51,136 nucleotides of DNA from the NCBI GenBank assembly GCA_002717835.1, contig PBBV01000008.1:1-51136 (forward strand), read 5' to 3'. Each line of letters begins with the position of its first letter. Position 1 is the first letter of the stretch. Both the position numbers and the translations under genes were made by a program. Shown here one piece after another: positions 1-51,136 of the stretch. The stretch comes from Methanobacteriota archaeon (lineage in GTDB: Archaea > Thermoplasmatota > Poseidoniia > Poseidoniales > Thalassarchaeaceae). The notes beneath the pieces were generated by a model. The model ran no database searches. It was not told the origin of the DNA and saw only the letters and a program-made list of their open reading frames with translations.

Positions 1-342
1 GAATCTCAAAAACTCATCACGGAGTTCTTCGTCGAGGCCCACAGCGCCGTCATTGAAGTGTACGAGCCCTCGAGCAATCGCAGTTCGGATTGCGTCGACC
101 TGACCCATTATGCCTCCTCCAGTCACATCTACTGTGATATCAACTGTGGATAGTCTATTCATTGCCTCGGCTATTTGCACTGGCTCTAACACCTTCCTGC
201 GTGCCAACTCTGGCTCTATTATGTGGATTGGCTTTGAATTTACTCTGATTCTTCCATTTCCTTCTCTGACTGTGGCGCGAGCAACCGCTGTTTTTCTCTT
301 GCCGCTCGTTTCCACGGTCTTCTTCTTCTGCTTCTTTGCCAT
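1..342 (-). CDS. rps9: 30S ribosomal protein S9 (partial, truncated by window edge)
   Basis: Reverse-strand translation starts [29 protein letters not shown] and contains [26 protein letters not shown], typical of S9. TGATG overlap with the upstream L13 gene. Confidence 0.9.
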
Positions 343-827
343 CATACATCACTCCAACGAGATGTCTTCGCACCCAAGTGCTTGCTGATGTCTCCGAGGC
401 GTACAAATCGGTCCGGGAGAGGGCGATCTATCTTGCTCGTGTCGCCCCATTCGTGTCCATCCGGGAGTGCTTCTCCCTTGAGGTTGGTGGGTGTTCCAAT
501 CATGACTCTGAGGTCTTTGACCGCCTGTCTTCCGCTGGACTTCTTCTGATATGGAAGCATGCCACGAACGGTCCTCTTGAGGATCATGTCGGGCATGCGA
601 GGGAAGAACGGACCCTTCCTCGGATGGTTTAGCTTGTACTTACGATCATAATCAGCCAGAATTGTGTCTTTCGCACCTGTTACTATGGCCTTCTCAGCGT
701 TGATGATGATAACGCGCTTTGGATCGCCCTCTCGGCGTGTGACCAATAGTGTCCTAGCAACATGGCTAGCGAGACGGCCCAAGACTTTGTCCTGAGCGTC
801 GAAAACGAGTGTGCCTGTTTCAGCCAA
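342..827 (-). CDS. rpl13: 50S ribosomal protein L13
   Basis: [28 protein letters not shown]...[30 protein letters not shown]18e-L13-S9 order is the standard archaeal cluster. Confidence 0.95.
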
Positions 828-1185
828 GAATTCTCACCCCCTTTCCATTTGGGTTGTCGTTCATCAGATCGCGGATCGACATAACTCGTCCGCCTGCGGC
901 TTCAATCTTAGAGCGGGCACCGGCGCTTACACTGTATGCGGCGACGCTTGGGGAACCAATGATATCACCACTACCCAGAAGCTTGCCTGGGACGAGAATT
1001 GTCTCGTTCTCCCCTGCGGTTCTAGATAGTCGGCTCAAATTTGGCTCGGCCCAATTACTTCGACTGGCCTCCAGTCTTAGTGCGACGTCTCGCCACAATG
1101 CAGCACCAGTCGACCTGCTCTGTGCCTTCAGGTCGCCAATTAAGGCGATTAAGGCATCATTGGTCTTCTTACTGTTTCTACTCAT
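820..1185 (-). CDS. rpl18e: 50S ribosomal protein L18e
   Basis: MSRNSKKTNDALIALIGDLKAQSRSTGAALWRDVALRLEASRSNWAEPNLSRL...; internal Met chosen over the longer ORF start at 1245. Confidence 0.88.
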   Translation of the reverse strand: MSRNSKKTNDALIALIGDLKAQSRSTGAALWRDVALRLEASRSNWAEPNLSRLSRTAGENETILVPGKLLGSGDIIGSPSVAAYSVSAGARSKIEAAGGRVMSIRDLMNDNPNGKGVRILG

Positions 1186-1294
1186 AATGACTCCCTCGAC
1201 GTTCTCGGGTAGGCGGGGCACCTCAGGTCCTGTTAAGAACCCCACGGGCGAAACAACACCCTTCTATGGGGCGATGTGTCCCGATATGCACGCC

Positions 1295-4200
1295 TCAGAT
1301 TTTGAATCCGACCTGCTCTTCAGAGCCCTCATCAGTACCTGCAATCCGCACTTGGCCTTCAGAGTCAACAAAAGTGCCTGCCTTGGTAGAAGCACCGTAC
1401 ATCGAAATTCCTTCCGACCTGATTCGGCTCAACATGCTCTCTCCGAGTGACTTGGACAGATGACCTATGATGTTCTGAAGTGCTACTATCGCCCTATCTC
1501 TTTGGTCTGCGCCAATTTCGTGGTCCGAATATCTAGCCTCTTCGAATATGCTAAAGAATTCTGAAAGATCCTCTGGAGGTGCTATGCCTCCCAGCATCTG
1601 ATTGACCGCATGTTCGAATTCCCTGGTTGTCTCGTATACCTTCTTCATGGCACCTCTCTGCCTGAAGAACTTGACAAGATCCTTGTAACAATTGAAGATG
1701 GTCTCAATGTATGAGTTTCTTCCTTGTAGAGCCCACAAAGAATCTGTGAGGATCCCTCTCAGGATTTCAATTCGGCGTCGTTCAATGTAGTTCCTATACA
1801 TATATGCTGCGAGGAGTAGCGTGGATACCGCAATTAGAGAGAGGATTGTTAATACTCTGGCTGTGAAAAAGCTCTGTTGGTCCACCTCTGCGGGATCGGC
1901 AAGTCTGATTCTAGGAGTGTTGTCTAAGTCCGAGCTTACGAATCGGTAATCACCTTGGAACTCAACTTCAATCCTCCACTCACCATTCACTGCACGAGGT
2001 CCGCCAAGGTTGGCTGACTGTTCGCCAGGGAGGTCTTCGCCTGTATATTCAAAGCTGAAGTTAGCAACTCCTTGCTCGGATGTTGTTGTGAAGTAGACCT
2101 TGAAAAGTTCCCAACCTGATCCGTTGTTGTAAAATTGGTTGAAAACAACTGTTTGCCCCTCGACGGCAAGGTCTATTCTATCTCTCAGGATTGCTACTGA
2201 GCCTTCTACTATTTCTCCAACCTGATATCCTTCTGGACGTGCCCATTGCTGGCTGAGTAGTATGTCCACACGGCTTTGAACTAGAATCTCCACGTCTACG
2301 AAAGAGCCGTTAATCACAGGGGCCGTCTCGATCTGACACCCTCCCGGAACTGATCGAGTTGGCTCATATGCGATTCTAACTGTCCTGAAGCCCTCGAGCT
2401 GATCACCACTTGGATCTACGCCGCGCTGACTTGGATTGTCTTCTTTGTCGCCGGAGAACCACTCTACTGAACCTGTACCGTCATTGGTACGGGCAGTGGC
2501 GAATGGTCTCGTATTTGTCTCGGGATCTAGATAGACGTTCAGGCATTTCCCTCCAACAGGGTTACCATTCACCTGAGTTAGTCTGGCATCGAAGTGGAAA
2601 GACTCTTTCAGATACAAAATGGGGAATGTGCTGCCATTGGCGAATGTGTACGTATCAACGTCATTTCTGAAAGGTCCTATCTCAATCATCTGAAGTGTTG
2701 AATTGGAGTACACTGGGAACAACATCGTCTTGGTCGCGTTGAGGTATCTGTAACGATCTGCATTCTCCCAAGAATTGTATCTGACTTGGACTTTCGCTTG
2801 GCCGGCTTGGACGCCCTCCAAAGAGCACATTATCTCAAAGAAGCCGTTTATGTCTGTAGTCCCTGGCAGACAAGTTCTGATTCCAAGTTGGCTGCCTAGC
2901 ATCTCATAATCTACTTTGACGTTCCTAAAGCTCAAGTTACGTCCTAGTTCGTCTACCAGTTGCCCTGTTACTATCATTGGTTTTTGTATCGATTCGCCTG
3001 TTAGAGGGTCAGCCTCTGAGGTGTAGACAACTTGCTCGTCGACGCTCAAAGAGGTCTCACCGAGAAGATAGAATCCTTCTTCTTGGAACTGGAGGACCCT
3101 GCGATAGTGGTCGTTGTACAGGTCTTGTGTACATTCATCCCACGCACCGGCAATTTCAAGCGCGTTGGGCCCCAATGGTCCGCAGCCCTCATGGGGTAAA
3201 TTCTCATTAAATCTGAGAATCACATTAACCGGCCCGAAACCATCGGGAAGGAAAGATTGAGCATCAGACGTGAGTATCTCAGGATCGAGGGTCATCTGAT
3301 GGGTTATCGCGCCTGCGCTTGGACAAAGATTGTCAACTATTTTTCTGTGGACGCGGTCTTCGAAGTCTAATCCTTCAAGTATGAGGGTCACAATGCCTCC
3401 GTTCTCGCCGCATCCATCTAGCGCCTGACCGGAATCCTTCTCAAATGCTGTACGATTATCGTCAGTCACCTGAGCGGTGAAATACCAATCTTGCCCACTC
3501 ATTAGGGGTCCTGAAACACTGGATTGCAGATCGATATACGTGCGAGAGACCACCCAGAGGTCTGTTTGGCCCTCTGATGATTGATGCAGCATATCTCCGG
3601 AATAGGTGTATGAGAGGGTGAATGCCCCCAGAGGATGGTCCTGACCGATCGTAAGGTTCACTCTGAATATTCCATTCTTGTCCGTGGAAGTGAGGCCGTT
3701 TGATCCGTCTGCGTCCCATGAATAAGTGACTGGCACCTCCCTAAGCGGCTGTAAGGAGTTGTCGACGAGTCTGACTTCGACTGTCCGATTGACGCCCCTG
3801 TATAATCTAGCATCTTCTACAGGCAAGAACTGGCTCGTTCCGATGACTGTGACATTCACATAAGCTCCGGTTGATGACAGTATTGAAGATTGATTTCCAG
3901 TGAAATAGAAGTTGGAGTTGGTGAAATCCGCTTTCACGCCATAGGTACCAGCAGCATATTGAGAATACCACGACCAATTATAGTCGAACTGCGCCTTGCC
4001 ATCTACCATGTTGGGAACTCTTGCAAAGCCGGTTTCTTGGGCTCCTGCGAAGACGAGGTTCTGATCTAGGTCGACCTGAAGAGCAATGGCATCCTGAGCC
4101 CATGGTACAAATGTTCTATTGTACACCTCTCCTACGACTCTTAGAGACTCTCCTGTGAAGAGTTCAGGTATGATTTCACATCTGATGGGGCTGAATGGAT

Positions 4201-7200
4201 CCGTTGGGTCAGCTGGTCCGCAAGGTGGAGCATTGAAGTCTCCTCCATTCTGCATTGCCACAGACCAGTGCGTGAGATTTGCCGAAAGGAATGGCCTGAG
4301 TTTGGCAGCTTCTCCATCAAGCCCGGAGCTAGTGCCATCCCAGAGTAATGGATACGGCTTACCCAAACTGGCTTCTTCGTATGCTATTCCTGCGCTGTTC
4401 AAGGAGGGTGCGTGGAACAACGCCCTCCACGCCCCGAATGAAGATCCTGTGAATTGAGTTGCATCCCAAAAGTAAACCGGTCTTATCGAAGTAGTATACA
4501 TGACGGCTTCAATGTACATTCTGTGCATTGAGCGAATGTAGAACGTTTCTGACTCGCTTCCATTCAGATATGGGAATGGCCATTCAGCACCTAGATCTGG
4601 GCGTGAAAAGCCTATGAATTCGTAATCACCGACTGGAAGAGAGGTGTTGGTGTATGTGTATCTATCAACTACCTCATGTCCCTTGGCGTTGTCATCCCAT
4701 ACAATTTCCTCATAGCCGCCACTTGGTTGGCCTACGCCGTTGTCCATTGTCGAATTCCAACGAACCTGCTTCCAGAAGCCCTGTGCGCCCTGATCCTGGA
4801 CGAATGTAAGGGATACCCACCCATTCGAATCAGCTCTGTATCCGAATCCATACCCATCGAACAAAGTGGGCACTGATCTGTTTCCGAATGGGCCTCCAGC
4901 TACAGTAAATGAAACTGGGGCGTGTTTGATTCGATTGTCGAAGATTCCTCTTTCCCAGTCTGCGTGATAGTGAACCTTGTAATCAACAAATAATGGCTGT
5001 TCATCGCTTCTGAAATAAGTCCACGAGACGTAATCAACAGTAGTATTTGCCCTTACCTCGAGCGGTGCGGGTGTGGAAGATGATCCGTCATGAGCAAACA
5101 TCTCGATAACATCCGCTCGAAGATTATATCGCGTAGAGGGGCCTACCTCAATGTCCTCGGGATAGAGATACTGGCCAACCGTGAAATTTCCTCCCTCATC
5201 TGTGAGTACTTCAACAGTCCTGAGCGTCTCTGTGGAGTTTCTCTGGTATTCGATGACTATTCTCACCGGCAGATCCGAACCGGGGACGAAAGCTCCTGTC
5301 TCGAGATCTAGCACATCCACCCTACCGGTGAATACTGCTGGAAACTGTGCGTCGAGCCAAACAGTCTGAATTGGATTTAACGTAATGCGGGTCGGTGGTT
5401 TGTCATCAGCGTCTAGGACGCAATCATTGTCGTTATCCCAGTCGCTGGCAGGGTACTCGGCCCCGCTGGAGTCCGTGCATGTAGCACCCTCTTCTAGATG
5501 GTCCCAATCAACATCGGGAATACCGTCTGTATCATCATCTTCATCGAGGCTGTCGGGCCCTGTTGATGCGTTCGCTGGATTGTGCAAACCTGCACCAGTG
5601 CCGTAGTCATCATGATCCCATGGATTGGTCGAATTCGTTCCGTATCTACTTGGCCAAAGCATAACTTCGTCTTCATCATTCATTCCATCTTCATCGTCAT
5701 CGAGATCTATGTCATCACGGAGGCCATCGTTATCGTGGTCCCATGGGGCTACAGGATGGGAAGATCCTCCTCCTGCTTGCTCTATCGTGTTGGATATCCC
5801 ATCTCCATCCCAGTCAGTGTCTGCCCAATCAGGAATTCCGTCATTGTCGTGATCCCAGGGGCTTTGTTCTTCGCCCCTGAAGCATATCAACTCTTGATCC
5901 GCATCCAATACACCGTTGTTATCATCATCTGGATCTTCGCCGTCGGGTACTCCATCGTTATCGTTGTCCACGTCATAGTATTGAGGGAATAGGAGGCCTT
6001 GACCGAGCCTACCTCTGTCCCAAACGGACTGGTACCAACCATCTCCATCAGGATCTGTATCTGTACCATCATCATCGTGATCATCGCAATTATATCCTGT
6101 GAAGAAGTTCCCCGGCGGCTCTGTGTTAGAATCGTCATCGAGATCGTCATTTACATCGATCTCAAAGAAATCCCATATGCCATTGTTATCGTCATCGACA
6201 TCCCAGTGGTCGTAGACTCCATCGAAATCGTCATCTAAATCAGCAGTGTCATTCGCCATACAAGACGGATTCAAAGTTCCAGTTACAGGGGCACCACAGT
6301 CGTCGTCTGGGTCCACGTTGTTATCTAGGAGGTCTGCTACTTCGTCTGGAAACAGGTTTCCGTTGGGGTCTGCAACCCATTGGAAGAATCCGAAGTTGAT
6401 GCCTACGTAGGCCGTCCAAAGATCTCTGTTATTGATCATCTTATCGAACCCAACGGCAGCAGAGGGGCCTGCATCTTGATTCCCAAGGAAGTCGAAGTGA
6501 AAGCAGTTCTGTTCGCAGGTGAAGTCGTTTATTCCAGCGGAATTCTCACCACCATATGGGCCGTCAGTGTAGAGCGGATCTGGCCTTGATGAATAAGGCA
6601 GGGTAAATGGGACTCCGTTTACCGAGCTAGCGTCTGCCAGAGGGAATCCATATAGCCATGCGAGGGCGATTCCGCAGGCAGTTGGGCCCGCGGATAGCCC
6701 CAACAAGAATGCCATCGAAATATCGCATTCCCCGTCATCAAGAGACCCGCCATATGCAGGGTCGTTGACATCATAACGGCCGTCTGATCCCTCATCACGG
6801 TCCCACCAATTGGGCACGCCATCTGCATCCATGTCAACATCGACGCCGTTGACAAGTGAATCCCCGTCCATATCGATGTCGAAGTAGTTGTTGCCATTCC
6901 AAGGGCTCCATTTCATCATCACATGCCAATACATTTCCGGGACATTCCCATTAGATACAATCGTAGGCGGGCCTAATGTGAAGTCGTCTTGGTAACCGTT
7001 GTACGGGAGGACGAAGCCATGCTCTTCGAAAAATGGACTGAAGTGCCAGAACATATCCCAATGAAGAGTGCCTGTTCCGGTGTATAGGCCGCTGTCCGCG
7101 GATCCATCTATGGCGTCTCCGTCTTGTTGGGAGTACGAATTGTCGAACTGATCGGTGTTGTCGTTGTCAACAATCCCACAATTTCCATCATCGGGGTCAT

Positions 7201-9262
7201 ATAAATCGGAAATTCCATCGTTGTCGTCGTCCCAGTCCTCATCATTGGATAGCCCATCGCCATCGATATCAGTGTCAATATAATTCAAACCGTCGTCCCT
7301 GTATCTTGATCCATTTAACAGATGCAGGTCATTATCGTCATCCAAATCGCAATTCTCATCGATATCCAACCAATCTAAAACTCCGTCATTGTCGTCGTCT
7401 ACATCTTCCCAGTTAGAGAAGCCGTCGCCGTCCCAATCATTGTTCCCAGTGTGTGATTTCCTTTCTGTAAGACAGCGTGGGTCTGGATTTATCGGGTTTG
7501 GATTCTGAAGCGTTTCGCAATTCCAGGAATCCAGTGTTGAAGTGGGTACCATTGGATATGGATCATCTTGATTTGGGATTCCATCATTGTCTAAATCGTA
7601 CGGGATATCGGCCAGATCGACTCCGGGATTACCGAGAAGGTTGTCTGCTGGGTCAGCAGCTCCAAGATCTGTGTCCTTCCAATCCCAGACGAGGTCATAA
7701 TCTGCGTCTATGGCTCGATATGCGTCGTCATCAGCATCCCGATCATAATCAATTTCGCAATCTACGCCTGGAACTTGACCGAACCAGTCATTGAATCCGT
7801 CTAGGTACTGGGACAAATCGCTTAGAACGTTTAGACAGTTGTCTGGTATGCCATCATTATCATCGTCAATGTCCCACATATCCAAGAGTCCGTCATTGTC
7901 ATCATCTGTATCTGCAGAGTCTGGCGTTCCGTCATTGTCATTGTCTGGATCGATGAAATTAGGAAGTCCGTCGCCATCTAAGTCCCCGTCTACGATCTCA
8001 TTAAACGAGGGATTGCGAGGATGCCAAAGGTTCTGTTCCTTAAATGCGAAGTCAAGCTTGTCTTTTCCGTAGGTGTCAAAGTCTAGATTGAATGCATCGG
8101 GGAAAGGTTCGCCAGTGGCAGCGAGGACGGTAATAATTCCATCACCTACTCCCCCTAGAACGGTGTCCGAGTATCTCCAAGTCCCTTCGGAATCGAATGT
8201 ATGGCTGAATGATTGGCCTGTGGTCAATGTTCCGCTGTCGAAGGTTCCATCGGCTGAAACCGCGGAATGATTTTCTGTATCGTCATTTGTCCATGTGACC
8301 GTGTCCCCCACTTCGATCTCAAGGTCTGTATCTGAATATCCTGCAACTGTAATAGAAATCTGATGTGTCTTGCTGGAAGCCCATGGGATCGCATCATCCC
8401 AAAAAGTAGCTGTTCCGGTGATATTGGACGTCTCGGAAGGATCCCAGGGGTGAGTGTCCCAAAGATCGATAACTCCATCGTTGTCATCATCTGAATCCCA
8501 ATAGTCTTGCAGTCCGTCGCCATCGAAATCACATGGCCAAACGAATTGGTCGATGCGGGCATCGTTATCATCGTCCTCGTCATAGGAACCCTTACCGGAG
8601 CCATCGATATCTTCGTCAGTGATTCCATCATTGTCATGGTCCAGCGGGTTCTGATCGACTAGGTATCCAGACCCGAGTGCGAGACCTGTCCATGGATGCA
8701 AGATGCTTGGTTGTACGTACCGATCTGAGGTGACGTTCCACGGGTCTGTACCTTGTGAGTAGTCGATCGGTCCCTCGAGAATCCCGTCGTTGTCATCGTC
8801 GAAATCAAATTCATCTTGAACTCCATCGTTATCATGGTCGTAAGGATCTGTTCCGTAGCACCCGTCGAATCGTTCGATTAAATCGGATATGCCGTCGTTG
8901 TCATCGTCGAGATCGTCCAAATCGTTGATGCCATCGTTGTCGTGATCTTCGGTCTCTGTCTCTTCGACCATGAATCGATAACCACCCTCAAGGAACGAAG
9001 TATCTGTTATTTGCCCGTAGAGTATGCCGGGATCAGACCAAGACATGTCTTGGAAGGCGGGATGGTCTGGGAGTAGCATGTGTTCGAGTGCTGGAAATGA
9101 AGAAGTGTCAACATCTGATGATTGGATTTGCTGTTGAGTCGGTGTATCCCCTGTTCCATTATCGAATGGTCCTGACTGGTCTCCGACCGCTATCATCGGC
9201 ATCTGTACGCTAACCACCATCAAAACCACCAAAAGTAGGGATTTTGTGGTCCTGTTTCTCAT
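1295..9262 (-). CDS. Giant secreted/membrane-anchored protein with many thrombospondin type 3-like Asp repeats, a cupredoxin-like domain, Ig-like regions, one C-terminal TM and a DUF4129-like cytoplasmic tail
   Basis: Signal peptide (TKSLLLVVLMVVSVQMPMIAVG); dozens of DxDxDG/DDDNDG motifs; VTWTNDDTENHSAV cupredoxin-like segment; TM ARVLTILSLIAVSTLLLAAYMY; tail TTREFEHAVNQML...FEEARYSDHEIG. Confidence 0.88.
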   Translation of the reverse strand: MRNRTTKSLLLVVLMVVSVQMPMIAVGDQSGPFDNGTGDTPTQQQIQSSDVDTSSFPALEHMLLPDHPAFQDMSWSDPGILYGQITDTSFLEGGYRFMVEETETEDHDNDGINDLDDLDDDNDGISDLIERFDGCYGTDPYDHDNDGVQDEFDFDDDNDGILEGPIDYSQGTDPWNVTSDRYVQPSILHPWTGLALGSGYLVDQNPLDHDNDGITDEDIDGSGKGSYDEDDDNDARIDQFVWPCDFDGDGLQDYWDSDDDNDGVIDLWDTHPWDPSETSNITGTATFWDDAIPWASSKTHQISITVAGYSDTDLEIEVGDTVTWTNDDTENHSAVSADGTFDSGTLTTGQSFSHTFDSEGTWRYSDTVLGGVGDGIITVLAATGEPFPDAFNLDFDTYGKDKLDFAFKEQNLWHPRNPSFNEIVDGDLDGDGLPNFIDPDNDNDGTPDSADTDDDNDGLLDMWDIDDDNDGIPDNCLNVLSDLSQYLDGFNDWFGQVPGVDCEIDYDRDADDDAYRAIDADYDLVWDWKDTDLGAADPADNLLGNPGVDLADIPYDLDNDGIPNQDDPYPMVPTSTLDSWNCETLQNPNPINPDPRCLTERKSHTGNNDWDGDGFSNWEDVDDDNDGVLDWLDIDENCDLDDDNDLHLLNGSRYRDDGLNYIDTDIDGDGLSNDEDWDDDNDGISDLYDPDDGNCGIVDNDNTDQFDNSYSQQDGDAIDGSADSGLYTGTGTLHWDMFWHFSPFFEEHGFVLPYNGYQDDFTLGPPTIVSNGNVPEMYWHVMMKWSPWNGNNYFDIDMDGDSLVNGVDVDMDADGVPNWWDRDEGSDGRYDVNDPAYGGSLDDGECDISMAFLLGLSAGPTACGIALAWLYGFPLADASSVNGVPFTLPYSSRPDPLYTDGPYGGENSAGINDFTCEQNCFHFDFLGNQDAGPSAAVGFDKMINNRDLWTAYVGINFGFFQWVADPNGNLFPDEVADLLDNNVDPDDDCGAPVTGTLNPSCMANDTADLDDDFDGVYDHWDVDDDNNGIWDFFEIDVNDDLDDDSNTEPPGNFFTGYNCDDHDDDGTDTDPDGDGWYQSVWDRGRLGQGLLFPQYYDVDNDNDGVPDGEDPDDDNNGVLDADQELICFRGEEQSPWDHDNDGIPDWADTDWDGDGISNTIEQAGGGSSHPVAPWDHDNDGLRDDIDLDDDEDGMNDEDEVMLWPSRYGTNSTNPWDHDDYGTGAGLHNPANASTGPDSLDEDDDTDGIPDVDWDHLEEGATCTDSSGAEYPASDWDNDNDCVLDADDKPPTRITLNPIQTVWLDAQFPAVFTGRVDVLDLETGAFVPGSDLPVRIVIEYQRNSTETLRTVEVLTDEGGNFTVGQYLYPEDIEVGPSTRYNLRADVIEMFAHDGSSSTPAPLEVRANTTVDYVSWTYFRSDEQPLFVDYKVHYHADWERGIFDNRIKHAPVSFTVAGGPFGNRSVPTLFDGYGFGYRADSNGWVSLTFVQDQGAQGFWKQVRWNSTMDNGVGQPSGGYEEIVWDDNAKGHEVVDRYTYTNTSLPVGDYEFIGFSRPDLGAEWPFPYLNGSESETFYIRSMHRMYIEAVMYTTSIRPVYFWDATQFTGSSFGAWRALFHAPSLNSAGIAYEEASLGKPYPLLWDGTSSGLDGEAAKLRPFLSANLTHWSVAMQNGGDFNAPPCGPADPTDPFSPIRCEIIPELFTGESLRVVGEVYNRTFVPWAQDAIALQVDLDQNLVFAGAQETGFARVPNMVDGKAQFDYNWSWYSQYAAGTYGVKADFTNSNFYFTGNQSSILSSTGAYVNVTVIGTSQFLPVEDARLYRGVNRTVEVRLVDNSLQPLREVPVTYSWDADGSNGLTSTDKNGIFRVNLTIGQDHPLGAFTLSYTYSGDMLHQSSEGQTDLWVVSRTYIDLQSSVSGPLMSGQDWYFTAQVTDDNRTAFEKDSGQALDGCGENGGIVTLILEGLDFEDRVHRKIVDNLCPSAGAITHQMTLDPEILTSDAQSFLPDGFGPVNVILRFNENLPHEGCGPLGPNALEIAGAWDECTQDLYNDHYRRVLQFQEEGFYLLGETSLSVDEQVVYTSEADPLTGESIQKPMIVTGQLVDELGRNLSFRNVKVDYEMLGSQLGIRTCLPGTTDINGFFEIMCSLEGVQAGQAKVQVRYNSWENADRYRYLNATKTMLFPVYSNSTLQMIEIGPFRNDVDTYTFANGSTFPILYLKESFHFDARLTQVNGNPVGGKCLNVYLDPETNTRPFATARTNDGTGSVEWFSGDKEDNPSQRGVDPSGDQLEGFRTVRIAYEPTRSVPGGCQIETAPVINGSFVDVEILVQSRVDILLSQQWARPEGYQVGEIVEGSVAILRDRIDLAVEGQTVVFNQFYNNGSGWELFKVYFTTTSEQGVANFSFEYTGEDLPGEQSANLGGPRAVNGEWRIEVEFQGDYRFVSSDLDNTPRIRLADPAEVDQQSFFTARVLTILSLIAVSTLLLAAYMYRNYIERRRIEILRGILTDSLWALQGRNSYIETIFNCYKDLVKFFRQRGAMKKVYETTREFEHAVNQMLGGIAPPEDLSEFFSIFEEARYSDHEIGADQRDRAIVALQNIIGHLSKSLGESMLSRIRSEGISMYGASTKAGTFVDSEGQVRIAGTDEGSEEQVGFKI
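5400..8990 (-). repeat. Coding repeat tract of Asp-rich (TSP3-like) calcium-binding motifs
   Basis: Recurrent ccatcgttgtcatcatc-type + strand strings encode D(N/D)DNDG(I/V)xD in the minus-strand ORF. Confidence 0.8.
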
Positions 9263-9418
9263 TGTGAGATCTCCAATCATGCCAACACCGGGTATCGAGT
9301 TGACGTGGACACATATTTCAATCGTACCCGAATGGGGGCGAAGCGAGTATCATGGATAGCATCAGAGTATCATCTCTGAATGAACGCGTTCATATCTTAT
9401 CGATGTGGGCATCGTCTC

Positions 9419-9802
9419 GTGTCAGGCGGTAGGAGGACGCTGTTGAATGGCAAAATTCACCGGGCTACAGTTACACAGGCCGACTTGAATTATGTTGGTT
9501 CAATATCAATCGATGAAGATCTTCTGGATGCTTCGGGAATATGTGAATGGGAGAAAGTTGCAATACTGGATGTTACGAATGGTGCCCGTTTGGAAACTTA
9601 CGCTATAAAGGCACCAAGAGGGTCGCGAGAGATTTGCATTAATGGTGCTGCGGCTCATTTGGTACAACCCGGAGACCTAGTCATTATACTGTCATATGTG
9701 GAGATCGAAGAGAAGTTTGTTAGCATTCACACCCCGAGAATAGTACTTGTTGATGGTGGAAATAATATTTCAGAAATCGTATCAGATGAATCAAATTTCT
9801 GA
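9419..9802 (+). CDS. panD: Aspartate 1-decarboxylase (pyruvoyl-dependent)
   Basis: [36 protein letters not shown]...[43 protein letters not shown], with the Gly-Ser self-cleavage site (YVGS). GTG start at 9419 is a guess; ORF opens at 9380. Confidence 0.9.
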
Positions 9803-9812
9803 TACGGCTAAC

Positions 9813-10247
9813 TCATGGACGGTGGTAGGGTAAACCTCTGATTATGGTGGATGCGCGATACAACTGTTCCAGCAGAACTACCGCTGCAAGCTCATGAGGG
9901 AGTGTTATTCTGCCTAATGACAGAGACTCATATTCTATTCCCTCAATACCGAAACCACCAGGCGGGCCTACAACTAAATGGGTGTCATTCCTTTGCATGG
10001 ACCATTCGTTGAGACGCTCGGAATATTGCACGCTGTCAAGCTCTTCACCGCTTTCTTGGAGAAGTATGATGTTATGTCCGGGATACTTTTCTGAGATTTC
10101 TTTAAGGTACTTCTTCGGATCTGTTTTACTTCTATGCTCAACGAGCGTCACCCCAGAAGAGGATAATCGATTGGCATATTCGGATATGGAAGCCCGAAAA
10201 GATGCGTTTTTTGCTCGGCCGTGAAGATGGACAACGACTCGTCCCAT
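9813..10247 (-). CDS. rlmH: RlmH-like SPOUT rRNA methyltransferase (23S pseudouridine-N3 type)
   Basis: MGRVVVHLHGRAKNASF...IILLQESGEELDS...LVVGPPGGFG...LGRITLPHELAAVVLLEQLYRASTIIRGLPYHRP; the LPHxLxRxxxxEQLYRAxxIxxxxPYHR C-terminus is diagnostic. Confidence 0.85.
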   Translation of the reverse strand: MGRVVVHLHGRAKNASFRASISEYANRLSSSGVTLVEHRSKTDPKKYLKEISEKYPGHNIILLQESGEELDSVQYSERLNEWSMQRNDTHLVVGPPGGFGIEGIEYESLSLGRITLPHELAAVVLLEQLYRASTIIRGLPYHRP

Positions 10248-10305
10248 GGTGTATACTTTACAACAAGCGACTATAGCCATTTGTAATGACGGCGGTTCGG
10301 GAGAT

Positions 10306-10629
10306 ATGGGTTGGAAGTGGAGGTTCTGGCAAAAATCGAGTGGCAATATCGGTGATGGGCCCCACATCCTAGGCACCCGAATTTGGCTTCAGGAGTTACG
10401 AGAGCTCTGCGAGCGTTGCTTCGATAATCGAGAAGAGGGGCAGAGGCTTGTTCGAGAATTGCAAGTCGAATGGGGTGATGCTTGGAAGCGCATGGAGGTT
10501 GAGGAGTCATTGAAACAGGGGCTTGATCGTCGTGCATTGAGATTGATTAGAGCTAATGACTCAGAATGGTCGGATTGGCTAGACGATGAGCGTTTTTGGA
10601 TGCCAGGATGGAAAGGTGAGGGATCATGA
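10306..10629 (+). CDS. Hypothetical protein, Trp-rich small soluble protein
   Basis: MGWKWRFWQKSSGNIGDG...; ORF opens at 10246; overlaps the next ORF by 4 nt (ATGA). Confidence 0.55.
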   Translation: MGWKWRFWQKSSGNIGDGPHILGTRIWLQELRELCERCFDNREEGQRLVRELQVEWGDAWKRMEVEESLKQGLDRRALRLIRANDSEWSDWLDDERFWMPGWKGEGS

Positions 10630-11354
10630 TATGGTGGATCTTTCTTTTCTTAGGAATAGGTGGATCGTGTTTTTGGCTTTCTTGGCACCAGCCTTTCCCT
10701 GAAATCTCTAGAAGATTCGCATACTTGGTACTCATGGCGGGCAGTGTTTTGTTAATTTCAGAACAGGCGCCAAGAGAAACCAGCGAAACTGTTCCGATGT
10801 ATTTTGCACTCGGGCTCGGAGTTCTCGGGACGTTGAAAGGTTCCTGGGATATGACCAGAACGATGCGCGATGTAATTGTTGCTCCCTTCGCGGGAGGAAT
10901 GCTCTGCGTAGGCAGTGCTGCACTACTAGTTGGATGGTGGGATGAAGGGGGTACATACGAGCACATCAGTTCATTCATTCTTGTATCAGCATTGATCTTG
11001 ATGGAAATATATCTCGTTTTCAAAGGATTAATCATTGGTGTGCCTGGTTTGAGCTGGTCTAAAGCCGGACTCAGACAGATACAACGTGGATTGCTGGATG
11101 GGCCATCAGGAGCCATATCATGTTTTGAGAGATCCTGGGACGCTGATGAGGAATGGCTTGGGGCGATGAGTCATGCGGCCTTAATCCGTATTTACAATCA
11201 TCTCGACCAAGAAGAATTAGCGAACAACAGCGAGAGGTATCTTGAACAGTTTGGAGGTTGGGAGGTCGTTGATTCCGCATGGATAGAAGCGATAGACTCT
11301 GCATTGAATTCTATCTCAGAATCTGTGTGGTCTGAACCGATTGCTGATATGTAA
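10626..11354 (+). CDS. Hypothetical multi-TM membrane protein
   Basis: MIWWIFLFLGIGGSCFWLSW and several further hydrophobic segments, then a soluble C-terminal helical region. Confidence 0.65.
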   Translation: MIWWIFLFLGIGGSCFWLSWHQPFPEISRRFAYLVLMAGSVLLISEQAPRETSETVPMYFALGLGVLGTLKGSWDMTRTMRDVIVAPFAGGMLCVGSAALLVGWWDEGGTYEHISSFILVSALILMEIYLVFKGLIIGVPGLSWSKAGLRQIQRGLLDGPSGAISCFERSWDADEEWLGAMSHAALIRIYNHLDQEELANNSERYLEQFGGWEVVDSAWIEAIDSALNSISESVWSEPIADM

Positions 11355-11373
11355 GAATTGTTTCGGAAGACAC

Positions 11374-11991
11374 ATGGTTCGTATCACGAAAGTCCACACT
11401 GGCGGGGGAGATGGTGGGGAGACCTCACTTGTTGATGGAACTCGGGTTGGAAAGGAAAATCCCAGAGTGTCGATTTACGGAACGATTGATGAGGCAAATT
11501 CCTCCATAGGCGTCGTCCGAATGGAGCTTGACAGGGCTCCAACCCATGCACCAGACGGCGGCCTGATGGCCGCACTTGTTCCCGTGTATGAAAGAGCTGA
11601 TCGAATGCTTGGCAGAATACAACAAGAGTTGTTTGATGTAGGGGCCGAATGTGCTTGTCCCCCAGGGGGCGTCCCTGCGCAGATGTCGATTATTGGCGCA
11701 GATGCAGGTGTTCGACTGGTAGAAGAAATGGACTCAATGTTGGAGGATGTGGAACCATTACAATCGTTCATTCTCCCAACCGGTAATCCCGCTGTAGCGA
11801 ATTTACACATGGCTCGTACGATCGTTCGAAGAGCTGAGAGAGAGGCCTGCAAACTGCGAGAGGAAATCAGATCCGAGGTAATTAGCTACCTCAACAGACT
11901 TTCAGATCACTGTTTTGTACTCGGACGGTGGCTCACAGCGAAGATGGGTGAAGATGAGACCCTCTGGACACCATTGGGAAAGAGGGTTTAA
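11374..11991 (+). CDS. PduO-type ATP:cob(I)alamin adenosyltransferase
   Basis: MVRITKVHTGGGDGGETSLVDGTRVGKENPRVSIYGTIDEANSSIGVVR...RTIVRRAEREACKL...YLNRLSDHCFVLGRW. Confidence 0.92.
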   Translation: MVRITKVHTGGGDGGETSLVDGTRVGKENPRVSIYGTIDEANSSIGVVRMELDRAPTHAPDGGLMAALVPVYERADRMLGRIQQELFDVGAECACPPGGVPAQMSIIGADAGVRLVEEMDSMLEDVEPLQSFILPTGNPAVANLHMARTIVRRAEREACKLREEIRSEVISYLNRLSDHCFVLGRWLTAKMGEDETLWTPLGKRV

Positions 11992-12395
11992 TCCGCACTC
12001 AAACTTTCAATCACCTTTCTGGCGCTTGAAAGTACGTTTTTTTCCTGTTCAAACGTCAGTTGGTTAACCGCATTTTCGATATCTAGCCACAGAAAATTGG
12101 TATGCTCATGTGACAATTTCACCTGAAATTCATCGGTTGTGGCTAGATACCAATAGACCTGCTTCTGATTCGTAGAGCCCTTCCTGGAATAGGAATATTC
12201 AGTTCGATGAGACCATGACGGGATAATTCGTATCTTCTCAATTCCAGTTTCTTCGAGCAGTTCTCGCCTAGCAGTAGAATGATGATCCTCGCCCCCCTCT
12301 ACGTGCCCTTTTGGGAAGCTCCAATGTCCTTGCGGGTATTGCAGCAGAAGTATACTCCGATGATTGGCGAGTATGAATCCGCAAGATGTCTCCAT
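11988..12395 (-). CDS. NUDIX hydrolase (Ap4A hydrolase-like)
   Basis: GHWSFPKGHVEGGEDHHSTARRELLEETGI fits the Nudix box. Start uncertain (METSCGF at 12395, or 12449/12452). Confidence 0.88.
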   Translation of the reverse strand: METSCGFILANHRSILLLQYPQGHWSFPKGHVEGGEDHHSTARRELLEETGIEKIRIIPSWSHRTEYSYSRKGSTNQKQVYWYLATTDEFQVKLSHEHTNFLWLDIENAVNQLTFEQEKNVLSSARKVIESLSAD

Positions 12396-12450
12396 GTGGA
12401 CCGGTTGATAGAGGGTGGGAAGAACCCTTGGGAGGCGGAAGCGATACATC

Positions 12451-13443
12451 ATGGTGGCTTCAGGAATAGCCATGGCGGATGTCGACGGTTTGGAAATAAC
12501 AAGGATTCTGACGGACAGTGACCTTGATGGGGTCCTTTCAGGGGCGATTTTACTCAGAAGGTGGCCTGAAGCGGAGGTTGTGTTCGGTCATCCCGGCGCC
12601 TTGAAAAATGGCCTCTATGACGATTTTATCAACGGCGAAACTGCCATTTGTGATCTTCCCTATCATTCTAATTGTGGTTTATCCATAGACCATCATCTTT
12701 CCAACAAGCCAGATTCTGAAGGCGGGGTGCGTGTCTGGGAATCGGCACCCTCGGCAGCCAGAGTCGCAGCAAACCTCCTAGGCCACATTATCGACCTGGA
12801 GGATCTCTCAGAGGCTTTGAAATGGACCGACCGACTAGATGGAGGAAGGGTAACGAGAGAGGAATATCTCTCAGAAGAGCCGATGGTATGGATTGGACGA
12901 TCCATTGGTGTCGGAGAGGAAGTGGCTAGGACAGCCATGCATCTCTTTTCTTCCGGCCTCACGCCTTACGAGATATCGGAAACGAATGTCATAAAAGATG
13001 CTATTGCTCAAAGAAAAAGGGAGAATGAAATATTGAAAATAGAAATACAAGAACGGTTGGAAATTGTGGATCGTTTGGCAATTGTTCGTATGCATGGTTT
13101 AGGAATGCGGTCGAATGGGTATGCTGTGACAGCTTTTGCGGGGGATGCTTGCGATGCCTGTTTGATAACGCATGGAGACCTGGGGGTTTCCTTCGGGGAA
13201 GAAGATGGCTATCCCGTTTCTGCTTCATTCTATACGAATTCGTTTCTCCACAAAGATGGAGGGATATTCAACCTAACCACTCTTGCATGTCGATTTGATC
13301 CTGATGGTGGAGGGCACAAAGACGCATGCGGATGCCGCATAAAGGCGCTGGAAGGGTCATCTGTAGTCGATAGAGATGTTACAGTGGAAGACATTGAGTC
13401 TAATATCGAAAAATGGATTGATCTTTGGTCCAAACGAATTTGA
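12451..13443 (+). CDS. DHH/DHHA1 family phosphoesterase
   Basis: TDSDLDGVLSGAILLRRW, SIDHH and C-terminal GGGHKDACGCRI motifs. Start ambiguous between 12451 and 12472. Confidence 0.82.
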   Translation: MVASGIAMADVDGLEITRILTDSDLDGVLSGAILLRRWPEAEVVFGHPGALKNGLYDDFINGETAICDLPYHSNCGLSIDHHLSNKPDSEGGVRVWESAPSAARVAANLLGHIIDLEDLSEALKWTDRLDGGRVTREEYLSEEPMVWIGRSIGVGEEVARTAMHLFSSGLTPYEISETNVIKDAIAQRKRENEILKIEIQERLEIVDRLAIVRMHGLGMRSNGYAVTAFAGDACDACLITHGDLGVSFGEEDGYPVSASFYTNSFLHKDGGIFNLTTLACRFDPDGGGHKDACGCRIKALEGSSVVDRDVTVEDIESNIEKWIDLWSKRI

Positions 13444-13504
13444 TTTTTCTACGATGCGTTGATGTACGCTTCCTGACGGGGGATGGGTGTCGGAGCACCA
13501 CACC

Positions 13505-16500
13505 ATGGAGAATCAACTTCTCGAATGTCTCGAAGCAATGTCCGCTGCAGGGGATGATGAACGTACACGCTTGAGCCGTGTCGCCCGGAATATCGGATAT
13601 GAAGAGCTCACGAAACCTTGGAAGGGGCTAGCAAAAATTGCCGCCTCCAAAATGGCGCCGAAAGGAGTGGAAGATACAGGGGGATCGAATAGATCTGTTC
13701 GACGTAGTGGAAGAAGAACCGTGCGCGATAGAAGGGCGCGCAATCCGGTCCAGGATGTAATCGACAACATGGAAGAAGAGAATGCTGGCTATCGTCTGTG
13801 TCGGATTCTCCTAATTGCAAATAACGACTCAGACGTCTCTAAATCCGAAGCTGAGTCAATCAGAAATGAGTGTGAGAAGGGTCTTCACCCCGTGTGGGAG
13901 CGGCTCGCCCGTGAAGCGCCCATATTTGCCGAATTGAGTAGGTTTCCCGTCAAACAGCAGGAACGAAATACAGGTGATATCAATTTCTGGTCCGAATCAG
14001 CGAGATTTGATCCCCTTAATCATATGGAAGTTGGTTCTTGGTTGAATATTGAGCCTCCATTCTCCCTGTCGAGCGGCCAAAGAAGAGCGTTGAATCTACT
14101 AAGAAAGGAATACTCATCGAAGGTCGTCGTAAAGAGGGTCAAAGGGTACCTCAGCAATATTGAGGGAGGGAACCAATTGGAAGATTTTCTGTACAGCATA
14201 ATCGGATCTTCGATAGGTGAAAATGTCGTAGAACGGCTTGAAAACGCTGTTAAAAATGATGGGATCAAAGAAGTCGCAGAGATGCACCTTGTTCTCAACA
14301 AAATGAGGTATGGAAATGGATCGAACGTAGCTTCGAACTGGATAGGAAAAGAAGATGCTGATCCCCTTGTTTCTTCCATAGTTCTCGAGGCTTGGAAACA
14401 CATTGACTTGGATGAGACTGATTTGGATATCAAGAGTCTTCTATCTGGAGGTAGCCTGCTAGATGTCCACGGAGAGCTATGGCCAAATGACCTTTCATGC
14501 AAAATTGTGAGTCTGCTGATTGAAGCTGAAAGATACGAGGAGGCTGCCAAAATATTGATTCAGAAGACAATCGATGCCAAGGAATGCCTCATTCTTGGAG
14601 CAAGTATTCCTCTGGAAGACTCTGCCCTTCAATCTGTCATACAAGATTCGGTCAAACGTTTGAGTTCCGAGGTGTTGAAGGAAATACTTGAGGATAAATC
14701 ACTGACTGTTGGCGTGAAAATATTAGTTGCACGGGCGCTCATAGAGAGAGAAGACGTTTCTTACGGTGATAGCAAACTTGCAGACGTCCTAACATTGGGA
14801 TGTGAAATTGAAATGCTTGCTAAGATACTCGTAGGTAGTGGAGAACTAGGGTCTCCCTTGAGGGGTTTGCTGGTTTGGCATCTACTTCCTGCTCATCTTG
14901 GTGTGAACCATTCTGACGAAATCCTGTCGCTTCGCAGAACATCTCTAACATCCCTAAAAATAATTGAAGATGAATGCATAAGCGATGTGTCCATTGCATT
15001 GCTGTCTGTGATGAATGGGTTCTCAAAAGATTTAGCTGCCCTTCATGAGTTGCTCGGAAGCAAAGGTGTGATAGAGTTGAATCAAACCAGGAGAGCTCTG
15101 CTTTCGGAAGGGTCTGGAATCGTCAAAGAAAGCGTTCTCGAGCAACTTTCTAGATCTTCGGAGGCGGCTAATATGAATGAGATCGAAAGAGGTCTGTTCA
15201 GATCGTTGATAATGTCCTTGAGGCTGAATCGTGCTCGTGTTGACCTGCACATGCAGACTGATGAAAAACGCGAGTCGGCGATATCTTCTCTTTCTTCAAT
15301 TATGCAAACAAGACCTCCTTCCATGGAGATTCTAATATCGATATCAGAAATTGTTGAAGAACACAGCCTTCCAATTCAAGAATTGGATGATTGGTATCGA
15401 AAATACGCTCCAGACACAATTTCTGCTCAAATAGCTAGGGCTGGGATTTGGTTAGGCAAAGGAGACCATCGGAACGCGGGTAGGGCTTTCAGGGAAGCTG
15501 CAAATCGCTCCAGTGGTTTCGAAGCTCGAACTGCATTGAATCGTAAGGCATTGATTCAGCTCGCGCACGCCAAGGCTTGGAAAGATGCTGTCAACCTGAT
15601 TGAAAGAAACGAAGAGTTACTAGCTGCCATAACAAAAAAGTTCCAACTGTTTCTCAGGGTGTGCAATGAATATGAAAATGGAAAGAAAGATTCGGCAACC
15701 GGTCTCATAGTGAATTACATCAAAAATTCTACACGTGACATGTCTGATGAAATTTCCAATTTAGAGGGGTACTCCTCTGAGTTGGGGCTTCCTAGCGAGC
15801 CGTTTGAAGGTAGATTGAAAGCGGCAGTGAAGCGTCTAGAACGTTCTGAGCGAAGGAGGGGGATTGGTCGGGAAGATGATTGGAAAGAGGCTCTTAATGA
15901 TGCAAAGACAGTAATCGATGTCGACGATATTGCAACTCAGCAGGCGGAATTGAAGCCTCTTGCGGGGCTAAGAGTATTCCAATCCGCGATTAGATCCGGA
16001 TTCTTCGATGATAAAGATGTCAAGAGACTTCGCGGAGTGTTGAGGATTAAATTTACAGAGTTAGAGAGGTCAATACCGATAAGAGATCGAAAGATATTCG
16101 AGATATCCGGACTGAAACCATTGGTTATAGTAGACACAAATATACTCATACAGGCATTCAAAGACGAGCTTCTCAGTAGAGTTTCAACCGATGGATTTGG
16201 ACAGCTTGTTTGGTCGATGGAACGGGCCTTCCAATGGGAATTGCGGCGAAGGGGAAATAGTGGTAACATAATGCTACACGTCCCATCCGCCGTAAAGGGA
16301 GAATTCGCCAACAGGACCCGGGACGTGAAGTCTGCTAGGAGTTTGTTCGACGGGGAATATCAAGATCAGGTCTTGTGGTCCAAAATAGAAGAAGGTGAGT
16401 TACAGGATATTCGGAGGAACGTTATCGAACTATTCGACACGGTTTCTCTTTCGTTTAAGGGGAATTCGGATTTAGAAATCGGATTGAGTGATTTCCTAAT

Positions 16501-16810
16501 CAAGCACGAGGGGATATTTGAGCGAATTGATGAGAGAAAGCGCATTCTAAGAGATGACGAGCCTGCGAGATCTGTTATTGGAGGGCGGGCAATATACCCT
16601 GAAACAGGGGATCTGAAGATAATGCTCGATGCAGCCAGTCTCGCATCCTACACGAGCGCTACGTCATCTAACCTGAAGAAAATCGGTTCGATACATGTAG
16701 CGACTCGTGATTCAGACTTTAGGATGATCAGAAGGTCGTTAGAAGAGACTTACGGTTTCAGTGTGGTGAGTGATGCTGGAGAAGTCTCAAAATTAGTGCC
16801 GTCTCAATAG
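13505..16810 (+). CDS. Large helical-repeat protein with C-terminal PIN-like nuclease domain
   Basis: About 850 aa predominantly helical N-terminal region with TPR-like segments (ARAGIWLGKGDHRNAGRAFREAA), then LKPLVIVDTNILIQAFKDELL...HVPSAVKGEFANRTRD...TRDSDFRMIRRSLEETYGFSVVSDAGEV. Confidence 0.75.
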   Translation: MENQLLECLEAMSAAGDDERTRLSRVARNIGYEELTKPWKGLAKIAASKMAPKGVEDTGGSNRSVRRSGRRTVRDRRARNPVQDVIDNMEEENAGYRLCRILLIANNDSDVSKSEAESIRNECEKGLHPVWERLAREAPIFAELSRFPVKQQERNTGDINFWSESARFDPLNHMEVGSWLNIEPPFSLSSGQRRALNLLRKEYSSKVVVKRVKGYLSNIEGGNQLEDFLYSIIGSSIGENVVERLENAVKNDGIKEVAEMHLVLNKMRYGNGSNVASNWIGKEDADPLVSSIVLEAWKHIDLDETDLDIKSLLSGGSLLDVHGELWPNDLSCKIVSLLIEAERYEEAAKILIQKTIDAKECLILGASIPLEDSALQSVIQDSVKRLSSEVLKEILEDKSLTVGVKILVARALIEREDVSYGDSKLADVLTLGCEIEMLAKILVGSGELGSPLRGLLVWHLLPAHLGVNHSDEILSLRRTSLTSLKIIEDECISDVSIALLSVMNGFSKDLAALHELLGSKGVIELNQTRRALLSEGSGIVKESVLEQLSRSSEAANMNEIERGLFRSLIMSLRLNRARVDLHMQTDEKRESAISSLSSIMQTRPPSMEILISISEIVEEHSLPIQELDDWYRKYAPDTISAQIARAGIWLGKGDHRNAGRAFREAANRSSGFEARTALNRKALIQLAHAKAWKDAVNLIERNEELLAAITKKFQLFLRVCNEYENGKKDSATGLIVNYIKNSTRDMSDEISNLEGYSSELGLPSEPFEGRLKAAVKRLERSERRRGIGREDDWKEALNDAKTVIDVDDIATQQAELKPLAGLRVFQSAIRSGFFDDKDVKRLRGVLRIKFTELERSIPIRDRKIFEISGLKPLVIVDTNILIQAFKDELLSRVSTDGFGQLVWSMERAFQWELRRRGNSGNIMLHVPSAVKGEFANRTRDVKSARSLFDGEYQDQVLWSKIEEGELQDIRRNVIELFDTVSLSFKGNSDLEIGLSDFLIKHEGIFERIDERKRILRDDEPARSVIGGRAIYPETGDLKIMLDAASLASYTSATSSNLKKIGSIHVATRDSDFRMIRRSLEETYGFSVVSDAGEVSKLVPSQ

Positions 16811-17460
16811 TCTATTCTTGACCAGGTTGCTCTGTATCGTGTTGTGGAAGGATCGTCCTCTGGCAGTGTAGCTTTGATCATGCTCATTTGACCTAGCGGC
16901 TGACCTACGCTTTCGATGAATGCCCGCTTTAGAGGCCACGGGGGCCCCTCGTGTGGTGTGCCGTTTTCATCCAATCTGCCAATACAGACCAGATGCCCGC
17001 CATCGGCGACGAACAAGGGAAGTTTGCGTGCTGCTTCACGTCGAATGTTATCAGGAATTGCTTGTAAAATGTGGACTTCTAGGACCAATCCAAATTCGTC
17101 CTCCCAATCATTAGGAGGGTTGAGCAAATCCGCTACAATCCACTCAATGTTACTTTTTTCATATCTTTTTTTTGCCCACTCGACCGCAGATGGTGATATG
17201 TCAAACGCAACTACGTCCCATCCTATTTTATCGAGGAAAACAGCGTCTTCGCCAAGACCACATCCCACAACTAAAGCTCGACCGGGGGGCTTACCAATTG
17301 CCCATTCGACCACGAATGGATTAGGATGGCCATCTGACCAAGGTATCCATCTATCGTTGCCTTGGGCAGAGAAATATAGCTCTTCAAACCACGAGAGGGG
17401 GTCATTGGTAGATGCAGCTGCATCAGACATCTGCTTCAGTCTGATTCTTATTTCATCCAT
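16804..17460 (-). CDS. Class I SAM-dependent methyltransferase (TPMT-like)
   Basis: ALVVGCGLGEDAVFLDKIGWDVVAFDISPSAVEWAKKRY motif I/II; overlaps the 3' end of the PIN gene (convergent). Confidence 0.85.
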   Translation of the reverse strand: MDEIRIRLKQMSDAAASTNDPLSWFEELYFSAQGNDRWIPWSDGHPNPFVVEWAIGKPPGRALVVGCGLGEDAVFLDKIGWDVVAFDISPSAVEWAKKRYEKSNIEWIVADLLNPPNDWEDEFGLVLEVHILQAIPDNIRREAARKLPLFVADGGHLVCIGRLDENGTPHEGPPWPLKRAFIESVGQPLGQMSMIKATLPEDDPSTTRYRATWSRIDY

Positions 17461-17543
17461 GCTATGCTCATTGGGTATCCGCTCAAATGTCCTTCCCTGA
17501 CTCGTGTTAGCATGCTATGAAGCCAAATTGTTTAACCAGGCTC

Positions 17544-17550
17544 ATATAAA
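17544..17550 (+). promoter_or_regulatory. Probable TATA box for the rhodopsin gene
   Basis: atataaa about 21-27 nt upstream of the GTG at 17571 in a short intergenic region; implies a leaderless or near-leaderless transcript. Confidence 0.5.
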
Positions 17551-17570
17551 ACCTAAGTGTTAAAGATGAA

Positions 17571-18392
17571 GTGCCCGACAGAAGGGCCATGGAGCTTAAA
17601 CAACGTATTGACAAAAGAAAGACTGCGATCTTTGGCGGTTCTATGGCATTGGCTCTGTTAGCCTTGCCATCCGTGGCCGCTGAGACTCAGATACTTGCAG
17701 AAAATGACTGGGTGGGAATCAGCTTCTGGATAGCAACAGCAATGATGCTAGCCTCGACTGTATTCTTCCTAGTAGAAAGGCAAAATGTGCCTGACAAGTG
17801 GAAGACATCGATGACAGTGGCCGCATTGGTCACTGGTGTTGCATGGTACCACTACACATACATGCGCGAAGTCGCAGTTATGGATGGCGGTGGATCACCA
17901 CTTGTCTACAGATACATCGACTGGCTGATCACCGTGCCACTGCAGGTAGTAGAGTTCTACCTGATCATGGCAGCTATCGGAGCCGCGACATTTGCAATGT
18001 TCAGGAACCTAATGGTTGCATCACTCGTGATGCTAGTAGCAGGGTTCTTCGGAGAGTCTGGAGCTATGGACTCAGTAGTCGATCTAGGTGCAACAGTATG
18101 GTGGATCATTGGAATGGCAGGATGGGGTTACATCCTCTATGCCCTCTGGCAAGGAGACGTCAAGGAAGCATCTGCTTCTGGTAGCGACGGTGTCCAGTTC
18201 GCATTCACATCAATGCGATGGATCGTTACAGTCGGATGGGCAATTTACCCAATCGGCTACATGATGGGTAACGACATGATCAGCGGCTTCAATGCCGATG
18301 ACATGAACATCATCTACAACATCGCCGACTTGGTCAACAAGACCGCGTTCGGTATGATGGTCTGGTACGCAGCAACAATGGACGCCGAATAA
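17571..18392 (+). CDS. Proteorhodopsin-type light-driven proton pump
   Basis: Helix C RYIDWLITVPLQVVEFYLI (D97/T101/E108 by proteorhodopsin numbering, Q at 105); retinal-Lys helix NIADLVNKTAFGMMVWYAA. GTG start 17571 or ATG 17589. Confidence 0.95.
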   Translation: MPDRRAMELKQRIDKRKTAIFGGSMALALLALPSVAAETQILAENDWVGISFWIATAMMLASTVFFLVERQNVPDKWKTSMTVAALVTGVAWYHYTYMREVAVMDGGGSPLVYRYIDWLITVPLQVVEFYLIMAAIGAATFAMFRNLMVASLVMLVAGFFGESGAMDSVVDLGATVWWIIGMAGWGYILYALWQGDVKEASASGSDGVQFAFTSMRWIVTVGWAIYPIGYMMGNDMISGFNADDMNIIYNIADLVNKTAFGMMVWYAATMDAE

Positions 18393-18426
18393 TCGGATAG
18401 TCTAGCTGATTACTGACAGACGTAAA

Positions 18427-18468
18427 GGACCGAGGTCGCTGAACGCGGCCTCGGTCCCCTAATTTTTT
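18427..18468 (+). terminator. Intrinsic-terminator-like hairpin plus T-tract after the rhodopsin gene
   Basis: GGACCGAGGTCGC-TGAA-CGCGGCCTCGGTCC inverted repeat followed by cctaaTTTTTTTc, between convergent rhodopsin and icd. Confidence 0.65.
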
Positions 18469-18485
18469 TCTTTCATGTACATCGA

Positions 18486-19709
18486 TCACATGTGATGTGT
18501 GACTGCTTTGCCGAAATCACTGCATGATAATAGAGTGGCGTCGTCCATAAGTCGTTCGAAATCATAGGTGACTGTCTTTGCAGAGATGGCTCCTTCCATT
18601 CCCTTGACAATCAAATCAGCAGCTTCGAACCAACCCATGTGACGTAGCATCATCTCTGCTGATAGTATTAGTGACCCTGGATTTACTTTATCTTGTCCTG
18701 TATATTTCGGCGCTGTTCCGTGAGTCGCCTCAAAAATGGCTATGCCGGATTCATAGTTGATATTCGCACCGGGCGCGATTCCTATACCCCCGACTTGAGC
18801 AGCGAGAGCGTCAGAAATATAGTCTCCATTGAGATTCATTGTCGTAAGGACGCTGTATTCTCGTGGCCTTGTTAGAACCTGCTGAAGCATTGCGTCGGCG
18901 ATAACATCTTTGATTATAATTTGATTACCATTTTTGGGGTTGTTGAGAATGCACCAAGGACCGCCATCAAGCTCCTTTGCCCCAAACTCCTCGCGCGCAA
19001 TTTTGTAGCCCCAATCTCTGAATCCTCCCTCTGTAAATTTCATTATATTTCCCTTGTGCACGAGTGTTACACTTGGCTTATCCTCAGAAATAGCATGGTT
19101 GATTGCTGCTCGAACAATTCTTGCCGTGCCTTCTTTGCTGACTGGTTTGATGCCTATACCTGATGTTCCTGGGAATCTAATCTTAGTCACGCCCATCTCA
19201 GTCTCAAGAAAATTAATCACCTTCTTTGCTCCCTCGCTTTCGGCTTCCCATTCGATTCCTGCGTATACATCTTCACTGTTCTCTCTGAAGATGATCATAT
19301 CAACTGCGGCTGGATCCCTTACAGGGCTGGGCGTTCCAGAATACCAGCGAACGGGCCTTACACAAGCGTACAGATCCAGTTTTTGTCGAAGTGCCACATT
19401 CAGACTTCTGATTCCGCCGCCTACAGGAGTGGTCAAAGGTCCCTTTATCGAAACTAGTCCGTTTCTCATGGAGTTGAGTGTTGCTTCAGGCAGCCACTCT
19501 CCTGTTTTGTCAAAGGCTTTCTGCCCGGCTAAAACCTCTTTCCAAGTGATCTTCCTTTTGTCCGAATATGCCTTTTCTACGGCCTTGTCAACTACCTGCA
19601 TCATTACTGGACTTATGTCTACGCCTATTCCATCGCCCTCGATGTAGTGGATTATCGGGTCTTCAGGCACGAAGATGGTCTGTCCTTTTTTCTCAATTTG
19701 TGTCCCCAT
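18486..19709 (-). CDS. icd: Isocitrate dehydrogenase (NADP-type)
   Basis: [68 protein letters not shown]. Confidence 0.95.
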
Positions 19710-19787
19710 GCTCTTCCCTCAATCTCACTGGCCAGTGACTCCCTCATGAAGCCAACCCTCATGATAGGGCTTCGTTGAGGTTCACAC

Positions 19788-20177
19788 ATGCAGGGCATGG
19801 TGCGGTGGAAAGGAGACGGGTTTGAAGGTAAGACTGGGGGAGGTAAAGAGTTCTCTATCTATGACGATTCTTCGCCTAGCCCTATGGAGATGGTTCTCCA
19901 TGCACACGCAACATGCTCACTCATTGATGTTATTGGTGGGCTCAAAGAAAGACGTGCCGGCCTCAGAGAGGCTCGCATCGATATTGACTCTGTCAGATCT
20001 GAAAACTCTCCAAGGGTTTTCGAGAAGGTGCATTTTGTTTATGTAATCAAAGGAGACGTCCCCAAGACCCTCATTGAGAGGATCATACACCGATCCCATG
20101 AGTCCTTGTGTTCTGTCGGAATTATGCTGACTCGTGGTGGTTTAGACCTCACTTGGGAGCTTGATTTTGAATCCTAA
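19788..20177 (+). CDS. OsmC/YhfA family protein
   Basis: SPSPMEMVLHAHATCSLIDVIGGLKERR...HESLCSVGIML with the two characteristic Cys residues. Confidence 0.8.
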   Translation: MQGMVRWKGDGFEGKTGGGKEFSIYDDSSPSPMEMVLHAHATCSLIDVIGGLKERRAGLREARIDIDSVRSENSPRVFEKVHFVYVIKGDVPKTLIERIIHRSHESLCSVGIMLTRGGLDLTWELDFES

Positions 20178-20329
20178 ATTAGGTAAAGAGGTGTCTGCTG
20201 ATACTCCAATCATGAGTCGTATTGTCGTATCTTGGAGATTCTCCTAGAGAACCATTAAACACCCCCCAGTGTCGATGCTGAATCCCTCGCTCTGAATTTT
20301 CGGGGCGAGTGCGAGGAGTAGTTGATACC

Positions 20330-23300
20330 ATGCAAACAAGAACTGAGGAAGGAGGAGCGCATTCAGACGGGTCAATCGGAACAGGTCTAGTCATAGAACG
20401 TCGTTTCACAACGCTCGGCGAGGACCCATTCGATCAATTTGAATGGATTGAGATGGATGTCGAAATAAGAAATGCAGACGGTTCCCTGGCTCATCGTATA
20501 GATGATGTGCGACTGCCATCTGGTTATTCGGGGGTCCCAGGCAAGGTACTAGCACAAAAGTACCTCCGCAAGGCAGGAGTTCCGGCTATTTTACGAAAGG
20601 TAGCAGAAAAAGGCGTACCAGAGTGGCTTCAACGAAGTGAGCCAGATCATGAAAAGTTGCAGACGCTTGAGCCAAATCAAAGATACATAGGAGAGAGTCA
20701 TGGGAGAGAATTGTTCCGAAGGTTGGCCGGAACATGGACCTACTGGGGCTGGAAACACGGATATTTCGAGGCTGAGGCAGATGCTAGGGCTTACTTTGAC
20801 GAGATGTGCTTCCTAATCGCAAGTCAGCGTTCGGCGCCAAACAGCCCCCAGTGGTTCAACACCGGCCTTCACTGGGCATATGGTATCGAGGGGCCTGCTC
20901 AAGGTCATCGATACATCGATCCAACTTCAGGGGAGCTGATGACCTCAACAAACGCATACGAGCATCCCCAACCCCATGCTTGTTTCATTCAGTCCGTGTC
21001 CGATTCGTTAGTCGGAGGTAATGATTCTATCATGGGGCTTTGGAATCGCGAGGCCCTTCTTTTCAAATATGGTTCAGGAACAGGCTCTAACTTCTCAAAT
21101 ATTCGGGGTTCCGGTGAACCTCTTTCCGGAGGAGGAACATCGAGTGGTCTACTCTCCTTCCTCAAAATCGGTGACAGGGCTGCGGGTGCTATAAAATCTG
21201 GAGGTACGACGCGGAGGGCTGCGAAGATGGTAACGCTCGATCTAGATCACCCAGATATAGAGGAATACATCGACTGGAAGCTTTCTGAGGAGGAGAAAGT
21301 TTCCGCTCTGGTTATTGGTTCCAATCTACTTCAAAGGCATGCGAATGCAATAATGGAGGCGATATGGAGCTATGATGGCAAGGGGGATAAATTGGATGTA
21401 AATGATAATTCAGCTCTCAAAAAAGCAGCAGCGAAGGCCCTTAGAAACCATGTTCCAAATTCACATGTTAAGCGCTTCCTCGATCTCGCTGCTTTGGGTT
21501 GGAAATCTATACAATTTGAAACGATGGATACTGATTGGCAAGGAGAAGGGTACGGGACCGTTTCTGGACAGAACTCAAACAATTCCGTTCGAGTTCCTAA
21601 TTCATTCATGGATGCCTTGGAGAACGATGGTACATGGAACCTGTATCACAGAACCGAGCTGAAGAGCGCAAGTAATGAAGGACGCGAGCCATCTCCTTGC
21701 CGGTCTATGCCAGCGAAGGAATTGTGGAACAAGGTAGCGTATACAGCATGGGCCTGCGCTGATCCAGGTGTTCAATTTGATACAACCATAAACGAATGGC
21801 ACACCTGCCCTGAAGGCGGGCGGATCAATGGATCTAACCCATGCTCAGAGTATATGTTCCTGGATGATACAGCTTGCAACCTTGCCAGCATAAATCTTCT
21901 ACACTATTTCGATACTGGGGCACAAAAATTCGATATCGCTTCATTCCAGCACAGTGTCAGGCTTTGGACCATTACACTCGAAGTAAGCGTATTGATGGCG
22001 CAATTCCCCTCTGAACAAATAGCTAGAAAGTCATACGAATATAGGACTCTGGGACTCGGGTACTGTAACCTTGGCTCTTTGTTGATGCACATGGGTCTCC
22101 CTTATGCAGATGAGCGAGCATATGCCGTGTGCGGCGCTCTAACATCGATCATGTGTGGAGAGTCGTATGCAACCTCAGCCGAACTCGCAGGCACTCTCGG
22201 GCCATTCCCGAATTACGAAGAGAACGCAGAACACATGCTACGTGTGATGCGAAATCACAGAAGGGCTGCCTACGACAGCAAAGGCAGCGAATATGAAGGG
22301 CTCACAATAACCCCCATGGGGATTGATGCAAAGCGTTGCCCGGGCGATCTGCTAGATGCAGCGAAGTCGGCGTGGGATAGGGCTGTCCAGGGTGGTGAAG
22401 AATATGGGTACAGGAACGCTCAGACAACTGTAATTGCTCCTACTGGAACAATTGGCCTTGTGATGGCTGCGGACACAACCGGTGTCGAGCCCCAATTCTC
22501 ACTCGTTCAGTACAAACAGTTAGCGGGTGGCGGCACCCTTCGTATCATCAACAAAGGAGTTCCGAGCGCTTTGAAGCGACTTGGTTATTCCGAGGTAGAT
22601 GTCACCTCCATCGTTGAGCATATCATGGGTACTGGCCGCCTTTCAGGATGCCCTGGGTTAGATGCTGATCTCTTGCAAAAGAAGGGTTTCACAGAGGAGG
22701 TTATCGATAAAATTGAATCCTCGATGCCAGATGTGTTTGATATTCGATCTGCTTTCTCTCCATCGGTTCTTGGGACGGACTTCTGCACAACAATACTAGG
22801 ACTCACGAAAGAAGAATGCGGAGATGTTTTCTTCGACACACTATCCCATATTGGACTTTCAACGGATGAAATAGAACAGGCAAATGATGTGGTCTTTGGA
22901 TATGGTAGCATAGAGGGTGCACCTGGTTTAAAGGATGAGCATTTGGCAGTCTTTGACTGTGCTACGCCTTGTGGTAAACATGGGAAGCGCTCCATTGATT
23001 GGCAGGCTCACGTACTCATGATGGCAGCTGCGCAACCATTCATATCAGGAGCTATTTCAAAGACAATAAACATGTCAGGAGACGCTTCAATCGATGATAT
23101 ACGGGAAGCATATGAGCTCAGTCACAGCACCATGAACAAAGCTTGTGCGGTGTACAGGGACGGCAGTAAACTCTCACAGCCGCTGATGAGTCAGATCGTA
23201 GACACCTCGATTCTAGAGGATGAGGATGAGTCCGGCACTGTCGATGAGATGGTTAAGGAGGCTGTAAAAATTATACCGGTACCTGATGACTTAGCTCAGC

Positions 23301-23974
23301 CAATAGCGGAGAATCTTGTGCAGAGTTTCATCGCAACGAGAAAAGCCATGCCAGATGTGAGAGATTCACGGACCACAAAGTCGAGAGTTGGTGGACACAC
23401 AGTATACCTAACTTCAAGCGAATATGAAGATGGCAGGCTCGGAGAGATCATGATAACGACCTCGAAGGAAGGGGCGGCATGGAGGTCTATGTTGAATCAA
23501 TTTGCAATTGCGGTGTCCATTGGTCTTCAGTACGGAGTTCCTCTCGATGCATTCGTAAAGTCATTCACATTCCAAAAGTTCGAACCCAGCGGCATGGTTG
23601 TTGGTGGATCCGGAAGAGTGAGAATGTCAACGAGTATCGTAGACTATATCTTCAGAGAGTTGGCAATTGAATATCTTGGAAGAAACGATCTAGCGCATGT
23701 TTCTGAAGAAGATCTTGAAGCGACCTCAATAAGTCGGCCTGTTCCAACAGATGACGGTCTTCTTCGACATCAAGGAGAGAAGCGCGAAGTTCAGATGACT
23801 CTTACATCCTCAACGACCGAGCCATTTGAAGATGAAATAACGAAGACAAGGAGGTTAGCTCGGGAACGCGGTTTTACAGGAGATATTTGTGATGATTGCG
23901 GAAGCAGCCAGATGGTTAGGAACGGAACATGCCTGAAATGCAATGCATGCGGATCTACGACTGGATGCTCGTGA
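20330..23974 (+). CDS. nrdJ: Class II (adenosylcobalamin-dependent) ribonucleotide reductase
   Basis: NSPQWFNTGLHWAYG, FKYGSGTGSNFSNIRGSGEPLSGGGTSSGLLSFL, NPCSEYMFLDDTACNLASINL, APTGTIGLVMAADTTGVEPQF, C-terminal Cys-rich ribbon. Confidence 0.95.
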   Translation: MQTRTEEGGAHSDGSIGTGLVIERRFTTLGEDPFDQFEWIEMDVEIRNADGSLAHRIDDVRLPSGYSGVPGKVLAQKYLRKAGVPAILRKVAEKGVPEWLQRSEPDHEKLQTLEPNQRYIGESHGRELFRRLAGTWTYWGWKHGYFEAEADARAYFDEMCFLIASQRSAPNSPQWFNTGLHWAYGIEGPAQGHRYIDPTSGELMTSTNAYEHPQPHACFIQSVSDSLVGGNDSIMGLWNREALLFKYGSGTGSNFSNIRGSGEPLSGGGTSSGLLSFLKIGDRAAGAIKSGGTTRRAAKMVTLDLDHPDIEEYIDWKLSEEEKVSALVIGSNLLQRHANAIMEAIWSYDGKGDKLDVNDNSALKKAAAKALRNHVPNSHVKRFLDLAALGWKSIQFETMDTDWQGEGYGTVSGQNSNNSVRVPNSFMDALENDGTWNLYHRTELKSASNEGREPSPCRSMPAKELWNKVAYTAWACADPGVQFDTTINEWHTCPEGGRINGSNPCSEYMFLDDTACNLASINLLHYFDTGAQKFDIASFQHSVRLWTITLEVSVLMAQFPSEQIARKSYEYRTLGLGYCNLGSLLMHMGLPYADERAYAVCGALTSIMCGESYATSAELAGTLGPFPNYEENAEHMLRVMRNHRRAAYDSKGSEYEGLTITPMGIDAKRCPGDLLDAAKSAWDRAVQGGEEYGYRNAQTTVIAPTGTIGLVMAADTTGVEPQFSLVQYKQLAGGGTLRIINKGVPSALKRLGYSEVDVTSIVEHIMGTGRLSGCPGLDADLLQKKGFTEEVIDKIESSMPDVFDIRSAFSPSVLGTDFCTTILGLTKEECGDVFFDTLSHIGLSTDEIEQANDVVFGYGSIEGAPGLKDEHLAVFDCATPCGKHGKRSIDWQAHVLMMAAAQPFISGAISKTINMSGDASIDDIREAYELSHSTMNKACAVYRDGSKLSQPLMSQIVDTSILEDEDESGTVDEMVKEAVKIIPVPDDLAQPIAENLVQSFIATRKAMPDVRDSRTTKSRVGGHTVYLTSSEYEDGRLGEIMITTSKEGAAWRSMLNQFAIAVSIGLQYGVPLDAFVKSFTFQKFEPSGMVVGGSGRVRMSTSIVDYIFRELAIEYLGRNDLAHVSEEDLEATSISRPVPTDDGLLRHQGEKREVQMTLTSSTTEPFEDEITKTRRLARERGFTGDICDDCGSSQMVRNGTCLKCNACGSTTGCS

Positions 23975-23976
23975 AA

Positions 23977-25242
23977 TCATACGCCTTCTCTGTTCATAAT
24001 CTCTTTCCGTAGCAAACTTGCTTCGCTATCCGATGTTTCGCCAATTCGCCTTAGTGTAGCTTCAAAAGCCTCCATAGATATCTTTCGCTGCTCAGAAATT
24101 AGTCCCATGAGGCGTGTTTTGACGAGATCGCCGCCACTAGTCCATGCATGGCTCAATAGACCCTGTTCATCTCCTGGGTCACGATCCAGATATGTTCTGA
24201 AGCCAGATTCGATCAATCTTCTAATCGTGCGGTCATTTCCAATGGAAATGAGATAGGCTGCACGAGCAGGATATTCTTCAGGCCTCTGCGCGCATAGGGA
24301 AGCGAGAGTATTGGAAAGTATGGTGATCAAAGAAGTGTCATCAGTGACTACAAGCTTGTCATGTATCTCTAACGCTAGATATGGCATTCTTCCAGATAAG
24401 GAATCAAGGCGATCAGCGAGTAAATGGATTATAGAGCGATTTCCTGATTCAGAGATGGTCATCAGTGCTAGTCTTGCAGATTCGGGATCATGCGTTGAAA
24501 TCTGTATCAAGGCGTCCAAGCATCCAGAGCAATTGGATTCTGGATACCGGATTATGGCTTCCATTGCCCTCCTAGCTATTTGAAGTCTATATGCGGCCGC
24601 GGGATACATTGCCAGAGCGGGAAGCCATGAATTGACAGCTGCCATAGATTGTGGGTTGTCCATGGATTCCAGAAGAGAATTCACCGCGAGTACCCCTCGC
24701 GGATGTGGTATCCTTTCACCGTGATTTGGTATATCCATGCTTCCAAAGACCATCGCGAGTATCGAATTAGGCTTCTCAGTCGCTGCGAATGACCCTTGTA
24801 TAGTCCGGCCGACGAATGAGGTATAACCGAGATACCAGCGATCTGTATCTGGGTGGATTTCATCCAATGCCGAATTAAGCCAGTCGATGGCCGTCATTAT
24901 CGATATCTGATCTGCAATCTCATGAGCATTCTTGTGGAGCCATTCTTCCAGCCTCTCTTCATGATCGAATAAGCCTGGAATAGGACGATACGTCATCTCT
25001 ATAACATTCTCAAGTCGAATGTCGAAACCCTTTCGATTGGCTGCGTGTAATCCTGCTGCCTGTTGAGTCAGTTTGGAGGGGTTTGTCGGCCTAAGGGCAG
25101 GGAAATCTGGTAATTCATGTATGGGATCGTGTATGGTAACAGATGACCATGCGGCCTCAATAGCTTCATGGATCTGATTTCCGACTATCTCAAAGATGAG
25201 TGGTCGTGAATCTCTGCGGTGCATCTTAGCACCAGAATTCAT
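23977..25242 (-). CDS. Hypothetical helical-repeat (HEAT-like) protein
   Basis: 421-aa alpha-helical ORF with ATGA overlap with the upstream tfb; no recognised signature. Confidence 0.6.
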
Positions 25243-26165
25243 ATTTCTAATTCGATATTCAGATTCTGGATTAATTCCTTGTATCTATTACGAATTGTGA
25301 CTTCTGTGACACCAGCGACCTCTGCAACTTCTCGTTGGGTGCGGCGTTTGCCACAGAGCACGCTTGAGATGTAAATTATAGATGCCGCGATTCCAGTGGG
25401 GCCGCGACCACTCGTCAACTCTTTTTCTTGGGCTTTGGCAATGAGTTCGTATGCTTTGGACTGAACTTCTGCATCGAGATCTAAGCCTGAACAGAATCTT
25501 GGAATATAGTCTTCTGGCTTGGTTGGGGGGATTTTCATTTTTAGTTCGCGGACCATGAATCTGTACGTCCTTCCTATCTCCTTTCGGCCAGTTCGGCTAG
25601 CTTCGCCAATTTCATCTAATGTTCTCGGGTTGTTACACTGCCGGCATGCTGCATACAACGACGCTGCAGCGACTCCTTCGATCGAACGTCCGCGGATCAA
25701 TCTCTTTTCTACGGCTTTCTTGTAATTCACTGCTGCAGTTTCACGAATTGTTTTCGGCAAATCTAACCTACTGGCCATTCTATCTAGTTCTGCAAGGGCC
25801 ATCGCAAGATTTCGCTCTGTTGCGTTAGAGACCCGGGATCTCTTTTGCCACTTCCTCATTCTGTAAAACTGAGACCTGTATCTGCTAGAAATTGTCTTAC
25901 CAGAGTAATCCTTGTTTTGCCAGTCAATGTCGGTAGAGAGACCCTTGTCATGTAGCATGACGGTCATTGGGGCTCCAGTACGTGCTCGCTGATCCCCTTG
26001 TTCAGGGCTGAAAACACGCCACTCTGCGCCTTGGTCGATTACTTTGTCCTCTAGGACTAGTCCACAATCGTCACATACCACTTCACCACGAGTTTCATCT
26101 CGGGTGAGGTTTCGACTGCTGCATTCAGTGCATTTTACGGTATCTTCGACCAAATAATCAGACAT
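25239..26165 (-). CDS. tfb: Transcription initiation factor IIB
   Basis: N-terminal [41 protein letters not shown] zinc ribbon, then two cyclin-like repeats. Confidence 0.95.
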
Positions 26166-26322
26166 TATGTATCACCTTTCATTACCATCAAAAGAGAAGG
26201 TATTATAATCTCCAATAGTCATATTATTAAAATATATCACTTTACGAATAAATGCACTGCAATTTACATTTTTGCCGTTGGCATCATAACCTTGGGCCTC
26301 CTGATTGGTATTGGGGAGAACG

Positions 26323-28311
26323 ATGGGAGAATGGCCTCCGAGTGAAATAACTCTGTCCAAAAATGGGCGTGTTCTATTCCTAACAAAGGATCCTTCACTC
26401 ATCAAGGCACAGCTGTACGATGGCCTTGATCTCAAAATGAAAGATCTAGACGTTGCAGATTTGATGGATGATATCAATACTGATGTAATGACTCCTGCAT
26501 GGGTTTGTTTCGATCACGAGCCTGCTGTGATTGCGGAGAATGCTTACGCGGGTTTACTTCATGAGGGTGAGAGAGTATTTCGTCAAGGTGCACTGAAAGA
26601 AGGTGGTTTTGAGGTGATTGTGAGCGGTCATAGAAAGGGAACTGGCAGCAGCCGTGAAACGGCTCCACAATGCGAGAGGTGGTCTGGAATCCGAATAGTG
26701 ATTGCCGCTTCATTTGCCCCCATACACGAGCGCAATAACATCAATCTTGGCCAGGTAATGGGTAATCATGCAATGTTGGAAAGATTACAAGGTGGTGAAG
26801 TCATACCCCTATCAGAATTTACAGAAAGATATGATCCTGTGACTCGACTTATTCTGGAAAATGGAGGGATTCTGCCATTCGCAAAAAAATTGGATGCGGG
26901 GGGTGTAGTCCTACCTGCCATATCAACTAATCAAAAGCCTATGACTATGGCTGAGAAAATCATATCTAACAAATTGATCGGAAGAGGTTCCGCTCCGTGT
27001 TACGTATCGCCAGGCGATGCTGTACTCGCAACGGTAGATGGGGGATACAGTCATGAGTTCACAACAGCTCAAGTCCATAATTTCCTGAAGGATGAATATG
27101 GAGAAAATTATTCCTTACCAAACCCCCCAAAATTTGCTGTTTTTGAGGATCATTTGCTCTATGCACCAGGTGTTCCAAGATTTGGAGCATTCACTGACAA
27201 AATTCAGATCTTACGTGATTTGCAAGTCGTATTTCAACGTCATACGGGAGTTAGGGACTATTCTGCAAAGAATGGGGTGAGCCCGGGGATATGCCATCAG
27301 GTGGCACGAGAAGAATTCATTGATGTTGGAGATTTCATCCAAGCCACTGACAGCCATACATGCATGGGCGGAGCGTCTAACGCCCTTACTTATGGTGTAG
27401 GATCAACTGAATACGCGAATCTTGTACACAATCAATTTGCATTCGTAAAAGTTCCAGAAAGTATTCGTTTCGAATTAATCGGTTCGTTGAATCCCGGTTG
27501 TACTGCAAAGGATGTTATTTTACACATACTATGGCACTATGCCAAGCACTCTGATACTCTCGATCGTTCAATGGAATTTGGTGGTGCTGGCCTTGCTTCT
27601 TTATCCATGGATGAAAGAGCGACATTATGCAATATGGCGACGGAATGTAGTGCAAAAACGGGAATATGTGAGCCAGATCAACTGACAATCAATTGGCTGT
27701 TGGAACGAAGAGGCGATTTGAATGAGGAAGATATCCGTAATGCGTTTGTATTCCCAGATATTGATGCACATTACGATGGAGGCATACATGTAATCGACCT
27801 CGACGGGATACGTCCAATGGTCGCCCATCCGGGTAATCCTGATGAGGGCGTCCCTTCAGATCCTACCAATGGGGCTTACATCGAGGAGATCGGAGATGTT
27901 CGAATTGACATAGCATATGCAGGTTCATGTACTGCTGGAAAGGATGACGATTTTGCGTATTATGCTATGGTCACTAAAGCTGCCTTAGATAAGGGTATGA
28001 AAATTGCAGATGGTGTGGAGTGTTACATCCAATTCGGTTCCAAATCTGTAAAGGATCTATCCGAAAGAAATGGATGGAGTTCGATGTTCGAGAAAGCAGG
28101 TGTAAAATTGATTGATCCCGGTTGTGGGGCATGCATCGGGGCTGGTCCGGGGGTTTCAAATGATGTTGGTCAAGTTACTGTGTCTGCAATCAATCGAAAT
28201 TTTCAGGGCCGTTCTGGTCCGGGAAAGCTGTATTTGGCCAGCCCGTTAACAGTGATGGCTAGTGCTTTTACTGGGAAGATATCTGCATGGGATCCGGGAC
28301 TTTTCGACTAA
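26323..28311 (+). CDS. Aconitase/isopropylmalate dehydratase superfamily hydro-lyase, swivel domain first
   Basis: N-terminal LeuD-like DDINTDVMTPAW...GHRKGTGSSRETAPQCERWSGIRIVIAASFAPIHERNNINLGQ; C-terminal ATDSHTCMGGASNALTYGVGSTEYA, GSCTAGK and DPGCGACIG (three Fe-S Cys). Confidence 0.85.
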   Translation: MGEWPPSEITLSKNGRVLFLTKDPSLIKAQLYDGLDLKMKDLDVADLMDDINTDVMTPAWVCFDHEPAVIAENAYAGLLHEGERVFRQGALKEGGFEVIVSGHRKGTGSSRETAPQCERWSGIRIVIAASFAPIHERNNINLGQVMGNHAMLERLQGGEVIPLSEFTERYDPVTRLILENGGILPFAKKLDAGGVVLPAISTNQKPMTMAEKIISNKLIGRGSAPCYVSPGDAVLATVDGGYSHEFTTAQVHNFLKDEYGENYSLPNPPKFAVFEDHLLYAPGVPRFGAFTDKIQILRDLQVVFQRHTGVRDYSAKNGVSPGICHQVAREEFIDVGDFIQATDSHTCMGGASNALTYGVGSTEYANLVHNQFAFVKVPESIRFELIGSLNPGCTAKDVILHILWHYAKHSDTLDRSMEFGGAGLASLSMDERATLCNMATECSAKTGICEPDQLTINWLLERRGDLNEEDIRNAFVFPDIDAHYDGGIHVIDLDGIRPMVAHPGNPDEGVPSDPTNGAYIEEIGDVRIDIAYAGSCTAGKDDDFAYYAMVTKAALDKGMKIADGVECYIQFGSKSVKDLSERNGWSSMFEKAGVKLIDPGCGACIGAGPGVSNDVGQVTVSAINRNFQGRSGPGKLYLASPLTVMASAFTGKISAWDPGLFD

Positions 28312-28417
28312 TTGCCACATAAGGTGGGATTCAACAATATCTCAGGGAAGGCCATAACGACAATTCTGGTCCTGGTGATTACAAGTTGTTCTTCATTGCT
28401 ATTTTACCTGCATTATG

Positions 28418-28477
28418 ATGGGGCATGCTCTAAGTGCTATCTGTCATAATACTACGTCTACCGACAGGAGGCCCCAT
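28418..28477 (+). ncRNA. Possible structured leader RNA upstream of top6B
   Basis: Nested inverted repeats ATGGGGC (28418-28424)/GCCCCAT (28471-28477) and CTGTC (28441-28445)/GACAG (28463-28467). Confidence 0.25.
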
Positions 28478-28519
28478 GTCATCAGGGCATAGGGAGGACC
28501 TTGTAGGACGGTGATCAAA

Positions 28520-30583
28520 ATGGACAAAGCGCAGAGGATTGCAAGCAAACAAAAGCAAATCTCGATAAGCGAATTCTTTGAAAAAAATAAGCATTTTCTT
28601 GGATTTGACACTCATCAAAGGGCCATTATAACTGCTGTTAAGGAGGCTGTGGACAATTCTCTTGATGCTTGTGAAGAAGGACGGATATTGCCTGAAATAC
28701 ATGTTGAAATAAAGCGGCTTGAAGGGGATCGATTGGAGCTTATAACCCAAGACAACGGTCCGGGGATACCAAGAGAATCGATAGCCAATGTGTTTGGTAA
28801 ATTCCTGCTTGGTTCCCGATTCCACGCTATTCGTCAGACCCGTGGTCAACAAGGTATAGGGATAACAGGAGTCGTAATGTATGCCCAATTAACGACTGGT
28901 TCCACTACTACTGTGATGTCAAAGATTGAAACAGAGTCAACAGCTGTCAGAGTTGATCTTGCATTAGATACCAAGAACAACAGGGCCTTGAAATCTAATG
29001 AAGATAGAATCCCCTTGGAAGAATGGTTTGAAGAAAGCGGCATGCAATCAGCCCATGGCCTAAGAATAAGAACGGTAATGGCTGCTAAGTACCAAAGAGG
29101 AAGGCAATCTGTTCATCAGTATCTGAGAATGACTTCCATTGTCAACCCTCATGCCACGATCAGACTGAAGGTCATTGGTAAGCAAGGTGAGATTATCGAC
29201 GAAGGAGAGTGGATAAGGACCACCAAAAAATTGCCAAGGCCTGTTGTTGAAATCCGCCCTCATCCCCATGGTATGCAATTTGGAACACTTCAGAGAATGT
29301 TAAAAAATACAAAGGAGAGAAATGTAAAATCATTTCTTAGAAAAGAGTTTGAGAAGGTGTCTCCACTCGTAGCCAAGAAAATTTTAGAACATGCAGAAAT
29401 AGATGAGAAAAAGAGGCCGTCTGGATTAAATGTAGAGGGAATTCAAAATTTGCTTTCTGCTTTCATGTCGGTGAAAATACAGGCCCCTCCAACTGATTGC
29501 CTCTCACCGATTGAAGACCTTCTGATAAAAAAGGGTCTTGAAAAGGCAATTGATTCGAGATATGCAGCAACAGTCACTAGAACTCCCACTGTGAGCCAAG
29601 GGAATCCGTTCCAAGTAGAGGTTGGGCTAGTCTTTGGTGGAGATCTTCCTTCAGATGGGGCTGTGGAAGTTCTGAGGTTCGCAAACAGGGTACCCCTGAT
29701 GTATCAACAAGGAGGATGTTTACTGACGAAGGGGATCGAATCAATAGATTGGCGGAGATATGGTCTTGAGCAGACAGGTGGAAAGGGAGTGCCCAAGGGC
29801 CCAGCTGCAATACTTGTGCATCTGGCTTCAACCAATGTTCAGTTTACTAGCGAAGCAAAAGAGGCTGTCTCGGAAAATGAAGAAGTTCTCGAAGAGCTGC
29901 GAAGGGCGCTCTTCGAAGTGGGGAGGGGGCTTCAAGGACATAGGAAAAGGATTGGTCAAAGAGAGAAATCTCGAGAGAAATTTGACTTGATCAATAAGAT
30001 ACTGCCAGAAATCGCTATCAAATCCTCATCCATGCTTGGACGTCCTGAGCCAGATCTGTCCCCAATAATAACCAAAATCATGAATGCCGTTTTTTGTGAG
30101 GAAGATGTGATATGGGATACAAAGAAAAAGTTGGCCAGATGCTCGATAAAAGTTTACAATTACACAGCAAGAGCAAGGGCGTATACCATTATTGTAAAAT
30201 GGCCAGAAAGAGATGGGGTTAGGCTGATCGAAAATGAAAGGGGAGGGCGTAAAGAAACTCGAGGGCTTTGGGCATGGCGATTGGATGCGATAAATCCAGG
30301 CAGTATGACTGAAATATCATTCGCAGTGGAGGGTCTGGCGCACGGAGATTGGAAAGAGGCAGAAGTATTCTTCCGAGGTAATGGGGAAATAATAGGCTCT
30401 GAAAAAATAGACGAGTCCTTGTTAGAAGAGATTCGAAAGCAAGAAGGTCTCAAAGGAGTGGTGGAGGAATTCGTAGAGGTGGCTCCTGTTCAGCGTCAGG
30501 TGATTGAGGTAGCGTCAGAGAGAGATTCATTCAACGAGGCGGATGAAAAAAAGGAGTGGAAAAGCGGTAATACGCTATTCTGA
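28520..30583 (+). CDS. top6B: DNA topoisomerase VI subunit B
   Basis: SISEFFEKNKHFLGFDTHQRAIITAVKEAVDNSLDACEE...ITQDNGPGIP...VFGKFLLGSRFHAIRQTRGQQGIGITGVVMYAQ (GHKL fold). Confidence 0.95.
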   Translation: MDKAQRIASKQKQISISEFFEKNKHFLGFDTHQRAIITAVKEAVDNSLDACEEGRILPEIHVEIKRLEGDRLELITQDNGPGIPRESIANVFGKFLLGSRFHAIRQTRGQQGIGITGVVMYAQLTTGSTTTVMSKIETESTAVRVDLALDTKNNRALKSNEDRIPLEEWFEESGMQSAHGLRIRTVMAAKYQRGRQSVHQYLRMTSIVNPHATIRLKVIGKQGEIIDEGEWIRTTKKLPRPVVEIRPHPHGMQFGTLQRMLKNTKERNVKSFLRKEFEKVSPLVAKKILEHAEIDEKKRPSGLNVEGIQNLLSAFMSVKIQAPPTDCLSPIEDLLIKKGLEKAIDSRYAATVTRTPTVSQGNPFQVEVGLVFGGDLPSDGAVEVLRFANRVPLMYQQGGCLLTKGIESIDWRRYGLEQTGGKGVPKGPAAILVHLASTNVQFTSEAKEAVSENEEVLEELRRALFEVGRGLQGHRKRIGQREKSREKFDLINKILPEIAIKSSSMLGRPEPDLSPIITKIMNAVFCEEDVIWDTKKKLARCSIKVYNYTARARAYTIIVKWPERDGVRLIENERGGRKETRGLWAWRLDAINPGSMTEISFAVEGLAHGDWKEAEVFFRGNGEIIGSEKIDESLLEEIRKQEGLKGVVEEFVEVAPVQRQVIEVASERDSFNEADEKKEWKSGNTLF

Positions 30584-31704
30584 TGGTGGTTGTTGTGCAA
30601 GATAGAACTCGAAGCAAGGAAGAGACAGTAAATGCGCTTCATGCGGTTGCAGCGGAAATGCATGATAGAATGATGAGGGGGGAGCCACCAAGAATGACTC
30701 TGCCAGTTAGATCAAAGAAAAATATAGCCTTCGACGAGAAGTTGAGTGTGTACAAATATGGCAGTAAGAAGACGATTAGAGATGCAACCAGTCTAGGTTC
30801 TGCACATCAACTTCTGAGGGCACTGCATGTCACAGAATTCATGGAAGACATGATTGAAAGTAAAAAATCATCAACACTAAGGGAGATGTACTACATCTCT
30901 GAGGGTTGGGGATATGGAAAATTTAGCTCTCAAAACGAAAGTAACAACCTTGCTGAAGACTTGGAGATTGTGACAGGATGTCTTAGGGAGGATTTCAAAC
31001 TAAGGCCGGAAGAGGATGGCGCTAGAATAATCGGAAATCTTACGTTCCAAGAGAAAAATCGACGTGGAGAGTGGATGAGAATAAACTGCAGAGATGATGT
31101 CGGCGATTCGGGTTATGGAGTTCCGTACAACGTGGAATCTGAAAAATTACAATTGATAGAACACGATATTGATTTCATGATGGCAATCGAGACGGGGGGG
31201 ATGTTTGATCGGCTTGTAGAAAATGGATTTGATGAGTTGGCAAGATGTGGTTTGATTCACTTGAAAGGGCAACCAGCTCGTTCCACTAGACGTGTGATGA
31301 AGAGGATTAATGAAGAGTGGGGAATACCCATTGTTGTTTTTACTGATGCTGATCCTTGGTCTTTCAGAATATTTGCTTCTATTGCATATGGTGCGATTAA
31401 AACAGCTCATATTTCGGAATATTTAGCAACCCCGAGTGCAATATATCTTGGTATAGAATCTGGGGATATAGAAGCATATGATCTTCCATCTGATGAGTTG
31501 ACGCCCAGAGATATAGAGGCATTGAAAGCGGAGAAGAGCGACCCTAGATTTCAAAGTCAGGAGTGGATTGATCAAATTGATTTGATGCTTGATCTTGGAA
31601 AGAAAGCTGAACAGCAATCTCTCGCCAAGTATGGTCTTGATTTTGTCACTGACACATATCTTCCAGAGAAGTTACAGCAGAAACTAGGACTTGTCATCGG
31701 CTAA
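30583..31704 (+). CDS. top6A: DNA topoisomerase VI subunit A
   Basis: [25 protein letters not shown] (catalytic Tyr region) and [26 protein letters not shown] Toprim DxD. Adjacent to top6B. Confidence 0.93.
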
Positions 31705-31735
31705 ACTCCAAATCAGAGCTTGTTGTGATTGGTGC

Positions 31736-32494
31736 ATGGCGCGTCTGAGCTATCCCCTCATTGCCCTCGTGGCTAGTCTTGTTTGTGTAGTCACATTCGC
31801 TATATCTTACTCAAATTTTGATGGTTATGGCGATCTTGATCCTGAGCAAAATAGCCTTAGTATAGTAGAATCAGGAGAATCATTTTCCATAGTCCTGAAT
31901 GAATATGATCAGATTTGGGTTTATTCTGAAAATAGTGAATCTTCCAATGCCAGCGTTACAATAAGAATCAATGGAACGGTTGTGAATGGCACTTCGCCAA
32001 AATGGTATGATACCTTTCTAACCAGTGAGGATGGGAAGAGAGTGTATGTGCCTTTAACTAAACTTGGACCGGGTCCAGAAGGCGATTATGTGTTTGAGAA
32101 TGATGGTTCATCCTTGTTGTATCTCGTAGATATGGTAGGCATAGGGGAAAATCTGTGGAAGGAGTCCTCTGTGCAAATCATGGCCGCCTCATGTTGCCTT
32201 TTTCCACTCATGGCAACATTGGGTATAGTTGGTCTATTTAGGTCTTCGAAATCTACCAAGAAAGAGCCTAAAATACTGATATTCGATTCTAATGTAGGTA
32301 TTCCAACGACTGAAGAAGTTTTCAGATCCGTGAATGACATATCAAAGGAAGAGGTGATTGTAAATTCTACCCCAGATCCGTGGAAGGAAGCGGTTTCTGA
32401 GGCTGAGGACATAGTCGAAAAAGTGCGTGATTCTGATGCAGGTTCTCGATTAGAAGAGGCTGAGGGTGATTGGCAAACCTGGGACGAAGGTTAG
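31736..32494 (+). CDS. Hypothetical membrane protein (two TM segments, acidic C-terminal tail)
   Basis: YPLIALVASLVCVVTFAISY and IMAASCCLFPLMATLGIVGLF flank an N-glycosylation-rich extracellular segment. Confidence 0.6.
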   Translation: MARLSYPLIALVASLVCVVTFAISYSNFDGYGDLDPEQNSLSIVESGESFSIVLNEYDQIWVYSENSESSNASVTIRINGTVVNGTSPKWYDTFLTSEDGKRVYVPLTKLGPGPEGDYVFENDGSSLLYLVDMVGIGENLWKESSVQIMAASCCLFPLMATLGIVGLFRSSKSTKKEPKILIFDSNVGIPTTEEVFRSVNDISKEEVIVNSTPDPWKEAVSEAEDIVEKVRDSDAGSRLEEAEGDWQTWDEG

Positions 32495-32528
32495 ATTTGT
32501 CACGCATGGTTTATCCGGGTCGGCACTA

Positions 32529-32545
32529 ACCAACCTTTGGTTGGT
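32529..32545. promoter_or_regulatory. Candidate operator palindrome ACCAACC-TTT-GGTTGGT
   Basis: Perfect 7-bp inverted repeat 5 nt before the ATG of the winged-helix regulator at 32551. Confidence 0.45.
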
Positions 32546-32550
32546 AAGTC

Positions 32551-33288
32551 ATGCCCGGGTTCGACGATGTCCTCTCAATTCTCGAAAATAAGTCGAGAAG
32601 AGAGATACTAGAATTGCTTACAAGAGAGCCGCACTACGCTCTTCAGTTATCTGACCTGCTTCAAATTAGCCAACAAGCCGTAGTCAAGCACCTTGGAATT
32701 CTAGAAGATGCTGGTTTCGTCTCAGTGGATACTGTTCCTTCAGAAAAGGGGGGGCCGCCCAAGAAAGTGTACAAGGTGACAGAGTCATTCTGTTTGCGTC
32801 TGGACCTTGGGCCTAGGCTGTTCAAAGCAAGTGGTAAAATGATGCCTTCTGGTGGTCCAATACGCCTTTCCTCAAAACTTCCAGAAGGTCTGGAAGATGT
32901 AATCGACACCATGGGAACTCGTCGTAAAATACCTATGAATGAAGCTATGTCAATTCTTTCAAAACTGCAGACGCGCCTTGAAAGGTTGGACGAGCAGCGA
33001 GATGCTTTAGTTGCCCTGCATCAACAAGTTATGATGAAAGTGGCGCCGAGTATCGAAGAGCTGACAGATAATTATGAAGAGCGCCAATTGGCTCATGCTA
33101 TGTTAGATCAGCCAAGGCGTCCTGTCGATCTTGATCTCTTCTCGCAGAGTATCAGAATTCAGTCCTCACAAGCTGAAGGCATCATGGCGGGCTTACGCGA
33201 TCGTCTAATCAGAGATCTAGCAAGAAGCAAAGGGAATGTTATCGCTGGAGGGGAGGGCACTCCTCTTCCCTGGTGGCTAGTACGTTGA
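32551..33288 (+). CDS. ArsR-like winged-helix transcriptional regulator
   Basis: SILENKSRREILELLTREPHYALQLSDLLQISQQAVVKHLGILEDAGFVSVDTVPSEKGGPPKKVYKVTE. Confidence 0.82.
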   Translation: MPGFDDVLSILENKSRREILELLTREPHYALQLSDLLQISQQAVVKHLGILEDAGFVSVDTVPSEKGGPPKKVYKVTESFCLRLDLGPRLFKASGKMMPSGGPIRLSSKLPEGLEDVIDTMGTRRKIPMNEAMSILSKLQTRLERLDEQRDALVALHQQVMMKVAPSIEELTDNYEERQLAHAMLDQPRRPVDLDLFSQSIRIQSSQAEGIMAGLRDRLIRDLARSKGNVIAGGEGTPLPWWLVR

Positions 33289-36200
33289 CTAAAATTCCAT
33301 ATCTTCATCAGTATAGACCATCATACTCCTCTTCTGGGCGTATTCTTTCATAGCCTCTATTCTTCGGCCCCAAATGACGACTACAGCAACTCCTCCGAGG
33401 GCAATTGTTGCCCCGATGATAATCACAGGAACGGAGTAAGTTGCGACGGCCTCCAGTAGCGGGTCGAGGAATCGATTATTGGAACCCATCTTATCGGTTA
33501 GAGACCAGTAGTTGTTTGATTCATCGGACTCTATGATATTATTGTCTGGGTCTACATACACTATTACGTCCTGAGAGCCCGCTTCTACAATGTAAAGCAG
33601 AGATATTTCCAAGAGTTCTTGATTACTGGACTGAGACACCGGCATAACTGCCTCGATTAACTGCCTGTAGACGATGTTGTCCTCATCGCAGCCATTCTTT
33701 CGAATGTCGGATGGGCTCTGATCGGCACAAAGAATTACGCTGACATCTGTAGCGTGTATGTTTCCTATATTTTGTAACTTGACTGTCACAGAAATCATTT
33801 CGCCAACCGCTGCTCTGGACTGCGGGGCATCTGCTGACAGTATCTTAAGATCAGGTGCTCTAAGCATCAATTGGAGGACCTGCTCATTGGAATCGCATGC
33901 CGGTGGGTAGTTATCTGGAAGGCCGTCCTTATTCTCGTCAAGGGTGCATGAATCGTCCCATTCAGGAGTCTCGTCGAAATCGCCGTCGGTGGCAGCTGAG
34001 CCATGTATTGATGTTGCTTTTATTCCAATTAATCTGTCACTTAACTGTGCTTCGTCATCTATCGATATTATTGCCACAAATTGAATTGTTGTGAATGCAT
34101 CCATCTCAGGGAATGTTACGGTACTCGTTGTCGAAGTGTAACATGCATCCGGTTCTGGTGCTATGCTCGGCTCGGGAGGAAGGCATGGCGCCTCTTTTGG
34201 AAATTCTGTGTCGAAATCCTCTACCAGTGCGTAAGTGATCATCCATTTAGAAAGCGTATTCATTCCTGGAGTTGAATCCCAACCTCCCCCTCCACCTAAT
34301 TTTGTGTGGTTGTGCAGCATCGGTGTATCTGGAACGTTTCCGGCATTTGTGAGGTTCATCAGGAAGCGGACTGTTCTACCGGGAGCACTGGTCTTTATTT
34401 TGGATTCCATGGCAGGATCTAGCGTAATCCTAAGATCGTGAAATTCTGAGATTTCCACTTGTAATTCGATGTTCTCTCTAACTTTGGTACCCTCATAGGG
34501 TTCTTCGCTAAGTACGTTCAACACAACGCTGTATGTCCCCGCAAGTGTCTTTTCTGGGACGTTGATGATCAAATCAAATTCTTTTGATTCGTCCCTCAAA
34601 AGTTCTCCAAAGTAAACTCTTGGTATCTCTATATCCCAAATGTATGCACCTTCTGGGCCGGTAACTGACTCGACCGTGATGTCGAAACGGTCAGGCCCGT
34701 TGCCGATGTTCGTAATTTCGGTGGACAAAGGATATGCTTGCCCTGGGTAGAGTTCTAGGACATTAGAGTCGACTTCGGCTTCAAGATCGTAGACTTGGAT
34801 CACGTTTGTTAGAAGCAACGCAGAGTCCCTCACCTCTGGTGTTCCTTCGAGGTGTGCTTTGACCACGACGGATTCCCCGAAGCCGGCTGTTGCATTGTAA
34901 GGGGAACACATATTCGCAGTGACCACGTATGGATTTCCGACAACTGCCCAATATCTTGGAGCGTTTTCTGGTATTCCATTACCACCAGGTGCGCTTGAAA
35001 AATCCAAGTCTACGGTCCAATGATCGTACCTCCACACACTCTGAGAGATGTCTGACGGTCTCTCCGATGGTCCACCTGGCGTGGTGAATATCAAAGACCC
35101 TGGAGAGTAATTTTTTGTAACCTCTATGTCGAATTCAGCACAGTCACCGGGTAGGACGTTCAAGTTCGTACCATCTGGTATCTTGAAAACTATGTTTCCA
35201 GATGTCTTCACTGAGACGTTTATCCATAGACCGAGTACATCATATGTGCCATGATCGATTTGGAATATCGGTTCTCCAGTGGACCATCCTTTGAGGTATA
35301 TCACATAAGTTCCAGGGGTCTGTGAAGTTGGTATGGTCACTCTGAGATTCTTAGTCACTGCCTGGCCTGGATCGAGTGATACTTCCGTGGGGAAATCTAC
35401 ACCCCAACCGAATTGTAGGCCCCACTCCATTTGGCCATCAAGTGTGGATGGGTCATGGAAAGCAAACGTATCGTAAACGTTGCCTGTATTTCTGACAATT
35501 ATGGAGAAGGTACCTGAACCACCCTGCTCGACATCGATATTTTTGTTGATTGTTGATAGATCGATTCCGTGGACTACATCCATCAAGATCACGAGTTGCC
35601 TTTCATCGTCGATGGCTGGATCTTTGTATGAAACTGCTCTTACCTTGATCTCTGCTAATTGGTCACCTTCGGCTTGATATATCGTAGGAGCCCTTACCCT
35701 CAAGTAAAGAGGAACTAGGTTTTCTCCGTTAGAGTTACCCTTGAGATGTATGGGTGTGGATTCAAAAATCGGTGTGTGATTGGATGCGTAATAGAGAGTA
35801 GCGCTCCAATTCATAGGGACGTCCTCTACAGTGAGGCGGAATGTATCTGCCACGAGATCGGATGGGCCAGGTGTTGGATTGTCGATAGTTAGATTGTAAA
35901 TAGTGCTCTCACCCGGTTCAATTACGTGATAATATGTCTCAGAGGGTGCGAGTGCGACGTCGACAAGCCCTGTTAGAACGTGGACGTAGCACAACGTCTG
36001 TTTAGGGCTGTTTGCTTCTCCGCATTTGGTTGAGTCGGACCAAGCAACATGGGCTCCGCTTCCAAGGTCATTAGAAAATGCCGGAGGGTTCCCAAGTTGT
36101 GGGTTTCTAGGAGAATTAGGGCCTAGTTTACCAGATTCCCATGTGGATACCTCGAATATCTCCCACTCATCTAATACAGCTATAGCGAGATTGTTCAGCG

Positions 36201-38433
36201 TGGGGAACCCGTTGGGATATTGGTCAGTTGTGCTGTTGAGACGAGTATACATGATCGTCTCACCTTGGGATTTGTTGCTGTTATCGAGCCATGCGATGTG
36301 TATGTTGTCGAAGTCATCAACCAATATGCCTGGAAGATATGATGTAGCCTCATATGGGCCTCTGTCTGGGTTGTCGTCGAACCAATCCAATCCTTCGACA
36401 TTGGAAATCGCAGAATCCATGATTTGCTTGATACCAAACGCCGGTAATCCGTCGCTAGCCCCATCCCACTGTCCTGCACCCTTGAGTTTGAGGCGTGTGT
36501 AGAAAATCTCGTAATTGACATCTAATTCGAAGCCATAGGACCTCCCATCCATCCAGGCTATGTGCGTGTTACCTTGGCTATCAAGAGCGACTTGTGGGTG
36601 AAGGCTGTATGCATCTTGGAGTGTGACGCGCGTGTCGTTTACTACTACGAGATGTCCGTATCCTTGGAGATCGAGGGAGGGGCCTACGTCTTCGATGTAA
36701 TATCTACTCCCGGAGGTCGCTGAACACTGTGGTACGCAACGGGTAGCAGACTGACCGGGGGCGAAACCGACCCATGGGTTATCAAGAAGGGCATATGGAT
36801 CGAGTACTGAAATGAATATTTCACGAGAAGCATTTGTTGCCAAATATATGAGTGCCTCCACCATGAACTGGAGTTCAGCTGCTGAAGACGATCCTGTTGG
36901 GAATGCATAAACTGCTCCCTCGGCATGTGTTGTTCTAGGCGCTCCTCCAGGGCAATATCTAGCCACTGAAGGTGTTCCGGGCTGATTATTGGGGCATTCA
37001 GCAAGGTCTCTCATCTGAGAACCTACGCTACCATCTGCACCGGCCCAGAGGGGCACTGGAGATATTCCTGCTAGGACACATGCGTCGTGTGCCTCGTTCA
37101 CGCTTTCGCGATCAGTTGCGTCCTCCGGGGATCCGTCATTAGCATTCTCATCAGATATTGGTATGATGATCTTGGTAGCATTTGGATTCCATCGGTGGTC
37201 CTCTGTTGTTGGGGGGTTAGCAAGGTTACCGAGTCTTCCTTGCGCGTCTCTCCATGAGAGGCAGGACCATGTGGATGAGGGGCCCCAAGCTTCCGACCCC
37301 TGGCCTCCTCCATCGTAACTTAGTGATATAGCGGCGTTGTTCAGTACCGCGCCGGTCAGCTTTCGAATGCCTCCAGATGTATCTGCAGGAGTCTGGCCAA
37401 GGTGATTCGCGCGAGGCCCCTGGCTTCCTGATCCTCCTGTCTGGTATGCTGTGGTACAGTAGCCTGAAGTTGCAGCAGCAACCTGTTGTACCCCTCCAAT
37501 TCCGTATAGTGTTTCGAATACTGTCATGTTAGCTTGCTCCAACATGGGTTTGAGGCCGATGAAATTGCCGCCAGATGAGAATTGTCCTCCATAGAAGACT
37601 GTGCACATGTCTGCCCATTCAGTTCCCATCGATCCAGAGGTGTCGATTGGCACGACCATCTCGACTTTGCCTCCCCTCGTGTCGTCCCAAACCACCTGAA
37701 CGAAATCGTCGTTATCCACAGCGATATCTGGATGGCCCTTCATACCGATTATTGGTGTCAGAAGTGTTGCGTCTATCTTTGATTGGGCTTCCCGGCTAGA
37801 GGCGTCTATCTCAATCATTTCATAATAAATCTGAGTCTGTGAGTAATAGAGGTCCAACGGGTCATTGTTATCCTGCCAAACGATGTGTGCATTGTTCAAA
37901 GAGTCTACAGCCACAGCAGGCCAATCCCTATCTTGGCTCCCGGTTCTTATTTCATAATCATCAATTATGGAGATGCCGTTCAATCCATCAATTGCATTCG
38001 AACCGTCTTGTTCGTGCATTGCAGGGTCCAACAACTGATACCAGATTGTCCATTGTCCAGATCTGTCAGCCCAGACGATATGCACCTTATCCTCAGAATC
38101 GACTGCGACGTCTGGGTGCCATGCTTGGTGTGCCCCGGGATTGGAAATTTGTGTCTCAGAGATCAATGTCTCGCCGGATGGGCCTAACATCTTGTAATAC
38201 AGGTGCTGGGTGTTCCTGCTCCAAACGAAGTGTACGTTTCCCTCTGAGTCGGAGTCGACAGCGACCATCGAATCTGAATTTGATCCGCTGTTTACGATGT
38301 TAATTGCATCTGTAAGAACAATTTCGCTGGCTTGTACCGGGACTGCAACACCCATTGCAGCGACTATACTTGAAAGCATAAGCAAGGTCATCATTATGCT
38401 GGAACGCTTCTTTCTATTCTGCATGGATACCAC
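33289..38433 (-). CDS. Large secreted/membrane-anchored protein with beta-propeller-like repeats, inserted VWA-like domain, NEW3/CARDB-like domains and C-terminal TM
   Basis: Signal peptide; seven (H)xAVDxxxxxHIVWxD-type repeats; VPIDTSGSMG; CARDB-like DLKILSADAPQSRAAVGEMISVTVKLQNIGN; TM VPVIIIGATIALGGVAVVVIWG. Confidence 0.82.
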   Translation of the reverse strand: MVSMQNRKKRSSIMMTLLMLSSIVAAMGVAVPVQASEIVLTDAINIVNSGSNSDSMVAVDSDSEGNVHFVWSRNTQHLYYKMLGPSGETLISETQISNPGAHQAWHPDVAVDSEDKVHIVWADRSGQWTIWYQLLDPAMHEQDGSNAIDGLNGISIIDDYEIRTGSQDRDWPAVAVDSLNNAHIVWQDNNDPLDLYYSQTQIYYEMIEIDASSREAQSKIDATLLTPIIGMKGHPDIAVDNDDFVQVVWDDTRGGKVEMVVPIDTSGSMGTEWADMCTVFYGGQFSSGGNFIGLKPMLEQANMTVFETLYGIGGVQQVAAATSGYCTTAYQTGGSGSQGPRANHLGQTPADTSGGIRKLTGAVLNNAAISLSYDGGGQGSEAWGPSSTWSCLSWRDAQGRLGNLANPPTTEDHRWNPNATKIIIPISDENANDGSPEDATDRESVNEAHDACVLAGISPVPLWAGADGSVGSQMRDLAECPNNQPGTPSVARYCPGGAPRTTHAEGAVYAFPTGSSSAAELQFMVEALIYLATNASREIFISVLDPYALLDNPWVGFAPGQSATRCVPQCSATSGSRYYIEDVGPSLDLQGYGHLVVVNDTRVTLQDAYSLHPQVALDSQGNTHIAWMDGRSYGFELDVNYEIFYTRLKLKGAGQWDGASDGLPAFGIKQIMDSAISNVEGLDWFDDNPDRGPYEATSYLPGILVDDFDNIHIAWLDNSNKSQGETIMYTRLNSTTDQYPNGFPTLNNLAIAVLDEWEIFEVSTWESGKLGPNSPRNPQLGNPPAFSNDLGSGAHVAWSDSTKCGEANSPKQTLCYVHVLTGLVDVALAPSETYYHVIEPGESTIYNLTIDNPTPGPSDLVADTFRLTVEDVPMNWSATLYYASNHTPIFESTPIHLKGNSNGENLVPLYLRVRAPTIYQAEGDQLAEIKVRAVSYKDPAIDDERQLVILMDVVHGIDLSTINKNIDVEQGGSGTFSIIVRNTGNVYDTFAFHDPSTLDGQMEWGLQFGWGVDFPTEVSLDPGQAVTKNLRVTIPTSQTPGTYVIYLKGWSTGEPIFQIDHGTYDVLGLWINVSVKTSGNIVFKIPDGTNLNVLPGDCAEFDIEVTKNYSPGSLIFTTPGGPSERPSDISQSVWRYDHWTVDLDFSSAPGGNGIPENAPRYWAVVGNPYVVTANMCSPYNATAGFGESVVVKAHLEGTPEVRDSALLLTNVIQVYDLEAEVDSNVLELYPGQAYPLSTEITNIGNGPDRFDITVESVTGPEGAYIWDIEIPRVYFGELLRDESKEFDLIINVPEKTLAGTYSVVLNVLSEEPYEGTKVRENIELQVEISEFHDLRITLDPAMESKIKTSAPGRTVRFLMNLTNAGNVPDTPMLHNHTKLGGGGGWDSTPGMNTLSKWMITYALVEDFDTEFPKEAPCLPPEPSIAPEPDACYTSTTSTVTFPEMDAFTTIQFVAIISIDDEAQLSDRLIGIKATSIHGSAATDGDFDETPEWDDSCTLDENKDGLPDNYPPACDSNEQVLQLMLRAPDLKILSADAPQSRAAVGEMISVTVKLQNIGNIHATDVSVILCADQSPSDIRKNGCDEDNIVYRQLIEAVMPVSQSSNQELLEISLLYIVEAGSQDVIVYVDPDNNIIESDESNNYWSLTDKMGSNNRFLDPLLEAVATYSVPVIIIGATIALGGVAVVVIWGRRIEAMKEYAQKRSMMVYTDEDMEF

Positions 38434-38493
38434 TCAGTATGCTGAATGCAACTCTAACCATACTTAATGTCGACCCACTCGGGTCAGATTTGA

Positions 38494-39126
38494 CTAGACC
38501 CACTCACTTGGATCGAAGCTCTGGCCGAATCCGGCTTGCTCATCGAAATCCACCTTAGCAGATTTTAGCGCTGAGTTTTGACCAGATCTGGATATTGGTT
38601 TCTTACCTTTCCAGTCATCTACCGGCCCGGGTTTACCTATTCCCTTGCCATAATCAAATTTTATTTGGTGTATTATGGAGAGTTTTGTCAGCCAGACGCT
38701 CCTCATTGTCTGCATAAGTTCATTTTGAGTGAGTCCATCAAACCAAATTGGACGTGATATATTGAACGCTTGGAGCGGTCCGGGCTTATTCTGTTCGTCT
38801 TCCTTGCCGACATGCAGGACCCAATCTAAAGTTGATCTTGTAAGATGCATTCTAATCTCATGTAGCCAACCTTTCCATCCGATTAGATCCTCGTCACCAT
38901 AGGTCACCATCTCGTCTTGTTGTCCCTGATCGACTCGAGTGATCGAGTACACCAACACAAGTGATCTCTTCTTTGGTATCACGATGTTGAAAACGTGGCC
39001 GTCTTTTGTAGGAGGATATTTGACATGGAGGTGCAATTGTGCTTTTCCGTCGTCAACAACCCTGTATTCGGAGTTCTCATCATCGAGCCACGTGCGGATA
39101 GCCGCAGAGGCATCCTTTGCATCCAC
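38494..39126 (-). CDS. Hypothetical protein, possibly DUF2299-like
   Basis: IRTWLDDENSEYRVVDDGKAQLHLHVKYPPTKDGHVFNIVIPKKRSLVLVYSITRV resembles DUF2299 archaeal proteins; from memory only. Confidence 0.5.
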   Translation of the reverse strand: MDAKDASAAIRTWLDDENSEYRVVDDGKAQLHLHVKYPPTKDGHVFNIVIPKKRSLVLVYSITRVDQGQQDEMVTYGDEDLIGWKGWLHEIRMHLTRSTLDWVLHVGKEDEQNKPGPLQAFNISRPIWFDGLTQNELMQTMRSVWLTKLSIIHQIKFDYGKGIGKPGPVDDWKGKKPISRSGQNSALKSAKVDFDEQAGFGQSFDPSEWV

Positions 39127-39147
39127 GACATGAATTTGTGAATCGTC

Positions 39148-40629
39148 CTATTTGAGGGCAACGAGATGCTCGTCCATCATAATGATGCTATCACGAAGAG
39201 TCTTGGCTGATGGACTTCGGATTAATGCAGCCCTTCTACGATCTCTTCTGAAATCATTTACAGAATCGTAACCCAGAGCCATCAAAATGGCTGCCAGGTA
39301 GAAAATGGGGAAGAGCACAATGAAGAACAGGGGTATGAATTGGAGTGGGAGGTTGTAGAATAAAAAGGCCGAAGCAGTCCACAGAATAGCAATCAATGGC
39401 CAGAAAAGGGGCAATGAAAACATCGCAGCCATCAGGTGGTATGTTGTTCTCGCGTCGATTCCTTCGTCCGTCCTATCTCCCAGCCACCATGCAAGTATAG
39501 CCTGAGGGAATGTACTCAATGTGAAAACTGGCATTGCTACTAACATGACAGAAGCCCCGAGAATCAGATAGAGTATGCTGGTTTTTTTCCTTATGATATG
39601 ACCCTCTGCATTCAAATCACGTGCGTCTAAGTCATGTTCATGTAATATTTTGGCTGCATTTACTGCCTTCTCTTGCAGTTCTTGGGGAATATTTCCCTCT
39701 CGCCATTCTTGTCTTATCTTTCTTGTTTCCAATACCTCCTGGTGGAGATCGTCAATAGGGGCCTGCGAGTTTCTGTGGGCCAAGAGTATCCATGCACGAT
39801 GTGTTTCCCAATCAGGAGCGTCAGGAACTGCTTCCTTGAGAATTGAGTATACTGAATCACGCATGGCGATAACTTCCGATTTGGGCGGTTCGACCCATTC
39901 TCCATTCAACAAAGATTGGGCCTGCTCCTGAGAATATGGATTTGGAATAGGTATCGGATCGAGGTACTCGACGTGATGGTCTGTTCTAAATTTTGTATGA
40001 TTTCTCCAGTGGAGACCAGCTGGTTGGAGATGTGGTTGGGGAAGATTTCGAATTTCTGCCAACGCAGCAGCTGCGAAAACCGTACGGAATGGCCCAGTTT
40101 TGAAACCGTGTAGAATTGGATCCTGATGTGAGGTCCCTTCAGGAAATACAACAGCAGAATAACCGTTAGAAATACAATTTGAAACGGTTAACATACTCCT
40201 CTTATTTATTTCTCCTGCGAAATCTGAATTAGTTATGCCTTCGTCCATCTCCGCTTTTCTCAAGATTGGTTGTATACCGAGACCTCGTGTCCACCAACCT
40301 AGTATCGGTCTTGTAACCAAATCATGACGCCCCAGCGCTGTAAATCTTCGATCTTGGCTGTGTACTATGACTAAAGGGTCCACTAATCCATTAATATGGG
40401 TTGATACTGATATTCTGCCGCCGCCTATTTCAGGTACTTCATCAGCCTTGGAGTTCCTGAAAATAATTCGATGGCCGATGGATATCATTGCTCTGAATAG
40501 CCACCACACAATTATCGATCCTGGGTGTTTTCCTGAATGGTCCCATGGAACCGATTTGAGCTTGCTAGTATCTATCCGCCTCGCGCTACTGGAAAGTTCC
40601 GGAGCCAAGGCCTCGGGCTTGCCGTCCAT
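39148..40629 (-). CDS. PlsC/GPAT-family acyltransferase with C-terminal TM region
   Basis: VSTHINGLVDPLVI (H-x5-D) and VVFPEGTSHQDPILHGFKTG motifs, then hydrophobic helices. Confidence 0.82.
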   Translation of the reverse strand: MDGKPEALAPELSSSARRIDTSKLKSVPWDHSGKHPGSIIVWWLFRAMISIGHRIIFRNSKADEVPEIGGGRISVSTHINGLVDPLVIVHSQDRRFTALGRHDLVTRPILGWWTRGLGIQPILRKAEMDEGITNSDFAGEINKRSMLTVSNCISNGYSAVVFPEGTSHQDPILHGFKTGPFRTVFAAAALAEIRNLPQPHLQPAGLHWRNHTKFRTDHHVEYLDPIPIPNPYSQEQAQSLLNGEWVEPPKSEVIAMRDSVYSILKEAVPDAPDWETHRAWILLAHRNSQAPIDDLHQEVLETRKIRQEWREGNIPQELQEKAVNAAKILHEHDLDARDLNAEGHIIRKKTSILYLILGASVMLVAMPVFTLSTFPQAILAWWLGDRTDEGIDARTTYHLMAAMFSLPLFWPLIAILWTASAFLFYNLPLQFIPLFFIVLFPIFYLAAILMALGYDSVNDFRRDRRRAALIRSPSAKTLRDSIIMMDEHLVALK

Positions 40630-40665
40630 GCTAACCCCTCATGTGCCCTCTGATGTTGTAAGCAT

Positions 40666-41085
40666 TCACTCATTGATATCGAGTTGAATAGCAGCGGCAA
40701 TGGACTGCCCCTCAAGCGGCTCTAATGATTCTGGTTGCCATGTGAATGAGTGTTTAGATTCTGCATACTTCGGAATTATATGAAAATGAACATGCGGAAC
40801 GGTCATGCCAGCTTCCCTCCCGTTATTCTGAATGATGTTGTATGCGATTGCTCCCGTGGCTTTTTTGATTGCACGGGATAAGATCGGCAATGCTTTCCCG
40901 ATGGCCGCTGCGGAATCTGGGCTAAGCTGATCAATCGTGGGTGCTGGTTCCTTAGACACGAGTAGGGTATGTCCTTTTGCAAGTGGATTTATGTCTAAAA
41001 AAGCGAACACATGATCATTTTCATACAGTTTGTAGCATGGTATTTCACCTTCAATTATTCTGGTGAAAAGCGTGTGTTCACTCAT
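40666..41085 (-). CDS. HIT family hydrolase
   Basis: LFTRIIEGEIPCYKLYENDHVFAFLDINPLAKGHTLLVSKE...GMTVPHVHFHIIPK. Confidence 0.92.
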   Translation of the reverse strand: MSEHTLFTRIIEGEIPCYKLYENDHVFAFLDINPLAKGHTLLVSKEPAPTIDQLSPDSAAAIGKALPILSRAIKKATGAIAYNIIQNNGREAGMTVPHVHFHIIPKYAESKHSFTWQPESLEPLEGQSIAAAIQLDINE

Positions 41086-41089
41086 ACGA

Positions 41090-42496
41090 TCACATTGTGA
41101 ATGATGCTGCGATAGTGCCAAGATCTTGGACTCTCAAAGCTCCTATAATCTCCTGATTCATGACTCGCGTATTTGTTGTTGTTTTCACTGTGTTAACAGT
41201 TTTCTCTGCGATTTCGATCAAGGACTCAACAGTTGCACTGCCAGTTAAGAAAGACTTCGCCTGCCCTGTTAATTTTGTCTCGGCGGCGCCAACTGAGTCT
41301 CCTGATTCCTTGTATAAATCTTCAATTCTTTTGTTGGCCGAATCTACACTTTGGAGGATGTCCTTCGAACCTCCAAACTCACAGTTTAATGACCATTTTC
41401 CTGCCTCTCCTCCTGCTAATGAACCAGTATAAAGATTCTCTAACATGGTATTTCCTGGTAATATCGATGAGGTGTGAAACCCAGTGCTTGCAGATGGACC
41501 TGCTGCATAAACGCCTGTTGCCCACATCTTGCCTGACTCGATTGTGACCCTCCCTTTTTCGTCCACAGGAATCCCGCCGGTGGTTTCCATAACCTGATGT
41601 TTTACTGGAATTACATCAATGGAAGTATCCAGTCCTGTGGAGTCCAGAATCGTCTTTCTAATCGAATCGAACCAAATTGAATGTTGGTTATCAATAAATC
41701 TCATATCTACTACCGCATCTTCTTTATGGCTCAATGGGTCAATGTCTTCACCAGATTCAGATCTATATCTTCCACCGACATCCAGAATCTCGAAGGGGAT
41801 TGGAACGTTCGTTCCTCTGATAACCATGGGATGGAGAGGCACCTTCTGCAAATTCTGTGGGCTGATGCCCGCTCTTATTGCCAACGCAATCGCATTTCCT
41901 GAGCCGATAGAAGGATTGGACCACAGACCTTGGTAGCCCTCATCGGCCAATATTATTGCCTTGCACTGATATGGCTTTACTTTCCCATCAAGTAAGTCTA
42001 GCGCAACAATTCCTCGAATCTGGCTGTTGTCCATCACCAATGAGAGTGGAATGTGATTCTGTCGTCTTTGAATAGACCTCTTCAGAACCTGTTCATCCAG
42101 AATCTGTGTTATGTATCTGTTAGTAGCGTCCCCTGCGCCGGAAAGTCGAGGTACGGCGTGTCCTGGCACTGATGAAAGGTGGGGTAATCCACCTTTGTCC
42201 CTCCGTAGTATCATCCCCCATCGCTCTAGCTCAGAAAGAATCTCCACCGATGAAGAGCATGTTCTTCTAACAGCTTGTTCATTCGTACTCTCATCTCCTA
42301 GCGCAATCGTGTCTTCGATGTGGGCTTCAGGAGTGGTTTCCCCTAGAGATGCGGCAAGTCCGGCGGTGGATGGACTTATGATTGGGCCTGGGGATTGGTG
42401 AACTAAGACAGTATTGGCACCGGAATCGCTAGACTCAATTGCAGCGCGAAGTGCTGAAGGTCCGGTTCCTATGACCAATACGTCCCACGACTCCAT
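41090..42496 (-). CDS. SdhA/FrdA-like FAD-dependent oxidoreductase
   Basis: DVLVIGTGPSALRAAIESSDSGANTVLVHQ Rossmann motif; ETTGGIPVDEKGRV...WATGVYAAGPSASTGFHTSSILPGNTMLENLYTGSLAG. Confidence 0.75.
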   Translation of the reverse strand: MESWDVLVIGTGPSALRAAIESSDSGANTVLVHQSPGPIISPSTAGLAASLGETTPEAHIEDTIALGDESTNEQAVRRTCSSSVEILSELERWGMILRRDKGGLPHLSSVPGHAVPRLSGAGDATNRYITQILDEQVLKRSIQRRQNHIPLSLVMDNSQIRGIVALDLLDGKVKPYQCKAIILADEGYQGLWSNPSIGSGNAIALAIRAGISPQNLQKVPLHPMVIRGTNVPIPFEILDVGGRYRSESGEDIDPLSHKEDAVVDMRFIDNQHSIWFDSIRKTILDSTGLDTSIDVIPVKHQVMETTGGIPVDEKGRVTIESGKMWATGVYAAGPSASTGFHTSSILPGNTMLENLYTGSLAGGEAGKWSLNCEFGGSKDILQSVDSANKRIEDLYKESGDSVGAAETKLTGQAKSFLTGSATVESLIEIAEKTVNTVKTTTNTRVMNQEIIGALRVQDLGTIAASFTM

Positions 42497-42549
42497 GTTG
42501 TTCAGTCAGCTCCAGACAAGTGTTCTGAATGAACATGACGCTTCGTTCG

Positions 42550-43977
42550 TTATCGAATGATGGTTCTAGTGATCATAGAATACACTTCTTTGATTGCATT
42601 TCTAATTGTACTGAATATGAATCCGTCTCCGTCTTCCATTATCGTCCACAATACGAGTGACTTGACTGTAGTTTCATTCTCCGTTAGAAGATTGACTTGA
42701 ACTGAACGGCCCTCATGTCCTGATTTATTCCACGCCATGCCGATCCAGAGAATGTGTGAATTGTCGATAATTTCGTTGAATCTGTTCCAACCATCTGTAC
42801 CGTCAGTTCTACCAGGCCTTACACTTCGATCGATAGGGGGAAGGCGAATTATCTGAATCTCAGGTTCTCCTTCAACGGTGATTATATCGATTTCAAACGG
42901 CCTGGAGGAATTCTGATCTGGGCTTGCTAAAACGAAAAGGTCGCTCTCACCATGCATTGCCCTCGGTGGAAGGTCCGCATCTAGTATCCATGTATCGGAT
43001 TTACGGGGTCTTGATTCTCTCTGTATTGTTCTAGACAAGAGTCGGAAAAGCCCTGGTTTCCTTTCAATGACGTGACTCAATAGCATTTCGAGTTGTTCAA
43101 AATTAAAAGGCACGTGTCTTTCTCTTAGACGTTCTACGGATCTGGAATTCAGGACCTCTGAACAAATCCTATCTTTTTCATTCTGTTCAATCTCTCCGAT
43201 CATTGAGAGGTAGATGGCTCTCAATACTGTTTCAATCGCATCTTCTGATTGCTGTTGTCGTCTTACCCCTTTACTTATTCTTTCCATCCAGAGGTTCCAT
43301 CTGCTAGAAGTTTCAGGGTCAAGGTGCGCATACACTAGATCGACTAGCAGAGGCTCAGCAAGAGTGTCGTGGAGAGATGGTGTGTGGAGTTTCAACAAGG
43401 GAGTGCTTCCAGTATCCATTGTTTTTTGATTTTCAATTGATAGTGTTGCAAATAGAATGACTATGGATAAGATGGCGGTCAGACCCAGAAGAGTTAACGA
43501 AAGATCTGTTTGAAGAGGAGTGGAAGAGATGGTTGAAGCGAGTACGAAACCCACTACAGCTGCAGAAACCCTGGTTCTCTCCCTGAGCTTATTCTCTTCG
43601 AGTTGATTCAATATTCTATCAACACCGACATATGATTCTCTGAGTGAGAATCCCTGTCTCCTAAGCTCTAACCGATCTTTGGCGGCCATTCTTGCATAAG
43701 AAGATGCAATCAAGGGGGGGACAAACAAAATGATAGAGATCAACCACATTATTCTAGAAGTGTTAAGAAAAGTTGAGTCCAAGAAAGTTGATGAGGCTAC
43801 GATAGATACTGGAAGAGCGAAAGCGAGCAAGTACCTCATAAAGCGAAGAACTGGATTCGTAGTGAGGTTTGTCCATCTTCCTCTCCATTTGTCCCTGGAC
43901 AATATTCTTCTTTCCATCGCTGAAGAAACCGAAGACTGTTTCTCTTCGGATTCGGCGTAAGGTGTTGGCAGATCCAT
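42550..43977 (-). CDS. Hypothetical membrane protein (about four TM)
   Basis: Hydrophobic segments FMRYLLAFALPVSIVAS, IMWLISIILFVPPLIASSY, VSAAVVGFVLASTIS, LLGLTAILSIVILFATLS. Confidence 0.6.
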   Translation of the reverse strand: MDLPTPYAESEEKQSSVSSAMERRILSRDKWRGRWTNLTTNPVLRFMRYLLAFALPVSIVASSTFLDSTFLNTSRIMWLISIILFVPPLIASSYARMAAKDRLELRRQGFSLRESYVGVDRILNQLEENKLRERTRVSAAVVGFVLASTISSTPLQTDLSLTLLGLTAILSIVILFATLSIENQKTMDTGSTPLLKLHTPSLHDTLAEPLLVDLVYAHLDPETSSRWNLWMERISKGVRRQQQSEDAIETVLRAIYLSMIGEIEQNEKDRICSEVLNSRSVERLRERHVPFNFEQLEMLLSHVIERKPGLFRLLSRTIQRESRPRKSDTWILDADLPPRAMHGESDLFVLASPDQNSSRPFEIDIITVEGEPEIQIIRLPPIDRSVRPGRTDGTDGWNRFNEIIDNSHILWIGMAWNKSGHEGRSVQVNLLTENETTVKSLVLWTIMEDGDGFIFSTIRNAIKEVYSMITRTIIR

Positions 43978-44089
43978 ATGTGGTTCGGCCGACCCTTTTG
44001 CTGAATGTGTTTGAGGTCATCGCTCGTTGAAGCGAAAATTTGGCTATTCGATAGGAGGCTTTCTTGAATGAGGCGGCCTGGGGCGGAAC

Positions 44090-44167
44090 GGGCGTGTAGC
44101 ATAGCCTGGATAATGCACCGGCCTCCTAAGCCGGGGACCGCGGGTTCGAATCCTGCCGCGCCCGCCA
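44090..44167 (+). tRNA. tRNA-Arg (anticodon CCT), CCA encoded
   Basis: GGGCGTG/CGCGCCC acceptor; CCGGC-CTCCTAA-GCCGG anticodon arm; GGGTTCGAATCC T arm; GCCA end; no intron. Confidence 0.93.
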
Positions 44168-45301
44168 TTATGTTGTTATGATGCGGTTACGTCCGATTTC
44201 AGCGACGCGGTGTAGAAAATCTTCGAAATGGATCCGTGCATGGGTATGTAATTGGATATCTCTGCTGCATTTGGCTAGAGCCTGCAGTATCTCGCTTCTA
44301 AGTAAGTCATTCAGTGGGAGCCGTCGGCCGACGAGGGCTGAATGTATCTGATCGATGACATCTTCTGGCTCAAGGCCGTGATCATCCAAAAGACGGTCTA
44401 CTTCAGCAACAGCTCCCGTTCTTACTTTGATTCTTCTACCATTTCTATCTAACCATCTTGAGCCGACGACCTTGCCTTGGAGGGCCATCTCTATGATATC
44501 CCTGCCCGCCTTCATGGTGATTCCCTGAATTAAATCGTGAATTGATGATCGATCGGATAATTTGCCGTGTACCCAAAGCAATTCGAGCATGAATATGGCT
44601 CTGCGAATATTGCCTTGGCTGGTATATAGGATATCATCAATAATGCCATCTTCCAGGTCAACACCTTCAGCATCGATTATTGCTTCTAGTGTTTTCTTGA
44701 GCATTTTATTCTCACAAGCAGGCAGTCGAATCATCTGTGTTCTCGATCTTAGTGCGTCTATGATAGCAGATGGTGCACGAGCTGTAAATATGAATCTGGA
44801 GGCGGGGCCCGCAGTTTCTAGCATTCTCCGGAGATAGGCTTGCCGTTTCATACTCATGTGATCTGCGTCTTCCAGGATGATCAGCCGGCTCAGAGGTTGT
44901 GCACTTTTTGATTCGGTTTCTTTGCCGGCGGGCGGTGGGTCGTCATTGGAACTGTGTTCCCTGCGGCTGGAAAACGCTGCAAGAGACATCCTGCCAGCAA
45001 GAGTATCGGATGATTCTTTTCCTTCCGGCCGGAGGAATGTCTCAAACGATTCCATCGCGCCAGATTTCCTCTTCATGTCTCTAATGTTTCTAACATGAAC
45101 GGTCGAAGCCCATGTGGGGCCTAATACCTGACGCGCATAAAGACGCCAAAGGGCGGTCTTACCGCAACCGGGAGGACCTGTTATGAGGAGGTGCGGGGGT
45201 TGAGGTAGAAGCGACATTGCAGTTACACGCTCAACAACCCGGGGAGGGGCTGCAAACTGCTCAAAAGTTCGAGGGGCATGATCGACAAGCCAACCAGACA
45301 C
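44168..45301 (-). CDS. Divergent RFC/clamp-loader-like AAA+ ATPase
   Basis: GPPGCGKTALWRLYARQVLG Walker A, LIILEDADHMSMKRQAYLRRMLE Walker B, RFC-like C-terminal architecture. Canonical SRC motif not seen. Confidence 0.78.
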   Translation of the reverse strand: MSGWLVDHAPRTFEQFAAPPRVVERVTAMSLLPQPPHLLITGPPGCGKTALWRLYARQVLGPTWASTVHVRNIRDMKRKSGAMESFETFLRPEGKESSDTLAGRMSLAAFSSRREHSSNDDPPPAGKETESKSAQPLSRLIILEDADHMSMKRQAYLRRMLETAGPASRFIFTARAPSAIIDALRSRTQMIRLPACENKMLKKTLEAIIDAEGVDLEDGIIDDILYTSQGNIRRAIFMLELLWVHGKLSDRSSIHDLIQGITMKAGRDIIEMALQGKVVGSRWLDRNGRRIKVRTGAVAEVDRLLDDHGLEPEDVIDQIHSALVGRRLPLNDLLRSEILQALAKCSRDIQLHTHARIHFEDFLHRVAEIGRNRIITT

Positions 45302-45337
45302 GTACTGTCTATTGTGGCTGGGGTCTTGAAGTCCGCG

Positions 45338-45640
45338 TTACTCTGCCCGTAGAGTTTTGATACCGTCGGGACCTTCTTTTCGGGGCTTCACGAAGATTCG
45401 ATAGCCGCACTTGTGGCAGGATTTGCCTGTGGTGCCTATCTCTATGAACTCGATATGGCCGCATCGGACGCATCTGTATCTGATATCCAGTGGGTCCATA
45501 GGGGATGAGCAGTGATTGCAAGTGGCAGGTCCTTCTGCATCGAAAGGCTTCCTGTCTGTTCGGTTGCAAGAACGGCACTTGTACAAAGTCATGCGGTTCG
45601 TCATAAGATGCGCCGGTTTGGCAGCCTTCTTCAACCTGCC
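45338..45640 (-). CDS. RpoP-like (RNA polymerase subunit P/Rpb12) zinc ribbon protein with an extra N-terminal zinc ribbon
   Basis: YRCVRCGHIEFIEIGTTGKSCHKCGYRIFVKPRKE resembles RpoP; preceded by YKCRSCNRTDRKPFDAEGPATCNHC. Confidence 0.6.
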   Translation of the reverse strand, partial: GRLKKAAKPAHLMTNRMTLYKCRSCNRTDRKPFDAEGPATCNHCSSPMDPLDIRYRCVRCGHIEFIEIGTTGKSCHKCGYRIFVKPRKEGPDGIKTLRAE

Positions 45641-45647
45641 CATTGTC

Positions 45648-46241
45648 TTAGTCGGTCTTCCGGGCTCTATCGCATATGTTAACGAAGTTTCTGAATATTG
45701 TCTCGCCAAACTCGGAATCATTGACCTCTGGATGGAATTGGACCCCTAAACGATCGCCGGATTCATTCTGCATTGCCTGTACACGACAAGAGTCGCTGGA
45801 CGCGGTTATCCTGAAATTATCAGGTACATCCACCACCTCATCATTGTGACTCTCCCATACGATTTGTTCTGAGGGGGTGGATGAGAACAAGGGGCCGGGA
45901 TCATCTGAAAGTTTCATAGTCGCTGCTCCAAATTCTGGCTCATTGGCTTCTGCGGCTCTCCCACCGTAGAAACCAGCCATGAATTGGAGGCCTGCACATA
46001 TTCCAAGAATTGGGACCTCTAATGTTAGATATTCGGCACAACGACCTAGCTCCCCAGTTAACCCCACTCGTGCTGCTCCACCAGAAAGGATCAAACCATC
46101 GACGTCCCTCAATTCATCGAGCGGCGTGTCATTTGGAAATATCTTAGTATCAACGCCAAGATATCGAAGCATACGCCATTCTCTATGTGTCCATTGACCA
46201 CCATTATCTATGACATCGATGACGAGGGGGGGCTTCCTCAT
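45648..46241 (-). CDS. guaAa: GMP synthase glutaminase subunit A
   Basis: VIDNGGQWTHREWRMLRYLGVDTKIFPND...GICAGLQFMAGFYGG...GVQFHPEVNDSEFGETIFRNF. Confidence 0.9.
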   Translation of the reverse strand: MRKPPLVIDVIDNGGQWTHREWRMLRYLGVDTKIFPNDTPLDELRDVDGLILSGGAARVGLTGELGRCAEYLTLEVPILGICAGLQFMAGFYGGRAAEANEPEFGAATMKLSDDPGPLFSSTPSEQIVWESHNDEVVDVPDNFRITASSDSCRVQAMQNESGDRLGVQFHPEVNDSEFGETIFRNFVNICDRARKTD

Positions 46242-46345
46242 GGTAGAGTTGTTGTCTAGGCGGGCCATCAATACATTGCACTAGAATCGAAAGGTATGGC
46301 CGAGGGGCAGATTGAAAGATAATCCCCAACTCGCTCAAGAAGCAA

Positions 46346-46421
46346 GCCCCGATGGTGTAGTGGCCTATCATGCAGCCCTGTCGAGGCTGCGACCCGGGTT
46401 CAAATCCCGGTCGGGGCGCCA
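46346..46421 (+). tRNA. tRNA-Asp (anticodon GTC), CCA encoded
   Basis: GCCCCGA/TCGGGGC acceptor; CAGCC-CTGTCGA-GGCTG anticodon arm; GGGTTCAAATCCC; GCCA end. Confidence 0.95.
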
Positions 46422-46472
46422 AAAAATGACTCTTCGTGGCCTTCTTGCTTTGCATTGTCGCCGTTTACCAGG

Positions 46473-47123
46473 TCACTGGATTTCAGGCGGTATAATCTCA
46501 TTTATGACCGCTGACAGCCCAATCTCCTCAGGGCATAACAGAGATCTGACCCCGAAAGCCTTTGCAGCCTCCATGTCTGAGAGTCTGTCGCCTACCATGA
46601 CTGAATCTGCCTCGGATGGTCTTTCAATCCAATCACCGGCAAATCTCATCGACAACTCGGACCATTTTTTAGCCGATTCTGCATGATTAATCAGCTGACG
46701 GGCCGCCTCCAACATGCCAGGATTGGGCTTTCTTGCCCACGCATTCTGATTTGGGAGATAGGGGCTGTGGAGTATCAAATCTAGAATCGCGTCTTTATCT
46801 TCTCGTAAGAGTAGATTCTGTATCCGGTCATGAATAAGTGCTAGATTTTCAGAATCCCAATACCCCCTGCCAATTGGAGATTGATTCGTTACAACAGCGA
46901 TTCGTATGCCAGATCTGCGTAATCTTGCGATGCAATTGGCTACATTTGGGAGCAAAATAACCTCTGAGGGGGAGTTGACATAATTTTCAGACCCGATATT
47001 CAGCACCCCATCTCGGTCAAGATATGCAATGGACCCAGACCATGAGGTTGAATCTGGAAGAGGGTGGAGCTCCAAGGGATCATCAAGCGGGACTCTGTCT
47101 CGGCATGGTAGATGCTGCGACAC
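46473..47123 (-). CDS. HAD-IIIA phosphatase (GmhB/HisB-N-like)
   Basis: YLDRDGVLNIGSENYVNSPSEVILLPNVANCIARLRRSGIRIAVVTNQSPIGRG...ARKPNPGMLEAA...VMVGDRLSDMEAA. Confidence 0.88.
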   Translation of the reverse strand: MSQHLPCRDRVPLDDPLELHPLPDSTSWSGSIAYLDRDGVLNIGSENYVNSPSEVILLPNVANCIARLRRSGIRIAVVTNQSPIGRGYWDSENLALIHDRIQNLLLREDKDAILDLILHSPYLPNQNAWARKPNPGMLEAARQLINHAESAKKWSELSMRFAGDWIERPSEADSVMVGDRLSDMEAAKAFGVRSLLCPEEIGLSAVINEIIPPEIQ

Positions 47124-47197
47124 ACTCGTCGACTAGTCTGGTTATACAAAGCGCCTTCCTAAAAATGATTATTACGAGGGGGCCTCAAAATCTTCCT

Positions 47198-48022
47198 TCA
47201 GTTCTCTTTTTGATATTGGAGAGAATATTGTACAGCATTACGGAAAATGGTAATTGAAGGAGCTCTCCCATGATCAATCTCGTCATCTCTCGTCCAATCA
47301 GGCGAGAGCCATGTGCTGTGATATGCCTCTGGGTGTGGCATTAGGCCAAAGACGAGTCCGGTTGGGTCGCAAACCCCTGCGATGTTTCTCCAACTTTGGT
47401 TCGGAGAAATTGGATATGGTAGTACTTGATCAGTAGCGCCGGGATATTCTGTAGATGGATCGACATATCTGGCCACGAGTTGCCCTCTTAGCGCCCATCG
47501 ATCAAGCAGTTCTCGGTCATCCGTGACGAATTTGCCCTCTCCATGACGAACGGGTACTCTAATTCTTGTAAGATCTTTAGTCCAAATACAGGGGCTATCT
47601 GAATCAAACTCCAGTGTAGCCCATCGATTCTCGTAATGGGCGCTATCATTTAGTGCAAGTGATGCTGTTTGGGTGAGCGTTACTTCCTCATCACCTGGCA
47701 GAAGCCCCATCTTTACTAGAACCTGGAAACCATTGCAGATGCCGATTACTGGTTTGCCATCCCGCACGAAGCGTCTGACCTGATCACGAAGGCCGAATCT
47801 GAGTCTGTTGCCCAACAACCTGCCACTGCCCAGATGATCTCCGAATGAGAATCCACCAGGAACCGCCATGATATGATAATCATCTAGATTCAGATCACCT
47901 TTGACCAGCCTATTGACATGTACTTTTTCTGGGCTCCCTCCAGCCATCTCAAATACCGCCATGGTTTCAGTTTCACAATTAATACCGAAGCCGGATAGGA
48001 CGGCTATACGCACCTGGGTCAT
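47198..48022 (-). CDS. purQ: Phosphoribosylformylglycinamidine synthase, glutaminase subunit
   Basis: VRIAVLSGFGINCETETMAVFEMAGG...VPGGFSFGDHLGSGRL...GICNGFQVLVKMGLLPG...MPHPE; ATGA overlap with purL. Confidence 0.92.
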   Translation of the reverse strand: MTQVRIAVLSGFGINCETETMAVFEMAGGSPEKVHVNRLVKGDLNLDDYHIMAVPGGFSFGDHLGSGRLLGNRLRFGLRDQVRRFVRDGKPVIGICNGFQVLVKMGLLPGDEEVTLTQTASLALNDSAHYENRWATLEFDSDSPCIWTKDLTRIRVPVRHGEGKFVTDDRELLDRWALRGQLVARYVDPSTEYPGATDQVLPYPISPNQSWRNIAGVCDPTGLVFGLMPHPEAYHSTWLSPDWTRDDEIDHGRAPSITIFRNAVQYSLQYQKEN

Positions 48023-51000
48023 TGTGGGCCACCTCCATCGAGGGTGTCTTTCCACTCATTTCGTAAAGCGCTCATCGAGGTGGAGATTAGTGCTGTTTCT
48101 CCTTGTGTTATTGTGATTATATCCCCTTGTTCAACAACCCCTAAAAGGTAACATGCATGGCCTGTCATTATATTTTCAAACATCTTACATTTATCGGGTT
48201 TCACACTGACGAGTATGCGGCCCAGCGATTCCCCAAATAACGCTCCCCACGGCTCTATCTGGTCGCAGTCGGACATGATTGGCGATATGTCCACGCGCGC
48301 TCCGGAATCTGAGCCAAAGCAACACTCTGAAATTGCTACTGCTAATCCACCATCACTACAATCATGGGCGCTCGCAACAAGTTCCTTCTGCATCGCATCC
48401 GTAAGGGCTCTGTACATGGCCATATTTCGAGAGGTGTCTATTTCTGGTACACGGCCTCCAATCCCAGATTTTCCTTGGGTCTCTTCTCTAAACATGAATG
48501 CGATCTCGCTAGCTCCGAGTTCTTGATGAGTCTCTCCGCACAAATATATCCTATCTCCAGGGAATTTGAAATCGCTTGACACGGCCTTTCGAACATCCTT
48601 ATGGTTCCCAATCAGACTGAATAGAATTGTTGGGGGAATGCTGATCTTCTCACCATGTATCTTAGCGTCATTTTTCATTGAGTCTTTTCCACTTATGCAT
48701 GGTAATTTGTAGGCTCTACATACATCGTCTAAAGCACGATTTGCACGGACCAATTGAGCCAGTTTATACCTGCCATCAGGGGTCTTTTTAGATTGTACTG
48801 GATCAGGCCAACAGAAGTTATCCAGACCGGCGATAAGGTCAAGATCGACGCCGACGCAAACCGCATTACGCAGAGCTTCATCGATACTGGCGGCAGTCAT
48901 TGCATATGCATCGATATCGGAATATCTTGGAATGATTCCATTGGATATCACAGCACCTTGTGTTTGGCCCTGAATTGGAGCGATGACAGCAGCATCACCA
49001 GGGGCGTCGTGGTTGACACCACAGAACGGTTTAATGACTGATTGAGCAATGACTTCGTGGTCATATGAACGAACCCCCCATTCCTTGCTGGCAATGTTGG
49101 GTCTAGCTATGAGTCTCGTGAGTGCTTTCCCCATCTGTGAAACTTCGGGAAGGATCATTTCGGCGTGTCTCGGTGGGAACCACTCAGACTCTAGTTCTAA
49201 TTGGGGACAGCCGTCATGGAGAAATGAAATGGGTAGGTGGGCCACTACATCGTTTCCCATTCGAACGACGAATGCCCCTGAATCAGTAAATTTTCCAACT
49301 GCTGTTGCTTCGACCTCGTGAAGCTCGGCGAGAGCCTCGAAGAAATCGCAGTCCTCTGGTTTTACACCTACAGTCATCCTTTCTTGGGACTCTGAGACCA
49401 ATATCTCCCATGGGCTCAGGCCAGCCTGCTTGAGAGGCACTACTGCGAGATCTAAATCTGCTCCACCAGTCAGTTCAGCCATCTCTCCGACTGAGCTTGA
49501 AAGGCCGCCTGCGCCATTATCTGTTATAACTTGTATCAATCCTTCGTCTCTTGCCTCGATTATCATATCGAGCATTTTCTTTTGGGTAATCGGATCGCCA
49601 ATTTGAACGGCAGAGCTTGGACTATCTTCTGTTAACTCAAGGCTAGAAAAGGTAGCACCGTGGATGCCATCGAAGCCGACTCTCCCACCAACCATGTAAA
49701 CGATGTCGCCAGGAGTGGGAGTTTTGGTGTGTGATTCCCTTCCATCAGAGAGGTTGCGGGGCATTATGCCTACCGTTCCGCAATATACCAACGGCTTGCC
49801 TAAGTATCTCTCATCGAATATAATCGCGCCGTTAACCGTGGGTATTCCAGATTCATTTCCACCAGCCCTGACTCCCGCGTGAACGCCGCGAAACACTCTG
49901 GAGGGGTGAAACAATCCCTTGGGTATGTTTCCTTTGAAATCGGGTGGGCCAAAGCAAAATACGTCTGTGTTTGCAATCGGTTTCGCACCCAATCCCGTAC
50001 CAAGGATGTCTCTATTGACTCCAACGATGCCGGTCATGGCTCCACCGAACGGATCTAAGGCGCTAGGTGAGTTGTGAGTCTCGGCTTTCATGCAGAGGCT
50101 CCAATTTTCATTCCAAGCGATAACTCCTGAATTATCGTGGAAAATCGATAGTAGCCAATCGACTTCCTTTTGAATGTCCAGAGTGGGTTTCATAATATGT
50201 GTCTTGAAAAGAGAATCAATTGTTGATGACTCGCCGGTTTCCATGTCTTTATGGTGGATTTTAGCTGCGAATATCTTGTGGGAACAGTGCTCGGACCAAG
50301 TCTGTGCTAAGCACTCTAGTTCGGCGTCAGTGGGTGCGTTTGGTGGTAGATCCAAATCCTGTCTTTTCTGTTTCACAACAGGATCTCTGTAGTGTGATTG
50401 TATTGCCTTCATCTCTCGCAGACTTAGGGCCAAGAGGCCTCTCTCGCTTATGTCAATAAGTTCCTCATCCTCAACCTCCAAGTCTATGGTTTCTGGTTTG
50501 CGTTTCTTCTGATCGGGGAGTATGGGAAAGGGGATCAAATTGTTCACTCTTTCATCTGAATCTAAAATGGCACATTGTTCGAGCATTGGATTGTGCAATA
50601 CTGCAATTATCGGTTCGATATCTGGGATATTGTTTACAAACCAAAAATGATATGATATCGTCGATGCAACACTAGTTTTCTTCCCTGGAAATAAAGTTCT
50701 GAGTCCATCTTCCGCGGCCATGGCTCTGTTGTCGGTTACACCTGGTTTGAAACCGACTTGAATTGTGATATCTGAAAGACCCATATCTGGAAGAATGCCC
50801 GCTGCTATCGTGCCGTCAAGTGAGTAATTTTCTATGATTGGATCTGAAAAAAGGTCCATTGCTGCGTTACTTCTTTCTTCTTGATTAAAATCACCTTGGA
50901 TGGTGTAGCCCAAGCTGGTCCTGATAGTCTTCACATGGGCTTCTATTTCTCTGGGGATTATTTTCTTCGTTGAAATCGCTCGGCTGTCGGTCAATCCTGA

Positions 51001-51045
51001 CCCTATTCTCGGAAGTACATCCACGCGCAAGACGTTGTTGTTCAT
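48019..51045 (-). CDS. purL: Phosphoribosylformylglycinamidine synthase II with N-terminal tandem PurS-like domains
   Basis: Two PurS-like units (LPRIGSGLTDSRA...DPIIENYSLDG; GFKPGVTDNRA...NPMLEQCAI), then TWSEHCSHKIFAAKI, AETHNSPSALDPFGGAMTG, DNGAGGLSSSVGEMAE. Confidence 0.92.
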   Translation of the reverse strand: MNNNVLRVDVLPRIGSGLTDSRAISTKKIIPREIEAHVKTIRTSLGYTIQGDFNQEERSNAAMDLFSDPIIENYSLDGTIAAGILPDMGLSDITIQVGFKPGVTDNRAMAAEDGLRTLFPGKKTSVASTISYHFWFVNNIPDIEPIIAVLHNPMLEQCAILDSDERVNNLIPFPILPDQKKRKPETIDLEVEDEELIDISERGLLALSLREMKAIQSHYRDPVVKQKRQDLDLPPNAPTDAELECLAQTWSEHCSHKIFAAKIHHKDMETGESSTIDSLFKTHIMKPTLDIQKEVDWLLSIFHDNSGVIAWNENWSLCMKAETHNSPSALDPFGGAMTGIVGVNRDILGTGLGAKPIANTDVFCFGPPDFKGNIPKGLFHPSRVFRGVHAGVRAGGNESGIPTVNGAIIFDERYLGKPLVYCGTVGIMPRNLSDGRESHTKTPTPGDIVYMVGGRVGFDGIHGATFSSLELTEDSPSSAVQIGDPITQKKMLDMIIEARDEGLIQVITDNGAGGLSSSVGEMAELTGGADLDLAVVPLKQAGLSPWEILVSESQERMTVGVKPEDCDFFEALAELHEVEATAVGKFTDSGAFVVRMGNDVVAHLPISFLHDGCPQLELESEWFPPRHAEMILPEVSQMGKALTRLIARPNIASKEWGVRSYDHEVIAQSVIKPFCGVNHDAPGDAAVIAPIQGQTQGAVISNGIIPRYSDIDAYAMTAASIDEALRNAVCVGVDLDLIAGLDNFCWPDPVQSKKTPDGRYKLAQLVRANRALDDVCRAYKLPCISGKDSMKNDAKIHGEKISIPPTILFSLIGNHKDVRKAVSSDFKFPGDRIYLCGETHQELGASEIAFMFREETQGKSGIGGRVPEIDTSRNMAMYRALTDAMQKELVASAHDCSDGGLAVAISECCFGSDSGARVDISPIMSDCDQIEPWGALFGESLGRILVSVKPDKCKMFENIMTGHACYLLGVVEQGDIITITQGETALISTSMSALRNEWKDTLDGGGPQ

Positions 51046-51103
51046 CGGTGGTTCCCGACTAGGGGTCCGGCGGGACGTCCATCAACGATGCGCATGAGTT
51101 GCA

Positions 51104-51136
51104 TCAGAAGTCCATGCCGCCCATGCCGCCCATGCC
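51104..51136 (-). CDS. Chaperonin (probable thermosome) C-terminal end, partial
   Basis: Reverse strand encodes GMGGMGGMDF-stop, a chaperonin-type Gly/Met tail; only 10 residues visible. Confidence 0.55.
   Translation of the reverse strand, partial: GMGGMGGMDF

Follow-up and report, generated by a model that had tools for sequence, protein, structure and literature searches.

This locus raises the question of what a large surface protein, in which one domain appears to be set into the middle of another, is built to do. The gene occupies positions 33289-38433 on the minus strand (which also holds for the parts of the protein given below) of a 51,136-nucleotide window, the whole stretch of DNA that we analysed, and it encodes a 1714-aa secreted, membrane-anchored protein with a propeller, a VWA-like domain and an Ig-like stalk, whose relatives are full-length and free of internal stops. 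At its N-terminus, a predicted Sec-type signal peptide (residues 1-36; 38326-38433) can be read from a KKR n-region, a hydrophobic core and a site between VQA and S; it is the least conserved segment of the protein (median identity 0.31), and the true start may alternatively be the ATG at residue 4. The stalk (residues 833-1654; 33472-35937) comprises about six Ig-like repeats, counted by eye, and its Pfam matches to NPCBM_assoc/NEW3 (just above the cutoff), to an Ig_VWA7-like family (below it) and, proximal to the membrane, to CARDB (PF07705, E 8.9e-13; residues 1526-1642; 33508-33858) confirm the NEW3/CARDB-like stalk proposed in an earlier note. The C-terminal membrane segment, likewise proposed there, is evident as a single helix at residues ~1667-1688 (33370-33435), which reads SVPVIIIGATIALGGVAVVVIW followed by GRR, a pattern that recurs in orthologues with complete C-termini. 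By the positive-inside rule, the remaining 26 residues (1689-1714; 33292-33369) would form a short cytoplasmic tail, in which RR...AEQSSL and an acidic end recur across orthologues.

All seven repeats quoted in the earlier note are present in this ORF, and two counts of the blades agree. The motif D-x(3-9)-[HQ][IFV][VA]W-x-[DRN] occurs at seven separate sites (residues ~60, 112, 177, 240, 618, 706 and 789), compared to a mean of 0.002 in shuffled sequence. A blade HMM, built only from Thermoplasmatota propellers that lack the VWA insert and have uninterrupted blades, returned seven units and no more, at residues 58, 107, 172, 235, 613, 701 and 795, the seventh being weak (1.8 bits) and the fourth broken off after strand 2. 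Together with the strands of an AlphaFold2 model, these matches delimit a first part of the propeller (residues 37-254; 37672-38325) with an N-terminal strand, blades 1-3 and strands 1-2 of blade 4, as well as blades 5-7 (residues 610-832; 35938-36606). The model, which covered residues 37-840, had a mean pLDDT of 51.8 and a pTM of 0.61, with the propeller strands mostly at ~70-89, and the PDB entries that it matched in Foldseek were nearly all propellers. Three of these (5mum, 5mvh and 5uam) aligned over all 804 residues at target-normalised TM scores of 0.57-0.59 and an rmsd of 10-15 A, a deviation at which they support one closed propeller made from both halves but stop short of proof. These matches take in both halves and are in line with the single propeller that the earlier note had claimed: seven four-stranded BNR/sialidase-like blades are predicted to close on themselves, with the N-terminal strand as a candidate velcro strand for blade 7. 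The blade repeat is shared with lipoproteins carrying a PDIAV motif (NCBIfam NF053835; E 6e-15, under the family cutoff) and with BNR-like propellers of Thermoplasmatota, which differ from the present protein in that those examined lack a VWA domain. The source genome (G000), a metagenome-assembled genome of Thermoplasmatota that its named relatives place in Poseidoniales (Marine Group II), holds two further matches to a profile of the first propeller half.

The earlier note had placed an insert of roughly 290 aa between repeats 4 and 5. To locate it, we joined every possible residue pair flanking the insert in silico and scored each spliced product with the blade model. The best junction, residue 254 to residue 535, lifted blade 4 from 13.9 bits to a score on a par with the other blades (19.7 bits) and thus places the insert at residues ~255-534 (36832-37671), within the strand 2-3 hairpin of blade 4. 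An insert of ~280 aa is thus real, but it lies inside the fourth blade rather than behind it. The remainder of blade 4 follows at residues 535-609 (36607-36831), where REIFISVLDPY resembles strand 3 of other blades, in line with the splice test. From the strand order and propeller nomenclature, we infer that this strand 2-3 (B-C) loop lies on the upper face of the propeller.

Identification of the insert itself required intermediates. Searching Pfam, NCBIfam and PDB sequences directly gave no identification, profile searches yielded no PDB relative, and a p53 match (E 0.7) was dismissed as chance. Pfam VWA matched 4 of 25 insert sequences, all below the cutoff (best E 0.0046), and no other Pfam family recurred among the 25; in a 40-genome sample of the class, Pfam VWA had no match in any of the 20 Poseidoniales genomes, the source genome included. 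Because the domain lies under the Pfam threshold, standard annotation misses it. The connection was provided by a bridging family of four sequences from large Ig-repeat proteins (loci L117-L121), one of which passes the PF00092 cutoff on its own. In hhalign, the insert matched this family at 99.9% (E 8e-31), and the family in turn matched 24 canonical archaeal VWA domains at 97.4% over 169 columns (E 1e-11). Compared directly with canonical VWA, the insert reached 83% over only 44 columns (E 1e-5), scarcely improved to 87.9% when insert and bridging sequences were pooled in one profile, while the controls stayed at 0.4% (reversed insert) and 0.1-0.2% (propeller halves). The bridging proteins, the nearest relatives of the insert, share with it the MIDAS motif as well as E(S/T)W(G/A) and SDE, but they carry their VWA domain between Ig-like repeats rather than inside a propeller and lack the extra loops and most of the cysteines. 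An AlphaFold2 model of the insert of one orthologue alone (16 rows; pLDDT 38.7) showed a VWA-like order of strands and helices and no PDB match; at such confidence, its Foldseek matches are meaningless. Overall, the bridging profiles with their reversed controls, the invariant MIDAS-type residues and the secondary-structure order support the VWA-like domain that the earlier note had proposed, and membership of the VWA superfamily is strongly supported at the level of sequence profiles.

The DTSGSM and IIIPISDE motifs and the cysteines of the insert read as originally quoted and are strongly conserved. D264, S266 and S268 of the first MIDAS motif (D264-T-S-G-S268; 37630-37644), S353 and D428 each occur in 55 of 55 orthologues. 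S353, in a DxSGG loop (37375-37377), is the candidate second motif by its position and is also kept in 11 of 13 paralogues; D428, within IIIPISDE (37150-37152), forms the third motif, is found in all 68 proteins compared and lines up with the motif LTDG in canonical VWA domains. These five residues probably constitute a metal-binding site. The VWA core ranks with the most conserved segments of the protein, and among paralogues it is the part best kept (0.52 vs 0.26-0.33 for the propeller). Six cysteines of the insert are invariant (68/68), suggesting a rigid, disulfide-tied domain. Paralogues occur mainly in one Poseidoniales family, with unsettled positions in the tree. Five of them (L074, L075, L076, L077 and L082) carry an extra insert, beta-rich and roughly 140-250 aa long, within the VWA-like domain, located after a strand near its C-terminal end and before the last helix, which makes three levels of nesting; the extra insert of L074 had no Pfam match. 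In L067 and L071, the MIDAS is degraded (DSSTGM and GSSTGM) with the remainder of the domain retained, which suggests a non-metal role for this group.

The insert profile found the protein in 80 of 82 genomes of Poseidoniales (Marine Group II); it weakly matched large Ig-repeat proteins from four genomes of another Thermoplasmatota family and had no match in the sister family within the class. Both Poseidoniales families share the surrounding gene order, which runs FAD protein, HIT, acyltransferase, DUF2299, surface protein, convergent HTH regulator and topoisomerase VI. The conserved neighbourhood spans 26305-44000 of the window order-wide and includes topoisomerase VI A; DUF2299 lies directly upstream of the surface-protein gene, and the convergent HTH gene is ArsR-like. 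Elsewhere in the window, a 2661-aa ORF lies at 1295-9280 on the minus strand. With a dN/dS of ~0.01 against a 97%-identical congener, the surface-protein gene is under strong purifying selection. A second, partial copy (551 aa, ending at the contig end) stands directly downstream of the full gene at L083 (G011:C363). No relative was found among viral contigs or phage records, and a viral origin was rejected. We also rejected horizontal transfer to a deltaproteobacterium (L045; JAOMAZ010000009.1), because the contig bears the Poseidoniales gene order upstream and is most likely contaminating or mislabelled.

As our main reading, to which we assign a probability of roughly 60%, we propose from the sequence that the protein serves Poseidoniales as a metal-dependent adhesin or receptor head at the cell surface. 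It would be exported and anchored by its one C-terminal membrane helix, and the row of Ig-like domains would lift the binding head away from the cell. At the far end, the closed seven-bladed propeller would present the VWA domain carried in its blade 4 strand 2-3 loop, and this domain would most likely bind a partner by an acidic group, via a divalent metal coordinated by D264, S266, S268, S353 and D428; the propeller itself may additionally bind glycans. The MIDAS-type site is invariant and its VWA domain exported, which argues for such a metal-dependent contact with an acidic group. Against a ligand-binding reading, MIDAS residues can also act within a molecule or in assembly. In coastal waters, Marine Group II cells were reported to be mostly free-living (PMC6864105), which weakens a role in particle adhesion specifically. 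The one paralogue group with a degraded MIDAS also counts against an adhesin or receptor.

The strongest competitor, although we regard it as unlikely, is a structural envelope protein, in which a conserved, single-copy Ig-stalk protein of the cell coat would use its VWA domain for metal-dependent contacts between neighbouring subunits. Near-universal presence, synteny and strong constraint are what a housekeeping envelope component would display, and the rigid domain suggested by the six invariant cysteines would suit it as well. Lattice-forming S-layer proteins, however, usually have no long flexible stalk topped by an elaborate nested head, and diversified binding better accounts for the paralogues in which the head is altered and the MIDAS degraded. 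Somewhat less probable again is a propeller that degrades polysaccharides or acts as a lectin, the VWA being an accessory domain that positions the substrate. The best Foldseek matches of the propeller were indeed GH145, PL24/PL25 ulvan lyases, fucose-binding PLL lectins and sialidases, but at 6-15% identity they reflect the common seven-bladed fold, and no glycosidase or lyase family appeared up to E 10 in Pfam or NCBIfam. Least probable is that the insert is an unrelated alpha/beta domain with a coincidental DTSGSM, a view favoured by the sub-cutoff Pfam scores of all 25 members scanned, the profile search without a PDB relative and the low-confidence AlphaFold2 model of the insert, but opposed by the alignment of the bridging homologues over the full-length VWA with reversed controls, by VWA as the sole recurring Pfam match (4/25) and by the three invariant MIDAS-type positions.

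Two known systems invite comparison with the adhesin or receptor head that we propose. PilY1/PilC adhesins at the tip of type IV pili also unite a VWA domain and a seven-bladed propeller in a prokaryotic surface protein (PMC11891296). In PilY1, the two domains stand in tandem, whereas those of the archaeal protein are nested, and PilY1 has no membrane stalk. The PilY1 propeller family PF05567 had no match in the surface protein up to E 10 and none in 21 relatives, with the control genomes likewise giving no match. Closer in layout are the alpha-I integrins, which share a signal peptide, a seven-bladed propeller with a loop-inserted VWA domain, Ig-like domains, a C-terminal membrane helix and a short tail, with intact MIDAS-type residues in both. 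The insertion loops are 2-3 in the archaeal protein and 4-1 in the integrin, both of which belong to the upper face by propeller nomenclature. The integrin VWA, which binds its ligand through its MIDAS, is inserted between blades 2 and 3 (PMC3192720), while the archaeal one sits inside blade 4. The archaeal repeats are BNR/sialidase-like and those of integrins FG-GAP, a family (PF01839) that had no match in the surface protein up to E 10; FG-GAP (integrin-type) repeats do occur in other Poseidoniales proteins of 1000-2240 aa (G037:C1:559822-560841, G042:C20:5671-6720, G038:C26:220061-221065 and others). Further differences are the six invariant cysteines of the archaeal VWA domain and the integrin beta subunit, as no such partner is known for the archaeal protein; integrin beta (PF00362) had no match in 21 relatives, nor in the control genomes. 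We rejected true integrin kinship on the insertion site and the propeller family; with a chordate origin of the integrin I domain (PMC3192720, PMC10659397), the resemblance is convergence and not membership. Integrins were the only described case of a propeller-inserted VWA domain in the part of the literature that our search covered. It is conceivable, and we put it forward tentatively, that Poseidoniales independently evolved the head design of alpha-I integrins and use it as a near-universal surface receptor, possibly with binding gated by metal and force and with coupling either way through the tail.

Poseidoniales rank among the most abundant archaea of the surface oceans and are uncultured. 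Their mode of contact with particles, algae or one another is a matter of debate, in which flagella have been the main proposal in print. A VWA domain nested in a propeller on an Ig-like stalk suggests, from its sequence, a dedicated grip or sensor, and the surface protein described here is a concrete, near-universal candidate for such contact. It also offers an independent natural comparison to the alpha-I integrins, in which one may ask whether the nesting of a VWA domain in a propeller alone favours regulated binding.
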